From a virus: DNA of 52,013 bases. Below, piece by piece: positions 1 to 52,013 of the stretch (position 1 is the first letter of the stretch; each line of letters starts with the position of its first letter). The stretch spans positions 1-52,013 of the IMG/VR virus record IMGVR_UViG_3300032156_000015; one strand, 5' to 3'. The notes under the pieces are model-generated. The model had not been told where the DNA came from, did no database searches, and saw nothing but the letters and a program-made list of their open reading frames with translations. The position numbers and the translations under genes were made by a program.

Positions 1-200
1 CCTTTCCCATCATAGCCCTTACATAGCCTGGCTATAGCCACCCTATCCTCCGGTATTGAACCTTCCCTCCAGCAGTAGCAGAGTAGGTGGATATAGATGC
101 CTTCGCCCTCTATGCTCATCGTCTGGATGCGTTCGTCGGCGAGCCAGTCGGCCGGATAGAACTGGAAGGCCGGCGGCCTGATGTCTTTTTCTTCCGCCAT
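1..200 (-). CDS. DUF1376 replication protein, N-terminal part (runs off the window)
   Basis: The ATG at 200 opens a frame that stays open to base 1, giving about 66 residues. It begins MAEEKDIRPPAFQFYPADWL and continues with SIEGEGIYIHLLCYCWREGS. The F-Y-P-x-D-W-L start, a central aromatic/Cys stretch and W-R-E-G-S are the signature of DUF1376 proteins. These are the N-terminal, winged-helix-like part of many phage replication-initiation or helicase-loader proteins. The C-terminal half is outside the window, so the exact replication role is inferred. It lies 15 bases downstream of the coiled-coil gene 216-905, in the replication/recombination block. Confidence 0.7.
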   Translation of the reverse strand, partial: MAEEKDIRPPAFQFYPADWLADERIQTMSIEGEGIYIHLLCYCWREGSIPEDRVAIARLCKGYDGK

Positions 201-215
201 ATCAGCCTAACCGGT

Positions 216-905
216 CTACCTGCGCCGGACTGATATGTTCACCTTCGGCCAGACCCGGATGCCGGGGATGCCGTGCGCCTCGCCGAGCGCATCGACTACC
301 TTGCCGATCGCCACCAGGTCGATGATTTTGAATCTTCCCGGCACGAGGCTGGTATCTGTCACTTCGAACTCGTAACGCAAGGTCTCTCCGATGCCCTTTG
401 TTGCTGGCTTCGCGAAAATCGGGGCGGCGGCCAGCACCTCCGACGTCCTGGCGGCAGCGGCGTCGATGACCTTGGCGGCCTCTTCGCCCTTGCCGCTGGC
501 CTCGAGCGCTGACGCCCGCTCTACGGCCTGGGCCTCCTTGCGCGAGGTCTCCTCTAGGAGTTTTCGACGCTCGGTTTCGGCCGCCTCCCGCTTCTGCCGC
601 TCGGCCAGCCGGAAAGCCCCCACCGTATCCTTGATGATGCGCTCCGCCGCCTTCAGCGGGTCCAGGAGCTTCTTCCTGGCCTGGAAACCCTCCTGGTACG
701 CGTCATAGGCCTTTGAGACGGTCGAGTCCCAGAGCCCCCCGACCTCGTCCATGGCCCCCTTGAGCTGCTGGAGAGCCAGGCCGGCGAACTTGTCCTCCTC
801 CTCGTTCGTGACCACGATCGCCCGGGCCTTCTCCACGAGCTCCGCGACGCGGCGCTCGAGCGCCTCCATGGCCTTTTCTTGGTGCTTCAATAATGCGTTT
901 GCCAT
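216..905 (-). CDS. Coiled-coil phage protein of unknown function
   Basis: A 229-residue protein, not recognised with certainty. Residues 1-150 are heptad-rich and charged, predicting a long helical coiled coil. Residues ~175-229 form a compact beta-rich tail (LRYEFEVTDTSLVPGRFKII...). A coiled coil plus a short globular tail recalls phage Gam-like or DUF1351-like proteins found near recombination genes, but no diagnostic motif settles this. It sits between the exonuclease/annealase pair and the DUF1376 replication gene, so a role in DNA metabolism is an inference from position. Confidence 0.75.
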   Translation of the reverse strand: MANALLKHQEKAMEALERRVAELVEKARAIVVTNEEEDKFAGLALQQLKGAMDEVGGLWDSTVSKAYDAYQEGFQARKKLLDPLKAAERIIKDTVGAFRLAERQKREAAETERRKLLEETSRKEAQAVERASALEASGKGEEAAKVIDAAAARTSEVLAAAPIFAKPATKGIGETLRYEFEVTDTSLVPGRFKIIDLVAIGKVVDALGEAHGIPGIRVWPKVNISVRRR

Positions 906-938
906 TCTTTCTTTTCCTCCCTTCGATTATTTCCCGGG

Positions 939-1280
939 TCAGAAGACCCGCTTGAAAATCTCTTCCATGTCGTGGGAGCTGAGTTTGCCGATCTTCTCCT
1001 TGCCGACTGAGATCATCCTCTCCTCCAGGTCGTCGGCGAGCGTCACCACGGCGGCCAGCAGGTGCTTCAGGATCTCGGCCTTGCTCGCCCTGAGCGTCGC
1101 CTCGAGTTCAGGCTTGATCTCGGTCGTGAAAAAGGTGGCGATCAGCTCGGCCGCGCTGTTGGAGAGCTTCCAGCGAAGAACGTTGGCCAGTTCCTCTTTC
1201 GCCACCTTGACGACAGCCTCCCTCATCTCGGGAAGCGCGTCCTCGACGATTTTCTTGATTTCCTCGTCCGTCATTCCCAT
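939..1280 (-). CDS. Small helical protein of unknown function
   Basis: A 113-residue acidic, all-helical protein starting MGMTDEEIKKIVEDALPEMR. No domain was recognised. It has no cysteines, no membrane segment and no signal peptide. An AGGAGAAT-type ribosome site precedes the ATG. It is 18 bases downstream of the exonuclease gene and belongs to the same leftward transcription unit. It could be a recombination accessory protein, by position only. Confidence 0.7.
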   Translation of the reverse strand: MGMTDEEIKKIVEDALPEMREAVVKVAKEELANVLRWKLSNSAAELIATFFTTEIKPELEATLRASKAEILKHLLAAVVTLADDLEERMISVGKEKIGKLSSHDMEEIFKRVF

Positions 1281-1298
1281 TTTTTAATTCTCCTTCGG

Positions 1299-1970
1299 TT
1301 ATTTCCCGGATACGGCTGTCCGCAGCCTAAAGATATGGAGCGCGTGCCAGAAGCGCAGCCACTCGTTCGTCGTGTCCTTCTGGACGTGCTCCGAGAACCC
1401 GTCCCCATCGCCCCGCGGCAGGCTCAGCACCCTCACCCGCTCGACCTTATAGCCGTGCTCCTCCAGGGCCTTGCGGTAGGCGGCGAGCTGGACGACGTGC
1501 TCGTCGAAGATCCCCGCGCCCGTCTTGATGTCGATGATCTCCGCGAAGCCGTCGACCAGGCCGTGGAAGTCCAGCGTCCCGCCGTAGCCGTACTGCTCGG
1601 AGACGACGCCGAGCTCGACCGCGATGGGCTGGACGCCGTGGCCCTGGAGCCAGTCCATCAGCTTGAGCGCGGAGTTTTCCGCCTTCTCGATGATCGCCGG
1701 CGCCCACTCGATGAGCGTCCGCCGCGCCGGCAGGTCGCCCGTCCAGAACAGCGAGGCCGCCATGCGGTGGGCCAGGAGCCCCGCGTCGGCCATCTCGCCG
1801 ACGTAGGCGTCCATGTCGATTCCCTTCCGCCCGAGCCCCCAGGCCCACTTCACGAGCCAGGGTTTGTCGAGTACGGCCAGCACCTCGTGGACGGCCGGGA
1901 CGATCGTGCCGTCCGTCTTCCTGTAGATCGGCCTCAGCAGGGGTTTCGTCGTCAGCGGCTCAGCTCCCAT
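1299..1970 (-). CDS. PD-(D/E)XK exonuclease, Cas4/RecB-like
   Basis: A 223-residue nuclease-fold protein. The PD-(D/E)XK core is visible: E119, G-T-L-D at 131-134, the I-I-D-I-K-T-G strand at 145-151 (D147, K149), then Q-L-A-A-Y at 161-165, typical of the RecB/Cas4-like branch. Such phage enzymes resect double-stranded ends during recombination and replication. The start overlaps the end of the upstream gene (1960-2925) by 11 bases, so the two are probably made together, like exonuclease-annealase pairs in other phages. Nuclease identity is strong; the recombination role is inferred from pairing. Confidence 0.85.
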   Translation of the reverse strand: MGAEPLTTKPLLRPIYRKTDGTIVPAVHEVLAVLDKPWLVKWAWGLGRKGIDMDAYVGEMADAGLLAHRMAASLFWTGDLPARRTLIEWAPAIIEKAENSALKLMDWLQGHGVQPIAVELGVVSEQYGYGGTLDFHGLVDGFAEIIDIKTGAGIFDEHVVQLAAYRKALEEHGYKVERVRVLSLPRGDGDGFSEHVQKDTTNEWLRFWHALHIFRLRTAVSGK

Positions 1971-2925
1971 AGGGATCCCCCGGCTCTTCGCCGCCCGGGC
2001 CGCCGCCCTGGCCCTCTTCCTGCGCCAGCAGGCCCTTGAGGAAGTCGATGGCCTTCGAGGCCTCCTTCGTGTTCAGCTGGCCCGGTATCCTGCGGCCTGC
2101 GATGTCTACGCCCATTTCCTTCTGCAGGTGGAGCGCGATGTCCTCCTCGAGGATCTCCTTGTCGTAGCCGCGCTTGATGAGGCCGCGGTAAAGCTGATCG
2201 AAGAAGCCGACCTGCTTCTCCGTGACCGGTTTCGACGCCACGCCATGGCCCTGCCCGGCCGCGGGCGCCTGGGAGGTTCCGGCCGCGCCGCGCTTGCGCG
2301 TCTCGCGGTCGATATCGTCAACCTCTTGCGGGCTCACGTCCTGCACCCGGCCCTGTTTTTTCGCGTAGGCGATGATGGTCGCCGTAATGTCCTCCGGGAT
2401 GAGCCGGAGGCGCGCGTTCCTGATCGCCTTCTGCCCGCCCTTCTCGAACCAGAACGGGTCGACGGAAGCGCCGCCCTCCTTGCGCACCATCCGCGTCCAC
2501 TGGCGCTTGAGGCCGATCGCCGCGTCGAGCTCCGCCTCGCCGCCGCGCGTGTTGACGGCGACCTTCCGGCAGCGCGCCTTAAAGAGCACGTATTCCGGGT
2601 CCGTCGGGTCGATCGCGTAGCTGACGTCCTCGTCGCGCACGACGGCGCCCTTCTTCGCCATTTCCGTGACGGCCAGGTCGACACCCTTCTTCCCCAGGCC
2701 CCACACCTCCGGCCCCCCGCCCTTCGGGGCGAAGTGGTAGACGCACTTCTCGACGATGCGGCCCTCGATCTCGTCGGCGATGGCCTTGTCGTCGAGTTTG
2801 TCGAACATCGCGAAGACCGACGCCTGGTCTGGCTGCTGCGTGGCGACGGCCGTGGTCGCGTTCGCCCTCTCTGCCGGAGCGGTCACCGCGCCGCCCTCCG
2901 GTTTTTTCCCTTGGCTGGCTTCCAT
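1960..2925 (-). CDS. Putative single-strand annealing or recombination protein
   Basis: A 321-residue protein. After a low-complexity N-terminus (1-35) comes a conserved-looking core, including W-G-L-G-K-K-G-V-D-L-A ~76-86 and F-E-K-G-G-Q-K-A-I-R-N-A ~160-171. A Gly/Pro/Gln-rich linker follows and then a helical C-terminal domain (~235-300). The core resembles phage proteins that accompany Cas4-like exonucleases, and the pairing suggests a single-strand annealing protein. I do not recognise a RecT, Erf, Redbeta or Sak signature, so the function is inferred from neighbours only. It overlaps the exonuclease gene by 11 bases. Confidence 0.7.
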   Translation of the reverse strand: MEASQGKKPEGGAVTAPAERANATTAVATQQPDQASVFAMFDKLDDKAIADEIEGRIVEKCVYHFAPKGGGPEVWGLGKKGVDLAVTEMAKKGAVVRDEDVSYAIDPTDPEYVLFKARCRKVAVNTRGGEAELDAAIGLKRQWTRMVRKEGGASVDPFWFEKGGQKAIRNARLRLIPEDITATIIAYAKKQGRVQDVSPQEVDDIDRETRKRGAAGTSQAPAAGQGHGVASKPVTEKQVGFFDQLYRGLIKRGYDKEILEEDIALHLQKEMGVDIAGRRIPGQLNTKEASKAIDFLKGLLAQEEGQGGGPGGEEPGDPYGS

Positions 2926-3266
2926 GATTTTCCTCCCTTGACTTTCGCTTGAGGAGCCCTTACTCTCGTATCGCGTCCGGGCTCACTCCTCATGGGGCCC
3001 GGCGCCTTGTCTCTCTTCTTATCACCACCGCCGCCTCCCGCCGGGGGCGGCGCCTCGTCCCGGATCTCGTAGAGCGCCCGGTAGAGCGCATAGACCGACT
3101 TGGTGCCCGCCAAGGCCGCGAGCGCCGCCTCCTTCGCCTTTTCAACCAGCCGGCCGTGTTCGCGCCTGTGCGGATCGCAGCAGAACTTCATCCACGTCCG
3201 CGTCGGCCGGAAAAGCCGGCGGCAACGGGCCAGCCTGCAGGGGATCTTAGGGCTTGTCTTTTTCAA
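2883..3266 (-). CDS. Small Cys/His zinc-binding-type basic protein
   Basis: A 127-residue basic protein. The N-terminal third holds C-x4-C, an F-R-P-T-R segment and F-C-C-D-P-H-R-R-E-H, a possible zinc site. A Gly/Pro linker and a very basic C-terminal tail rich in Lys/Arg follow. The frame opens with TTG at 3266, inside the end of the ribbon-helix-helix gene. A later ATG at 3191 would remove the first cysteines, so TTG is preferred, but the start is uncertain. The 3' end overlaps the next gene by 43 bases. Nucleic-acid binding is plausible from charge and zinc-type residues; function unknown. Confidence 0.6.
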   Translation of the reverse strand: MKKTSPKIPCRLARCRRLFRPTRTWMKFCCDPHRREHGRLVEKAKEAALAALAGTKSVYALYRALYEIRDEAPPPAGGGGGDKKRDKAPGPMRSEPGRDTRVRAPQAKVKGGKSWKPAKGKNRRAAR

Positions 3267-3444
3267 GGCCCTGGCCTTTTCCGGCAGCAGACGGCAATGT
3301 GCCGGGATGCGGCTCGTAGTGCCAGGCGAGCAGCCGGCGCACGACGTTCGACATGCTCCGGCCCTCGCGCGCGGCGCTGGCCTTGAGCCGGTCGTAGAGC
3401 TCCGCGGGAATGTAAAGGCCGATATACTTGCCGTATTTTTTCAT
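3247..3444 (-). CDS. Ribbon-helix-helix DNA-binding protein
   Basis: A 65-residue protein starting MKKYGKYIGLYIPAELYDRL. The beta-strand (K-Y-I-G-L-Y-I), a first helix beginning P-A-E-L-Y-D-R-L and a second helix in R-S-M-S-N-V-V-R-R-L-L match the CopG/Arc fold. These proteins bind operators as dimers and usually repress transcription. The ATG at 3444 is chosen because GGAGGT lies 7 bases upstream; an in-frame ATG at 3498 has no such site. It is the first confident gene after the promoter near 3.7 kb, so autoregulation of the recombination operon is a reasonable inference. Confidence 0.8.
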   Translation of the reverse strand: MKKYGKYIGLYIPAELYDRLKASAAREGRSMSNVVRRLLAWHYEPHPGTLPSAAGKGQGLEKDKP

Positions 3445-3501
3445 GCGCACCTCCTTTCGTTGAAATTTTTCAAATTGTCGGCTGCCGCACTCGGTCATGG
3501 T

Positions 3502-3672
3502 CTATCTAATGCGGCTAGGGACGGAGTTATCACCGTCCGGGTTGTTGGCTGTGCGGATGATGGTTGTCCATGGCCCTTTCATCCGGTGACCGAGGTTTCC
3601 TTCTCGAGAGCTAGCACCCCGCTTGCGCGAGGTCGCCCCCATCCACCAGCCGAGTGCGGCCACCTTATTCAT
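3502..3672 (-). CDS. Possible 56-aa leader ORF just after promoter P3711
   Basis: An ATG at 3672 opens a 56-codon frame (MNKVAALGWWMGATSRKR...) ending in TAG at 3502. The ATG is only a few bases from the predicted transcription start of the promoter at 3684-3711, so the message would be nearly leaderless. No family is recognised and the sequence may be fortuitous. Otherwise the 3445-3682 stretch is an untranslated leader. Confidence 0.25.
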   Translation of the reverse strand: MNKVAALGWWMGATSRKRGASSREGNLGHRMKGPWTTIIRTANNPDGDNSVPSRIR

Positions 3673-3683
3673 TTCGTGCCTAT

Positions 3684-3711
3684 TTTATAAAACAATGATA
3701 AAGAAAGTCAA
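3684..3711 (-). promoter_or_regulatory. Sigma70-type promoter P3711
   Basis: On the minus strand, TTGACT (3711-3706), a 16-base spacer and TATAAA (3689-3684) lie in an AT-rich island. The site is just downstream of the terminator at 3742-3788, so it would start a new leftward unit: ribbon-helix-helix gene, annealase, exonuclease and replication gene. The 3445-3821 interval, which has no confident gene, holds this promoter, the terminator and the leader. Confidence 0.7.
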
Positions 3712-3741
3712 ATGTTTTTTGCCCTTATTCGACCTGTAGGC

Positions 3742-3788
3742 AAAAAAAATGCCGGGCAGGAGAGGCCCCTCGGCCCCTCCCCCCGGCG
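3742..3788 (-). terminator. Rho-independent terminator after the small-gene block
   Basis: Reading the minus strand, a GC-rich hairpin (GCCGGG...AGGGGCC, loop GAG, GGCC...CCCGGC) at 3787-3750 is followed by eight T residues (3749-3742). It starts 34 bases beyond the stop of gene 3822-4034 and lies upstream of promoter P3711. It separates the small-gene unit from the recombination unit. Confidence 0.8.
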
Positions 3789-3821
3789 TGTCCGTCATCT
3801 CCCTTCAGCGAGGCGGGCGGT

Positions 3822-4034
3822 TCAGTTCTTCTTGGGCGGCGCATAGCAATAAATGACCTCGCGCCACTCGCCCTTGAAAAGGTAGGTGGTCCGGACGAGT
3901 TTCGTCCCGCAGTCCGGACAGTAGGCGTCCTTGAGCCTGGCGGGGCAGGCGAAACGAAAAGCCACTTTGTGCCGAGGACATTTGCCCTGGGTGCCACCAA
4001 GTTTCCGGCCCGGAGAAGAATAGGCGCGGCCCAT
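3822..4034 (-). CDS. Small zinc-ribbon protein
   Basis: A 70-residue protein with C-P-R-H (~19-22), a further Cys at ~30 and C-P-D-C (~39-42), a likely single zinc ribbon, followed by a short beta-rich tail. No enzyme motif is present. It starts 1 base after the preceding gene ends and is the last gene before the terminator. Function unknown; small zinc ribbons are frequent in phage accessory regions. Confidence 0.7.
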   Translation of the reverse strand: MGRAYSSPGRKLGGTQGKCPRHKVAFRFACPARLKDAYCPDCGTKLVRTTYLFKGEWREVIYCYAPPKKN

Positions 4035-4035
4035 T

Positions 4036-4419
4036 TCAGTTGCCCCCGGTCAGGTCCTCGAGGAGCTTAAGCATCTTGTGAACTTCGATAGGGATGAGGA
4101 CTGGAGCTTTGTTTTCCCGCAGGTTCGAGGCTGCTTCGTTTGACCGCTTAAAAAGGTCCACTAATCGGGCGAAGTCTTCGGGGAGGACGTCGGCGAAGCC
4201 AACCCCTGAAATATTGAACTTGGAGACCCCCGCGTCGTAGATTGCCTCCAGGTCGACGCCATTCGCGGCCGCTAGGTCGAAGGCCTGCCTGAGCCCGAAC
4301 TGGATGCCAGCGGCGAACTGGCCGACCGGCCTGCGGCTGATGATGGCGTAGGTCGTCGCCACAAAAAGCGTCAACGCGGCATCGGCCTTTCTCTTGAGTT
4401 TTTCCTCTTCGCTTTCCAT
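4036..4419 (-). CDS. Hypothetical helical protein
   Basis: A 127-residue, mainly helical protein (MESEEEKLKRKADAALTLFV...), not recognised. A moderately hydrophobic helix at ~14-30 is too polar to be a clear membrane anchor. The start codon overlaps the DUF932 stop as TGATG, with GGAG a few bases upstream, so it is coupled to the DUF932 gene. Confidence 0.7.
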   Translation of the reverse strand: MESEEEKLKRKADAALTLFVATTYAIISRRPVGQFAAGIQFGLRQAFDLAAANGVDLEAIYDAGVSKFNISGVGFADVLPEDFARLVDLFKRSNEAASNLRENKAPVLIPIEVHKMLKLLEDLTGGN

Positions 4420-5210
4420 CAGTTCTCCTTCTTGAGAAACCCGACGACTCCGTCAAGGCTGGCCCTGCCGATGGCGTACTCGGTGGCCGGAAGGATGAAG
4501 TCGTTGACCTTCTTGTTCGCTGCGTGGTAGCCGACCAGGCTCCGGCGCTGGCCGATGACCTCGGTGACGGCTCCGTACCAGCCGCGCAGGTTCCCGCGGT
4601 CGGACTCGTAGTGGTCGCCCCGGTAGAGCGCCTCGTAGGCGGACTCCATCTGCGAGCCGGGCAGCACGCCGGCCACGACGGCCGCGCCGAAGAGCGCGAT
4701 CGCCATGGATTTCGAGAGGACGACCCCGGCCATAACCGTCATCCAGTCCGTGAGGTGCCGCATCCGCGGGGCGATCTGTCCCACGGCGTCGTCGGCCAGC
4801 CGGAGGATCTCCTCCTCGGAGAGTCGCCCCGTGTGTTTCCTGAACAGGACGACGTCGGAGTGGAAGGCCAGGTTGTCGCAGACGAACGTGTGGAAGCCGA
4901 CGCAGAGGCCGAGCGACAGCCGCTTGGCCATCGAGCTGCGGACCCCCAGGCTCGGCTCCGTGCCCTTGAGCACCGGCAGGCCGTCGGCCTTGACGTGGAG
5001 GACGGCGAACATGTCGAAGCCGTCGTTCGAGAGGCCGTACTCGCCCCGCGTGATCTCCAGGCCCTTGCGCCCCAGGGCGCCGTTGACCGCGTCCAGCACG
5101 ATCCCGTGCCGGTAGGGCCTCCAGGTGTTCGTGAAGTCGACGGCCGGGACCGCCCGGACCTCGGCCTCCGTGACCCTTGACCCGTACTTGTGCATGATAA
5201 GGTTTGCCAT
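4419..5210 (-). CDS. DUF932 phage/plasmid-like protein
   Basis: A 263-residue protein starting at the ATG at 5210, chosen because GGGAGGT lies just upstream; a longer frame to 5423 has no ribosome site. The core (W-R-P-Y-R-H-G near 31-37, F-x-A-V-L-H-V-K-A-D-G, G-F-H-T-F-V-C-D-N-L-A-F-H) fits DUF932, a family common on phages and plasmids and often near recombination genes. The biochemical function of the family is not established. It is the largest gene of the small-gene block. Confidence 0.8.
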   Translation of the reverse strand: MANLIMHKYGSRVTEAEVRAVPAVDFTNTWRPYRHGIVLDAVNGALGRKGLEITRGEYGLSNDGFDMFAVLHVKADGLPVLKGTEPSLGVRSSMAKRLSLGLCVGFHTFVCDNLAFHSDVVLFRKHTGRLSEEEILRLADDAVGQIAPRMRHLTDWMTVMAGVVLSKSMAIALFGAAVVAGVLPGSQMESAYEALYRGDHYESDRGNLRGWYGAVTEVIGQRRSLVGYHAANKKVNDFILPATEYAIGRASLDGVVGFLKKEN

Positions 5211-5484
5211 AGGAATACCTCCCAAAGCTAAAGATTCTATCGCCCCCGAAGGGGCGGTAGTTGCGTTGTGGAAAAAAGGGCGCGGACAGCCGGAAGGGGA
5301 CCGGCTAAAAAAAGGGGGTTGATGGGAGGTCCAGACGAAACAAAGCCGCCGGGCCCTCCGGGCTGACTGGCCCTTGGGACATCCGTCCGCCGCGCCCCTC
5401 GTAAGCGAATCTTGACCTGCCATCGTCGGTGCCGGACGGTCAGCCCCGGCAGACCGGGCCCCTCGGCCCGGTTTCGGCTCGCCG
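5211..5484 (-). repeat. Intergenic leader element, copy H, with UUCG hairpin
   Basis: After the stop at 5485 the minus strand begins with the GCCGAAACC box (5478-5470) and GC-rich hairpins shared with the other intergenic elements of this block. Nearer the next gene it carries a perfect CGCCCC-TTCG-GGGGCG hairpin (5256-5241). No U-run follows it, so this is probably not a terminator. The element ends in GGGAGGT before the ATG at 5210. No gene is seen here. Confidence 0.55.
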
Positions 5485-6171
5485 TCATCCGCTCCAGTGG
5501 AGCGCGTAGACGGCCTTCGTGTTCGCCGGCTTCGCCATCTCGGCCAGCACCCACTCGCACGTCTCGGCGACGACGTCGAGCGCCTCCAGGTACCACTCGA
5601 AGTCGCCCTTGTCCTTCACAATGAGATAGGTGCATTGGTCGTTGTGAAAAGCAAAGCCCGGAATGGCCGCCAGCACGGTCAGCGGCTCGTTGACGTGGAA
5701 CAGGCCCGCGATGTTCGAGAAGTCGAACTTGGCCCCTTCCTTCTCGTGCTGCGCCTTAGTCTCCAAAAACAGCCTCATCGCATCCTCGGAGCATCCGGGC
5801 GTCTTGGGGTGCGCCATGTGCGATATGCGCGACACGCTCAGCGACCCGTTCGCCTCGACGAAGGCCTTGAGCTTCGCCTGGGCCTCGCGCGCCCGCTCGA
5901 TGGCGAGCTTCCAGTTTGGAAGCACATAGTAATTGTCGCGCTCCACGCCGAAGATCTCGTAGAGCCCCGGACATCCGACGTCGGAGGCGACATGATTGAA
6001 GCCGGTTTCGTTGTAGCTCGAGCGGAAGTAGCCGATCTTAAACATGTGCTTCGGGTGCTTCGCCGAGTCGCGCTCGATCGACTGGCCGTGGTCCTCTTCG
6101 TCTTTAGAGGCGAGGACCGCCTCGTACTCTTCCTTCGACCCGTACCGATAGAGATAAACGTCTAGTCCCAT
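5485..6171 (-). CDS. Hypothetical phage protein, 'MGLDVYLYR' type
   Basis: A 228-residue soluble protein starting MGLDVYLYRYGSKEEYEAVL. Openings of this kind recur in phage and plasmid proteins of unknown function. No catalytic motif is visible. There are two W/Y-rich segments and a conserved-looking F-R-S-S-Y-N-E-T-G-F-N (~49-59). The ATG at 6171 has GGGAGGTT 5-12 bases upstream. It is preceded and followed by copies of the intergenic element. Confidence 0.75.
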   Translation of the reverse strand: MGLDVYLYRYGSKEEYEAVLASKDEEDHGQSIERDSAKHPKHMFKIGYFRSSYNETGFNHVASDVGCPGLYEIFGVERDNYYVLPNWKLAIERAREAQAKLKAFVEANGSLSVSRISHMAHPKTPGCSEDAMRLFLETKAQHEKEGAKFDFSNIAGLFHVNEPLTVLAAIPGFAFHNDQCTYLIVKDKGDFEWYLEALDVVAETCEWVLAEMAKPANTKAVYALHWSG

Positions 6172-6323
6172 GGTTGGAACCTCCCTGATAGAATTTCATC
6201 GGCCGCAGGCGCCGGTGATTGCTTGCCAGTAGGCCCGTAAAATGCGCTAGCGCATTTCCTGGGCCGGTTCTCATGAATCGGGGGGGAAGGGGCCAGGGCC
6301 GGCCCCCTCCCGTCGTGGCGGGC
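6172..6323 (-). repeat. Intergenic element, copy G, with an 18-bp palindrome
   Basis: A 152-base gap holding GC-rich inverted repeats (GGGGCCGGCCC type), a perfect 18-base palindrome AAATGCGCTAGCGCATTT (6240-6257) and the common 3' end GAATTTCATC...GGGAGGTT-like ribosome region before the ATG at 6171. The palindrome could bind a dimeric regulator or form a weak hairpin followed by T residues. Confidence 0.5.
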
Positions 6324-6677
6324 TTATTTGATGTCTCTAGGATAGGCGTAGTCACCGATGGGGACGGATTTCCGGTATGCGTCGATCCACGCCTGGACTT
6401 CGGCCTCGGCCAGTTCGAACTCGTCGCGCTTGAGCCCGGCGATGACGTCGGCCTTGAACTGCTGATGCAGCCGGAAGGCCTCCTTCTCACCCAGGCCCAT
6501 GTCCGACAGGATCGAGAGCGCCAGATCGGCCGGCCCGGAGCCGCCGTAGCCCCACTCGAAACCGTCCGGGCTGTGGCATTCGACATGCCGGAGCGGCCGC
6601 TGCCGGCCGTCCTCGTACTTGACCTTGACCTCCTGCCCGCCGACGCCGCTCCTCTTTCCCGAGTAAATCTTCTTCAT
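6324..6677 (-). CDS. DUF6166-like small phage protein
   Basis: A 117-residue protein; the ATG at 6677 is chosen because GGGAGGTT lies just upstream. The segment H-S-P-D-G-F-E-W-G-Y-G-G-S-G-P-A-D-L-A-L (~36-55) matches what I know of DUF6166, a small family of unknown function in phages and mobile elements. A helical C-terminus with two short amphipathic helices follows. The preceding gap (6678-6780) carries another copy of the intergenic element. Confidence 0.75.
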   Translation of the reverse strand: MKKIYSGKRSGVGGQEVKVKYEDGRQRPLRHVECHSPDGFEWGYGGSGPADLALSILSDMGLGEKEAFRLHQQFKADVIAGLKRDEFELAEAEVQAWIDAYRKSVPIGDYAYPRDIK

Positions 6678-6780
6678 GAGAACCTCCCTGAAGTGAAATC
6701 GGCCCACGGCCGGGACTTAGGAACCCGGCCCGTCGCCTTCCGACAGGGCCGACTATTGCAGCCCCGCCGCCTTCGGCGTT
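6678..6780 (-). repeat. Intergenic leader element, copy F
   Basis: Directly after the stop of gene 6781-7476 the minus strand reads ACGCCGAAGGCGGCGGGGC. This is followed by two more GC hairpins (CGGGCC.../GGCCG...) and a 3' end with ATTTCACTTCAGGGAGGTT before the ATG at 6677. It has the same architecture as the copies near 5.3, 8.1, 8.9, 9.3 and 9.55 kb. Confidence 0.55.
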
Positions 6781-7476
6781 TCATTCCACGTCGAACCACT
6801 TTTGGCAGGTCGCGAGCAGGGCGTTGTAGTCGCCCGATGTCGCCTCCACCTGGAAGGCGCCCATCTGCTCCTTCGACCATCCGGCCTTCCGCGCCGCCTT
6901 CATCGCCGCCCCGAGGACGGCGAACGCGTTGCCGTCCGTGCCGACCAGCTTGAGCTTCGGCCGCGCTTCGGACTTGACCTCTTCGGCCAGCGGCTCGTTT
7001 TCCTTCCACCGCCGCCATCCGTCGCCCTCGTATTTTCCGTTGAGTTCATGCTCGATAACCGCTGCGACATCGGCTGAGACATTCAGCCACTTTCTTTCCT
7101 CGCACATCTCGTAGATATTTTCGGCCTGGAACTCGTCGAGAAGATCGCCGCGCTCGGCATAATCGCCGACCAGGGCGATTCGATTGCCGGCCCAACGTCC
7201 GATAGTCCGCCTAGCAATCGCCGGATACTCCTCGGGCATGGGGCCCGGCTCCACGTTGTGCTCGGGAAACTTCCGTTCCGGCCCGTGCCAGTTCTTGTCC
7301 ATGTCGAAATCGCCGCCGCCCCTCGCTTCTGGCATGGCCGCACAGAGGACGATGAGCGCCGCTCCCGTACCCGGATAAGTCCCAAGCTGCTCGCATAGCT
7401 TGAGCCCCGCCCCCAGGTCGTGCGGATTGATGAACTCCCGCTTGTCAAGATTGACTACATACCAATACTGTCCCAT
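6781..7476 (-). CDS. Hypothetical phage protein, 'MGQYWYVVNLDKREF' type
   Basis: A 231-residue protein with two recognisable parts. The N-terminal part (1-~150) opens MGQYWYVVNLDKREFINPHD, an opening seen in several phage and plasmid proteins of unknown function. The C-terminal part (~170-231, G-T-D-G-N-A-F-A-V-L-G-A-A-M-K-A-A-R-K-A-G) also occurs as a free-standing module elsewhere, so this looks like a fusion. No catalytic residues are evident. AGGAGGT precedes the ATG at 7476. Confidence 0.75.
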   Translation of the reverse strand: MGQYWYVVNLDKREFINPHDLGAGLKLCEQLGTYPGTGAALIVLCAAMPEARGGGDFDMDKNWHGPERKFPEHNVEPGPMPEEYPAIARRTIGRWAGNRIALVGDYAERGDLLDEFQAENIYEMCEERKWLNVSADVAAVIEHELNGKYEGDGWRRWKENEPLAEEVKSEARPKLKLVGTDGNAFAVLGAAMKAARKAGWSKEQMGAFQVEATSGDYNALLATCQKWFDVE

Positions 7477-7493
7477 AGTGGACCTCCTATGTT

Positions 7494-7802
7494 TTATTCC
7501 GAGGCCCTTGCCTTCGGTTCGTTCCTGGATTCACCATGGCCGCAGGAAGGAGGAGGGTCAGCCTCCCCCTCCTTGCACTCGTAACAAGTCAGGCCGGCCG
7601 GCGTTATCACCGAGGCACCATAAGTGCCGCATACGACGCACGGCTTGAGCATGGGAACCGGCTTGACCGGCCCCTGCTCCACCGCCTCAACCGCCCCGGC
7701 AATCCCGCCCGCCGCCAGCCTCGCGAGTTTTCTCGCCCTGTAGGCCCGGCCCCATTCCCTCCGCCGTTCTTTCCGCTCCTCGCTCGTAAGCTTCGAGGGC
7801 AT
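7494..7802 (-). CDS. Small zinc-finger-type protein
   Basis: A 102-residue protein starting MPSKLTSEERKERRREWGRA. A basic helical N-terminus (~1-30) is followed by C-V-V-C-G (~55-59) and C-Y-E-C-K (~73-77), a CxxC-CxxC zinc site, and a short tail with C-G-H. The ATG at 7802 lies 4 bases beyond the stop of gene 7807-8031. The basic helix plus zinc site suggests nucleic-acid binding; not otherwise recognised. Confidence 0.7.
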   Translation of the reverse strand: MPSKLTSEERKERRREWGRAYRARKLARLAAGGIAGAVEAVEQGPVKPVPMLKPCVVCGTYGASVITPAGLTCYECKEGEADPPPSCGHGESRNEPKARASE

Positions 7803-7806
7803 CGGC

Positions 7807-8031
7807 TCAGTCCTTGAGGCTGGCCGCGAGCAGCAGCCGCCGCCCGTCCGGATCCTGATAATAGACCCGCGCCTTCTGGCACCGCGCCGTCTCGATGACG
7901 GTCGCCAGCGCCAGGGCCGGCCAGAGGCCGTCGAACTCGGCCTCACTCCTCACCTCCATCGTCTCGGAGTCGAGCTCCTGGGCGATGAAGATGCCCGGCA
8001 GATACTCTGCCATCCTTTCCTTCGCTGCCAT
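7807..8031 (-). CDS. Hypothetical 74-aa protein
   Basis: A 74-residue protein starting at the ATG at 8031, which has GGGAGGTTCATC immediately upstream; the longer frame to 8067 is rejected. The sequence (MAAKERMAEYLPGIFIAQEL...) is a small alpha/beta fold without recognised motifs. It is preceded by intergenic element copy E. Confidence 0.65.
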   Translation of the reverse strand: MAAKERMAEYLPGIFIAQELDSETMEVRSEAEFDGLWPALALATVIETARCQKARVYYQDPDGRRLLLAASLKD

Positions 8032-8123
8032 GATGAACCTCCCGTAGTGAAATTCGATCTGCCTCATTCAGGCCGTGGTCGATCAGGCCACGACGACCCG
8101 GGCCCGCGCCCAGGTTTCGGCTT
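8032..8123 (-). repeat. Intergenic leader element, copy E
   Basis: The minus strand reads TGAAAGCCGAAACC across the upstream stop (box at 8121-8113). A GGGCGCGGGCCC hairpin and a GTGGCC...GGCCTG arm follow, then GAATTTCACTACGGGAGGTT before the ATG at 8031. It is one of the two best-matching copies of the element, with copy B at 9235-9320. Confidence 0.6.
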
Positions 8124-8339
8124 TCAATCGTTCGCCCAGTAGCCGCTCACGCCGGCCGGCTTGTAGCCGGAGCCGTCGCAGTAGACGCACGGCTCCTCGC
8201 CCGTGCGTCCCGTCCCGCCGCAGCCCATGCATCGGTCGTTCCCGCCGACCAATCCGCCGATTTCGATTTCCATCGGGCCGGAAAGCTGGAGCCGCAGCGC
8301 CTTTTCACCCCGCGTCAGCTTCCTGTGCGGCGCGCTCAT
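8124..8339 (-). CDS. DnaJ-type zinc-finger small protein
   Basis: A 71-residue protein with C-M-G-C-G-G-T-G (~37-44) and C-V-Y-C-D-G-S-G (~51-58). These are two CxxCxGxG-like repeats, as in the zinc-binding centre of DnaJ, here free-standing. Such minimal repeats are common in phage proteins and probably bind zinc for structure. The ATG at 8339 overlaps the upstream stop as ATGA. Function unknown. Confidence 0.75.
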   Translation of the reverse strand: MSAPHRKLTRGEKALRLQLSGPMEIEIGGLVGGNDRCMGCGGTGRTGEEPCVYCDGSGYKPAGVSGYWAND

Positions 8340-8497
8340 CTGTCTTCTCCAGCCTCGATCCGTTCCAGGATGGCGGCATCGATATCGCCCTCGATGGCGG
8401 CGTCGATTTCCGCCTGGCTGGGCCGCGCGTCGGCCGTCTCCTGTCCCTGCCGGAGAACGTCCTCCGGCGCCATGCCATGCATGTTCGCCATTTTCAT
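8336..8497 (-). CDS. 53-aa acidic protein
   Basis: A 53-residue ORF (MKMANMHGMAPEDVLRQGQE...) bounded by ATGA overlaps at both ends (8494-8497 with the upstream gene, 8336-8339 with the downstream gene). This strongly suggests a real, coupled gene despite its size. Acidic, helical, no known motif. Confidence 0.6.
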   Translation of the reverse strand: MKMANMHGMAPEDVLRQGQETADARPSQAEIDAAIEGDIDAAILERIEAGEDR

Positions 8498-8886
8498 TCC
8501 TTCTTGCCCGATTGAAAAATTCCCCAGTTCGGGTCGGGCGTCTCGCCGGGTTTCAGATTTGGCTTTATCACGAGCCGCGCCGCGCGCTGCTCGAAGCGCG
8601 CGATGTCCAGGTGCTCCCAGTCGGCGAACGGACAGTCGGGGTGCTGCCAGTGCTCGTCCATGACCGGCGTCGCCGCATACGGGCAGAATCGGTCGGCGGC
8701 CTTGTCGCAGGCGAAGTTGAAGGGATCGCCCGCCCTGGCCGGGCATTCTTTCTTCCCGCGCTCCCGGAGCCGGCCGTCCATGTAGCCCTTGACGTAGCCG
8801 TTCGGGCCGGCGACGAAGACGCCGCGGCCCTCGCGTTCGTGCTTCGTGCCGAGCGCGAATCCTTTCTCGTAAGTCTTCTCGTTCAT
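8494..8886 (-). CDS. Hypothetical Cys-containing protein
   Basis: A 130-residue protein starting MNEKTYEKGFALGTKHEREG. Four cysteines in the central region (C-P-A, F-A-C-D, F-C-P-Y, D-C-P-F) could form a metal site, but spacing is irregular. No family is recognised. The ATG at 8886 has GGGAGGTTT upstream, as for its neighbours. It heads a three-gene coupled set (8886-8124). Confidence 0.65.
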   Translation of the reverse strand: MNEKTYEKGFALGTKHEREGRGVFVAGPNGYVKGYMDGRLRERGKKECPARAGDPFNFACDKAADRFCPYAATPVMDEHWQHPDCPFADWEHLDIARFEQRAARLVIKPNLKPGETPDPNWGIFQSGKKE

Positions 8887-8988
8887 CGTGAAACCTCCCG
8901 TTTTTATTCTCGACCCTCGCGGGTTCGATTCGTCGCTGTCGGTCCACCATGACCAGGAAGGGGCGGGGCCGCCCGCCCCCCTTCGGCA
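8887..8988 (-). repeat. Intergenic leader element, copy C
   Basis: After the upstream stop, the minus strand has GATGCCGAAGG, a strong GGGGCGGGCGGCCCCGCCCC-type hairpin, then GGTCATGGTGGACC and finally AATAAAAACGGGAGGTTT before the ATG at 8886. The layout follows the other copies, though the first box is CCGAAGG rather than CCGAAACC. Confidence 0.5.
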
Positions 8989-9234
8989 TCATTCCCAGAT
9001 CGTCCGGCCCAAGGCCGTCCGGCCCTTGACCAGACCGATCTCGCGGAGCAGGCCCTCGCGGGCCGCCCGCCGCTCGTTCGCGCGGATCGCTCTCGTCCGC
9101 GCCTTGCACTCCTGGCAGCCGGCCTCGGCGTGGTTCTTCCGCGCCCTGGACCACTCCTCGGTGTCTCCGCCCAGGGACGGCCGCTTCAGGCCGGTCGTCC
9201 GCTCCATGTGCTCGATCCACGTTGTCCTTGTCAT
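8989..9234 (-). CDS. Small phage protein ending in an ALGRTIWE-type motif
   Basis: An 81-residue helical, basic protein with C-Q-E-C (~40-43). Its C-terminus G-L-V-K-G-R-T-A-L-G-R-T-I-W-E resembles a tail widespread in small uncharacterised phage proteins (consensus like GALGGTYWE). Function unknown. The ATG at 9234 has GGGGAGGTTCATC upstream. Confidence 0.7.
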   Translation of the reverse strand: MTRTTWIEHMERTTGLKRPSLGGDTEEWSRARKNHAEAGCQECKARTRAIRANERRAAREGLLREIGLVKGRTALGRTIWE

Positions 9235-9320
9235 GATGAACCTCCCCGTGAATTCTGACTTGCCTCGTCAGGGCCGGGGTTGTCGTCCCCGACCGACCGG
9301 GTCCGTGCCCGGTTTCGGCA
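9235..9320 (-). repeat. Intergenic leader element, copy B
   Basis: Immediately after the TAA of gene 9321-9524 the minus strand reads TGCCGAAACCGGGC (9320-9311 box). A GGACCCGGTC hairpin arm, GGGACGACAACCCC, a GGCC/TGACGAGGC segment and GAATTCACGGGGAGGTT follow before the ATG at 9234. It aligns base by base with large parts of copies A and E. Confidence 0.6.
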
Positions 9321-9524
9321 TTAGGTGAAGTCTGCCAAGAGAACTTTGACGCGTCCCTTGTAGCCGTTCGCCTCGAGAATTGCCTTGACTTCTTTTTCGG
9401 CCTTGGCAATTTCCCGGGCCTTGACCAGCATCCAAACCGGACGTCCCTGGTATGAAACCAGCACCAGCGTTCTCGCGCCCATGTTCTTGTTTAGATTTTT
9501 GCCTTGTTCAGAATAAAGATTCAT
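9321..9524 (-). CDS. Hypothetical 67-aa protein
   Basis: A 67-residue basic protein (MNLYSEQGKNLNKNMGARTL...) with a beta-beta-alpha-beta pattern and no recognised motif. The ATG at 9524 is preceded by GGGAGGTTTCAT. It is the first confident gene of the small-gene unit, about 420 bases downstream of promoter P9986. Confidence 0.65.
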   Translation of the reverse strand: MNLYSEQGKNLNKNMGARTLVLVSYQGRPVWMLVKAREIAKAEKEVKAILEANGYKGRVKVLLADFT

Positions 9525-9940
9525 ATGAAACCTCCCGTTTAATTTCCGGCGACTTATCAGTCATCGGCGGCCAGGTCGTCGTCCCAGCCGGACCTTTGCG
9601 GTTTCGACTTTGTCGGAATTTCAGCGCAGGAGGAGCCGGACTTGCGCCCGGCCCCGCCCTTGCCTCTTGTTAGGGAGATTCACTTTGAGAGGTTCTTATT
9701 TCCCCTACGCGCCGTGTCAGGGCTCGCTCTCCATCACTCGGCTAGGGTGTGGAGGCTTTCGGGGATTTTCTTTCGCCGCCGGCCTTGGTGCTGGTATGCC
9801 TTTGCGGTCGCTCGTGCGGCCGGCGTCAGAGAGGGCTTGCGCCCGGTCTATTGTTTCAAAGAGCAGTCGCGCCGCTCACGGCGGCGGAGGCTAGATGATC
9901 GACCGGCTGACCTTTCAAATGGCTGCTTCGGTCTCTCATC
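9525..9940 (-). promoter_or_regulatory. Long structured leader of the small-gene unit
   Basis: About 415 bases between the predicted transcription start of P9986 and the ATG at 9524, with no convincing gene on either strand. The minus strand has several hairpins, e.g. CGCCGC/GCGGCG near 9888, GGGC-GCAA-GCCC (GNRA-type loop) near 9840 and GCCGG...CCGGC near 9645. The final ~90 bases are intergenic element copy A (box at 9607-9600). I found no tRNA features. It may be a regulatory RNA leader or attenuator. Confidence 0.4.
9856..9939 (-). CDS. Possible 27-codon leader peptide
   Basis: The ATG at 9939 follows GGAG by about 9 bases and lies just after the predicted start of P9986. It encodes MRDRSSHLKGQPVDHLASAA plus seven residues before TGA. 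It overlaps a CGCCGC/GCGGCG hairpin, which would suit attenuation, but the ORF may be fortuitous. Confidence 0.2.
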   Translation of the reverse strand: MRDRSSHLKGQPVDHLASAAVSGATAL

Positions 9941-9950
9941 TCATTAGCTC

Positions 9951-9986
9951 CATATACAATATAAAAGAAAATCAAAGGAATGTCAA
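9951..9986 (-). promoter_or_regulatory. Consensus sigma70-type promoter P9986
   Basis: On the minus strand TTGACA (9986-9981), exactly 17 bases, then TATATT (9963-9958) and GTATATG. The 36-base block from -35 to GTATATG matches the plus-strand promoter at 13734-13769 at 33 of 36 positions. It lies between the terminator near 10.06 kb and the small-gene unit that it would drive. Confidence 0.85.
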
Positions 9987-10045
9987 ATTATTTTAGCTAT
10001 TTTTGGCCTTGTAAATAGCTTAAAATGCTGGATTTACGGGTATTT

Positions 10046-10090
10046 TGAAAATAAATCGCCCCGTGCAGGGACGGAATGGGCGATTATTTG
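10046..10090 (-). terminator. Terminator after the lipoprotein gene
   Basis: On the minus strand AATCGCCC (10085-10078) pairs with GGGCGATT (10061-10054) across a 16-base loop, followed by TATTTT. It lies about 45 bases past the lipoprotein stop and upstream of P9986, closing the radical SAM module's transcript. Confidence 0.6.
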
Positions 10091-10132
10091 GCCTTTTGGC
10101 CGGATGAATGGAAAGGACGGCGCCGGGCTGGC

Positions 10133-11473
10133 CTAGAAGGTTCGGCGTGGGTCGACACCGAAGACTTGGAGCCCGGTCTGCCAGAACATGTCGAGCGAGA
10201 CCTGCTTCACCTTGTCCAAGCCCTCGTCGAAGGCTATCTCGCGGGGCATGTATTCGATGACTCGGAACCGTCCCTCATCGATATGCCGCTCGAACAAACG
10301 AATGAGCGCAATCTGCTCGGCGGTGTTCGCTGAGCATCCGTTCATCTGGTCGCACGTGCCGGCGACCTCCTTCGGCACATTCGTTCCGTCATTCGAGTAG
10401 CCGAACGGCCGCGTGACGGAGATGCCGTCGAGCCATTCGTCTACCGTTTTGCCCTCGACTGTCTGCCCCGTCCAGCCGATGCCGTGAAGGACCTGGCAGA
10501 CGAAGAAGTTGTCCGGGTAATAGCCGTCCTCCGAGGAGACGCAGCCGATAATTTTATGTGCCGTGTTGCAGCAGCCGGAGAACGTGACCGGCCTCGGCAT
10601 CCCTAGGCTCACGAGATAGTCGACTCTTTGGTGACCGGCCCATTCCAGGGCCCACTCGCACGAGCCGACGAGGTCACCGTCGGCGATGTGGCGGAGCTCA
10701 TTGCCCAGGCCGATGTGGTTGCCCTCGATGCCGCCGATGTCGTTCAGGACGCGTTCGACAGCGAGCCGCCAGAAGCGCAGCGCCTCGGGCGTCGTTTCCT
10801 GCCAGCCATAAATGGCATTGGCGTTCACGCGCCAGCAGTCCCAGGAGTCCCCCCATCCGCACTGGTCGGCCATGTCGATGAGCAGGCCGACCTCGTATTT
10901 CTGGAGCGCCAGGGCTAGCCTCTGGAGGTTCGTGTCGTAGGCGTAGTTTGGCTTCGTGAGGTCGAATTTCCCATCCGCGTTTTTGACATACGGAAGGATG
11001 CACTCCTGGCCATCCTCCCATCCTGGGTAGAATATCCTGACCCACCGCACGCCGGCCTCGCCGATGCGCCGGCAGGCCGAATCCAGCTCCTCATCAGTCA
11101 TACGCTGGACCTTGCTCTGTCCGTCGAGCCAGCCGAGGATGAGCCACGGCCGGACCAGGGCGTTGCGGGCATGTCTCATGCAATAGAAGGTCGGCCGCTC
11201 GGAGACCGGGACTTCATGCGTCGCCGGACAGGAGACGGCCGCAGTCCGGCCCGTTTCGTCGCAGACCCGGACCGTCGGCTCCTTGTGTAGCTGGCATGGG
11301 ATCGTCGGCTGCTGACCGAGCGTGAACTGGCGGTTGACGACCTCCGGGCACCACTTCGTCGGCAACAGGCCAGAAACGGAGCAGATGTCGACCCAGACGT
11401 AGTGCGTCGGCGGCGGACAGGCGGCGGCCAGGAAAGCCAGGATGAGAACGAGCGTCAGGACGGATTTTTTCAT
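10133..11473 (-). CDS. Lipoprotein with PBP-tail-like repeats and a glycosidase-like barrel
   Basis: A 446-residue protein. The N-terminus is a signal peptide ending L-A-A-A-C (C19), a slightly off-consensus lipobox that predicts a membrane-anchored lipoprotein. Residues ~28-102 hold two related Cys modules (I-C-S-V-S-G-L-L-P...W-C-P...C-Q-L-H and V-C-D-E-T-G...S-C-P...C-M-R-H). They resemble the short C-terminal segment of class A penicillin-binding proteins. From ~105 there is a TIM-barrel-like domain with W-V-R-I-F-Y, L-L-I-D-M-A and G-L-G-N-E-L (E259). Clan A glycoside hydrolases place their acid/base Glu after Asn in this way; E407 in V-I-E-Y-M could be the nucleophile. Surface glycan or peptidoglycan targeting is an inference. 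It is the last gene of the radical SAM unit. Confidence 0.75.
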   Translation of the reverse strand: MKKSVLTLVLILAFLAAACPPPTHYVWVDICSVSGLLPTKWCPEVVNRQFTLGQQPTIPCQLHKEPTVRVCDETGRTAAVSCPATHEVPVSERPTFYCMRHARNALVRPWLILGWLDGQSKVQRMTDEELDSACRRIGEAGVRWVRIFYPGWEDGQECILPYVKNADGKFDLTKPNYAYDTNLQRLALALQKYEVGLLIDMADQCGWGDSWDCWRVNANAIYGWQETTPEALRFWRLAVERVLNDIGGIEGNHIGLGNELRHIADGDLVGSCEWALEWAGHQRVDYLVSLGMPRPVTFSGCCNTAHKIIGCVSSEDGYYPDNFFVCQVLHGIGWTGQTVEGKTVDEWLDGISVTRPFGYSNDGTNVPKEVAGTCDQMNGCSANTAEQIALIRLFERHIDEGRFRVIEYMPREIAFDEGLDKVKQVSLDMFWQTGLQVFGVDPRRTF

Positions 11474-11495
11474 TCTTTACTTCCTGTTTTTTTGA

Positions 11496-12377
11496 TTACT
11501 TGCGCCTGAATGGAAAGACGAGCCCCGCGGCGGCCTCCTCCGGTATGAAGTCGCCCTCGGCCTCGACGACCAGCCGGCGGTCCTCGGCGACCGACGAGGT
11601 GATGATGTAGAAGAGCGGCGTCCGCACGACGGCCGTGCCGGCCAGCACGTCCCAGGACATCGGCATCCGCAGCAGCCGCTCGAACGCCTGGAGCGGGCCC
11701 TTGTCCTCGGCCAGCCCCACGCGCCGCTCGGCCTCCGCGATCGTCGCCGCGCAGGAGAACGAGCAGGGGATGTGGAAGCAGACCCGGACGCCGGCATAGC
11801 GGAGCATCGGGTTCGACCAGGGATGCTTCTTGACCCTCACGCGGTCGCAGTTCGGAATATCCTGGATGCAGAAGCTATCGGCGCCTCCCGAGTTCTCGGC
11901 CGCCTGCCAGATAGGGTCGATATAGCCCTTCGTCCACCACTCGGAGAAGAACTTCGTGCAGCAGGGCGGGAAGCCGAGGTAGTGGCCCTGCTTCTCGTGG
12001 TCGCCGGCCTCGAAGGCCAGACGGTATCCGACGGCGTCCTCGAAGCGCTTGGCGACGATGAAGCAGACGTTGTCTGTCCCGTCGTTGCGGGGTGCCTCGT
12101 GGTAGTGCGCGAAGCCGGCCGGCGACGCGCCGACCTTCTTGACCGGCAGCACGAGGAGGCCCATCGCCATGAGCTTCGCGAGCGTGAACAGGAAATCCTT
12201 CTCCGGGATCTGCTGCCAGGCGCACGGCCGGTGGCCGGCCAGGACGGAAAGCACCTCGAGTTCGTTGACGAGCGTTGAGGCGCGGGCGATAGTCGGCTCC
12301 CAGGCGGCCCGGGCGGCGGACGACACCCAGGCCAGCCGCGAGAAGGCCGGCACCTTGAGGCCCGGGATGAGGCTCAT
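11496..12377 (-). CDS. GFPPCC-motif protein (DUF483-like), partner of the radical SAM gene
   Basis: A 293-residue soluble protein. Its hallmark is L-G-F-P-P-C-C (134-140), like the G-[FY]-P-x-C-C motif I associate with DUF483-type proteins, followed by F-F-S-E-W-W. Other cysteines (C52, C105 and three in the 170-210 region: F-C-I-Q-D, N-C-D-R-V, V-C-F-H-I-P-C-S-F-S-C) suggest a metal or redox centre. The ATG at 12377 overlaps the radical SAM stop as ATGA, so the two are coupled and probably act together. The biochemical role is unknown; a partner or second maturation enzyme is the working idea. Confidence 0.65.
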   Translation of the reverse strand: MSLIPGLKVPAFSRLAWVSSAARAAWEPTIARASTLVNELEVLSVLAGHRPCAWQQIPEKDFLFTLAKLMAMGLLVLPVKKVGASPAGFAHYHEAPRNDGTDNVCFIVAKRFEDAVGYRLAFEAGDHEKQGHYLGFPPCCTKFFSEWWTKGYIDPIWQAAENSGGADSFCIQDIPNCDRVRVKKHPWSNPMLRYAGVRVCFHIPCSFSCAATIAEAERRVGLAEDKGPLQAFERLLRMPMSWDVLAGTAVVRTPLFYIITSSVAEDRRLVVEAEGDFIPEEAAAGLVFPFRRK

Positions 12378-13687
12378 CGCCGCGTTCCCGCCTGCTTCTC
12401 CCAGCCGGGGTTGGCCGCGCGCCAGGCCGGATCGTCCGAGTCGCCGTGGCCGCGGTCCCCGTGGCCGGAGGCATCCGCGGCGGCCTGGGCGACGCCGGCT
12501 TTCTTCTCCATCTCCTTCAGGCGCTCGATGGAGACGGCCTTGCAGCGCGACGAGGCGCTTCCGGCGACGGAACGGATGAGGAGGTCGATGCCGGGCCGCG
12601 AGTCGTAGTCCTGGGCCAGCACGGCGTTCGGGAAGAGGCCGCGCAGCCGGCGCTCGACGTCCTCATAGAGCGACTTCCAGGCCTCGCAGTGCCGCGTCCG
12701 CAGGCGCCAGTCGCCGCCGATGGCCGAGCCGGGACAGTTGCCGCGGCAGACGGGCCAAAACCGACAGCCCTTGCAGCCGCCGAGATCCTGGGCGAGCTGC
12801 GGGAGGAAGATGGAGCGCGTGTCCTGGAAAGCGTCGGCCCGGAGCGCGACGATGCCGTCCACGGACGCCCCGGCCCGCAGGCAGCAGCCGATGGAGCCGT
12901 CTTCGAAGGCCGGCTCCTCGCTCGAGGTGCGCCAGGGATCGCAGCCGTTGAACACGCAGACCGCCTCCCGGGCGCCGAGCATGAGGTCGACCACGTCGCG
13001 GAACGGCCGCCAGTCTCGGCCAGGCTCCTGGAAGCAGACCTCGGTCAGGTGGCGGAAGGCCAGGCCGAGGTCTTTCATCGACAGCTCTGCCTCCGGGAGC
13101 TCGTAGGCCGTGCCGGCGTGGAAGGTGTGGTGACGGATACCGAGCGCGTACATCCCCAGGACGAATTCGATAAATTCGCTCAGGGCTTCTCCGCGGGCGT
13201 TGTAGTTCCAAAGCGTCGACATCAGGCTCACGGGGACGCCGGCCTCGATGAGGTCCTTGATGTTCCTTACGACCCGGCGCGTGCCACGCTCGGCATCCTC
13301 CGCCGCCATGCCCGGCGCGTCCCAGCGGCCGCGGTTGAGTTCCGGCGTGTCGCCGTCGAGCGAGACGCCGACGTCCACCTTCCACTTCTTGAACAGCGCG
13401 ATCCTCGCGCCGGTGATGGCGATGCCGTTCGTCTGGACGCCGACGTGGCCGAACCGCTCGACGGCCGCCTCGAACAGCCGCTCGAGCTCCGAGTCGGAGA
13501 ACAGGAGCGGCTCGCCGCCGTGGAGGTAGGGCGCCGAGGTCGAGCCCTCGATTTTAGGCCAGGCCTTGACGACCTCGACGAGTTTCGCGACGTCCGGTTC
13601 GCGGTCCGCGCCGCGGGCCCGGCGGATGCGGCGCTCGTAGCAGTTGGCGCACCCGGCCTGGCACCTGAGGGATTTGATACTGACCAT
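12374..13687 (-). CDS. Radical SAM/SPASM enzyme with an HGD-repeat tail
   Basis: A 437-residue protein. C9-x3-C13-x2-C16 followed by Tyr is the radical SAM [4Fe-4S] motif. H-G-G-E-P-L (~57-62) matches the G-G-E-P strand of the family, and V-Q-T-N-G and V-S-L-D-G-D follow as expected. Residues ~245-345 carry a SPASM-like Cys set, including G-C-K-G-C-R-F-W-P-V-C-R-G-N-C-P. SPASM enzymes usually modify peptides or proteins. The C-terminus (407-422) reads SGHGDRGHGDSDDPAW, echoing the His/Asp repeats of the tail hub one gene away. The ATG at 13687 is chosen over a TTG at 13696. It is coupled to the GFPPCC gene. Too long and too SPASM-like for QueE. Peptide modification is inferred. Confidence 0.85.
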   Translation of the reverse strand: MVSIKSLRCQAGCANCYERRIRRARGADREPDVAKLVEVVKAWPKIEGSTSAPYLHGGEPLLFSDSELERLFEAAVERFGHVGVQTNGIAITGARIALFKKWKVDVGVSLDGDTPELNRGRWDAPGMAAEDAERGTRRVVRNIKDLIEAGVPVSLMSTLWNYNARGEALSEFIEFVLGMYALGIRHHTFHAGTAYELPEAELSMKDLGLAFRHLTEVCFQEPGRDWRPFRDVVDLMLGAREAVCVFNGCDPWRTSSEEPAFEDGSIGCCLRAGASVDGIVALRADAFQDTRSIFLPQLAQDLGGCKGCRFWPVCRGNCPGSAIGGDWRLRTRHCEAWKSLYEDVERRLRGLFPNAVLAQDYDSRPGIDLLIRSVAGSASSRCKAVSIERLKEMEKKAGVAQAAADASGHGDRGHGDSDDPAWRAANPGWEKQAGTRR

Positions 13688-13695
13688 TCGCCCCA

Positions 13696-13739
13696 ATTCT
13701 AGGACGGCCTGGAAACGGCTGTCAAGAAAAATCTTGACA
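13696..13739 (-). promoter_or_regulatory. Possible divergent promoter with an inverted repeat
   Basis: A perfect inverted repeat TGTCAAGA-AAAA-TCTTGACA (13720-13739) gives a -35 TTGACA on each strand. On the minus strand TTGACA (13725-13720), an 18-base spacer and TAGAAT (13701-13696) would start transcription almost at the ATG (13687) of the radical SAM gene. That would be a near-leaderless message. The repeat may also be an operator controlling both directions. Confidence 0.45.
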
Positions 13740-13776
13740 AACCTTTGCTTTTCTTTTATATTGTATATGTAAGGAG
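13734..13776 (+). promoter_or_regulatory. Consensus plus-strand promoter and ribosome site of the moron gene
   Basis: TTGACA (13734-13739), 17-base spacer, TATATT (13757-13762), then GTATATG and AAGGAG (13771-13776) six bases before the ATG at 13783. It is one of the strongest promoters visible in the window and the only one pointing right. The core is a near copy of P9986 (33 of 36 bases). Confidence 0.85.
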
Positions 13777-13782
13777 ATTGAG

Positions 13783-14160
13783 ATGAAAAAGACGCTAACG
13801 GCGCTAGTCCTCCTGGCCGGCCTGGCCGGAACGGCGATGGCTGATAATGGGAAAAAGCCGGACCTCGTCTTTTTCTCCCTGGCCGCCGCCAACGTGGTCG
13901 CGGGAACGATCGACATGGCGCTCGGCCTCTCCAACTACAGGGCCGGGCGGATCGACGAGGCGAACCCGGCCGCGAAATACATATTCGACAACTGCCCCTG
14001 GGCGGCCCCGTTCTACATGATCGCCACCACCGGGGCCCTGATTCTCGGCTCCTATATTCTGGACGGAATCGGCCTCCGGCCGCTGGGCTCGATGGTGCTC
14101 ATCGGGGCCCTGGTAGGCCGCGGATACGTGATCTATCTCACCATCAAAATCGCCGGATGA
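13783..14160 (+). CDS. Membrane protein 'moron' with signal peptide (DUF5658-like)
   Basis: A 125-residue protein and the only confident plus-strand gene. Residues 1-21 (MKKTLTALVLLAGLAGTAMA) form a Sec signal peptide with an A-M-A cleavage site. Three hydrophobic segments follow (~31-50, ~83-98, ~105-124). The E-A-N-P-A-A segment between the first two is reminiscent of DUF5658-type small membrane proteins, a weak match. A private consensus promoter, opposite strand and placement between two tail-region units are the hallmarks of a moron, a gene expressed independently of phage development. Such genes often alter host surface or block superinfection; that role is inferred. Confidence 0.8.
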   Translation: MKKTLTALVLLAGLAGTAMADNGKKPDLVFFSLAAANVVAGTIDMALGLSNYRAGRIDEANPAAKYIFDNCPWAAPFYMIATTGALILGSYILDGIGLRPLGSMVLIGALVGRGYVIYLTIKIAG

Positions 14161-14166
14161 TCCGGC
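14146..14166 (-). terminator. Weak terminator at the end of the tail operon
   Basis: On the minus strand GCCGGA-TCA-TCCGGC (14166-14152) is followed by GATTTTG. It lies just past the hub stop at 14174 and overlaps the end of the moron gene. Tail transcripts would end here before the radical SAM module. Confidence 0.45.
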
Positions 14167-14173
14167 CCGCCCC

Positions 14174-17100
14174 TTAATAATCCACGTCCCCGTGCGGGGA
14201 ATCCTCGTGCCACCAGTCGGAGTGGTCGGAGTGCGTGGCGTCGATATACGGGACGTCGCCATGGTCGTCGTGGTCGGAGTGCGGCGTGTCGGTATGTAGC
14301 CACGAAGATCCATCGCCGTGAGGCGTGTCTCCGTGAGGCCAGGTCCAGTCGTCGTACGCCTCATCGAAGTGATCGCCATGGTCGTCGTGGTCGGAGTGCG
14401 GCGTGTCGGTATGTAGCCCGTCGCCATGGTCAACGTGCAGCACGTCTCCATGGTCCGTGTAATCCTCGTATGGGCTATCCGAATGGGGGCCGTCGTCGTG
14501 GCTCCCATCAGTGTGGTCGGAGTGCGGCGTGTCGGCGTGGAAGGAGCCGGCCGCCTGGGCGTCGTTCAGCCCGACGAAACCGACCTTGCAGCTCTCCAGA
14601 TCCTTGTCGAGCTCGAAGAGCCGGAACGCCTCGAGGTCGAAGACCTTGACCAGCTCGCCGGTCTCCATCACGACCGACTTGTCGAGGATGATCTTCTCGG
14701 TCGGCAGCATGTCGAGCGCCCGCGCGTTGAGCGCGCCGACCGCGTAGTCGCCCGGAAACATCAGCAGCGCCTCGTGCAGGTCGGCCGTGGCCTGGGCCTC
14801 GGATTCGACGATGAGCACGGTGTTCAGCGTTACGGACTCCGTCTCGTCGAAGCGGCAGATCGTCTTCCATGCCGGTGAGGTGACCGAGCGCCATGCCGCT
14901 ACGCCGGAGGCGGCGGCCGGGTTGAAGCGGTAGTTGAGCACGACCATCTGGCGGATACGCTCGGTGTCAGTAACACGCCTGGGGGGCTGGTCACGATCGA
15001 ATTCATCGGCGAAAAAGGTGCGCGTCGAGCTGTCGATGCCGGCCTGGTAATATGTTACGGTGAACTTGTTCTGCAGGTCGGGGAGGAGGTGGAACAGGCA
15101 GGAGATTATCAGCATCCGCAGCCACTCGATGCCCTCCGTCGCGTCCTTCATCCACCATCCGCAGGTCTGCGTGCGGACGGCCTTGAACGCGAGGAACGCC
15201 GGAGGGTCGAGCAGGCCGGGATCGATGCCCCAGAGCGCCGTCATCGTGTGCCACAGGAAGTCGGAGACGTTGGCCGAATAGAGGCCCGTTACCTGGTCGA
15301 TTTTTATGCCGCGCAGGTCGCAGGTGACGAGCTCGTCGAGCGGGTCGGCCAGGAGCGTGAACTCGCCGTTCGGCAGGTCGACCGTGTAGTCGACGCCCAG
15401 CACGAGCGTCGTCGAGCCCTTGCGGACGGCCGTGATGGCGTCGATGGCGTAGGCGGAGGGCTTGTACTTGTGCGCCGCGGTGTCGATACAGGTCGGGTTG
15501 CAGTTATAGCAGAGGCCGAACGGGATCGGGATAGGCCAGCCCTCGGCGTTCGGGTCAAGGTTCGCGTAGACGAGGGACGAGAAGCGCGTCAGCGGCAGCA
15601 TCTTGAACTTGCCCTGGCGGTTGTCCTTGCAGTTGAACGTCGCCTCCTCGTCGCCGTACTCCTTGCGCCGCACGAGGCCCGAGAAGACGACGGCCAGCTC
15701 ATTGTAGGCGGAGCCGATGGCGCCGACCTTCGCCTCGACGCGGGCGTTCTCCAGGTAGAGTTCGTTGCGCACCTTGTACCAGAAGCCGTCGTTGTTCGCG
15801 ACGATATCGGTGTCGAAGGTCGGGATATCGCCGACGTGGTACTCGCCGACGGCCTGGCGGATGGAGCCGATGGCGTTCGCCGGCAGGTAGGGCAGGTAGT
15901 AGACCGGCCCGCAGAGGCAGTCCTGCGGCGTGAAGGCGACGACGGGCGTCGCGGCCGACGGCATGGCCGGCTGATAGTTCACGAGCGGCAGCCAGAAGAA
16001 TCCCAGGATGAGGTAGAGATAGCCATTGCTGTCCTGCGCAGACGGGAGATCGTTGCCCGAGGTGTGGACGTAGAGCGTCGGCCCCGAGCAGTCGAAGAAG
16101 AATGAAGACAGGGCGTTTTGGACTTCCTCGACGGAGGTTTTCCGGTCATAGTCGGCGCAGTCCTCGGTGACGCGCACGATCTCGCCCCAGATCGGCCAGG
16201 AGAGTGAGTAGGCGCAGGTGTCGTCGAGCGAAGGGTTCGACTCCAGCGTGCCCCATTCGAGCTCGTTGTCCGGCTCGGTGATGTTGCGGTACTCGAACTT
16301 GAAGTACTCGGGCGGGCGATCGGTCACGGAGACCCGCGCCTCGTCCATGACCCCGTCATAGTTAGTCCCAGCGGCGGAGTTCCATTGATACCGACCTAAA
16401 GTCAGAATGCTACTGACCTGGGCTATGGTAATCGCGCGCTGCCCCTCATATTCGCCATTAACATAGAGCTTAAGATTCGTTCCATCGTAGGCGACGGCAA
16501 CGTGGTATATGTTTCCCACGATAAAGGTCGCCGACGTTGTAAAATTATAGCCGACGCCGACTCCGGCCCCTGTCCCCCAGGCGATGCTGACTTGATGCGT
16601 CCCGGTTATTCGAAAGCAGAGGCCATTCGCTGGCGCATTATATTTCCAATTCGAGATAAGTCCATGACCATAGGGGAGGAAGCTATCCGGTTTCGCGAAA
16701 GTCTCGAATGTTATGTTTGCAGGCAAGGTCGTCGCGGGTGTGTTGATATAGTCGTCCGCGCCGTCGAAGTCCTGGCCCTTAGCGACGACGGCGTTCACCT
16801 CCAGCGGCTCGTTGGCGCCCTTCTTCGTGCCGTCCAAGTTATTCGCTGTGCTGTCCTGAACAGTCGAGGTGTTCGGGTCGTCCTTGAGGTGGAAGACGGC
16901 GTGGAAATTCGCCTCCCAGGTGTTCGGCACGTCGGCGCCGTCCGGCGCCCCGGCCTTGCCGAAATAGACGTAGATGTACGTGCCGCCGGCCATCAGGATC
17001 GTCGGCACCTTAGTCCAGAAGTCGGCCGTGGCCAGGCCGCCGGCGACGGCCCAGGCCTCGCGCTCGTACTTGAGCAGCGTCTTGCCGTCGGCCTCCGTGA

Positions 17101-17359
17101 AGCGGATGTCGAAGCCGGAGGCGAGCGCGAGGGCGCCGATGTCGGCGTCTGCCTTGATCGGCACGTAGAGCGGGAAGTCGGTGAGGTCGGCGATGACATA
17201 GGCGTTCTGGACGAGGATGCGCTTCCGATAGGCCCATCCCGTGAGCCACGGCCGGTATTCCTGCGTCCAGGCCTCGCGCTCCAGCTCCTTGCGCGGCTGG
17301 AACTCGACGACGAGGAGCTTCTCGGCGTCGGGGAGCGCGGCGAATTCCTCGAACGTCAC
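14174..17359 (-). CDS. Tail hub/fibre protein: DUF2341 + LamG + hub + His/Asp-rich tail
   Basis: A 1061-residue protein starting at GTG 17359 (GAGGTGAGG upstream). Residues ~38-135 are a DUF2341 domain (G-W-A-Y-R-K...D-L-T-D-F-P-L-Y-V...F-D-I-R-F-T-E-A-D-G). Residues ~150-350 form a LamG/concanavalin-like lectin domain. Residues ~370-930 are tail-hub-like with several Cys pairs. Residues 939-1061 contain 23 His and 32 Asp in 123 residues, with repeats of H-T-D-T-P-H-S-D-H-D-D-H-G-D. It follows the tape measure and distal tail genes, the usual place for hub and receptor-binding genes. Lectin and DUF2341 parts suggest glycan binding; the His/Asp tail suggests metal binding or modification. The LamG part is AT-richer than its surroundings. 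Confidence 0.8.
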   Translation of the reverse strand: MTFEEFAALPDAEKLLVVEFQPRKELEREAWTQEYRPWLTGWAYRKRILVQNAYVIADLTDFPLYVPIKADADIGALALASGFDIRFTEADGKTLLKYEREAWAVAGGLATADFWTKVPTILMAGGTYIYVYFGKAGAPDGADVPNTWEANFHAVFHLKDDPNTSTVQDSTANNLDGTKKGANEPLEVNAVVAKGQDFDGADDYINTPATTLPANITFETFAKPDSFLPYGHGLISNWKYNAPANGLCFRITGTHQVSIAWGTGAGVGVGYNFTTSATFIVGNIYHVAVAYDGTNLKLYVNGEYEGQRAITIAQVSSILTLGRYQWNSAAGTNYDGVMDEARVSVTDRPPEYFKFEYRNITEPDNELEWGTLESNPSLDDTCAYSLSWPIWGEIVRVTEDCADYDRKTSVEEVQNALSSFFFDCSGPTLYVHTSGNDLPSAQDSNGYLYLILGFFWLPLVNYQPAMPSAATPVVAFTPQDCLCGPVYYLPYLPANAIGSIRQAVGEYHVGDIPTFDTDIVANNDGFWYKVRNELYLENARVEAKVGAIGSAYNELAVVFSGLVRRKEYGDEEATFNCKDNRQGKFKMLPLTRFSSLVYANLDPNAEGWPIPIPFGLCYNCNPTCIDTAAHKYKPSAYAIDAITAVRKGSTTLVLGVDYTVDLPNGEFTLLADPLDELVTCDLRGIKIDQVTGLYSANVSDFLWHTMTALWGIDPGLLDPPAFLAFKAVRTQTCGWWMKDATEGIEWLRMLIISCLFHLLPDLQNKFTVTYYQAGIDSSTRTFFADEFDRDQPPRRVTDTERIRQMVVLNYRFNPAAASGVAAWRSVTSPAWKTICRFDETESVTLNTVLIVESEAQATADLHEALLMFPGDYAVGALNARALDMLPTEKIILDKSVVMETGELVKVFDLEAFRLFELDKDLESCKVGFVGLNDAQAAGSFHADTPHSDHTDGSHDDGPHSDSPYEDYTDHGDVLHVDHGDGLHTDTPHSDHDDHGDHFDEAYDDWTWPHGDTPHGDGSSWLHTDTPHSDHDDHGDVPYIDATHSDHSDWWHEDSPHGDVDY
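14177..14545 (-). repeat. His/Asp-rich repeat region with 46-bp direct repeats
   Basis: Codes residues 939-1061 of the hub. At DNA level 14256-14301 and 14373-14418 are identical over 46 bases, and a shorter third copy begins near 14513. The repeats keep the reading frame, so copy number can change without disrupting the protein. Confidence 0.85.
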
Positions 17360-17363
17360 GGCC

Positions 17364-18164
17364 TCACCTCAGCGTCTCGATGTCTATGGAGAGGTCCCAC
17401 TTCTCGCGGTGCTCGATGTCGAGCCGGCCGTGGCCGGCGAAGTGGCCCCATTCGTAGCGGTTGAGCTGGCAGTAGAAGAAGTTGCGCGGCGACGGCTCGC
17501 GGTAGTCCTCGCAGAACCAGAAGCGGCCGCCCAGGCCGACGGCCTCGTAGAACGCCTCGAAGAGGTCCGCGTCCGGGCCGTCGACGGCCATGAACTTGTA
17601 GTTGCGCGTCTGGTACTTCTGCCGCCGGACGGTCGAGATCTGCCCGCCCTCCGAGTACTTGCGGACGGTCGGGTCTTGCGGGAGGCGCCCGCGGCCGGGC
17701 GCGAAGTCGCGCGCCGGCTGGAAGCACGATCCGAGGAACAGCTTGCCGACGTCGTGGTAGGCCCAGCCGGACGGGGCAGCCGCCTCGTCGATGGTCAGGC
17801 GCCAGACGGGCTGCGCCGAGGGTGGGGCGAGCGCCGCGTAGATGAGCGCGTTCGGGTTCGAGCCGAGCGGCACGCCCTGCGACCACTGGAGCGCGTGGCC
17901 CGCATTGTAGGAGGCGAGGGTGAGGACGGCGGCGGCCGAGACGTTCGCGTACCAGACGATGAGCGCCTGGGGGAGCAGGCCGGCAGGCAGCGCGCCCGAG
18001 ACGTCGCCCTCCGCCCAGGCAATCGCCGCGGCGCCCGTCGTCCGCCAAGTGCGTGACGTCCAGCGGTGCTGCGTATTCTCGACCGGCCAGCCGAACGCCT
18101 CGTCCGAGGCCGTCAGCGCGCAGAGCGGCCAGGCGTTATCGTAGAAGAAGCGCGTGTGTCCCAT
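17364..18164 (-). CDS. Distal tail-like structural protein
   Basis: A 266-residue protein. The ATG at 18164 is preceded by GGAGG 8 bases upstream; an ATG at 18185 lies inside the tape-measure gene and lacks such a site. The N-terminal half is beta-rich (~1-130). The C-terminal half has Y-K-F-M-A-V-D-G-P-D-A-D-L-F-E-A-F-Y and F-W-F-C-E-D-Y-R-E-P, typical of tail-tip beta-sandwich proteins. Its position between tape measure and hub matches distal tail (Dit) proteins. Assignment rests on order and fold type rather than a family signature. Confidence 0.65.
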   Translation of the reverse strand: MGHTRFFYDNAWPLCALTASDEAFGWPVENTQHRWTSRTWRTTGAAAIAWAEGDVSGALPAGLLPQALIVWYANVSAAAVLTLASYNAGHALQWSQGVPLGSNPNALIYAALAPPSAQPVWRLTIDEAAAPSGWAYHDVGKLFLGSCFQPARDFAPGRGRLPQDPTVRKYSEGGQISTVRRQKYQTRNYKFMAVDGPDADLFEAFYEAVGLGGRFWFCEDYREPSPRNFFYCQLNRYEWGHFAGHGRLDIEHREKWDLSIDIETLR

Positions 18165-18166
18165 AG

Positions 18167-21061
18167 TCAGAACCTCCGCCCCCATGACCGGGCATGGAAC
18201 AGGACTTGTTCGTTTTTAGAGAGCTGCGGGGTCAGGCGAACTAACGCTCGGCGGATACCGCCGCTGAGTTTGAGGTCGAGCGGCTCGCCCTCGAAAAAGA
18301 TTTGGATGGGCCGCTGCTCCTGCGCGGAGGCCGGCGAGGACGAGGCGAAGTGCGACCCGAGAATCGGCGACGCCGGCAGCACCCTCTCGCCGGCGTGGAC
18401 TACGGCCAGCATCGTGCGCGGCACGTAGCCGCCGCCCTGCATGTGCGTGACGCCCTTGATGGCGTCGACGATCGCCTGGCCCCAGTAGGAGACGGCATCC
18501 CGCGTCTCGACGAGCCGGCCGTGGAGCTCGTAGACGCAATAACGGATGGATTCGAAGACGCCGTCCCATGACTCGACGTAGCCCATATAAGAAATTCTCA
18601 GCCAGTCGGCGGTTTGGCGGGAGGAATCGGTAATGAATTTCAGCCAGTAGGTGATGTCCGTATTGCTATCCTTTTTGAATAGAGCCAAGACAGAAGCAAC
18701 GGCCGTCACAACGCCGGAAATCGTGTTAACCACGCTCGTCGCGGCGCCGGCGATGGCCCCGGTGGCGACCTTCGCCGCGCCTCCCGCGACATCGCCCGTC
18801 GTCTTCATGACCGTCTCGCCGATGCCGACCAGGCTCTTTGTGGCCTTGGCCGCGGCGCTCGCCGTTTGGCCGACAAGAGCGTCGAGCAAGAAATTCTTCA
18901 CCCACTTCGTAATCAGTTCGCCAACCATCGTCTTGAAGGCGTCATAGATGCCCTCGATGGATTTTCCGATAAGCGGCGGGAGCGAATCCAGGCTATTCTT
19001 TACACTCGTCGGCAGGGCAAGACAGTCTGATGCGATCCCGCCAATCGATCCGGCAACGTTATCGCGGAGGTTCATCCATTCCTGGGCATAGTCGCCCAGC
19101 TTCAGCATCGCCATCTCCTCCCGGAGCGCCTGCTGCTGGCGGATCGGCATAGTGTCGCCGTAATCCTGAAGGAGTGTCGTTATCGTCTTGATTCTTGCCG
19201 CATCATCAAAAGTGAACGCCTCTTCCATTATGGCGATGAGGTCGGCCATCTCATCGCGGCTCCCGCCTGCCGCATCGCCTACATCGCGCAGGTAGCCATC
19301 GAGCGGAACGTGGGTAAATTCCCAAGCCGCTTTCCGCCCCTCCAGAAGCAAGTCCGGGATTTCTTTTATCTTGGTGGTAGCGCGCGTGACCTCGTCATAC
19401 CAGGTCTTGATGACGACCGCCTCCGAACTGAATTCATGCGTCAGGTCCGGGAGATATTGCGAGCTGAGTGTCAGCGTCTCCCGGCTCATCCCCATCATCG
19501 CGAATTCGGCGTTTTTTATCTGCTCATTCAGGTCGTATTGTTCCTTGGCCGGAAGCTCCGATCCGTATTTCGCCCAGCGCAGCTTGAGCTCATCGAGGTG
19601 GAGCGACATAGCTACCATCGGGTCGTTCGTGTCGACCAGCATGGTTTTGAGCTTCAGAATCTTTTCCGTGAGTGCCTGGACGGCGGCCGGCGTGTCCTGG
19701 TGTGCCTTATGCAGCGCGACTAGCGCGTCCTCCGCCTCTTTGATCTGCGTGTTGACGTCGGTACGGAGCGTGAGGCCGAGCTTCTTGGCCATCGCCTCCA
19801 GATCGGTCAGGCCCTCTATCTCGATCGGGAGGTCGACGAGAAACTTCTTCGTGGTCCCGATTAGTGTTCTTAGAATTTGCTCATAGCCCTCCATTTGCTT
19901 CGTCGTCAGGATCAGCGGCGTCAGGGTATCGGATATAGATTTCCAGAGTGCGGTCCCGGCTTCGCCTGCTCCGCCCATCGCCAAACCGGCCTGCGAACAA
20001 TCGCCGGCCATGAGCCTTACGGAGGCGCCCATTTTGTCGGCGTCGCTCGCGCCGTCGAGCAGGAAGTTCAGGAACGGGAGCCCTCCGGCCGTGAGGTCGG
20101 TCATCTTGATGTCCAGGCCGGTTAACTCCTTGAGGAGGTCCGGCAACTGGGAGATGAGCATGAGGGCGTTCGCGGAGAGCTTGATGAGGTTCTCGGCCAG
20201 CGTGAAAACCTGCCCGGCGAGCTCCTTGACGCTCTCGATGAGCCAGGGGTTCTGCTCAAGCCACTTGCGGACCCCGGCCACGACGTCGACGAGCTTCTCG
20301 GCGACGGCCGTGAAGAGCGGCATGAGCGCCTTGCCGAGCTCCATCGTCACGCCCTGTACGGCCCCCTTCAGCTCCGTGAGCGTGTCGTTGAATTTGTCGC
20401 CGGCTGCGGCCGTCTCTTCGTCGATGACCAGGCCGAGCTCCTTGGCCTTGGCGGTCAGCTTCTCGAGGCCGTCGCGCCCCTCGTTGAGGAACGGGATGAG
20501 CTCCATGCCGCTCCTCCCGAAGAGGTCGATGGCCAGCGCGACCTTCCCTGCGCCATCCTCCATCTTCGAGAAACGGTCGGCGACGTCGAGCATGACATCG
20601 TCCATGTCGCGGAGGCCGCCCTGGCTGTCCTTGATGTCTATCTTGAGTGCCCGGAACGCGTCGCCCGCCTTACCCGTCCCCTTCTGGGCGTCGTCCATCC
20701 CCATCCCGAGCTTCTTGAAGCCGGTTGCCAGGCCATCAATCGACGTGCCGCTTTCCTCGGCGGCCAGCTTGAGGCCGGAAAGCGTCTCGACGGAGACGCC
20801 CGTCTTGAGGTGCAGCTCCCAGAGCTTGTCGCCGTAGTCGGCCGTCTGCTTGACGGCGGCGGCCATGGCCCCGACGATGGCCAGGCCGGCCCCGGCGGCC
20901 ATCGTCCCGACCCCGCCGAAGGCCGTGCCCAGGCCAGCGAGCGGACCCTTGGCCATGCCGTCGGCCTGCGTCTTCGTCTCCGCCATCGCGGAGTTCCAGC
21001 CGGACTTGTCCAGCACCAGCTTCGTGAAGATGGAGCCGGCGAAGAAGCCGCCCATGTCCAT
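18167..21061 (-). CDS. Tail tape measure protein
   Basis: A 964-residue protein, the second-largest in the tail module. It starts MDMGGFFAGSIFTKLVLDKS. A Gly/Ala-rich hydrophobic segment lies at ~40-72 (L-G-T-A-F-G-G-V-G-T-M-A-A-G...) and the L-H-L-K-T-G-V-S-V-E-T-L-S-G-L-K repeat-type segment follows, both common in siphophage tape measures. A second hydrophobic Gly/Ala block lies at ~750-815. Tape measures set tail length and help DNA delivery. At about 1.5 Angstrom per residue a tail near 140-145 nm would be expected. It lies directly after the G/GT chaperone genes, as usual. Confidence 0.92.
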   Translation of the reverse strand: MDMGGFFAGSIFTKLVLDKSGWNSAMAETKTQADGMAKGPLAGLGTAFGGVGTMAAGAGLAIVGAMAAAVKQTADYGDKLWELHLKTGVSVETLSGLKLAAEESGTSIDGLATGFKKLGMGMDDAQKGTGKAGDAFRALKIDIKDSQGGLRDMDDVMLDVADRFSKMEDGAGKVALAIDLFGRSGMELIPFLNEGRDGLEKLTAKAKELGLVIDEETAAAGDKFNDTLTELKGAVQGVTMELGKALMPLFTAVAEKLVDVVAGVRKWLEQNPWLIESVKELAGQVFTLAENLIKLSANALMLISQLPDLLKELTGLDIKMTDLTAGGLPFLNFLLDGASDADKMGASVRLMAGDCSQAGLAMGGAGEAGTALWKSISDTLTPLILTTKQMEGYEQILRTLIGTTKKFLVDLPIEIEGLTDLEAMAKKLGLTLRTDVNTQIKEAEDALVALHKAHQDTPAAVQALTEKILKLKTMLVDTNDPMVAMSLHLDELKLRWAKYGSELPAKEQYDLNEQIKNAEFAMMGMSRETLTLSSQYLPDLTHEFSSEAVVIKTWYDEVTRATTKIKEIPDLLLEGRKAAWEFTHVPLDGYLRDVGDAAGGSRDEMADLIAIMEEAFTFDDAARIKTITTLLQDYGDTMPIRQQQALREEMAMLKLGDYAQEWMNLRDNVAGSIGGIASDCLALPTSVKNSLDSLPPLIGKSIEGIYDAFKTMVGELITKWVKNFLLDALVGQTASAAAKATKSLVGIGETVMKTTGDVAGGAAKVATGAIAGAATSVVNTISGVVTAVASVLALFKKDSNTDITYWLKFITDSSRQTADWLRISYMGYVESWDGVFESIRYCVYELHGRLVETRDAVSYWGQAIVDAIKGVTHMQGGGYVPRTMLAVVHAGERVLPASPILGSHFASSSPASAQEQRPIQIFFEGEPLDLKLSGGIRRALVRLTPQLSKNEQVLFHARSWGRRF

Positions 21062-21065
21062 CGTT

Positions 21066-21670
21066 CTATTCTCCCTTGCCCCTCAGCGCTGCCGGGTCGA
21101 ACTCACCAGCGAGCTCAGCCCCGAGAAGCTGTATCTCCATGCGCAGCGGGTCGGCGAACTCCGAGAACTCCTGCGTCGAGGCGTTGGCAGTCCTCGGCAC
21201 CGTCGTCACGAGCAGCTGGGCCTGCGCCTCGTTGCGCTGCGCCACGAGGTCCAGGAGGTCGATGTCCCGCAGGTCCATCGCCTCCAGGTCCTGGGCCCGG
21301 AAGCACCCCGGGAAGTTCCGCGCTATGCGGGAGAGCCGGTCGGCCCAGGCCCCGAGCCTTTTTTTCCCTCTCCCGTCGCCCCTCCGCCGAAGCGGAAAAG
21401 CCGTATGCTGACCTGCTCGATGAGCGCCTGGGCCTCCTCCAGAACCATGTCGGCCGGGACCTCCTGCCCCTCGCCGGCCAGGAGGAAGGCGGCGGCGTCG
21501 AATACGGCCGTCACCTCCCCGGCCCTCATCCTCTCGGCTAACGCCTGGTACTCCACGGCCCTCGCCCGCGTCATCCGCTCTGCGCGGTAAATCTTGCCGC
21601 GGAATTCGAACTCCACTAGCGGGTGCGCCGGCGGGATGATAATAATCTTGCCGAGCTTTTCTTCGCTCAT
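21066..21670 (-). CDS. Tail assembly chaperone GT, made by -1 frameshift
   Basis: The second frame (-1 relative to the chaperone at 21323-21670) is open from the slippery site through to the stop at 21066. The heptamer G-GGA-AAA (21368-21362), in phase with the chaperone codons GAG GGA AAA AAA, is a classical -1 slip site of the lambda G/GT type. After slipping the product continues KRLGAWADRLSRIARNFPGC and then MDLRDIDLLDLVAQRN to the end. The T part would recruit the tape measure. The short free ORF 21066-21278 is therefore best read as the T domain, not a separate gene. Confidence 0.85.
21323..21670 (-). CDS. Tail assembly chaperone G
   Basis: A 115-residue unshifted product (MSEEKLGKIIIIPPAHPLVE...), located between tail tube and tape measure, the canonical place for lambda gpG-like chaperones. 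The C-terminus is a Gly/Pro-rich run after the slippery site (G-E-G-K-K-G-S-G-P-G), a normal ending for the short form. The G product is expected to be in excess over GT. Confidence 0.85.
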   Translation of the reverse strand: MSEEKLGKIIIIPPAHPLVEFEFRGKIYRAERMTRARAVEYQALAERMRAGEVTAVFDAAAFLLAGEGQEVPADMVLEEAQALIEQVSIRLFRFGGGATGEGKKGSGPGPTGSPA

Positions 21671-21671
21671 G

Positions 21672-22202
21672 TTAGACCAACCCGATCTGGTAGAACTCGC
21701 CCTCGTGGCCGGAGTCCTGGTTCGGGAAGATGGCGAACTTCACGAGGTAGACCCTCTGGTCAGAACGGCTGTACTTGAGCTCGGCGGCGACGACCGGATA
21801 CACCTTGTAGATGAGGATCCACTCGGCGTGCGTGGGCGACGGCACCAGGTCGACTACCGGCCGGATAGCGAGTTGGACGGCATCGGCGTACATCGCCGAG
21901 CCGCACTTGTTCGAGACGGTCAGCACGTTGCCGATGAGCACCGCGCCGGGAGTCACGGCGGCGAGCTGGGCCAGCGTCGAGCGCACCATGGGGATAGAGG
22001 CCTCGACGACCATTCCGGTGTGGACCTCGTCGACGGCCGCGTCGCCGTACCATTCCTCGAAGACCTTGGCCGTGTTCCGCTGGGCCTTGAAGTCGATGGA
22101 TCCCAGGTAGGGCGCCAACTCCAGATTCGCGGCGCCCGAGAATACGCCGTAGTCGTAGATCATCGACGCGGGCGTGATGTCGTGGAAGGGGAACATAGGC
22201 AT
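21672..22202 (-). CDS. Major tail tube protein
   Basis: A 176-residue beta-rich protein (MPMFPFHDITPASMIYDYGV...). Its position directly before the G/GT chaperone and tape measure, its size, and an F-x-A-Q-R-N-T-A-K-V-F-E segment fit a siphovirus tail tube subunit. No enzyme motif is present. It would polymerise around the tape measure to form the tail. Confidence 0.8.
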   Translation of the reverse strand: MPMFPFHDITPASMIYDYGVFSGAANLELAPYLGSIDFKAQRNTAKVFEEWYGDAAVDEVHTGMVVEASIPMVRSTLAQLAAVTPGAVLIGNVLTVSNKCGSAMYADAVQLAIRPVVDLVPSPTHAEWILIYKVYPVVAAELKYSRSDQRVYLVKFAIFPNQDSGHEGEFYQIGLV

Positions 22203-22226
22203 TTTTTCCTCCTTGCGCCTATGCGC

Positions 22227-22691
22227 TTACGGCCCGAACCTCCACGTGAAGTTCGGCCGCAATATCTTGAAGATGTAGTTCGTTGAGAACTCGAAGAGGC
22301 CCCGCTCGTTCGGCGACGCGATCGGCGCCGGCGTGGCGACGGCCGTGATGGAGCCGCAGAAGTATTCCTCGCTGCTCGTGAGGATCGGAAGATGGCGCCC
22401 GGCGTCACCATGAAGCAACCAGTAGATGCCGTAGGCGTCGTCGCGGGCCGTCCAGTAGCCCCAGATTCCGCCGACCGAGCCCGCCCGGTTCCAGACCTGG
22501 ACTTCCTTATCGATGCGGTCGGGGAGCTCGCCGACGACGGCGCCCGGCGTCCGCTCGAGCAGCACGACGCAGCGCTCCGGCGGCGGGCCTCCGCCCTGGA
22601 GCTTCTCGGGAAGGAAGCCAGCGAACATGTTGACGCCGAGCATCCAGGCCGTGCTGTTTTCGATGTACTGGGCGATCTCCTGGAGGGGCAT
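22227..22691 (-). CDS. Tail terminator / minor capsid-like protein
   Basis: A 154-residue protein. I-A-Q-Y-I-E-N-S-T-A-W-M-L-G-V-N-M-F-A-G-F-L-P-E-K at the start is typical of the small phage 'minor capsid' family that acts at the head-tail junction, positioned between HK97 gp10-like and tail tube genes. It probably caps the tail tube. It is coupled closely to the upstream gene (2 bases apart). Confidence 0.7.
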   Translation of the reverse strand: MPLQEIAQYIENSTAWMLGVNMFAGFLPEKLQGGGPPPERCVVLLERTPGAVVGELPDRIDKEVQVWNRAGSVGGIWGYWTARDDAYGIYWLLHGDAGRHLPILTSSEEYFCGSITAVATPAPIASPNERGLFEFSTNYIFKILRPNFTWRFGP

Positions 22692-22693
22692 CG

Positions 22694-23131
22694 TCAGTCC
22701 TCCGTCCCGCCGGGCGGCGTGGCCGTCCCCTTCGTCGCGATAAAGTCGGCCATGTAGCGGCGGTACCTGTCGGCGTTCCGGACCAGCTTAGTCGACATGA
22801 ACTTCGCCCCGGAGCCTGGCTTCTTGTACTTCAGCGGGACGCCCGCCATGCTGAGCCCTTCGTGCTGGTAAGCGGCGTACTCGATCTGGAAACCGACCCT
22901 CACCTCGGTCGCCCGCTCGTCATCCTGCCACTTGAGGATGGCTTTGCTCCGCTTGAGCGCGCCCGTGAGGTGCGGCGCGCGCGGCTCTTCCTTGATGGAA
23001 TCGCGGATGACGATGGAGCCGACCCTCATCGCGGCCCGGCCCGTGAGCCCTTGGATCTCCTTGCGCACGGCGGGGAAGCGGATATCGAAGTCCGCCGTAT
23101 TCATCTCGAGCCCGCCTTTGACGCCCATCAA
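22694..23131 (-). CDS. HK97 gp10-like head-tail component
   Basis: A 145-residue protein with the layout of HK97 gp10-like proteins: helix, then R-D-S-I-K-E-E-P-R-A-P-H-L-T-G-A-L-K-R-S (~44-63), then V-G-F-Q-I-E-Y-A-A-Y-Q-H-E-G (~79-92), a classic segment of the family. It acts in head-tail joining or tail completion. The start overlaps the stop of the upstream gene as ATGA. Confidence 0.82.
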   Translation of the reverse strand: MMGVKGGLEMNTADFDIRFPAVRKEIQGLTGRAAMRVGSIVIRDSIKEEPRAPHLTGALKRSKAILKWQDDERATEVRVGFQIEYAAYQHEGLSMAGVPLKYKKPGSGAKFMSTKLVRNADRYRRYMADFIATKGTATPPGGTED

Positions 23132-23445
23132 TCGACGCTGACCTCGATGTGATGAAGATTCGCCGAGTCCGACTGCCGCTCGATGCGCAGGATGCCGTGG
23201 TTGCGCGTGTCATTGCCGTCCTGGAAGCGCAGCCGGTCGGTCGGCTCGAGGTCCTCGCTGGAGAGAAAGAATATCCGCGCCGAGGACAGCACCTCCTCGC
23301 CCTTGAAGTCGCGCACCATGCGCGTTCCGTGCTCGATGCGGCAGGCGATATCCGGCGTCGCCGTCTCTGCGTAGTTGCCCCATTTGTCGATGGGCGTCCG
23401 CCGGATGCGGGTGCACTTGTGGATGAGGAGCGAGGCGTAGCTCAT
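23128..23445 (-). CDS. Head-closure-like protein
   Basis: A 105-residue small beta-barrel-type protein (MSYASLLIHKCTRIRRTPID...). Size, the G-E-E-V-L-S-S-A-R-I-F-F-L and P-T-D-R-L-R-F-Q-D-G strands and its place before the gp10-like gene fit a head-closure or stopper protein. The start codon at 23445 overlaps the upstream stop as TGATG; the longer frame to 23946 is a shadow of the upstream gene. Confidence 0.7.
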   Translation of the reverse strand: MSYASLLIHKCTRIRRTPIDKWGNYAETATPDIACRIEHGTRMVRDFKGEEVLSSARIFFLSSEDLEPTDRLRFQDGNDTRNHGILRIERQSDSANLHHIEVSVD

Positions 23446-24083
23446 CAGCTCGAGAGCCTCAGAAAGATCGCCGGGATCGGCGCGGCCGTTATCATCGTCG
23501 GCGAGGCCGGGAACGTCCCGGGCAGCGCGGCGTAGGTGAAGGCCGCATAGAGCCCGGCATTCTGGGCCGTCCCCAGGGCGCTCGAGTGGCCGAGCACGTT
23601 GACGACGCCGGCGACCGGGATGCAGTAGATGGAGGCCGCCGCATTGCCGACGTAGACGAGCCAGTAGAGGCTTCCCGCGGCGAGCGCCTGCGAGATGGTC
23701 AGCTTCTTCGCCCCCGCCGTGCCGGTGTCGATCGTCCCGGCGTCGATGACGCGCGAGCCCGGATAGCAGTTGCCGTTGTCGGCGTAGATGCCGAGCCTCG
23801 CGGCCCCGGCCAGGAGCGTCGAGACGTAGACCGCGATCTGGTCTGCCGTGCAGCCCTTCGGGCAGACGAACGGCATGGCGTAGAGGCGGTTCGCCGTGAG
23901 CGCCGACCCGGCCAAGGCCGTCCCCGCCTTCGGCGACGTGAACCACGTCTCGTAAGTCGTCAGTCCCGCGTGCCGGAAGTAGTGGACGTCAGGCGTCGAC
24001 CCATCTCCGGCGTGCCCGTGCAGAGCGGTCTGCCCGCCGCCTACGAGCGCGGCATGGGCGAGCGTCTCGGCTTGGAGGGCCAT
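23445..24083 (-). CDS. Minor structural (fibre-like) protein
   Basis: A 212-residue Ala/Gly/Thr-rich beta protein. The N-terminus (A-L-H-G-H-A-G-D-G-S-T-P-D-V-H-Y-F) has the H-G-H pattern seen in metal-binding fibre shafts. The rest resembles a carbohydrate-binding beta-sandwich (L-G-I-Y-A-D-N-G-N-C-Y-P-G-S). It is encoded among connector genes, so it may be a decoration or side fibre. Exact role unknown. Confidence 0.65.
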   Translation of the reverse strand: MALQAETLAHAALVGGGQTALHGHAGDGSTPDVHYFRHAGLTTYETWFTSPKAGTALAGSALTANRLYAMPFVCPKGCTADQIAVYVSTLLAGAARLGIYADNGNCYPGSRVIDAGTIDTGTAGAKKLTISQALAAGSLYWLVYVGNAAASIYCIPVAGVVNVLGHSSALGTAQNAGLYAAFTYAALPGTFPASPTMITAAPIPAIFLRLSS

Positions 24084-24089
24084 GCTCGC

Positions 24090-24440
24090 CTAGGTGACGG
24101 CGACGTCGTCGTAGTCGCTCTTCAGTTTGCCGGTCGCGTCGCGTTCGATGCTGATGACCTTAAACTGGCCGGTCACCGGGGCCGTCTTGATGTAGCCCCG
24201 AGTCACGTCGGTCATCGCGTCGAGGTTCGCTTTCGCGGCGCCGGCCGCGACCTGGGCGTTCGTGACGGTCCCGTCGGCGATGTTCGCGGCGGCGACCTCC
24301 TTCGAGCCGAGCGGCCTGGCCGCGGGCGCAACGGAGTCGGTTCTGGTAATCTGGGCCGAGGCGGCGTTGACCATCGCGACAATCTCATCGGGGCTATAAT
24401 CCCCCGCGTTCGGGTCGAGAGTCATGGATTGCATGGCCAT
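24090..24440 (-). CDS. Hypothetical structural protein
   Basis: A 116-residue protein, starting MAMQSMTLDPNAGDYSPDEI, with a helical N-terminus and an Ala-rich V-A-A-A-N-I-A-D-G-T-V-T-N-A-Q-V-A-A-G-A region. That motif (IxDGTVTxAQV) is common in phage fibre and neck proteins. GGAGG lies just upstream of the ATG. Probably a virion component. Confidence 0.65.
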   Translation of the reverse strand: MAMQSMTLDPNAGDYSPDEIVAMVNAASAQITRTDSVAPAARPLGSKEVAAANIADGTVTNAQVAAGAAKANLDAMTDVTRGYIKTAPVTGQFKVISIERDATGKLKSDYDDVAVT

Positions 24441-24449
24441 GGTGTCCTC

Positions 24450-24611
24450 CTATTTTTCAATGGGCTTGTCGTCGAAGACGACGACGAGCTTTCCGGTATT
24501 GGGGTCGACGTAGAGGTTCTCAATTTTGCAGAACCCCTCGGGCGGAATGCTGATGGGATCGCCCTTCTCGCCCTTATATTTTTTCGGATCGAACCACGGA
24601 TAACCTGGCAT
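24450..24611 (-). CDS. 53-aa small virion-type protein
   Basis: A short ORF: ATG at 24611, MPGYPWFDPKKYKGEKGDPI..., TAG at 24450. It sits in an otherwise empty 180-base gap between two genes of the same operon. The E-K-G-D-P-I and V-D-P-N-T-G-K-L-V-V-V-F segments look like a small beta protein of the kind found in phage fibre regions. No family assigned. Confidence 0.6.
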   Translation of the reverse strand: MPGYPWFDPKKYKGEKGDPISIPPEGFCKIENLYVDPNTGKLVVVFDDKPIEK

Positions 24612-24620
24612 AGTCGTCGC

Positions 24621-24809
24621 CTATTTTTTCCGCCGGTCGGCGGATTGATGATTGATGGAGATGTAGCTGTTTGAAGTGCGGGCAGCGGCCAGGGCGTTCA
24701 TGTTCCTCTCTGTCCACCCGGCTGCCGCGCCCGCTTGTGCGGCCCTGATAGAAGTAATATGCGCAATCGCCTTCGATGTCAAGCCGTACGCGCCGCTTAT
24801 GGTCGTCAC
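24621..24809 (-). CDS. 62-aa hypothetical protein
   Basis: A short ORF from GTG 24809, overlapping the stop of the cytidylyltransferase-like gene as GTGA. The sequence (M-T-T-I-S-G-A-Y-G-L-T-S-K...) is small, Ala/Ser-rich and without known motif. Coupling supports it being real. Confidence 0.5.
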   Translation of the reverse strand: MTTISGAYGLTSKAIAHITSIRAAQAGAAAGWTERNMNALAAARTSNSYISINHQSADRRKK

Positions 24810-25180
24810 AACGGGAGGCCCGGCAGTACAACGGCCAGCAGGCCCTCGATCTCCGCGTAGGCCAGCGCCTTCTTGTAGCCGTCAAGCGCGGCGTCGACCA
24901 GGCTCACAACGACTACGCCGGCCTCGTGCGCCTCCAAGTACGAATCGAAATCCGCCGACCAGACCGGCACCACCTGGTCGACCGCGCGCAGTGCCGAGAG
25001 CACGACCATGCGCGCTGCAAGCGGATGCTTCGCCCCACAGAGGTCGTTCGCCAGGACGCCGACGGCGAGCCGCGTGCCGAACGTCCGCGCCCGCTCCAGA
25101 AACTCCACGTCGCTAGGGCCGAGATCGTCCCAGGCCCCGAAAACCATCACCAGCCCGCTCCGTTCAAGCCCTTGAGCCAT
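24806..25180 (-). CDS. Degenerate cytidylyltransferase-fold protein (TagD/RfaE-like)
   Basis: A 124-residue protein matching the order of the nucleotidyltransferase fold: M-V-F-G-A-W-D-D-L-G-P-S-D-V-E-F-L-E-R-A (~12-31), R-L-A-V-G-V-L-A-N-D (~37-46), A-A-R-M-V-V-L-S-A-L-R-A-V-D-Q-V-V (~55-71). In active TagD/RfaE enzymes the first loop is H-x-G-H and binds the nucleotide. Here it is D-L-G-P-S-D, so both catalytic His are missing. It could be an inactive relative or bind a nucleotide-sugar without transfer. It is the last gene of the glycan island. Confidence 0.65.
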   Translation of the reverse strand: MAQGLERSGLVMVFGAWDDLGPSDVEFLERARTFGTRLAVGVLANDLCGAKHPLAARMVVLSALRAVDQVVPVWSADFDSYLEAHEAGVVVVSLVDAALDGYKKALAYAEIEGLLAVVLPGLPL

Positions 25181-25221
25181 GATTGCCTCCTGGATATGCC
25201 CCCAATATGCGCCAGGCGCGT

Positions 25222-25644
25222 TTAGGGGCGCCTGGGCTCGCTTTCCGTAGGTTTCCCCATGCCCTGGCCGTCCGGCTCACCCTGGGCCTTTTTCTCCATT
25301 TTTGGCTGCGCCTTCCATGCCGTCCTAACGGCCTTCGCCTTGCGCCTGGCGTCGACCTCGGAGAGGCAGCAGTCCCAGACCTCGACCGGCAGCGCCGGCC
25401 TGGCGAGCTCATTGGCGGCCCAGAAGCGGCGCATCCCGTTTTCCAGTCTGCCGTGCGTCCGGCAGTAGTGGAGCGGCACGTTCTGCGTGACGGGCGGAAG
25501 GTGCAGGAATTTGTACAGCGAATCCCGGAACTTCCCGTTTTTCAGGCACCTCATGAGTTCAGCCCGGATACCGTCGAACATGGAGTCGGTGATGTCCACC
25601 ATGACGGCCAAGCCTTCGTCGATTCCCGAAAAATTCGGTGTCAT
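25222..25644 (-). CDS. Hypothetical protein of the glycan island
   Basis: A 140-residue protein (MTPNFSGIDEGLAVMVDITD...). The N-terminal half is alpha/beta with H-Y-C-R-T-H-G-R and W-D-C-C segments; the last 40 residues are Lys/Pro-rich and disordered-looking. No family recognised. It lies 3 bases after the C-methyltransferase gene and may belong to the same pathway. Confidence 0.6.
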   Translation of the reverse strand: MTPNFSGIDEGLAVMVDITDSMFDGIRAELMRCLKNGKFRDSLYKFLHLPPVTQNVPLHYCRTHGRLENGMRRFWAANELARPALPVEVWDCCLSEVDARRKAKAVRTAWKAQPKMEKKAQGEPDGQGMGKPTESEPRRP

Positions 25645-25647
25645 TTT

Positions 25648-26967
25648 TTACCCCCTGATAGAATTGCCGGCGAGTTTCTCCCGCCGCCGGTGGCGGCCGC
25701 CCGCCCGGACCACGTCGATTTCCGGGAGGGGAAAGATGAAGCCGGTGCCGGCCTCGAGCGCGGCGCGCTCGCGCTCCAGGAACTCCCGCTTGAAGTGCCA
25801 GGGCAGGATCAGGTAGTAGTCTGGCGCCAGGGCCCGCGAGCGTTTCTCGCTGACGATGGGGATGCCGGAGCCGAGCGTCCGGGCGCCCCACTTCTCGGGG
25901 TTTCGGTCGGCCGCGCAGTCGACGATCGTACGGTCGATGCCGCACCACTGCAGGAGCGTGTTTCCCTTGGTCGAGGCGCCGTAGGCGTGGATCGTCGCGC
26001 CCCGCGCCTTCAGCCGCTCCAGGAGCCGCCGGAGCTTCGTCCGGTGGGCGTGAACCCGTCGCCGGAAAGCGCTGTAGGGCGCAGCCGTGTCGAGCCGGAG
26101 ACCGAGTTCTCTCTTCCGCAGCCGGCAGATGGCCGACTGGCGTTCGGGCCGGTCATGCGAGGAGTTCCCATAACGCGTCGCCGCGCAGAACAGGCTGCCT
26201 CCATTCGTGTCGTTGAGCTCGGCCGCGACCACCTTCATCCCCGTGCGGGCCAGGATATTCTCGATGACGGCGAGGCTGTAGTACTCGATGTGCTCGTGGC
26301 AGATCGTGTCGTAGCCGGTGTTCGCGAGCATGGTCGGCATGTAGGAGACCTCGAACAGCCAGACGCCGTCGTCGGCCAGCGACCGCCTGACCGCCTTGGC
26401 GAAGGCGACCGGATCCTCGAGGTCGTAGAACATGGCGATGGAGGTGATGACGTCGAACGGCTGGCCGCCCGTCAGCCTATCAAGCTCCTCCGAGGGGAAG
26501 AAGTCGCGGACGATAGTGGCTGATGACTTGACCTCACCGGCGATATCGCACGGGTCGACGCCGAATCGCTTGAACCGTTTCGGGTAGTAATGGAGAAGCG
26601 TGCCGTCGTTGCAGCCTATGTCCAGAACGCGGGCCGCGCGCCTGTCGCCGATTAGCTCGAGCGCCTTTCCGACGAGGAGGGCGAGGTGTAGCCGCATCGT
26701 CCTGTTCGTGCCGGATCGATACCAGTAGGTCGCATAGAGCGCCTCCGGAGGGACGGTATACTCGGACTGGAGCAGTCCGCAGGCCCCCGGATCCCGCCGC
26801 GAGTCGCAGCGCACGAGCGACGTCGGTATCCGCCGGGATGACGGCCGCTTCCTTCCCGGCTTCACGAACGACCCCTGGAGGTACTGCGGGCCGAGATCGA
26901 CGACGGGCGTCAGCGGGCTCGAGCCGCAGACGCGGCAGGCGTCGTGCTTGACCGGGCGCATGGTCAT
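25648..26967 (-). CDS. Sugar C-methyltransferase, TylCIII/NovU type
   Basis: A 439-residue enzyme. N-terminal zinc ribbon: C-R-V-C-G-S (11-16) and a second Cys pair (C54, C63). Central SAM domain: V-L-D-I-G-C-N-D-G-T-L (~113-123). The C-H-E-H-I-E-Y-Y-S segment (~204-212) matches the active-site region of NDP-deoxysugar C-methyltransferases. C-terminal domain: I-H-A-Y-G-A-S-T-K-G-N-T-L-L-Q-W and D-Y-Y-L-I-L-P-W-H-F-K. These enzymes methylate C3 of NDP-4-keto-6-deoxy sugars. The start at 26967 overlaps the upstream stop as ATGA. No deoxysugar-forming dehydratase is seen in the window, so the substrate may come from the host. Confidence 0.85.
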   Translation of the reverse strand: MTMRPVKHDACRVCGSSPLTPVVDLGPQYLQGSFVKPGRKRPSSRRIPTSLVRCDSRRDPGACGLLQSEYTVPPEALYATYWYRSGTNRTMRLHLALLVGKALELIGDRRAARVLDIGCNDGTLLHYYPKRFKRFGVDPCDIAGEVKSSATIVRDFFPSEELDRLTGGQPFDVITSIAMFYDLEDPVAFAKAVRRSLADDGVWLFEVSYMPTMLANTGYDTICHEHIEYYSLAVIENILARTGMKVVAAELNDTNGGSLFCAATRYGNSSHDRPERQSAICRLRKRELGLRLDTAAPYSAFRRRVHAHRTKLRRLLERLKARGATIHAYGASTKGNTLLQWCGIDRTIVDCAADRNPEKWGARTLGSGIPIVSEKRSRALAPDYYLILPWHFKREFLERERAALEAGTGFIFPLPEIDVVRAGGRHRRREKLAGNSIRG

Positions 26968-27560
26968 CTCTCGACCTCTGGTTTCAGCTCGATGAGGCTT
27001 TCCGGCCTCCCAGCGCTGCAGCCGTCCATCCCCTGGCTCGCTATCCCCACGTAGTCCCACCAGACGACCTTTCGGCTCAGCGCAAGGGCGGCCTTGATGT
27101 AATAAAAATCAGCCTCGTAGATCGGGCGCAGCCATTCGCGCGAGGCCTCGGCATAAATGGCACGCTTGACGATGACGTTCTGCCCGGCGATGCAGCCGGG
27201 CTCAACGGCACGGATCCTCCACTTGTCGTCCGGAGGGAGCGGTCCGGCACCGTGCTCCATGCGGAAGATGACCATGTCGGCGTCCTCGCCCGGGCCCACC
27301 GCGGCCTTCAGGTCGCGGACGAAGCCCGGCGAGCAGAAGCGGTCGTCGTCGGGGAGCTGCATGACGTAGCGGCCCTCGACCCGCGGAGCCGCGAGGTGGA
27401 TGAGCGGGCCGACCTTGATGACGTCGTGCGGCTCGATCTCTGGCCGGAGAAGCAGGTGCTGGAGGTCCTGGTCGGTCTGCGCCTGGACGGACGCCACGTT
27501 CCGCGCCAGGCAGCGCGGCCGTGCCGGATGGACGCGCGTCAGGATAGTCACGAACGGCAT
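26964..27560 (-). CDS. Glycosyltransferase family 2-like protein
   Basis: A 198-residue GT-A-type protein. P-F-V-T-I-L-T-R-V-H-P-A-R-P (~2-15) is the first nucleotide-binding strand, and Y-V-M-Q-L-P-D-D-D-R-F (~65-75) provides the D-x-D metal/nucleotide motif. W-D-Y-V-G-I-A-S-Q-G-M occurs late. Shorter than average GT2 enzymes. It lies 2 bases after the upstream methyltransferase gene and overlaps the C-methyltransferase start. Confidence 0.75.
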   Translation of the reverse strand: MPFVTILTRVHPARPRCLARNVASVQAQTDQDLQHLLLRPEIEPHDVIKVGPLIHLAAPRVEGRYVMQLPDDDRFCSPGFVRDLKAAVGPGEDADMVIFRMEHGAGPLPPDDKWRIRAVEPGCIAGQNVIVKRAIYAEASREWLRPIYEADFYYIKAALALSRKVVWWDYVGIASQGMDGCSAGRPESLIELKPEVER

Positions 27561-27561
27561 T

Positions 27562-28140
27562 TCATCCCTCCCGGAGCTGGACGCCGATCCCCATCTGAAG
27601 GATCCAGTCGGCGGAACTGTCACGCCTGAAAATGGCGAACGGCCGCTCGTGTTCTCCGGCGACGAGCTCGTTCCAGAACTGGATGACGCCCACGGTGCCG
27701 AAGATGTCGTGGAAGGCGATGAGGTGTCTCGCGAGCGGGGCATAAAGCTCATAGTCGGCCCGGACGCTAGCATAGGAGTGGTCGCCATCGATGAACAGGA
27801 GGTCGACCATCCGGCCGGCGAGCCTATCCTTCAGCTTCGCCATGGTTGCCGGGTCATGGGAGTCGCCGACGATGTCGGGCGCCGAGCAGCCCGGCACCGT
27901 CACCGGCGCGAACGGCTTGAGGTTGTCGATGCCGATGTATTCGGCGTTCAGGAGTTTCTCGTAGAACCGGCGTTGCAGGCCGTTCCAGACGCCGATCTCC
28001 ACGACCAGCGGCCGGAAGATCGTCCGGTTTGCGAAGTAGGCCGCCGAGAACTCCAGGAAGCACCGCCACTCGTAGGGATCCTGGCCGAGCTCCTTGCGCT
28101 GGAAGCCGCTCATCAGGGAGTTGAACCTGTCGAGGTCCAT
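27562..28140 (-). CDS. SAM-dependent methyltransferase, paralogue 2
   Basis: A 192-residue protein closely related to its upstream neighbour. L-V-V-E-I-G-V-W-N-G (~45-54) is SAM motif I, D-L-L-F-I-D-G-D-H-S-Y (~113-123) is motif IV, and the L-I-A-F-H-D-I segment follows. The D-G-D-H-x-Y pattern fits Methyltransf_24/CmcI-type small O-methyltransferases, often acting on sugars. The pair probably arose by tandem duplication. Confidence 0.8.
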   Translation of the reverse strand: MDLDRFNSLMSGFQRKELGQDPYEWRCFLEFSAAYFANRTIFRPLVVEIGVWNGLQRRFYEKLLNAEYIGIDNLKPFAPVTVPGCSAPDIVGDSHDPATMAKLKDRLAGRMVDLLFIDGDHSYASVRADYELYAPLARHLIAFHDIFGTVGVIQFWNELVAGEHERPFAIFRRDSSADWILQMGIGVQLREG

Positions 28141-28142
28141 GG

Positions 28143-28733
28143 CTACCGTCCCTCGTCGGGCTTGATGACCAGGCCGATCCCCATCTGCCGGCCGGCCGTG
28201 ATGCCCGTCGTCGCCGCATTGTGGCGCTCGATCGCGATATGGGCGTTCGCACAGTCGCTTACAACGACCTCTTTCCAGAAGCGCATCGTCTCCTCCGGGA
28301 TCGCCGGGTTCCAGACGTGGCTTATATCGTGGAGCGCGATGATGTGCCGGGTCAGCGGCCCGTAGTTCTCGAAGTCGGCTTTGACCGCGTGGTAGAGGTG
28401 ATCGCCGTCGATGAAAAGAAGGTCGATGGGTCGCCCCGCCAGATGCGCCTTGAGCGCGGCGACCGTGGCCGGCGAACGCGAGTCTCCTATGATATCGGCG
28501 CCGCCGGCGATGTCGATGCCGATATGGTCGGCGCCCAGGAGTTCCGTCCAGAAAGGTTTTTGGGCATTGTGCATGACGCCGATCTCGACAACGACCGGCG
28601 CAAAGAGAGCCCCTACGCCGCGGGCCTTGAAGTAGGCGTCCGCGAACTCGAGCAGCAGCCGCCATTCCTCCGGCTCCTGGCCGAGCCGTCCCCCGGACGC
28701 CGACATAAGCCTGTCGAACTTCTCAAGATTCAT
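28143..28733 (-). CDS. SAM-dependent methyltransferase, paralogue 1
   Basis: A 196-residue protein. V-V-V-E-I-G-V-M-H-N (~46-55), D-L-L-F-I-D-G-D-H-L-Y (~104-114) and I-I-A-L-H-D-I-S-H (~131-139) show the same order as paralogue 2, and both open with M-x-L-x-[KR]-F. The ATG at 28733 overlaps the upstream GT stop as ATGA. A sugar O-methyltransferase is the likeliest role. Confidence 0.8.
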   Translation of the reverse strand: MNLEKFDRLMSASGGRLGQEPEEWRLLLEFADAYFKARGVGALFAPVVVEIGVMHNAQKPFWTELLGADHIGIDIAGGADIIGDSRSPATVAALKAHLAGRPIDLLFIDGDHLYHAVKADFENYGPLTRHIIALHDISHVWNPAIPEETMRFWKEVVVSDCANAHIAIERHNAATTGITAGRQMGIGLVIKPDEGR

Positions 28734-29449
28734 ACTTGCCCCCTGTTGGTCTCCCATTGGCCCTCGATCTCCGGCTGGTGCCGGCTGATCCGGACGTCGC
28801 GCGTTCCGCGCGTGTTGTGCCGGACGTGCTCGCGCGGGATGCCGGCCCAGTTCCAGCCCTTGCCGCTCGAGTGCCCGAGGCCGGGGAACTGCTTCAGAAT
28901 TTTCGCCGAGAGGCCGCGCTTGTGAATGTCGAACATCGTCAAGTAGCAGGGCGCCCCGTGGTGGACGTAGGGGTGGTACTTCCGGTAGTTGCCGACATCG
29001 ATGAGCTGGAAGAACGGGTGCAGGTACCGCATCCAGCCTTGGATCCGGTGCTGCGGGCGCACCCCCCACTCGAAGCCGTCGAAGGCGGTCTTCTCCTCGA
29101 TGTAGCCGACGCCGAACGTGTCGTCCTCCATCATGTCGAGCATCTCCTGGATGGGCGACTTCAGCATCTCGATATCGGAATCGAAGATGAGCGTGTAGCG
29201 CGTCGCGACCATCGAGATCCCGAGGCACATGCCCCGGCCATGGCCGATGTTGTGGCCGGGCACGACGACGGTCGTCACGGCCGAGGCCAGGCTCGCCACG
29301 TAGGCCGCGCACGGGTCGCCGCGATCAGAGCCGTCGACGACGACGATCGTCATGTCGGGGTGGAACTTGCGGACCGATGTATAGGCCAGCTCGAAGACGG
29401 CCTTCGTGTTGTGGACGACGGTAACGCCGGTCACGTTTCTTATGTCCAT
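28730..29449 (-). CDS. Glycosyltransferase family 2-like protein
   Basis: A 239-residue GT-A-type protein. V-T-G-V-T-V-V-H-N-T-K-A-V (~6-18) and T-I-V-V-V-D-G-S-D-R-G-D (~34-45) are the nucleotide-sugar binding strands. G-H-N-I-G-H-G-R-G (~65-73) and Y-T-L-I-F-D-S-D-I-E-M (~85-95, D-S-D metal motif) complete the GT2 core. G-W-N-W-A-G-I-P-R is near the end. It is 12 bases after the next GT upstream. Confidence 0.82.
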   Translation of the reverse strand: MDIRNVTGVTVVHNTKAVFELAYTSVRKFHPDMTIVVVDGSDRGDPCAAYVASLASAVTTVVVPGHNIGHGRGMCLGISMVATRYTLIFDSDIEMLKSPIQEMLDMMEDDTFGVGYIEEKTAFDGFEWGVRPQHRIQGWMRYLHPFFQLIDVGNYRKYHPYVHHGAPCYLTMFDIHKRGLSAKILKQFPGLGHSSGKGWNWAGIPREHVRHNTRGTRDVRISRHQPEIEGQWETNRGQV

Positions 29450-29461
29450 CTTATCCGCTCA

Positions 29462-30205
29462 TCACTTGAAGTAGGCCCGGTAGTTCTCCGCCGTCAATAC
29501 TCCGCTCAGGACGTCCTGATAGACCCGGAAGCCTTCGGGCGCCCATTTCCTGAGCGTCTCCCTGTCAGCCGTGTCCTTGCTGCTCCTGATGTAAAAGGCC
29601 GCGTCATGGCCCTTGCAAATACCGCTCCGTCCAGGCATCCCCTTAATCCCCACGTATAGGGTCTTGGCCGTGTCGGCGAAAAGATATCCCCGGGGCCCGG
29701 TTCTCGGCCACATCCTCATGTCCAGATATTGGTAGTTCTCCCTCTCGCACACATTCAGAATTTCCTTGACTTCCGGCAGGAACGAACTCCGGAAGGCAGT
29801 CGCGCAAAGCGAGGCATGCCGGGTGTTCGGGTGGACGCAATACCCCCCGGAGGGCAGGTGATAATACTTGGACATCATGATGCCGACGATCTCGTGCTGG
29901 TCGAGCTGTCGCGACATCTCCTCGACGTACCCCGGCGAATAATACTCGTCGTCCTCCACTATGATGACCTTGTCGCCCATGACCAAGGGGAAGGCCGTTT
30001 TTAGATTAAGGATGAGGGTGGGGCTCGGGTCGTTCGGCTGCGGTTCCCGCCGTACGTATTGCATGCGCACCATGGGGTCGGTCGGGACTTTCCCGTCGTC
30101 GATGACGACCCACTGGTTCGGCTGCACCGTCTGGTTTCTCATCCAGTGCTGGCAGAGCGCGAAGGCCAGGGGCCGGTCGCCGGTAGCCGTAATGACGGTT
30201 ATCAT
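29462..30205 (-). CDS. Glycosyltransferase family 2-like protein
   Basis: A 247-residue GT-A-type protein. M-I-T-V-I-T-A-T-G-D-R-P (1-12) and Q-W-V-V-I-D-D-G-K-V (~31-40) bind nucleotide sugar; K-V-I-I-V-E-D-D-E-Y-Y (~78-88) carries the E-D-D metal motif. The ATG at 30205 overlaps the upstream stop as ATGA. Acceptor specificity cannot be read from sequence. Confidence 0.8.
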   Translation of the reverse strand: MITVITATGDRPLAFALCQHWMRNQTVQPNQWVVIDDGKVPTDPMVRMQYVRREPQPNDPSPTLILNLKTAFPLVMGDKVIIVEDDEYYSPGYVEEMSRQLDQHEIVGIMMSKYYHLPSGGYCVHPNTRHASLCATAFRSSFLPEVKEILNVCERENYQYLDMRMWPRTGPRGYLFADTAKTLYVGIKGMPGRSGICKGHDAAFYIRSSKDTADRETLRKWAPEGFRVYQDVLSGVLTAENYRAYFK

Positions 30206-30828
30206 CGCCCGAGCGCCTCCCTGTACGCCTTTTCGTATTCCTTGACGCCGTCGATGGCGTGCTGTTTTTGGAGCGCCCAGAGCCGCGCCTCCTCCTGGGC
30301 GATGCGTAGCATGGCTTTGTTCTCGACGAGCTCCAAGAGCCGCTCCTCGAGCGTCTCGGGCGTGGCGTGGACGAACGGGTAGAGGCCGGATGCGTTGACG
30401 ACGGCGCAGCCGAAGCACGCGCCCTCCAGCGAAGCCCGAGTCCAACTTCCTTCCACGAGGTCGTCGACAAGGACGTCTGCCTCGGCAATCAAGTCCAGCC
30501 GGCGCTCATAGTCGATTCCGGCGAGATCGGAAGCGATTGTCACGGAACGCCCCGCCCGCCGGCGCGGCCGGTACTCGTCGGGATCGATGATGTCGGGGAG
30601 CGACCGGCCAGACTGAACGATGACCGGCTTCCCTTCGATAAGGCCCGAAACCTCGGGCCCTGCCTCGTCAAAGAGATGTACGACATCGGCCTCGAGAAGC
30701 CAGCGCCTATCTTCGGCGTCGACCATGTCAACAAGCCACGCCTCGACCGACGTGTAGCGGCGCAGCGCCTTGAGCAGTTCCCAGGGCGAGCCATCGAGCG
30801 GTGTACGGCTGATGATGGCGATCTTCAC
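30202..30828 (-). CDS. Glycosyltransferase family 4-like protein (GT-B)
   Basis: A 208-residue protein from GTG 30828, with GGAGGTATTCC upstream and a GTGA overlap with the previous stop. K-I-A-I-I-S-R-T-P-L-D-G-S-P-W-E-L (2-18) fits a GT-B N-terminal strand. D-L-V-E-G-S-W-T-R-A-S-L-E-G-A-C-F-G-C-A-V-V (~127-148) is the donor-binding E-x7-E-like region of GT4 enzymes, in which acidic residues and A-C-G-x-x-V are typical. Shorter than most GT4 enzymes, so possibly a minimal form. Confidence 0.7.
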   Translation of the reverse strand: MKIAIISRTPLDGSPWELLKALRRYTSVEAWLVDMVDAEDRRWLLEADVVHLFDEAGPEVSGLIEGKPVIVQSGRSLPDIIDPDEYRPRRRAGRSVTIASDLAGIDYERRLDLIAEADVLVDDLVEGSWTRASLEGACFGCAVVNASGLYPFVHATPETLEERLLELVENKAMLRIAQEEARLWALQKQHAIDGVKEYEKAYREALGR

Positions 30829-31553
30829 CGGAATACCTCCTCCGGGTCGCCAAACTCGAAGCAACGGAGCGCCGAGTCGGCGCACAGGTTGACGACGCGG
30901 AAGCCGCGCGCCTTTATCGCCGGCGCCGCGCGCTCGAAGAACGTCCGCATGTGCTCGACCTGGTAGGCCTGCTGCGGGATCGGGTGGCCGGAGTGGCCGT
31001 GCGTCTTCGCGCCGCGGTGCCTCATGTCGAAGCCGACCAGGTAGATGGGGTTCGCGCCGAGCACGACGGCGAGCTGGAGCGCTCCGTAGCCGGAGTTGTT
31101 CCCGCTCCCGATGCCCTCCTCCGACGACCAGACGAACGCCTGCAGAGCGGTCTCGTAGTTGCGGTATGCGGGCAGCACGAACACGTCCTCCGGGAACGAG
31201 CCGCCGCGCGTCATGAGCCACGCCTTGTAGCCCCGGAAGGCCGCGAACTTCGCGGCCGCGCCGGCGCCGTCGGCCATGGCGTCGTACATCCCGGAGACGA
31301 CCCAGCGGTAGTAGCGCTCGTCCATCGAGAACAGGACGGTCGGCTCGAAGCGCTCGAAGGCGCGGTTGATGCCGATCGTGCGCCAGCCCCGGAGCCGCGC
31401 GCAGTCGAAGGTCTCGTACGACGGGCCCCCGCCGACGACGACGCACGGGTGGCCGCGCCAGGAGCCGTCGGGGAGCACCTCGTTGAGGAAGCGGTTGCGG
31501 AGGACGAGCGCCCTGGGGGCGGGCTCGGGCTGGGCGGTCTCCATGCCGTTCAT
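30825..31553 (-). CDS. DUF115/MptE-like Rossmann protein, probable glycan enzyme
   Basis: A 242-residue protein. C-V-V-V-G-G-G-P-S-Y-E (~37-47), T-I-G-I-N-R-A-F (~59-66) and L-F-S-M-D-E-R-Y (~74-81) give a Rossmann-type nucleotide-binding core like DUF115/MptE-like proteins. That superfamily includes Maf flagellin glycosyltransferases and related phage sugar-transfer proteins. I-Y-L-V-G-F-D-M-R-H (~169-178) is the later D-containing strand. It is coupled by ATGA to the connector gene and starts the glycan island. Confidence 0.7.
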   Translation of the reverse strand: MNGMETAQPEPAPRALVLRNRFLNEVLPDGSWRGHPCVVVGGGPSYETFDCARLRGWRTIGINRAFERFEPTVLFSMDERYYRWVVSGMYDAMADGAGAAAKFAAFRGYKAWLMTRGGSFPEDVFVLPAYRNYETALQAFVWSSEEGIGSGNNSGYGALQLAVVLGANPIYLVGFDMRHRGAKTHGHSGHPIPQQAYQVEHMRTFFERAAPAIKARGFRVVNLCADSALRCFEFGDPEEVFR

Positions 31554-32212
31554 GGCGCCATCATGATCGGCTTGCCGCGTTTGAACAAGCGGAGGATATC
31601 ATCGGCCTCCTTGCAGCCGGTGAGGATCGGCTGGCCGGCGGCGAGCTTATAGGAGTAGCGGCCGATGGTCTCTGAGTCGTAGGTCGTCGTATAGGCGACC
31701 GCCCCGTTCTTCCACTGGCAGAGGATGATGGCCGCCGCCTTGATGCCGGCCGGGACGGCCTGGCCGTATGTGCCTACGATGCGCACGTTGTTCAGGCCGT
31801 GCGGGAAGAGCGCGCCCTGCTGCGCGACGCGCCGCATGAAGTAGTCGAACTCGGCGTCGCCCAGGCCGCCCGACTCGCAGTTCAGGTAGACGGAGTTATG
31901 GTCGAAGGAGTAGTAGCAGGTCGGCACTTCTATGCCGCAGAGCCAGACGCCGGAGACGCTCAGGATGTTCTGGCAGAGAGGGAGGACGAGCCGGTCGGAG
32001 TTGTTGCCGTTCAGCCGCAGGTCGAACGGCTTCGGGTACCAGTGGCAGCCGGTCACCCGGTCGATGAGATCCTCGACAAGGGCGATAATCGCGGCCTGGT
32101 CAGCGGACGTCAAGCCCGAAGGCCAGATGACGTCGCTGGCGCTTATGTAGTTCCCGGCAGGCCAAGCGCCTATCGTCGGCGTCCCCGTTCCCGTCCAGGG
32201 AGTTGTCATCAC
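31550..32212 (-). CDS. Head-tail connector (adaptor) protein
   Basis: A 220-residue protein. The helical N-terminus with L-T-S-A-D-Q-A-A-I-I-A-L-V-E-D-L-I-D-R-V-T-G (~34-55), an internal beta domain (L-R-L-N-G-N-N-S-D-R-L-V-L-P...) and a helical C-terminus match head-tail adaptor proteins of the gp6/gp15 type. The start overlaps the upstream stop by ATGA. Confident as a neck protein, less so for the exact subfamily. Confidence 0.7.
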   Translation of the reverse strand: MMTTPWTGTGTPTIGAWPAGNYISASDVIWPSGLTSADQAAIIALVEDLIDRVTGCHWYPKPFDLRLNGNNSDRLVLPLCQNILSVSGVWLCGIEVPTCYYSFDHNSVYLNCESGGLGDAEFDYFMRRVAQQGALFPHGLNNVRIVGTYGQAVPAGIKAAAIILCQWKNGAVAYTTTYDSETIGRYSYKLAAGQPILTGCKEADDILRLFKRGKPIMMAP

Positions 32213-33486
32213 AGCACCTCTGTATCAGGGTCGATGAAATTTTCTCCCGTCTTGTGCCGCCAGACATAGAGCGTCGTCCCCACGGGCACGTCAGGCCGGA
32301 ACGTCACGATGCCGAGCGCGTTGGTTCTCCCGGAACAGATGACATTCACCCCGCCGATGTCCGTCGTGATCCAAACGAGCACGTCGGCGATGGGAAGTCC
32401 GGTTATCGCATCCGTCACGGCATAGTCCTTGGCAACGGGCCCGGTCCCGAGCGTCGCGAGACCGGCCTGAATTTTCGCGATGGCGGCGATCGACAGGGCG
32501 GCGGCGCTGATGGCGTTCGCGGCCATACTCTCGACGATAGCCCGGCCGATGGGGAGCACCTTGTACGCGCTCGTGAAGTCCGGCGTTGTGTCCCAGTCCG
32601 GAGACACCGTGGCGATCCGTCCGGGAGTATAGCCGGTGATGAGCCGCGTCTGTCCCATGCCGATTCCCGACGAGATATAGATGGCGCACCCGACGTAGCT
32701 GTTGGCGACGCCAAGCGCCGATGCCGCGAGGGTGATCGTGCTCGGGGTTGCGGAGACCGCCGTCCCGGTGGTCGCGAACATGAGCCCCGTGAACGCCGTG
32801 ATTTGATAATAACTGTCTGCGGCGATAGGGTCTATGTCCCATGGCCGGTCAATGATCGCAACCTTTCCCGCGGTATATCCGACGATAAGCCGGGATTGGC
32901 CAATGCCCGTGCCGTAGACAATGCTGACGAGGTCTTGGCAATATATGTTGGGCACGGCGCTTGCGGATGCGCCGAGGGTGATTGTCTGCGCCGATCCTCC
33001 GGCGCACAGCCCCTCGTCCTTGACGATGTATCCGCTCTTGAGAAGCCTGTCCCCGGCAACTCCGGCCGCATTATGCACCGCTGGGGATACCGTCTCGTCC
33101 CAGACTGCGTCCGCAATAGAGCCCGCGAGAGAAGTTCCGAACATGGCATCCCAGGTGGCCTGGGAAACGACCATGAACTCCGGCCAAACTTCGAGATAGG
33201 TTGCCGGTTCCGAGTGCACAACCAGGAGCCGCCCGAGCGTCCCGGTATCGACTGCGCTCAAGGAAACTTTATAGAATCCGTGGGCGTCATAGACTGAGGC
33301 CACAAAGTTCGCCCCCTGCTCGCGGACGGCCAGAGTTCCCCCATTCTTGGAGAGCATAATTCCGGTCGTGGCATGGTCAATGGAAGTGATGATTCCCGCG
33401 CCGGTCTCCAAAGTCACGCCGTCGGCCTTATCTAGGAAGGGGCCGAAGTTGATAACCGCTACTGTGCCTTGGCGAAGGAACTGCAT
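32209..33486 (-). CDS. Large virion protein with duplicated beta domains
   Basis: A 425-residue protein. Two related beta repeats, around G-I-G-Q-S-R-L-I-V-G-Y-T-A-G-K-V-A-I (~194-211) and G-M-G-Q-T-R-L-I-T-G-Y-T-P-G-R-I-A-T (~275-292), follow an N-terminal domain resembling phage baseplate/fibre upper proteins (~1-110). An Ala-rich helix (~325-350) links to a C-terminal carboxypeptidase-regulatory-like domain (D-A-I-T-G-L-P-I-A-D-V-L-V-W). Probably a fibre or collar protein. It is adjacent to the LamG gene and 5' of the connector. Confidence 0.7.
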   Translation of the reverse strand: MQFLRQGTVAVINFGPFLDKADGVTLETGAGIITSIDHATTGIMLSKNGGTLAVREQGANFVASVYDAHGFYKVSLSAVDTGTLGRLLVVHSEPATYLEVWPEFMVVSQATWDAMFGTSLAGSIADAVWDETVSPAVHNAAGVAGDRLLKSGYIVKDEGLCAGGSAQTITLGASASAVPNIYCQDLVSIVYGTGIGQSRLIVGYTAGKVAIIDRPWDIDPIAADSYYQITAFTGLMFATTGTAVSATPSTITLAASALGVANSYVGCAIYISSGIGMGQTRLITGYTPGRIATVSPDWDTTPDFTSAYKVLPIGRAIVESMAANAISAAALSIAAIAKIQAGLATLGTGPVAKDYAVTDAITGLPIADVLVWITTDIGGVNVICSGRTNALGIVTFRPDVPVGTTLYVWRHKTGENFIDPDTEVL

Positions 33487-34542
33487 TTATGCCCCCCTCA
33501 TCATTCTCAAGTGATGTTGAACGACGGCGATTGACGGGCCGGTAGGAGCCGCTTCCTCCGCCCCCCAGGTCTGCTCGTGGTCGGTTTCGGTGATATTACG
33601 GTAGGTGAATTTTATCCAAGCGGCGGAGCGGGCAGAGGTGGAATAACGGACATCGGCTATGAGACCATCATATTTTCCCCAGGCAAACGTGCCTAAAATA
33701 ATGCCATTAGCAACGGCATCTATATTTTCGTTATATCCATTTGCCGATTTAACAACATTCCCATTCCTATAAAGATTTAATCTATTGGAAGCAAGAGATT
33801 TATCAAATGTCCCCACGCCATAATGCCAATTAGCCTGACTAGATAAATTCGGATCTGTAATTATCGTTGTTCCAGATGCTGTTGTAATTCCAAAGCGAAG
33901 CATAAATCTATTAGCAAGCACAGCATCCCAGGAATATATTGCCCACCCTAAAGTTAGACTTGTATCGCTAGTATGCCTAATTAATGGTTTGGCGTGGATG
34001 CATGACGGGTTGTACCACACTTCTATCGTCATCGCCCCGCCGGGGTCGTGGTCGGGATGATCGGCGTCGGTCAGGAAATCCGCGTCGCCATTCAGGTCAA
34101 CGGCCTTGTCGATCGGGCCCGCCCCCTGCGCCGAGTCCCCGTCCGCGTCAGTCAGGGTGCAATTGCCGACGCCCTTTCTATCTTTGTAGTTTTTGCCTGC
34201 CGTTGAATATGATTCATTGAGCGCCCAGACGCGTTTGAAATCCGCATCATAGGCATTCGGCGCGTCGGCTCCGTCGCTTGCCCCGGCCTTCCCATAATGG
34301 ATATAGATGATATCTCCGCCCGCCGTATGCGCGGCTATTTTAACGACGAACCGGCCCGTGGCCGCTCCTACCGCAATAGTAAAAGAACGCCGCTCATAGG
34401 AAAGCAGGGTCACTCCATCCGCCGCCGTGAATCGAATATCGTATCCGGTCGCAAGCGCATGAGCCCCGATGTCTGTATCGGCATCGATGAAAACGATGTA
34501 GGGAAAATCCGTCAAGTCCGCATCGATATAGGCGTGCTGCAC
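33487..34542 (-). CDS. DUF2341-LamG virion protein (non-canonical start possible)
   Basis: A 351-residue protein as annotated from GTG 34542. Residues 1-~110 are DUF2341-like (D-A-D-L-T-D-F-P-Y-I-V...Y-D-I-R-F-T-A-A-D-G) and ~145-345 are a LamG lectin domain. The same pair occurs in the tail hub (14174-17359). The frame stays open upstream to 34768. Residues coded there (G-W-S-F-C-K-A-I-T) match the missing first strand seen in the hub (G-W-A-Y-R-K-R-I-L), so the true start may lie upstream, yet no ATG, GTG or TTG is available there. CTG at 34638 is one option. The LamG segment is AT-rich. Probable receptor or glycan-binding protein. Confidence 0.75.
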   Translation of the reverse strand: MQHAYIDADLTDFPYIVFIDADTDIGAHALATGYDIRFTAADGVTLLSYERRSFTIAVGAATGRFVVKIAAHTAGGDIIYIHYGKAGASDGADAPNAYDADFKRVWALNESYSTAGKNYKDRKGVGNCTLTDADGDSAQGAGPIDKAVDLNGDADFLTDADHPDHDPGGAMTIEVWYNPSCIHAKPLIRHTSDTSLTLGWAIYSWDAVLANRFMLRFGITTASGTTIITDPNLSSQANWHYGVGTFDKSLASNRLNLYRNGNVVKSANGYNENIDAVANGIILGTFAWGKYDGLIADVRYSTSARSAAWIKFTYRNITETDHEQTWGAEEAAPTGPSIAVVQHHLRMMRGA

Positions 34543-34771
34543 CGTTATCGCCTTACAGAACGACCAGCCGACGAGGGGTATTATGATTAACCCCTGCCGA
34601 TATAATTTCCCATATTTCCTCCGGCCTCTTTTTGTCAGCCCCGCCGGCGGAACTGGAGGGCCGGGGCCCCGAGTCGCCCCGGAGCCCCGCTCCCCAGGGG
34701 CCGCGCCAGGGATGAGCGCGGCCCGGCAGCCGAAGGGGTATTCGTCAGCGCCTCGCGGCGTCAGACGCTAA
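34543..34771 (-). promoter_or_regulatory. Structured GC-rich gap upstream of the LamG gene
   Basis: A 229-base interval with strong hairpins on the minus strand, e.g. GGGCCGCGC / GCGCGGCCC (34725-34699, 9 bp stem) and GGGGCCCC. There is no U-run, so a terminator is not clear. The lower part is in frame with the LamG gene and may be coding. Confidence 0.45.
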
Positions 34772-35557
34772 TTAAATGCCGCCCCTCTCCATGTAGCGCT
34801 TCATCGAGACGCGCCAGTAGTCGAGGTAGAGCAGCTTGCCGGCCGAGTCGGTATCGCCGGCGCGCACCCCGAAGGCGACGCGCAGAAGCTCGTCCTGCAC
34901 GTAGCCGGAGGTCACGGTGCCCGTCGCCAGGCAGAGCTGCGGCTCCGGCCCGTCCTCGAAGACGAACCAGCGCAGGTTGCCGTCGCCGTCCCAGTGGAAG
35001 GCGAGGATGATCCAGGTCAGGTCCGCGGCGTCGATGCCCGTGTCGATCTCGGTCGTCACCCCGTCCGTGCGGTAGGCGAAGATGAGGTGCGGGAAGCCGT
35101 CGTACTTGATGAAGTAGACGCCGTCCTGGGGGTTCCCGGCGAAGTACCCGCCCGCGTTGATGAGGCCGATGTAGGCGTCCGCCTGGTCGGCGTCCGACAT
35201 TTTCACGCGGCATTCGAGGTAGAGCGGGAAGCCGTCATTGAGCTGCCAGGTCTCGTTCTCCTGGAACTTCTCGATATAGTCGTCGTCGGCGGGCCCGGCG
35301 ATGAGGATGCAGACGCCGTTGATGTAGTCGATGACAACCTCGGTACCCTGGCCGGTCATCGCGATGTCGTAGAGGTCGACCTCGTCGAACAGGAAGTCGT
35401 CGCCCCAGCGCACGGCGTTCTGGAACGTGTAGTCCAGGTACCAGCGCCACTTGTTGTGGTTGATGTGGTAGTTCAGGAAGTCCATGTCCCGGATGAAGAG
35501 CTCCGGGTGGAGGTCGTCAGGGCCGACCCCGGTGTGAGGGAAATAAGTCGAGTCCAT
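34772..35557 (-). CDS. Lectin-fold decoration or fibre protein
   Basis: A 261-residue protein (MDSTYFPHTGVGPDDLHPEL...). Beta-rich with repeated aromatic strands (Y-F-I-K-Y-D-G-F-P-H-L-I-F-A, W-I-I-L-A-F-H-W-D-G-D-G-N-L-R-W-F-V-F) as in concanavalin-like jelly rolls. It lies between head genes and the LamG gene and could be a head decoration or fibre subunit. No specific family assigned. Confidence 0.6.
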   Translation of the reverse strand: MDSTYFPHTGVGPDDLHPELFIRDMDFLNYHINHNKWRWYLDYTFQNAVRWGDDFLFDEVDLYDIAMTGQGTEVVIDYINGVCILIAGPADDDYIEKFQENETWQLNDGFPLYLECRVKMSDADQADAYIGLINAGGYFAGNPQDGVYFIKYDGFPHLIFAYRTDGVTTEIDTGIDAADLTWIILAFHWDGDGNLRWFVFEDGPEPQLCLATGTVTSGYVQDELLRVAFGVRAGDTDSAGKLLYLDYWRVSMKRYMERGGI

Positions 35558-35561
35558 GTTA

Positions 35562-35894
35562 TCACTCCTTTGTCAGAATCTTGGCGAGCTCGCCCTTCCC
35601 GGCTCCGGCCTGGGCGGCCAGGCCGCGGACCTCCGCCATCCCCCGCAGGAATTGTTCGTCGAACCGCCCGAGGGCGGCCCTCCTTGCTTCCCTGTCGAGG
35701 GGAGGCTCGGCGCCCTCCGACACCGGGGGCGGGAACGGCGCCACCTCCTCGACCATGACGCGTGGCCAGACCTTGAGCTCGGCCGCGATCAACGGGTCTT
35801 CGATGACGCGCGGCCTGCGCGTCTCGAGGAGGACGTTGCCGGCGCGGGTCGGGAAGACCCGCGATGCCCCGCAGTTCGTCACCCGGAAGGGCAC
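35562..35894 (-). CDS. Small head-associated protein
   Basis: A 110-residue protein from GTG 35894. The N-terminal half is beta-like (F-R-V-T-N-C-G-A-S-R-V-F-P-T-R-A-G-N-V-L-L-E), the rest helical. It follows the capsid gene by about 30 bases. It could be a decoration or neck protein; no family recognised. Confidence 0.6.
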   Translation of the reverse strand: MPFRVTNCGASRVFPTRAGNVLLETRRPRVIEDPLIAAELKVWPRVMVEEVAPFPPPVSEGAEPPLDREARRAALGRFDEQFLRGMAEVRGLAAQAGAGKGELAKILTKE

Positions 35895-35926
35895 TCTCGC
35901 TTCTCCTATCGTTCAGCTAGCCCGCG

Positions 35927-37036
35927 CTAGCAGTTGTGCGTCAGGCAGCGGATGAGGACGCACGCGTTGACGTTCTCGATGGCGACGTCGATCTTCAGCG
36001 TGTAGAACACGTAGGTCGCCCGGTCGGACGCCTTGCGCTCCGACTCCATGGTGATGTCGAGCTGGATGCCGACGATGAGGTTGCCCTTGTGCGTCAGCAG
36101 GGAGTCGGTGAAGACGCCGGCGCCCAGGATGCCGTCCGCGCCGAGCAGCGGCGAGCCGAGGTTCGTCGGCATGAGCGGAACGTCGATGATGGGGACCTTA
36201 TTGAAGCTGGTCGGCGCGGTGCCGAGGAATACGGCGTCGCCGATCGGCGTCGAGCGCGCGCTCAGGGCGTTCATGTAGTCCAGCGTCACGAGGTCGGAGT
36301 TGAGGAACGCGAAGTTCTGCAGCCCGAAGACCTGCTTGTAGGCCGAGGGCATGGTCTTGAGCGCGATGCCGTACTTGAATTCCCAGTTCCAGGGCGCGAT
36401 GCCCGACTGCTCGGCGATGAGGCCGGGCAGCACGAACGGCGCGCCGGAGGTCGCGTCGCAGGCGTTGAGCAGGAAGGCCGATCCGGTCACGGCGTTGATG
36501 TACTGCTGGCCGGCCTGGGAGTTGACGATGCGGTAGCGCCAGCCGTCGAAGAGGCTGCGCGCGTCGTCGGGAGCGAAGCCGTTGAGCAGATGCATATCAG
36601 AGATCCAGCCGATGTCCTCCAGCTCATTCGAAATCTTTTTGGTCACGAGCTGCATGATGCCGTTCTTGTATTGGTCCGGCGACATGTGGAGCTTGATATC
36701 CTCAAGATCGGAGTCGAAGATTACCACGCAGCCCCGGAGTTCTTTCGCGTTGAGCTGGATGTCGCCCTGCACGAACTGCTTCTTGTACTTCGACTCGTCG
36801 AATTGTCCGGCAGGGACGAGGAACCGTCCGTTGCCGAAGCCGAGCGCTCGGATCCTCTTCTGCGGGCCGGCCATCTTCTCCACCCGGGCGAACTGCTTGA
36901 ACAGCACGCTCTGGTCGACCAGGTAGTCGATGAACTGCGACGCCTCCTCGGGCGGCAGCTGGATGGTCGGCAGGCTGATGAGGTTGTAGTCCTTCTGGAC
37001 CTTCACCCGGTCCAGTAGCTTCTTTACGTCTTTCAC
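35927..37036 (-). CDS. Major capsid protein
   Basis: A 369-residue protein from GTG 37036, overlapping the scaffold stop as GTGA; the longer frame lies inside the scaffold gene. Position directly after the scaffold gene, size, F-G-N-G-R-F-L-V-P-A-G (~48-58) and a C-terminal beta stretch (D-R-A-T-Y-V-F-Y-T-L-K-I-D) fit an HK97-fold major capsid protein. The GTG start coupled to the scaffold gene suggests their ratio is set by translation. Confidence 0.82.
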   Translation of the reverse strand: MKDVKKLLDRVKVQKDYNLISLPTIQLPPEEASQFIDYLVDQSVLFKQFARVEKMAGPQKRIRALGFGNGRFLVPAGQFDESKYKKQFVQGDIQLNAKELRGCVVIFDSDLEDIKLHMSPDQYKNGIMQLVTKKISNELEDIGWISDMHLLNGFAPDDARSLFDGWRYRIVNSQAGQQYINAVTGSAFLLNACDATSGAPFVLPGLIAEQSGIAPWNWEFKYGIALKTMPSAYKQVFGLQNFAFLNSDLVTLDYMNALSARSTPIGDAVFLGTAPTSFNKVPIIDVPLMPTNLGSPLLGADGILGAGVFTDSLLTHKGNLIVGIQLDITMESERKASDRATYVFYTLKIDVAIENVNACVLIRCLTHNC

Positions 37037-37824
37037 TGTGCCCTCCCACCGAAGAGGAATTCGACCGGGATGGACGGCCACTTGTCCACGGTTCCCTTGT
37101 CGCCCTTCTCCACTTCGTCCTTGTCATCGGAGTCCGTGTCGATGGACTTGCGGATGCCCCTGGACTTCTCCAGGGCGTCGAGCCGTTTCTCCAGGTCCTC
37201 GTCCTTCTTCTTCTTGGCCGCGGCGTCGTCGTCGGCGGCCTTCTTGACGCGGAGTTTCTCGTCGCTCCGCAGCCGCTCGAGCTCGAGCCGCTCCTCGGCG
37301 GCCAGGCCGCCCTTCTTGACGTCCCCGCCCTCGTCGGCGGCGCCGCCGCCCTGGCCGATGAGGGCCTCGAGCGCGGTCTTGGCCTTCTTCAGCTCGGGGA
37401 GCTGTCCGATGGCCGCCATGAGGACGTCCTTGATCTTCCGCAGCTCCTCCAGCGTGGCCTTCGAGAGCCTGGCGCCGAGCTTCTCGATCGTCAGGTCCTC
37501 GGCCTTCTCCACGGCGACGCCGGAGGTCGAGACCTCGATGAGCGCCATGATCGACTTCTGGATGGCCTCCGGGAACTCGTCGAAGTAGGTGGCCAGGTGC
37601 GTCAGGGCTCCGGACATCTTCTTGATGACATCCGCCCCGAGCGCGGCCACGGACTTCTTGACGGTCTCCGCGTCGATGGCCTCCTCGCCGAGGAACTCCT
37701 TCAAAAGCTTGATGAATTCGTCCATGAGTCTCCTCCGTTTGATGATGGCGAACTTCTTGCGGTTCGCCCCTTGTTCGACCAGCGAGATCTCGTCGATCTC
37801 GATGTCCTGCAGCTTGCGCGGCAT
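37033..37824 (-). CDS. Capsid scaffold protein
   Basis: A 263-residue protein. Residues 1-34 begin with I-E-I-D-E-I-S-L-V-E-Q-G-A-N-R-K-K-F-A, a motif often found at the start of phage scaffolding or prohead proteins. Most of the rest is highly charged helix (Glu/Lys/Asp-rich, ~115-250), typical of scaffolds. It is the first gene after promoter P38035 and is coupled to the capsid gene. Confidence 0.78.
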   Translation of the reverse strand: MPRKLQDIEIDEISLVEQGANRKKFAIIKRRRLMDEFIKLLKEFLGEEAIDAETVKKSVAALGADVIKKMSGALTHLATYFDEFPEAIQKSIMALIEVSTSGVAVEKAEDLTIEKLGARLSKATLEELRKIKDVLMAAIGQLPELKKAKTALEALIGQGGGAADEGGDVKKGGLAAEERLELERLRSDEKLRVKKAADDDAAAKKKKDEDLEKRLDALEKSRGIRKSIDTDSDDKDEVEKGDKGTVDKWPSIPVEFLFGGRAQ

Positions 37825-38002
37825 GACGGTGGTCCTCCGTTCTCGTTGGTGTTCGCGCTCTGGAGTTCCTCGCGGCGCTTGTGGCGTGAGGCGTCCGAGC
37901 CGCTCGCGTTGTCGCGGCTCATCGACGCCCTGCGTCCGCGTCGCCGGCCGGGGAGGCCGGCGGCCGGGTCAGGGCTTGTGACCCGACAGTCGTCAGTTCA
38001 CT

Positions 38003-39319
38003 CTAAGTTATAAGCGGGAGTTGTGCCGTTGTCAAGCCCCAATATTTCAGGCGCGCCTCCGCTATCGAAAAATAATCCTTGTCTTTCTCTATCCCGATAA
38101 AACCGAACCCTTCTTGCTTAGCCGCTATCCCAGTTGAGCCGCTTCCCATGAACGGGTCAAGGACGATACCGCCGGGCGGCGTGACGAGGCGGCAGAGGTA
38201 GCGCATGAGGGCCAGGGGCTTGACGGTGGGATGATGGGTGCGCAGCACCTTTCCGCGTTGATATGCATTGTCTATATCGGTCCTTCGCCCATCATTCCTC
38301 ATGTCGGCGGTTGAATCGTCCAGCCCTGCCTCCCTCTCGGCCCGGCTTGCCTTCGCGCAGTAGAAGAAGCGGGCGGCGGAACCGGAGTCGCCTAGTCCGC
38401 CAGCATTAGAACCGATAGTTTTATTAGTAAAATGTCCATAGATTCTTTTTCCTAATTTTCCTTCATTTATTCCGCCACTAGATTTACTATCTGGGAACAG
38501 CCCCACCACTTCCTCGCTCCCGTCATGGATGAGGTTTGCGGGCCAGCGGCCCTTGGATGCTTGGCTCATCGTCCCGCTTCGTCCTTCACCTGTCTTGAAC
38601 CCGTATATCTGTCCCGTTGGGCTATTGAATGCCGGCTGAGGAACGCTTGGGGGAACTCCCTTCACCCTGCACCCATCCACGTTTATCGCGCCCGTTCCCC
38701 ACTTTTGGACATTCTCGGCTACCGTCCCCTCAAGTGGCTTACGGGCCAGGATGATGGGTTCCCAGGCAGGCTTAAGGGCCGTTCCCCAACCGAACCATTG
38801 ACGGGCGGCATCGGTGATGGGGGTATCAACCTGAATTAAATTCCAGGAGCGGGCATTCCCGGTTTCTTTTCCGGCATGGAGCGCACCGCCTTTTATTGAG
38901 CCCACGAATCTCACCTCCCTGCGCCGCTCTACTCCTGCCTCTTTATCAATCGCCTTGCTCACGTCATGCGATTTCGGGAATCCTGACCCATAGACCCAAG
39001 CCATTAACCAAGGGCAGTCGCCCCAATCTCCTGACCTGTGTGGCAAACCCACGCCGTCGCGCAATTCCCATCCCGCATCCTCAATGGCGCAGACAAGACG
39101 ATGAAACGTCCGTGTCCCGCCGAAGGCCAAAAGATAACAGCCGGGCTTGGCGATTCGTAAAGCGGCAGTCCAAAAGGGAACGCCGGGGAGTCCGTAGTCC
39201 CAGTTTTTATTCATGAATTTTATGCCATACGGAGGGTCAGTACAAATAGAGTCAATAGAGTTCGGCTCCATGCCGCGCATGACTTCAAAGCAATCGCCGA
39301 GGAAAAGTCGCTCGCTCAT
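38003..39319 (-). CDS. DNA methyltransferase, beta class (N4C/N6A)
   Basis: A 438-residue enzyme starting MSERLFLGDCFEVMRGMEPN. D-P-P-Y-G (28-32) is the catalytic motif IV. The target-recognition part follows (~90-370). Motif I comes late (D-P-F-M-G-S-G-S-T-G-I-A near 395), the beta-class order. DPPY enzymes methylate adenine N6 or cytosine N4. The start overlaps the protease gene stop by ATGA. No paired restriction enzyme is visible, so it may be a solitary phage methyltransferase used to protect the phage genome. Confidence 0.85.
   Translation of the reverse strand: MSERLFLGDCFEVMRGMEPNSIDSICTDPPYGIKFMNKNWDYGLPGVPFWTAALRIAKPGCYLLAFGGTRTFHRLVCAIEDAGWELRDGVGLPHRSGDWGDCPWLMAWVYGSGFPKSHDVSKAIDKEAGVERRREVRFVGSIKGGALHAGKETGNARSWNLIQVDTPITDAARQWFGWGTALKPAWEPIILARKPLEGTVAENVQKWGTGAINVDGCRVKGVPPSVPQPAFNSPTGQIYGFKTGEGRSGTMSQASKGRWPANLIHDGSEEVVGLFPDSKSSGGINEGKLGKRIYGHFTNKTIGSNAGGLGDSGSAARFFYCAKASRAEREAGLDDSTADMRNDGRRTDIDNAYQRGKVLRTHHPTVKPLALMRYLCRLVTPPGGIVLDPFMGSGSTGIAAKQEGFGFIGIEKDKDYFSIAEARLKYWGLTTAQLPLIT
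38007..38035 (-). promoter_or_regulatory. Consensus sigma70-type promoter P38035
   Basis: Minus strand TTGACA (38035-38030), exactly 17 bases, TATAAC (38012-38007). The -10 overlaps the end of the methyltransferase gene. It would drive the scaffold, capsid, glycan and tail genes. The ~175-base leader contains a GCCGGCC...GGCCGGC hairpin near 37945. Confidence 0.75.
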
Positions 39320-40788
39320 GCCGGCGCTGCAGCCGGCGGCGCTGACGCTTGTCCGCCCATGGACCAGCCCGTCAGCCGGCCGTCCTTCACTTCCTTCCAA
39401 ATCGTGCCGCTCGTTATCTTCACGGTCAGCCACCATGCGCCCTTCGCCAGCGGCTTCCCGCCTTTCGTCGTCGAGATCTCCGCCTGGAAGCACTCGATGA
39501 CCGGGAACTTGTAGGCCTTGCCCTCGTGCTGGACCTTGATGCGGCCCGGGTCGGCGAAGTAGCGCTCCATGAACTTCTCCATGGCCGCGTCGATCTCGTC
39601 GGCCGTCGTGAAGTCGCCCTGCGTGTCGACGACATCCGGCTCGTAGACGACGCCGCCGACCAAGTGCCGCTCCGTGTCGACCTTCCGGAACACGAACAGG
39701 ACGTTCTTGTCCTCGCCGCCGTCTTTCGTGACCGGTCCCGTGCCCGCGGCCGCCTCGAAAGAGCCGCCGTGCGTCTCGCAGTGCGCCCGGGCCGCCGCCG
39801 GCGTCCAGGTGTCCTTCGGGTAGCGCGCCGTCTGCTCGGTCAGCGCCGTCTCGCCATTCAGCCGGCCCATGATGACGGAGTACTTCTTTCCTTCGTGGTC
39901 GCGCTCCATGCGCCGAAACGAGCCGGCCTGGAAATCCCCCGGATCCCGCTTGCGGCAGGCGTGCTCGTTCGGGAACGGTTTCGCGATGTCGAACGCCGCG
40001 GTTGATTCCGGCCCCTTCTTGACCGGAGCGCCCTTGCCGCAGACGCCGCCGAGCGGCTCCTCGTCCCCGCAGAGCAGGCAGCGCGGGTGCCCGTTCTTGT
40101 GCGTCCACTTCGCCGGCCGGAACTTGTGCGCCCTCTGCGCCTCAGCCTTCTTCCCGTTCTCGGCGATGAGTGCCGTCTCCCGGTCGTAGTCGGCCTGCTC
40201 CGCGGCCGTCAGCTTCTTCTCCACGGCCCTCGCCCGGCCGCCGGCCTTCGCCATCCGCTCTCGCGGCCGCAGCACCAGGTCGAACGCCGGCATGTACTCG
40301 CCCTCCGGCGCGGCCGGGTCATAGGTGACGCGGCACGGCTTGCCGGACCCCTTCTCCAGGAGGGCGACGAGCGCGGCCTCCGCGGCCTCGTCCCGGTCGG
40401 CCTCGGCCTTGCGGATGACGACGCCGATCTCGGGCGCCCCGCGGGGATCCTCGAGCCACGGCCCGGAGAAGTAGACGGCCGCCTCCCGCAGCACGATGTC
40501 GCCGGCCGAGCGCAGGTCCAGCCCCCAGGCGGCCTTCGCCACGATCGCCGGCTCCACCGCCTCGTCGAGCGGCGTCGCGCGCCGGATCCTCACGCCCCGC
40601 GCCTGCAGCTCGCGCCGCAGCATGATGTACCGCAGCGCCAGGCCCTCGCGCGTCAGTCCGCGGGCGCTCTTCGCCACCGTGCCCTTGAAGTACTCGTTCC
40701 AGAGCTGGCAGCAGCGCTGCCGCAGGAGCGAGATGTCGACCAGGCTCAGGTTCCCGATGTTGTCGGGCGTCAGTTCTTCGATTCTCAT
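39316..40788 (-). CDS. XkdF-type prohead protease fusion
   Basis: A 490-residue protein. The C-terminal part (~375-480) has the XkdF layout: H-L-V-G-G-V-V-Y-E-P-D-V-V-D-T-Q-G-D (~378-395), E-K-F-M-E-R-Y and W-K-E-V-K-D-G-R-L-T-G-W-S-M-G-G. XkdF-like domains are predicted serine proteases that mature the prohead. W-T-P-A-A-A-R-A-H-C (~340-349) matches a segment often fused to such proteases. The middle holds a Cys site C-L-L-C-G-D-E-E...C (~230-243). Residues 1-150 are unassigned. Long for the family, so a multi-domain fusion. Confidence 0.75.
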   Translation of the reverse strand: MRIEELTPDNIGNLSLVDISLLRQRCCQLWNEYFKGTVAKSARGLTREGLALRYIMLRRELQARGVRIRRATPLDEAVEPAIVAKAAWGLDLRSAGDIVLREAAVYFSGPWLEDPRGAPEIGVVIRKAEADRDEAAEAALVALLEKGSGKPCRVTYDPAAPEGEYMPAFDLVLRPRERMAKAGGRARAVEKKLTAAEQADYDRETALIAENGKKAEAQRAHKFRPAKWTHKNGHPRCLLCGDEEPLGGVCGKGAPVKKGPESTAAFDIAKPFPNEHACRKRDPGDFQAGSFRRMERDHEGKKYSVIMGRLNGETALTEQTARYPKDTWTPAAARAHCETHGGSFEAAAGTGPVTKDGGEDKNVLFVFRKVDTERHLVGGVVYEPDVVDTQGDFTTADEIDAAMEKFMERYFADPGRIKVQHEGKAYKFPVIECFQAEISTTKGGKPLAKGAWWLTVKITSGTIWKEVKDGRLTGWSMGGQASAPPAAAPA

Positions 40789-40821
40789 GTTGGCCCCCCG
40801 TTTACCCCTCCGGCGGCCGAC

Positions 40822-41067
40822 TTAACAGCCTCGCCCTGGCCACCAAGACGCGCCAGGCGCGTTTCCCCGGCTATCCCCGGCCGGGTTCCCCTGCCCCTGC
40901 CACACCCCGCCCCCCACGAGCCTATACGGCTCTATGTGCCCGCACCCAAATCTTGTGCACTTCAGCACGGTCGCGATCCCCTGCTCCTCGCCCTTGCAGC
41001 AGGCCGGCCTCTCGAATAACGCGGAGCCGCAGGCCGGGCACCGCTTGCCGGGGAAGAGGCCCGTCAT
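40822..41067 (-). CDS. Com-like zinc-ribbon small protein
   Basis: An 81-residue ORF whose ATG at 41067 overlaps the head morphogenesis stop as ATGA; the longer frame to 41235 is a shadow. It has C-P-A-C-G (~10-14), A-C-C (~22-24) and C-T-R-F-G-C-G-H (~37-44), a likely zinc ribbon. A short Mu Com-like or similar regulator is one option; otherwise unknown. Confidence 0.6.
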   Translation of the reverse strand: MTGLFPGKRCPACGSALFERPACCKGEEQGIATVLKCTRFGCGHIEPYRLVGGGVWQGQGNPAGDSRGNAPGASWWPGRGC

Positions 41068-41945
41068 CCACCTTCTCCGCCGGCGCCCGGCTCCTCGCTC
41101 ACCCAGTCGGCCTCCAGGAACGTGCACTCGCAGTTCGGGTGCGCCGGTATCATACCGTCCGCCTCGTCGATCGGGAAGACCTGGGTGTCCTGGTCGGCGC
41201 AGAAGTCGCAGGCCCCGACCGTATCGGCGCACCACTCGACCTTCGTCACGCCGGCCTCGCCGAACACGGAGAGCGAGGCGGCCTCCGTCGAGCGGGCCGT
41301 CTCGGTGCGGGCGATCGTGTCGGCGCGCTCCCGCAGGAGCCGGTCGGCGTACTTCCCGGCCTTGGCCATGGCCGCCTCCTCGCCCATGCCGCCGTCGACG
41401 AGGCGCCCCATGAAGTTCCCGACGGCCCCCTGGCCGCGGTCGGTCAGGCCGATGAGCGGCCGGAGCTCCCGGGCGACCTTGTAGCCGCTCGAGCCTTCCT
41501 CGATGCCCCGGGCGACGACGCCCCGGATGGCCTGCCGCGTCTCCTCGTTTATGTCGCGCACGAGCTTCGCGGCCTGCGTCGCGGCATACCTCGCGGCGGC
41601 CTCCCCGATGGGGTCGGTCCGGCCCTTCCTGGTCCGCGGCGTGGCGCGGGCGGCGCTCGCGAACGACTTGCGGTAGGCGACCTCGAAGATGGCGGCGGCG
41701 CCCCTGTCGAGCGCCTTCCAGTCGGCTAGGCGGCGGACGATGGCGTCGGCATCCCCGCCGGAAAGCTTCTCGGGCGTGGCCGAGACGGCCCGGCGCACGA
41801 GCCGCGCCCAGGCTCCGGCGGCCTGGGCCATGAGGTGCCGCGTCGCGCGGATGTGCTGGCGATGGCGGGCCAGGGCCCGCGCCCGCCGGCCGGACTTCGC
41901 CAGGTAGCCGACGAGCGCGCCGTGGACCGCCTCGAGCTGTTCCAT
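41064..41945 (-). CDS. Mu F-like head morphogenesis protein
   Basis: A 293-residue protein. A helical N-terminal half is followed by R-A-D-T-I-A-R-T-E-T-A-R-S-T-E-A (~208-223). The C-terminus carries C-D-F-C-A-D-Q-D-T-Q-V-F-P-I-D-E-A...H-P-N-C-E-C, the Cys/His signature of Mu gpF-like minor head proteins. These sit near the portal and act in early head assembly. Position directly after the portal fits. Confidence 0.87.
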   Translation of the reverse strand: MEQLEAVHGALVGYLAKSGRRARALARHRQHIRATRHLMAQAAGAWARLVRRAVSATPEKLSGGDADAIVRRLADWKALDRGAAAIFEVAYRKSFASAARATPRTRKGRTDPIGEAAARYAATQAAKLVRDINEETRQAIRGVVARGIEEGSSGYKVARELRPLIGLTDRGQGAVGNFMGRLVDGGMGEEAAMAKAGKYADRLLRERADTIARTETARSTEAASLSVFGEAGVTKVEWCADTVGACDFCADQDTQVFPIDEADGMIPAHPNCECTFLEADWVSEEPGAGGEGG

Positions 41946-41955
41946 TCGCCCCCCT

Positions 41956-42255
41956 TTAATGCCCCCGTCCGGGCGGGATGATGAGGCCTCCGGCCCCGGC
42001 CAGCGCGCCGCGCTGCCGCGCCTCCCCGGCCTCCCGCGCCCGCGCCCACATCTCGGCCACTCCCGCCTCGTCCGTCTCCTGGAAGAACGAGATGTCGTCG
42101 GCGCGGAACATGGTCGCCGTCTCGCGCCCGTCGGACGCGACGGCCGTCCCGACCATGAACTCGGCGCCCCGGACGCTACAGCTGTTCTTCACCTGCGCGA
42201 AGCTCTCCTTGAGGACGATGATGCCCGGGAAATTCTTGAGCCTAAGAAACACCAT
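41956..42255 (-). CDS. Small head-region protein
   Basis: A 99-residue protein. The ATG at 42255 overlaps the portal stop by 14 bases. A beta N-terminus (F-L-R-L-K-N-F-P-G-I-I-V) is followed by a helical C-terminus. No family recognised; coupling supports it being real. Confidence 0.6.
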   Translation of the reverse strand: MVFLRLKNFPGIIVLKESFAQVKNSCSVRGAEFMVGTAVASDGRETATMFRADDISFFQETDEAGVAEMWARAREAGEARQRGALAGAGGLIIPPGRGH

Positions 42256-43933
42256 TTTTCTTGCCTCCTTCGGCGTCGTTTATCTTTTGCGCGGCGATCG
42301 CTTTCGACACGTCGCGCTCGAGCTGCGCTATCTCGGCGTCGGCCTTGCCGGCCGCGCCAGTCGCGCCCGTTGCGTCGGCCACGGGCACGTAGATGTTCGC
42401 CAGGAAGTACTCGTCCCGGGCCGGGTCGTCCTCGGGCGGCGCCTCCAGGTCCAGCCGCGCGCAGGCCATGGCCCGCGTCACGAGCCCCATGCCGAAGAGG
42501 TCCTTGACGACGGCGACCTCTGCCGCGAAGTTCGAGACGTCGATACGGCCGAGCCTGAAGCCGAGCCCCTTCTCGACGCCGAACGAGCGCAGCACGGTGC
42601 GGTCGATGAGCGCCTCGACCATCTCCTGCAGCGGCTCGATGATGCTCTGGACGTAGATCGAGGTCGACTCCGTGGCCGTCGTGCCGCCCAGCGAGCCCGT
42701 CTCGGCGATGCCGATGCGGTAGGGCGGCATGCGGTAGGCCACCAGGATCTCATCGCGCAGCGACCGCTGGTAGAGCTTGAAGTGGCCCTCCTTGACCTCC
42801 GTCACGAGCGGCGTCCAGGTTATCGAGCCGCCCTCCGGCGGGTTCGCCACGACCGTCTTGTGGGCGGCCGAGGAGCCCTTGATCTCGGAGTCGATGAAGT
42901 CATTGATGAGCTTGACGGCGTCCTCTTCCCAGTCGCCCTTCACCTCGACGAGCGCGGCCGGCACGCCGTAGTTCTCGAAGAACGCCAGGTTGTAGTCCCT
43001 GACGCCGATCGTCGCCAGGATCGCCCCTGTCGCCGGCAGGCAGTTCGGCGCGCCGTAGTAGGCCGACAGCGAGTAGTAGTTGCGGTAGAAGATGAGCTCG
43101 TTGGCCTTGCCTTCCGCGCCCTTGCTCGGCAGGCCGTCGACCGAGCCGATGTCCTTCCCCTCGCCCCAGGCCTTGAACCAGACCTTCTTCTGCCCGACGA
43201 TCTGGCAGTACCGCTTCTTGTCCTTGTGGACCTTGATGCCCTGGGCCGGCACGTGCCACAGGCCGTTGACCGGGCCGCCCGACGCGGCCTCCGGCTGCTC
43301 CCCGCCGTCGGCCTTGGCCGCGGCGACCGGGCCCCGCGAGGCCTCGAGCCCGAGCCAGCCGACCGAGCCCCAGTCGATGACGCACTTCTCCAGGATGTCG
43401 GCGATCGTCTCGGTGAGGTCGCCGTTCGGGTCAGCGAGGAACGCCTCGATGCCAGGGGCCAGACCGGCCAGCCGCTTCTTCTCGGCCTCGTCGACCACGC
43501 CCTGGTCGTTCTTGATGGCGTCCTCGTCGACGGCCACATCCCAGCCCTGGCAGACGACGTCCTTCGCGATCTGCCGGACGCAGGCGTCGAAGAACGTGCA
43601 GTTGTCCTTGAGCTGCAGGAGGGCCGTCGCGTCGAACGGGTAGGCGACCAGGTCGTTCGCCGTCATGTACTCCTTCTCGGCGACGAGCTGCTTCGACTCG
43701 CGGGCGGCCGCCGCCTTCTCGATCTTGGCAACCTTGGCGTCCTTCGCCGCGGCGAACCCCTCGAGGACGCCCCAGGGGTAGACCCCCGTCGTCGTGGCCA
43801 GGAACTTCAGCGGCGCCCTGTCGGCCCCGCCGGCCCAGGCCTTGCCCTTGCGCGGCCCCTGCTCAGCGGGCCGAGAAAATTCGCCCCCGGCGGGGCTGTC
43901 GGATCTCCGCTGGTGCTGTTTTTTTGTCGTCAT
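42242..43933 (-). CDS. Portal protein
   Basis: A 563-residue protein with an AAGGAGAAGGAAG leader before ATG 43933. R-N-Y-Y-S-L-S-A-Y-Y-G-A-P-N-C-L-P-A (~288-305), the Y-Y-G-A-P motif, is a hallmark of PBSX-type portal proteins. G-I-A-E-T-G-S-L-G-G-T-T-A-T-E (~408-422) is the crown/stem segment. The dodecameric portal is the DNA gate at one vertex. It overlaps the terminase gene by 71 bases. Confidence 0.9.
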   Translation of the reverse strand: MTTKKQHQRRSDSPAGGEFSRPAEQGPRKGKAWAGGADRAPLKFLATTTGVYPWGVLEGFAAAKDAKVAKIEKAAAARESKQLVAEKEYMTANDLVAYPFDATALLQLKDNCTFFDACVRQIAKDVVCQGWDVAVDEDAIKNDQGVVDEAEKKRLAGLAPGIEAFLADPNGDLTETIADILEKCVIDWGSVGWLGLEASRGPVAAAKADGGEQPEAASGGPVNGLWHVPAQGIKVHKDKKRYCQIVGQKKVWFKAWGEGKDIGSVDGLPSKGAEGKANELIFYRNYYSLSAYYGAPNCLPATGAILATIGVRDYNLAFFENYGVPAALVEVKGDWEEDAVKLINDFIDSEIKGSSAAHKTVVANPPEGGSITWTPLVTEVKEGHFKLYQRSLRDEILVAYRMPPYRIGIAETGSLGGTTATESTSIYVQSIIEPLQEMVEALIDRTVLRSFGVEKGLGFRLGRIDVSNFAAEVAVVKDLFGMGLVTRAMACARLDLEAPPEDDPARDEYFLANIYVPVADATGATGAAGKADAEIAQLERDVSKAIAAQKINDAEGGKKNGVS

Positions 43934-45584
43934 CTTCCTTCTCCTTGCCGGCCTCCGCGGCCTGGCCCTCCGGCGCGTTCGCGGCTGGCTGCGGCGCCTT
44001 CTCCTCCGCTTTCCTGGCTATGCCCGGCGCCCAGGCGCGGCCCCTGCGGGGCTCGGGCGCGTCGCTCACCTGCCACTGGACGAAATAGCGCGTGTCGTCC
44101 ATGGCGTGGTTGTTCTCGTCCACTGGCTTGCCCTTGCGCTGGATGTAGGAGCCGACCTCCCGGCGCCAGTCCTTGCAGACGATGGACACCCGGAAGCGCG
44201 GCCCGCCGAGCACCGGCCGCATCGCGCCCCGCACGGCCTCCACGCCCTCGTCGACCTTTGTCTTGGCGGCGACGAGCTTCACCCCGGCCGCCTCCCACTC
44301 CTTGAACAGGTCGGGCCTCGAGGGGTCGGCCACGCCCCCCGCCCTGTGCGTCTCGGCCCACTTCGGCACGTTCGCCCACCAGGCACGGCGCTCGCACTCG
44401 GCGATCACGGCGGGGTTCGTCGTGTTCCCCATGTAGACCTCGTCGACCCTGGTCCAGCCAACGTCGAGCGGCTGCCACACGCCGACCGAGAACGGGTTCG
44501 TGCCGCCCCAGTCGTTCGACAGCAGCGCCGGCAGGTCGGGCCGGAAGCCGGCGTCGATGAGGTGGAGCCCCTCGTCGTACTGCTCGCCGTAGACGAGGTC
44601 GGAGCGGCCCACCTTGCGGCAGAACCACTCGACCTCGAGCGTGAAGAGGCTGATGGTCCGGAGCTTCGAGACGAAGTCCGGGACGGCGTAGTAGCCGTCG
44701 GCCTGCTTCATGTGCTCGCCCGGGCAGTAGGCCGCCAGGGGGCAGGTCGAGCATCGGTAGTCGAGGCACGGCGCGAGGCACTCCCAGACGCACCACTTGT
44801 AGAACGGCGTCTCCGAGGCGCGGGCCCTCTCGACGGCGCCGTCCATCACGCCGGCGACGCGGTGGTTCGTCGAGAGCTGGCCGAGCATGGCCGGCAGGCC
44901 GTACTTCGACTGCGGCTGCGAGAGGGCGGCGTCGTAGATGTCCTTCGCCATCTCGTCGACCTCGTCCATGATGAGCGCCTGGGGGTGCGGGCCGCGCACG
45001 GAGCGCCCGGAGGCCGTCAGGATGCCCACGGCCGAGCCGCTCTTCCAGGCGGTCGAGCGCCGCATCGGCGGCCGCACGAGGAGCTCCGGGCCCAGGCCCG
45101 AGGCCGTCCAGAAGGAGTCCATGGCCTTGTAGGACTTCTGCGACTGCTCGAGCGAGCCGCCGAGGATGGTCGTCTCGAGGCGCGGGTAGGTGTTCGCCCG
45201 CAGCCACACTGCGAGCGCCGCCATGTAGGACTTCGAGCCGGAGCGGTTGGCCCAGACGATCCACTCGGCGACGCGGCCGAGCGTGACGTCGGCCAGGAAG
45301 CGGAAGGGCGAGGAGTGGGCGGGCCCGCTCTCCCGGCAGTTGACGCGCGTCGAGACGCACGGCTCCCTCAGCCAGGAGACCGCGTCGCGGACGTCCTGGT
45401 CAGTCCTTAGACCCAGGCGGAACAGCCGTGCCAGGCCCGTCTGCTGCGCCGCCGTCGTTATCGCGGCCGGCGTCGCAGGGCCGAACGGGAACGGGGAGGA
45501 GCGCCCGGGCGCCTCGTCCGTTGCCGCCGGCGGCGGCCCGGAGGATGGTTGCGAACTCCGCGGGGTTTCGCACGTCATACTCAT
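43863..45584 (-). CDS. terL: Large terminase subunit
   Basis: A 573-residue motor. The deviant Walker A W-A-N-R-S-G-S-K-S (~111-119) lacks the usual G before K. Walker B is A-L-I-M-D-E-V-D-E (~203-211). The nuclease domain starts at L-L-S-N-D-W-G-G (~354-361) and includes H-A-M-D-D-T-R-Y (~493-500), as in Terminase_6 RNase H-like nucleases. Between the ATPase and nuclease lie six Cys (~265-287: C-V-W-E-C-L-A-P-C...C-S-T-C-P...C) that may bind metal. The start overlaps the small-terminase ORF by 185 bases; the first ~45 residues are low-complexity, so a later start is possible. Confidence 0.9.
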   Translation of the reverse strand: MSMTCETPRSSQPSSGPPPAATDEAPGRSSPFPFGPATPAAITTAAQQTGLARLFRLGLRTDQDVRDAVSWLREPCVSTRVNCRESGPAHSSPFRFLADVTLGRVAEWIVWANRSGSKSYMAALAVWLRANTYPRLETTILGGSLEQSQKSYKAMDSFWTASGLGPELLVRPPMRRSTAWKSGSAVGILTASGRSVRGPHPQALIMDEVDEMAKDIYDAALSQPQSKYGLPAMLGQLSTNHRVAGVMDGAVERARASETPFYKWCVWECLAPCLDYRCSTCPLAAYCPGEHMKQADGYYAVPDFVSKLRTISLFTLEVEWFCRKVGRSDLVYGEQYDEGLHLIDAGFRPDLPALLSNDWGGTNPFSVGVWQPLDVGWTRVDEVYMGNTTNPAVIAECERRAWWANVPKWAETHRAGGVADPSRPDLFKEWEAAGVKLVAAKTKVDEGVEAVRGAMRPVLGGPRFRVSIVCKDWRREVGSYIQRKGKPVDENNHAMDDTRYFVQWQVSDAPEPRRGRAWAPGIARKAEEKAPQPAANAPEGQAAEAGKEKEDDDKKTAPAEIRQPRRGRIFSAR

Positions 45585-46062
45585 CGAAGAACTTCTCCAG
45601 TTCGCCCCGGAGGTCGAATAGTCCGACGGCGATCTCCTTGGGCTGTTTCCGAATATATCCTAGCTCGGCCATCTTGTCGATGTAGTCGAGCTCTATCCTC
45701 CACGCCAGGGCGAAGTCCGGGTCTGAGACATACTTAATTGCATCATCGACGACAAGGGCCCGGGAACGCGCTAAGGCTCGACGCTGAAACTCCTCCTTGT
45801 GCTTCTTGAGGCTCACGGCCAGGCGGTCGATATCCACTTCCTTGAGCTCCCAGGCAGAAGAAGCGAGAAGAGAAGAACGAATGCGGCTGACCTGGGAGTC
45901 GCTGAGGCTAAGGAGTCGGGCAATCTGCATATTGGAAATCTCAGAGTTTTCGTTAAGGAAATATTGAACGACCTTGCGGCGCAGACGGGGAGTGAGGGCG
46001 CGAGCATCTATTGTGCCACCTTGCAGCCCTTTTATCAGCGCGAGGACGTTCTGAGCTTGCAT
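45400..46062 (-). CDS. Small terminase-like DNA-binding protein
   Basis: A 220-residue protein. E-I-S-N-M-Q-I-A-R-L-L-S-L-S-D-S-Q-V-S-R-I (~41-61) is a helix-turn-helix, and the rest is helical, as in small terminase subunits that recognise the packaging site. It is encoded directly before the large terminase. The last ~40 residues are low-complexity and lie in the 185-base overlap. It follows the ParB gene by 9 bases. Confidence 0.7.
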   Translation of the reverse strand: MQAQNVLALIKGLQGGTIDARALTPRLRRKVVQYFLNENSEISNMQIARLLSLSDSQVSRIRSSLLASSAWELKEVDIDRLAVSLKKHKEEFQRRALARSRALVVDDAIKYVSDPDFALAWRIELDYIDKMAELGYIRKQPKEIAVGLFDLRGELEKFFDEYDVRNPAEFATILRAAAGGNGRGARALLPVPVRPCDAGRDNDGGAADGPGTAVPPGSKD

Positions 46063-46071
46063 GTTTTTGCG

Positions 46072-46743
46072 CTATTCCTTGACCTCGACAGGACTGGCCA
46101 GGAAGTCAGCAGCCATGAGTTCCAGGGCACGTCCTCTGGCGGTCTCGCCGGCGATCCCTTCGTCTTTTAGGATTCGTTCAATGGCCTCGTTTATAACGGC
46201 GGCTTGGGCCTCAGAAACGACGAACTTGAGCTCTTGCCAGTTCTCTTGATTCGCGGACCCCATGTCCTTCTTTTCCGGGGGCTGCCACGGGACTTCCTCT
46301 TTAGCGTTGAGGTCGAACTTCGTGAGCTCCAGTAGGTTGTCAATTTCGTCCTGCTTCAAGGGAAGGTCCAGTACGACCTCCTCCATGGATTCATGCTCAA
46401 GAACGCCTTTGATAAGCTGGCCGGCCCGGAACGGATCGTATTCGCCCTTCGTCTCATTGAGGATGAGTGTCAGCTTTTTCGCCACTGAATCACTCACTTG
46501 ACCGAGGTTGATGACCGGAACCTGTTTTATGGCGAGCTCCTTTGCGGCCTTCCAACGATACTCGCCGTCGATGATCTGCAGCTTATTCCCCAGAAACTCC
46601 CTGACGGTTATCGGGTCGATGAAGCCAAATTTCTTGATGCTGTTCTTTTCTTTTTCGAAGATAAAGTCCGACTGGACGTTCGGGTTCCAGGGATTCGGCT
46701 CAAGCTGTTCGATGGCAACGATCGTGACGGCTAAATCCTTCAT
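46072..46743 (-). CDS. ParB/Srx-fold protein
   Basis: A 223-residue protein. I-E-Q-L-E-P-N-P-W-N-P-N (~11-22), F-G-F-I-D-P-I-T-V-R-E (~39-49), Q-I-I-D-G-E-Y-R-W-K-A-A (~56-67) and V-P-V-I-N-L (~74-79) are the ParB/Sulfiredoxin core with the G-E-x-R-W phosphate-binding motif. Phage ParB-like proteins bind or act on DNA or nucleotides and often sit next to terminases. It is coupled by ATGA to the DpdA-like gene, which suggests a shared role. Confidence 0.85.
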   Translation of the reverse strand: MKDLAVTIVAIEQLEPNPWNPNVQSDFIFEKEKNSIKKFGFIDPITVREFLGNKLQIIDGEYRWKAAKELAIKQVPVINLGQVSDSVAKKLTLILNETKGEYDPFRAGQLIKGVLEHESMEEVVLDLPLKQDEIDNLLELTKFDLNAKEEVPWQPPEKKDMGSANQENWQELKFVVSEAQAAVINEAIERILKDEGIAGETARGRALELMAADFLASPVEVKE

Positions 46744-47522
46744 GATTGGTCTCCTGCATATCGTTTGTACTCCTCAAGAAAAAAAACGCCAGCCCAATAT
46801 CGGTCAGTAAGAGGCCTTGTGCGATATTTCAAGGGCTGTCCTTTAACTGTGTCCTTTAGTATTTTCCATTCCTGCGCGACTTCACCTCCCCATCTAAAAT
46901 GAGACTGCCAGGAGGTCGAGTCACAAGACGTGCAGTGGCGGAAAAGCTTCATGAACCAGGTTTCCGTCAGACCCAGGAGATGAACCCGCTTCCCCTTGGC
47001 CATCGCCCGGGACGCAATATAGCTTGTGATTTGAATGCGTTCCTTTTTGGACAGTGCTCTTCGGAGCTCAGGCTGCGAAATTGCGATGTAGTCCGCCTCG
47101 TTGATTAGCGCATCAGGATTCCCGTCCTCTAGGTGATAGACGTTTATAAGCGACCCACCCCATTGATTTTTTAGTTCTCTTTTCAGCTTTCGTCTCAGCT
47201 CCCAGGCGACCTCTGAACCAAGTTTTTTTTGAACGTCCATCTCGACGGCGATGTCGTTTGCCGTAAAGTATTTTTTTAGGTATTCTATATAATTTTTCTG
47301 CATTATATTACAGAAGTCTACCGTGATGTCTGTCCCAGCTTCTGCGCCCCACATGTAGGTAAAAAGGCCGGAATCAATCATGATATTCTTATACTGCATG
47401 AGCGATTGCTGCTGCGCTTCGGTCAGTTTTTCGTGGTGGTAGAAAGATAGAAGGATATATTTTACATTGGCTTCATGAAGCGCCGAAATCCCTTCTCCGT
47501 CGGCGCCGAAATAGACCTTCAT
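46740..47522 (-). CDS. dpdA: DpdA/TGT-like 7-deazaguanine transglycosylase
   Basis: A 260-residue protein from ATG 47522 (ATGA with the upstream gene). I-M-I-D-S-G-L-F-T-Y (47-56) resembles the D-S-G-G-F motif of tRNA-guanine transglycosylase with its first catalytic Asp (D50). V-E-M-D-V (93-97), H-L-L-G-L-T-E (181-187) and C-T-S-C-D-S-T-S-W (197-205, D201 as the likely nucleophile) follow in family order. It is shorter than tRNA TGT and lacks the zinc-binding tail, as in phage DpdA relatives that insert 7-deazaguanines into DNA. QueD lies two genes upstream. The base actually made is unknown. Local GC is ~40%. Confidence 0.75.
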   Translation of the reverse strand: MKVYFGADGEGISALHEANVKYILLSFYHHEKLTEAQQQSLMQYKNIMIDSGLFTYMWGAEAGTDITVDFCNIMQKNYIEYLKKYFTANDIAVEMDVQKKLGSEVAWELRRKLKRELKNQWGGSLINVYHLEDGNPDALINEADYIAISQPELRRALSKKERIQITSYIASRAMAKGKRVHLLGLTETWFMKLFRHCTSCDSTSWQSHFRWGGEVAQEWKILKDTVKGQPLKYRTRPLTDRYWAGVFFLEEYKRYAGDQS

Positions 47523-47734
47523 GCCGTCACCTCCGCTCCGTTCTCTCCGTCCTCGAGAACGCGGCATCGGCTCAGCGCGAAGCGGCATAGCAGTTCTGTC
47601 GCTATCGTCTCGCAGCTCTTCGCCCCGAAATCCCAGGTGACCCCGAGGCTCTTTTCTATCGTCTCTTTTAAGGTGATTATCTCAACCGTTCGCCCCCTCC
47701 CCCTGGAGGCTATAAAATATTTCGCTGACCTCAA
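47519..47734 (-). CDS. 71-aa protein between QueD and DpdA
   Basis: A 71-residue protein coupled at both ends by ATGA overlaps (47731-47734 and 47519-47522). The segments V-E-I-I-T-L-K-E-T-I-E-K and S-C-E-T-I-A-T-E-L run in the same order as V-D-F-K-V-L-D-E-I-I and P-T-A-E-N-L-A-I-M-L of the adjacent QueD. It may be a half-size T-fold relative, a weak resemblance. Otherwise unassigned. Confidence 0.55.
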   Translation of the reverse strand: MRSAKYFIASRGRGRTVEIITLKETIEKSLGVTWDFGAKSCETIATELLCRFALSRCRVLEDGENGAEVTA

Positions 47735-48072
47735 GGATATTCGACTGAGGCATCCTCAGACTCCCAGAGCCGCAGCTTCCTAAGCACCAGGCCTTCGGGC
47801 AGCCGGCCCGCGATGTCCCGATGAAGCATGATGGCCAGGTTCTCGGCCGTCGGGTTTTCGCACAGGTTGTTCAGGTATTTATGGTCAGGCAGCAGGGGCT
47901 TTATAATCTCGTCCAGCACCTTGAAGTCCACGATCATGCCGCTCGCTATGTCCAGCGGCCCCTCGACAGTCAATTCAAGGTACCATCGGTGACCATGAAG
48001 CTCTGAGCAGATCCCCTTGTAGCCCGGAAGCCTGTGCGCCGAATCAAAATGAAATCGTTTTATTAAGACCAT
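47731..48072 (-). CDS. queD: 6-carboxytetrahydropterin synthase QueD
   Basis: A 113-residue enzyme with all QueD/PTPS landmarks: S-A-H-R-L (11-15, H13), C22-S-E-L-H26-G-H28 (CxxxHGH, zinc His and catalytic Cys), D-F-K-V-L (49-53), D63-H64 and N-P-T-A-E-N-L-A (73-80), and W-E-S-E (103-106). QueD makes 6-carboxytetrahydropterin, an early step to preQ0. FolE, QueE and QueC are not seen in the window and would have to come from the host or from elsewhere in the genome. It heads the QueD-DpdA-ParB set. Confidence 0.9.
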   Translation of the reverse strand: MVLIKRFHFDSAHRLPGYKGICSELHGHRWYLELTVEGPLDIASGMIVDFKVLDEIIKPLLPDHKYLNNLCENPTAENLAIMLHRDIAGRLPEGLVLRKLRLWESEDASVEYP

Positions 48073-48084
48073 CCTTTGCCTCTT

Positions 48085-48486
48085 TCACTCCCCGCGCCGG
48101 CCGCCCGGCCGCCCGTTTATCAGCCCGGCCAGGTTCGCCGGCAGCGCTTTCGTCGTCTCGTTCAGTTCCTTGAGGATCGTCACCTGCTCGATGCCGATAT
48201 CCTTGACCTGTCCAAGGCAGTCCGCATTCTGTTTGACGGTCTGAGCCGTCAGAGAGGCTTCTGTATAATGCGTCTGAATCGCTTGGTCCTCAAGCTTCTT
48301 AGTGACGACCTTGCCGTTCCCGTTCTTGCCGTTCGCCCGGTATGCCTTCCACTTGAGCGCCCCCATCAAGATCTTCTCCCCCATGAAGACGGCCAGCAGG
48401 ATCCCCATGAGGATTGTGCTCACCGGAATCTCTCCCTTGATGCCCTTCACCGCCTGGATCAGTTGCTGCAAAGATGTCGGGTCCAT
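48085..48486 (-). CDS. Small membrane protein (holin-like)
   Basis: A 133-residue protein. V-S-T-I-L-M-G-I-L-L-A-V-F-M-G-E-K-I-L (~22-40) is one membrane span; the C-terminal part (~60-125) is a polar, helical tail. A single span plus cytosolic helix fits class III-type holins or membrane regulators near the endolysin. Start 7 bases after the upstream gene. Role inferred from topology. Confidence 0.6.
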   Translation of the reverse strand: MDPTSLQQLIQAVKGIKGEIPVSTILMGILLAVFMGEKILMGALKWKAYRANGKNGNGKVVTKKLEDQAIQTHYTEASLTAQTVKQNADCLGQVKDIGIEQVTILKELNETTKALPANLAGLINGRPGGRRGE

Positions 48487-48493
48487 GTTTTCC

Positions 48494-49246
48494 TCACTCC
48501 GTCCTCGCGCGATTTCCCCTCGCCCTCTCCAGCAGCGTCCCTATCGCGAAGCCGGCCGCGCTCCACAGAGCGCGCCCGGACCACTTCTCCAGCCACGGCA
48601 CGAAGGCCAGCTTGGACGTCGCGCCGAGCGTGTCCTTGAGGCCGGCGTACTGCTCGTCCTTGAGCTTGACGATGCCCTCGAGGCGCAGGTTCTCGATCCG
48701 GAGCGACGAGGCCTCGGCGGTCTTCGCGGCGATCGACGCCCGCAGCTCCCCTGCTGCCCGGACGTAGGCCGGCTCCCGGATGAGCGTGAAGTCCTCCCAG
48801 TCGTGGAGCCGCGTCGTTGCCAGTCGGAAAGCCGGCAGCGAGAGCTCGACCGTTCCGGCGCCGGCCCTGTACCAGACCTCGGTCGTCTCCAGGATCCGGC
48901 GCGCCTCTGCGACAAGCGTCTCCGGCGGGGCGTCCTTGAGTTTGGCCTGGGCCTCGGCCTCCGCGGCCGCGGCCTTGCGGCGCGCCTCAGCTTCCGCGTC
49001 GGCCCGGGCGAGCGCCCTCGAGGCGACCTCCCCGGCCTTGTCCGCCGCCGCGTGCGCCTGCGCGGCGTCTGCCCGGAGCGCCTTGACCTGCTCCTCGAAC
49101 TGCGCCGAACGCTTCGCCTCCACGGCCAGCAATGCCCGGGCGGCCGCGCGGTTCGATACGATCGTGCCGACGAGCGCACCGATGAAGATGAGCAGGGCGG
49201 CAAGGCCGATGCAGGCCCAGGCCAGGAGCTTCTTGTAGTCCGTCAT
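48494..49246 (-). CDS. Coiled-coil membrane protein (spanin-like)
   Basis: A 250-residue protein from ATG 49246. A membrane span (~9-32, A-C-I-G-L-A-A-L-L-I-F-I-G-A-L-V-G) is followed by a long charged coiled coil (~35-105), a central domain and a second weak hydrophobic stretch near the C-terminus (G-R-A-L-W-S-A-A-G-F-A-I-G-T-L-L). Single anchor plus periplasmic coiled coil resembles Rz-type i-spanins, though it is long for one. It is the first gene after promoter P49389. Confidence 0.6.
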   Translation of the reverse strand: MTDYKKLLAWACIGLAALLIFIGALVGTIVSNRAAARALLAVEAKRSAQFEEQVKALRADAAQAHAAADKAGEVASRALARADAEAEARRKAAAAEAEAQAKLKDAPPETLVAEARRILETTEVWYRAGAGTVELSLPAFRLATTRLHDWEDFTLIREPAYVRAAGELRASIAAKTAEASSLRIENLRLEGIVKLKDEQYAGLKDTLGATSKLAFVPWLEKWSGRALWSAAGFAIGTLLERARGNRARTE

Positions 49247-49360
49247 GATTTCCCTGCCTCTCCCTCCCTTGACCGGCTCGCAGCTAGACCGGCGCACCGA
49301 AGTGACTTGTGGATTTGACGAAAGGATGGAACCGCCGCGGCGTGGTCATCTCGCCTTAAA

Positions 49361-49389
49361 TTTATAGGCCAGGCGCGCGGCCGTGTCAA
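49361..49389 (-). promoter_or_regulatory. Consensus sigma70-type promoter P49389
   Basis: Minus strand TTGACA (49389-49384), exactly 17 bases, TATAAA (49366-49361), directly after the endolysin stop. It would drive the membrane protein, QueD-DpdA-ParB and terminase/head genes. Leader ~110 bases. Confidence 0.75.
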
Positions 49390-49398
49390 GAAGAGATT

Positions 49399-49782
49399 TT
49401 ATTTCTTATAGAGCCAGAGTACCGGCCAGGGCAACGTCCGCGAAACGTCGACATGGATCTTCGTCGGTCCGATGCCGATGCGCCTAAAGCCAGCGGCGAG
49501 CGCGGCCTCTACCCAGCGGAAGCGGACGTTACCATCCCAGCGTCCGCCATCCGGCCGCGGGTCCGCCGCCTCGCCCGTGAGGTGTGCAGAGTTTGTGGCG
49601 CCGCCGACCTCGGCGTTATGCTTCGGGCAATGGCAACCGCTCTCGATGATGATCCGTTCGCCGAGGAAGGCGCGCATCCGCTCAAGCCGCTCGACTAGGT
49701 CCATGCTCACGGCATCGAAGCCACATCCATCCTTGCAGGCGAAGTCCGCCCGCGAGAAGTGCTCCGTCAGGTCGCCGGGCAT
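49399..49782 (-). CDS. Endolysin, peptidase M15 (D-Ala-D-Ala carboxypeptidase type)
   Basis: A 127-residue enzyme. S-A-H-L-T-G-E-A-A-D (65-74; H67 and D74) and K-I-H-V-D-V (108-113; H110, D112) are the zinc ligands and catalytic core of Peptidase_M15_3. The protein cuts peptidoglycan peptides at the end of infection. It has no signal peptide, so a holin would release it. Conserved C residues (16, 20, 50, 52) could form a small extra site. Confidence 0.88.
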   Translation of the reverse strand: MPGDLTEHFSRADFACKDGCGFDAVSMDLVERLERMRAFLGERIIIESGCHCPKHNAEVGGATNSAHLTGEAADPRPDGGRWDGNVRFRWVEAALAAGFRRIGIGPTKIHVDVSRTLPWPVLWLYKK

Positions 49783-49785
49783 GGG

Positions 49786-50097
49786 CTAGTCCGCCTTCTT
49801 TTTTTCGGCCTTCGCATAGCCGACGGCGATCTTCAGGGCCTGGTCGATCGTTTTGAGCTCATCCTCGAAGCCGGAGAGCTGCGTTTTCTTGGAGTCTATC
49901 GCCTTACTCAGGACCGCGATCTCCTCCCGCTTCTGGCGCTGGAAGAGCGTCAATGCGTTGACCACCATGTCCTGCTCGCCGAACAGGGGCCTCTCGCCGC
50001 CGGGCTTCAGTTCTTCCACGATTTTTTTGAGCAGGCCGCTCCTCGGCCTTCCCCTCAAGACGGGGCCTTTTAGATTCGCCTTTTTTCCTTCCTTCAT
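49786..50097 (-). CDS. 103-aa coiled-coil protein
   Basis: A 103-residue ORF from ATG 50097 (ATGA with the upstream gene, GGAGGATCGGA leader). A basic N-terminus (MKEGKKANLKGPVLRGRPRS) leads into a coiled coil (~40-100). It precedes the endolysin by 3 bases. Possible holin-regulatory or virion role; unassigned. Confidence 0.6.
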   Translation of the reverse strand: MKEGKKANLKGPVLRGRPRSGLLKKIVEELKPGGERPLFGEQDMVVNALTLFQRQKREEIAVLSKAIDSKKTQLSGFEDELKTIDQALKIAVGYAKAEKKKAD

Positions 50098-50528
50098 TCC
50101 GATCCTCCTTTGTTTTTTCCTTTTCTCCAGGCCTTCCCGTAGGCCTTCCCGAAGGCCGCGAAGGCGGAGGCGGCCTGCCTCAAGGGTATTGCGACCTCGG
50201 CGAACGCGTCCCGCAACGCCCGCATTCCGCGGCGGAGCGTGCCCATGGCCTCCCACCAGCGGTGCGCCCTCGCGGCGCGCTCGGCGCGCGCCTCCCCGAA
50301 AACCAGGCCGCAGGTCTTGCAGGCGTGGAAAAGGCGGCGTCTTTTCCCGTCCTTGAGCTTCGAGAGGTCGAGCCGCAGGGCGCCGCTCATGGCCCACCAC
50401 ACGGACGGGCTGAACGCGCAGGCCGCGAAGCAGAAGTGGCCGGCCACGAGATAGAACGACGCGGACTCCGAGTCCGAGGCGGCAACGACGTAGGTCCGGC
50501 GCGTGATCCGCAGCGAGCGATAGCTCAT
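50094..50528 (-). CDS. 144-aa hypothetical protein with a Cys pair
   Basis: A 144-residue ORF from ATG 50528, overlapping the upstream stop as ATGA. Residues ~35-60 are hydrophobic and aromatic; H-A-C-K-T-C-G-L-V-F-G-E (~68-79) has a CxxC pair. The C-terminus is basic helical. No known family; a C4-type zinc site is incomplete. Confidence 0.5.
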   Translation of the reverse strand: MSYRSLRITRRTYVVAASDSESASFYLVAGHFCFAACAFSPSVWWAMSGALRLDLSKLKDGKRRRLFHACKTCGLVFGEARAERAARAHRWWEAMGTLRRGMRALRDAFAEVAIPLRQAASAFAAFGKAYGKAWRKGKNKGGSE

Positions 50529-50839
50529 TTCAAGGGCTCTGTTTTCGCCGGAGGTTCCGTAAGGACCGGCCCAGGCCGGCACTCCAACATGTTGCCCCAT
50601 CTTGTTATCTTCATCCCGCAATAAGGACAGACGCGGGTCTCGCCGTGGTTTAATTCGGGTTCAGATTGCTTCCTGCAACCCGGGCAGATAATTCCCGTCT
50701 CGAAAATCAGGATAGCTCCAGGCTTAAATTTCGAGTCCTTGCCCGCCCTGACCACGTAGTCGGCCGCATGAAGGTCCTCGATGCCGAGATAATAGCGTTC
50801 CATGTTCGTCGTCCGTCTTTTTTCGGTTTCGTCTTTCAT
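50525..50839 (-). CDS. Zinc-ribbon protein
   Basis: A 104-residue protein from ATG 50839, chosen because GGAGG lies 8 bases upstream. C-P-G-C (~52-55) and C-P-Y-C-G (~70-74) form a classic zinc ribbon after a beta domain (Y-Y-L-G-I-E-D-L-H-A-A-D-Y-V-V). Possibly a DNA- or RNA-binding accessory factor; unassigned. Confidence 0.65.
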   Translation of the reverse strand: MKDETEKRRTTNMERYYLGIEDLHAADYVVRAGKDSKFKPGAILIFETGIICPGCRKQSEPELNHGETRVCPYCGMKITRWGNMLECRPGPVLTEPPAKTEPLK

Positions 50840-50935
50840 GTTCCCTCCGTTCCCTCCCACCCACCCTCCGGGCACCTCCCGGCCGGTTCGTCTCGACTAC
50901 AAGGAACGGGCCGGATAAGGCCCGCCCTAGCCTCG

Positions 50936-51223
50936 CTAGGTCGTCGGCGGCGTCGTCTTGCCGTTCGCGATCTTCTCGGTGACCTGGCTAATGAAGAATT
51001 TTCCGGTCAGCGCGTAGAATGCCACTTGCAGGAAAATCCATCCGAGGGCCAGGGTGAAGGGGATCCCGAGCCTGACCGCCTCAAAGGCCACGACGGCCAG
51101 CGAGGCCGCGATCGCCAGGAGCACCGAGCCCCAGCCTTGGATGACCAGGCCCAGGCTCTTCAGTCCGTTCTTGATGACCTGGACGCCCAGCACCACAGCA
51201 GCGGCTAAAGCTACCACACTCAT
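50936..51223 (-). CDS. Three-span membrane protein (holin candidate)
   Basis: A 95-residue protein with three hydrophobic segments (~2-17, ~28-48, ~54-76) and a short polar tail. Size and topology fit a class I holin, and the endolysin is encoded downstream in the same direction. No sequence signature confirms it. Confidence 0.55.
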   Translation of the reverse strand: MSVVALAAAVVLGVQVIKNGLKSLGLVIQGWGSVLLAIAASLAVVAFEAVRLGIPFTLALGWIFLQVAFYALTGKFFISQVTEKIANGKTTPPTT

Positions 51224-51275
51224 GCTATCCTCCTTTCCGGGCCGGCGGCGGCCCGAGATTTTTAGCTATGCTTCC

Positions 51276-51539
51276 TCATTCGACGTTGTCCGATCCGTAT
51301 CTCGCGCATCCTATCGTTCCGTAGGACGATCGCGCCGGCGGCCTCAAGAACCGCTCGGGCACGGCGCACCTTTCCTGGATGCCCGGACCGATCCATCCGC
51401 CGACCTGCGCGGCGGACGCCCCGACGGGGTCGGCCTCGATGGGCTTCCACCGTACCGGCCGCTCCTGCCCCTGCTTCCAGCGGCCGAGCGCGTGGCCGGC
51501 GGCCAGGGCGGCGATGGCCAGGAGAGCCAGGCGCCTCAC
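51276..51539 (-). CDS. Small protein with an N-terminal membrane or signal segment (possible frameshift)
   Basis: An 87-residue ORF from GTG 51539 (GTGA with the upstream ORF). The first 18 residues are hydrophobic (R-R-L-A-L-L-A-I-A-A-L-A-A-G-H-A-L-G). After ~residue 55 another frame (51262-51450) gives a more protein-like C-terminus (V-R-R-A-R-A-V-L-E-A-A-G-A-I-V-L-R-N-D). A frameshift in the GGAAAGG region near 51370 is possible. Confidence 0.45.
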   Translation of the reverse strand: MRRLALLAIAALAAGHALGRWKQGQERPVRWKPIEADPVGASAAQVGGWIGPGIQERCAVPERFLRPPARSSYGTIGCARYGSDNVE

Positions 51540-51631
51540 GACCCGATTCCGAACTTCTTAACTATGTCTCCGTGCTCGTCGACGACGTCGACGCTATCGA
51601 TATCCCCGAAATAATGCTCCCTGAGCTTCAT
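51536..51631 (-). CDS. 31-aa coupled ORF
   Basis: ATG at 51631, M-K-L-R-E-H-Y-F-G-D-I-D..., TGA at 51536. It overlaps the next start as GTGA. Too short to classify; coupling is the main support. Confidence 0.35.
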   Translation of the reverse strand: MKLREHYFGDIDSVDVVDEHGDIVKKFGIGS

Positions 51632-51670
51632 GCCTTTATCCCTCGCAATTTGCGATGTAGACCTTGAACT

Positions 51671-52012
51671 TCATCCTTGCCCCCTTCTCGCGGCCAGGAA
51701 GGCGGCCTGCTCCTTGAACGCCTCCTCCAGGACGACGACCTGCTGCTCGTAGCCCTTCCGCTTGAACCACGTCCAGTCGGCGCGGAGGACGTCCCTGCCC
51801 TCGGCCCAGAGCGACTGCCCGTCGGCGATGATGTGGACCAGGAACCTGTCCCCGACGATGCTCTGGATTGACCGCACGACGTGGGCGCAGAGGCCCCAGC
51901 CCTTCGCCTCCTGGAAGAAGTGTTTGGCCCGGGCGAGGTGCTTCTCGTAGATGATCTCGCGGAAACCTCCATAGACGAAGATCCGGCCGACGGCCCGCTC
52001 CTCCTCCGATCC
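51671..52012 (-). CDS. Hypothetical protein, N-terminus beyond the window
   Basis: An open frame from the right window edge to the stop at 51671, about 113 visible residues (R-I-F-V-Y-G-G-F-R-E-I-I-Y-E-K-H-L... to A-A-R-R-G-Q-G). The true start lies outside the window. The mixed alpha/beta pattern with R-F-L-V-H-I-I-A-D-G shows no recognised motif. Confidence 0.5.
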   Translation of the reverse strand, partial: GSEEERAVGRIFVYGGFREIIYEKHLARAKHFFQEAKGWGLCAHVVRSIQSIVGDRFLVHIIADGQSLWAEGRDVLRADWTWFKRKGYEQQVVVLEEAFKEQAAFLAARRGQG

Positions 52013-52013
52013 C

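Follow-up and report, generated by a model that had tools for sequence, protein, structure and literature searches.

What does a radical SAM/SPASM enzyme do next to a phage tail hub that ends in His/Asp repeats? The question is raised by the window analysed here (the whole 52,013-base IMG/VR virus record), in which a preliminary description named a SPASM-type radical SAM gene, a coupled gene for a GFPPCC protein and a hub gene with a repeat tail; all of these elements were found. The radical SAM gene, the gene of the DUF483 (GFPPCC) group and a third gene have been described in the Thermus phages Cumys and phiMa and in prophages, in a paper whose passages on this module suggest DNA modification from the cyanobacterial context, where homologues lie near deazapurine genes (PMC11437467, 2024). 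Besides this paper, no relevant publication on radical SAM enzymes with tail fibres or His-x-Asp (HxD) repeats was found in the open literature.

Genes of the window

The 1061-aa protein (Table 1) is inferred to be the tail hub from its place in the gene order, after the tape measure and a Dit-like protein. Its gene starts with GTG. The hub body is homologous to the hubs of six other loci (L004, L006, L011, L014, L018, L019) and its matches are limited to PHROGs without known function and to LamG-type ones; a profile search against PDB sequences gave no match for the body. The last 123 residues contain exactly the 23 His and 32 Asp counted before. All 23 His open an H-x-D triplet (mean 5.9, maximum 14 in 20,000 same-residue shuffles), and 27 [HYFW]-x-[DN] triplets were detected, compared with a mean of 9.0 and a maximum of 18 in 20,000 shuffles. 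HxD is absent from the hub outside this tail.

The hub was correctly placed one gene upstream of the radical SAM gene; an opposite-strand ORF intervenes, and the two are not directly adjacent. A promoter-like sequence is located directly upstream of the radical SAM-DUF483 pair, and the ATGA overlap of the GFPPCC gene with the radical SAM stop codon was verified.

Table 1. Coordinates of the module, the tail genes and other features in the window.
Feature	Position	Strand	Remarks
Hub / Tal-like protein, 1061 aa	14174..17359	-	LamG domain at residues 199-343, C-terminal repeat extension; proposed substrate
Repeat region, 123 aa, 27 aromatic-x-Asp/Asn triplets including 23 His-x-Asp	14177..14545	-	Compared with shuffled sequences
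Radical SAM/SPASM enzyme, 437 aa from ATG	12374..13687	-	Alternative TTG start at 13696 gives 440 aa
C-terminal SGHGDRGHGDSDD of the radical SAM enzyme (HGD tail)	12431..12469	-	Common to most homologues
GFPPCC protein, DUF483 group, 293 aa	11496..12377	-	ATGA-coupled to the radical SAM gene
Sigma-70-like promoter, TTGACA-18-TAGAAT	13696..13725	-	11/12 consensus matches; consensus only
Tail protein at Dit-like position	17364..18185	-	phrog_8610, E 3.7e-8, unknown function; role from gene order
Tape measure protein	18167..21061	-	Several PHROGs for tail length tape measure, the best of these at E 2.1e-43
ORF between hub and radical SAM gene	13783-14160	+	
Tgt/DpdA-like gene	46740-47588		Beside ParB_N protein; 33 kb from the module

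The radical SAM/SPASM enzyme and its DUF483 partner

The enzyme matched Pfam Radical_SAM PF04055 (E 5.6e-13). The CxxxCxxC reported at residues 9-16 is present and the AdoMet motif is intact. All parts of the SPASM motif are present (C249-x14-G264-x4-C269, C305-x2-C308-x5-C314-x3-C318, C334, plus C244), in agreement with the ligand pattern CX9-15GX4C - CX2CX5CX3C - C. Across 45 diverse homologues, the three AdoMet cysteines and the eight cysteines of the SPASM region do not vary. As described previously, the protein ends in SGHGDRGHGDSDD from residue 407 (HGD...HGD). The HGDxxD columns of this tail are invariant in 8 homologues, and at least one HxD was detected in the radical SAM tail in 59 of 74 repeat loci; some family members have no HGD tail and still keep the repeats. 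These triplets of the enzyme are perhaps used for docking or self-modification; the cyclophane model proposed below leaves them without explanation.

The best curated families, matched by all 45 members, include the cyclophane maturases AmcB and YhhB and the dynobactin enzyme DynA, with scores far below cut-off. The window enzyme scored 53 bits against the AmcB cut-off of 425, and fell below every cyclophane equivalog cut-off tested (AmcB, YhhB, XyeB, FxsB). Sulfatase maturase scores follow close behind the cyclophane families and, together with the low equivalog scores, leave the chemistry unfixed by sequence alone. The best PDB sequence match is ChlB (E 0.004), whose structure includes the precursor leader; Foldseek placed anSME first for the enzyme model and ChlB next.

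PF04467 (DUF483) was matched by 30 of 40 GFPPCC homologues (best E 9.8e-8). The window protein gives no PF04467 match at E 0.01 and aligns with the matching homologues, sharing C139, C140, D154 and C209, which are invariant across the aligned DUF483 homologues. In about a third of the homologues a methyltransferase domain is fused to DUF483. The structure model is confident (pLDDT 93); its comparison with PDB folds reported nothing convincing (best 2guk, Z 6.6 over 102 residues), and the DUF483 profile had no match among PDB sequences.

Association of the enzyme pair with repeat proteins

An alignment-based IMG/VR scan detected 121 relatives, and 79 loci were kept. Associations were counted in 72 loci (phages, haloarchaeal plasmids, bacterial chromosomes) after removal of near-duplicates. 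A repeat protein is encoded nearby in 68 of the 72 and DUF483 in 67, and the repeat gene lies upstream of the radical SAM gene on the same strand in 62 loci (48 of these within 200 bp, median gap 4 bp). As a negative control, the same scan supplied 77 less closely related SPASM loci of bacterial genomes, and not one of them contained a dense HxD array or DUF483. When aromatic-x-[DN] was counted in stretches of 60 aa, the highest local value reached 10 or more in 115 of the 124 family loci, with duplicates counted, and never exceeded 9 in the controls. A tree built from 75 members of the family together with 8 SPASM control enzymes splits the two groups with a support of 99; repeat type showed no clean pattern along the radical SAM tree. 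The preliminary description had suggested looking for co-occurrence of radical SAM, GFPPCC and repeat proteins, and had named homologues regularly lacking a repeat partner as the contrary pattern; the counts above show the co-occurrence and run against the contrary pattern. That the enzyme pair is tied to the repeat protein is well supported.

Among annotated phages, the same radical SAM and DUF483 genes were detected only in the Thermus phages phiLo, phiMa and Cumys. The apparently repeat-less loci are mostly contig ends or contain non-HxD repeats, which an HxD-only search overlooked. On one 8-kb contig (L032) the enzymes closely resemble those of phiLo, and the phiLo repeat genes are located some kilobases off. 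The true exceptions, with radical SAM and DUF483 genes and no repeats, are a Bradyrhizobium chromosome (L234, among other radical SAM genes) and a Halorussus plasmid (L316). A haloarchaeal plasmid that carries a baseplate gene (L317) shows the association too.

Searching from the repeats, many matches were microsatellite-like or out-of-frame DNA; in the sample taken, irregular in-frame arrays were mostly in contigs with radical SAM and/or DUF483 genes. Among the matches listed, arrays with neither gene were L096/G005 (17.8 kb contig), L099 and L185 (both at a contig edge), L155 (exact HTDTA repeats), L158 (low-complexity HDD) and L175 (36 kb contig), the last being of the array type of L125 and L181, whose contigs carry DUF483.

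The repeat carriers are diverse and often small fibre-like proteins. Acidobacterial locus L232 encodes a 67-aa peptide with seven HxD beside a radical SAM-DUF483 fusion, and acidobacterial L315 encodes a 106-aa peptide with ten triplets beside the enzymes. These short peptides look like RiPP precursors, providing the best support for a substrate role; neither a leader peptide nor an RRE was identified. The earlier idea of tail-tip maturation thus keeps its link to the repeats and loses its restriction to tail hubs, given the fibre-like proteins and the free acidobacterial peptides.

Composition of the repeats

Repeat composition was analysed over 14,093 residues from 82 non-redundant regions. 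Asp is located at +2 of 94% of the 2524 His, a figure that is partly circular because the regions were picked by HxD. Asp follows at +2 for 37% of Tyr, 33% of Trp and 25% of Phe (Phe plus 15% Asn), and for at most about 5% of any non-aromatic residue tested. With the His pairs locked, 345 Tyr/Phe/Trp-x-[DN] were observed versus 78 expected (maximum 105 in 1000 shuffles). The middle residue of the triplet is free and the spacing of triplets is irregular. The Tyr, Trp and Phe counts escape the circularity of the HxD selection.

Some loci depart from HxD: L058 contains mainly Phe-x-Asn (37 FxN), L070 mainly His-x-Asn (16 HxN), L083 a mixture (48 FxN, 56 HxN, 54 HxD), and L021 and L024 many WxD and YxD. 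The conserved unit is an aromatic ring and Asp/Asn two residues on, not simply His/Asp. The repeats had been described as His/Asp repeats forming either the substrate or a metal-loaded region of the enzyme; the association and its control speak for the substrate part, while the FxN, HxN and W/YxD variants make the His/Asp definition too narrow and disfavour metal loading as the general function.

Neutral His-to-Tyr decay was considered as an origin of YxD and rejected, the other one-step neighbours of CAY being mostly rare at the aromatic place of the triplet (Gln 9, Arg 1, Leu 6, Pro 16, Asn 15, Asp 84; compare Tyr 173, Phe 58, Trp 37). Cys, Lys and Met each contribute 0.3% and Arg 0.6% of the repeat residues; thioether or Lys cross-links are disfavoured because the repeats are nearly devoid of these four residues.

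Proposed function and alternative explanations

We suggest that the radical SAM/SPASM and DUF483 genes form a two-gene maturation module acting on the triplets of the neighbouring virion protein; the probability of this cyclophane model as a whole is roughly 0.6. The aromatic-x-Asp/Asn repeats are very probably the substrate of the enzyme. The radical SAM enzyme would abstract hydrogen from the beta-carbon of Asp/Asn, and this carbon would be joined to the aromatic ring (His, Tyr, Trp, Phe) two residues earlier, converting each triplet to a rigid three-residue cyclophane. DUF483 would serve the enzyme as its dedicated partner and probably presents the substrate or carries out a second step. 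Three-residue cyclophane-forming SPASM enzymes (3-CyFE) join residues i and i+2 in Trp-Asn/Asp, Phe-Asn, Tyr-Asp, His-Ala and His-Arg (PMC11002830). We lean slightly towards such an i to i+2 cross-link as the chemistry, because the repeat grammar matches that of the triceptide enzymes, and these rank among the closest curated families and solved structures. The cross-linked repeat tail may become a stiff, protease-resistant segment of the tail tip or fibre, and this mechanical role is suggested tentatively. In phages and a haloarchaeal provirus-like plasmid, the viral system possibly turns tens of tail-tip or fibre triplets into cyclophane virion armour and shares ancestry with the bacterial peptide clusters, a scenario to which we give a little less than an even chance.

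The repeats could be the substrate of a different radical reaction, such as epimerisation, beta-oxidation, methylation (with the fused methyltransferase) or another His-Asp bond. The gene association data apply equally to this explanation, SPASM enzymes are chemically diverse and the methyltransferase fusions to DUF483 are in its favour; we consider it unlikely, although worth keeping in mind, since the invariant i/i+2 arrangement of aromatic and Asp/Asn residues around a free middle residue suggests that the side chains react together. It is improbable that the repeats are an unmodified metal-binding region that stabilises the tail, with the radical SAM enzyme working elsewhere. His and Asp are classic metal ligands and a DUF364 "heavy-metal chelation" gene is located near the acidobacterial locus L315, but the Phe-x-Asn and Trp-x-Asp variants have no His ligand, Phe-x-Asn is not expected to bind metal as His-x-Asp might, and most irregular arrays are accompanied by radical SAM and DUF483 genes. 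Metal binding as a general role is accordingly not a leading explanation, given the FxN, WxD and YxD variants. Similarly doubtful is a function of the repeats as scaffolding or assembly tags, on which the radical SAM tail docks while another virion site is modified: most of the enzymes have their own HGD/HGDHxD tails, but some tail-less members still keep repeats, and the acidobacterial repeat peptide is an obvious candidate target.

DNA modification in a deazapurine-type context, as proposed in PMC11437467, appears very improbable for this module. The window does contain a Tgt/DpdA-like gene, and according to the module passages of that paper the cyanobacterial homologues lie close to deazapurine genes; but this marker family is rare, detected in 2 of 36 family records (the window and one other, many records being fragments). 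None of the three Thermus phages carries it, and in the window it is distant from the module (Table 1). The QueE-like match reached only E 8e-4, and the SPASM domain and repeat association indicate peptide substrates, arguing against a DNA substrate.

Known cases of radical SAM maturation concern small peptides and single sites in enzymes; here gene neighbourhood and motif grammar tie such maturation to virion proteins that are large and have up to dozens of sites. The radical SAM-repeat module occurs in many phages and a few cellular genomes, archaea included, and the proposed function is concrete and testable for both the DUF483 proteins and the puzzling HxD repeats. Should the cross-links be real, they would represent a new way of building tail fibres, and the family would supply cyclophane enzymes that tolerate repeats; the earlier DNA-modification suggestion would then be revised for the isolated, cultivable phages Cumys and phiMa (Thermus thermophilus HB8). 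The interest of the system is high because it is widespread, has isolated representatives and can be tested directly.

Comparison with known systems

The window module belongs to the same gene family as that of phiMa and Cumys, and in those two phages the present analysis found the HxD-repeat gene directly upstream of the radical SAM gene; the HxD proteins there are phiMa_29 and Cumys_13. For these two phages, the module passages of PMC11437467 propose DNA modification and do not mention aromatic-x-Asp repeats.

The anaerobic sulfatase-maturating enzyme anSME oxidises a Cys/Ser of a sulfatase. The radical SAM enzyme of the window resembles it in SPASM architecture and has it as the top structural match of its model; in contrast to anSME systems, the loci showed no sulfatase, and Cys is lacking in the repeats. 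The His-Xaa-Ser system (HxsB, TIGR03978, its role taken from the family name) likewise combines a radical SAM maturase with His-containing repeats, but the HxsB score is 22.8 bits versus a cut-off of 370, and the repeat is HxD, not HxS.

Compared with the triceptide enzymes (XncB, OscB, MscB, YxdB, HaaB, YhhB), the module differs in its dedicated DUF483 partner, in the HGD tail on the enzyme, in scores far under the AmcB, YhhB, XyeB and FxsB cut-offs and in its presumed substrates, which are for the most part large virion proteins carrying tens of triplets and whose cyclophane product is putative. It shares with them the SPASM enzyme, an adjacent substrate motif of aromatic-x-Asn/Asp (i, i+2) and, in some loci, a short peptide adjoining the enzyme.

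Window features and related loci

Coordinates of the features discussed, each in its own record
Record	Positions	Strand	Feature
Window	13783-14160	+	Membrane-like ORF, 125 aa, antisense, between the tail hub and radical SAM genes; weak DUF5658 match
Window	14174-17359	-	Tail hub; DUF2341 and LamG-type domains at residues 82-343
Window	46072-47588	-	Queuine tRNA-ribosyltransferase-like gene adjoining a ParB_N protein gene
L005	8470-11920		Tandem radical SAM pair
L232 (Bryobacterales genome)	9980-11974		Single 665-aa ORF, radical SAM plus DUF483-like part
L315 (acidobacterial)	8103-11992		DUF364 'putative heavy-metal chelation' gene adjoining HxD (His-x-Asp) peptide, radical SAM and DUF483 genes
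L317 (Halomicrococcus plasmid)	1116-8498		Genes for Baseplate J, aromatic-x-Asp protein, radical SAM and DUF483

The DUF2341/LamG-type part of the window hub is a domain insertion near the N-terminus, relative to the L006 homologue (715 aa), which has neither domain. Divergent promoter-like sites were detected on both strands around the 125-aa ORF. The Queuine tRNA-ribosyltransferase-like gene beside ParB_N matched phrog_887 (E 4.6e-18), but not PF01702 at E 0.001; deazaguanine DNA modification by the phage is possible.

In the L005, L007, L058, L070, L233 and L317 repeat proteins, the proposed substrates of the radical SAM enzyme, the repeats are preceded by a module at the N-terminus in which 'GSIWVEG...' motifs recur. 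The viruses carrying it are very different, and the module is possibly a common fibre attachment domain. The L155 record (205,857 bases) encodes a Cys- and Thr-rich protein of 2312 aa with exact HTDTA arrays; radical SAM and DUF483 are both absent from this record.

Tandem radical SAM pairs were also detected at L047 and L080, and at these loci and L005 the enzyme's own tail carries up to ~25 HxD triplets. At L232, a 67-aa peptide with seven HxD triplets adjoins the 665-aa ORF. The L317 gene set is an archaeal, provirus-like version of the radical SAM-DUF483-repeat system.
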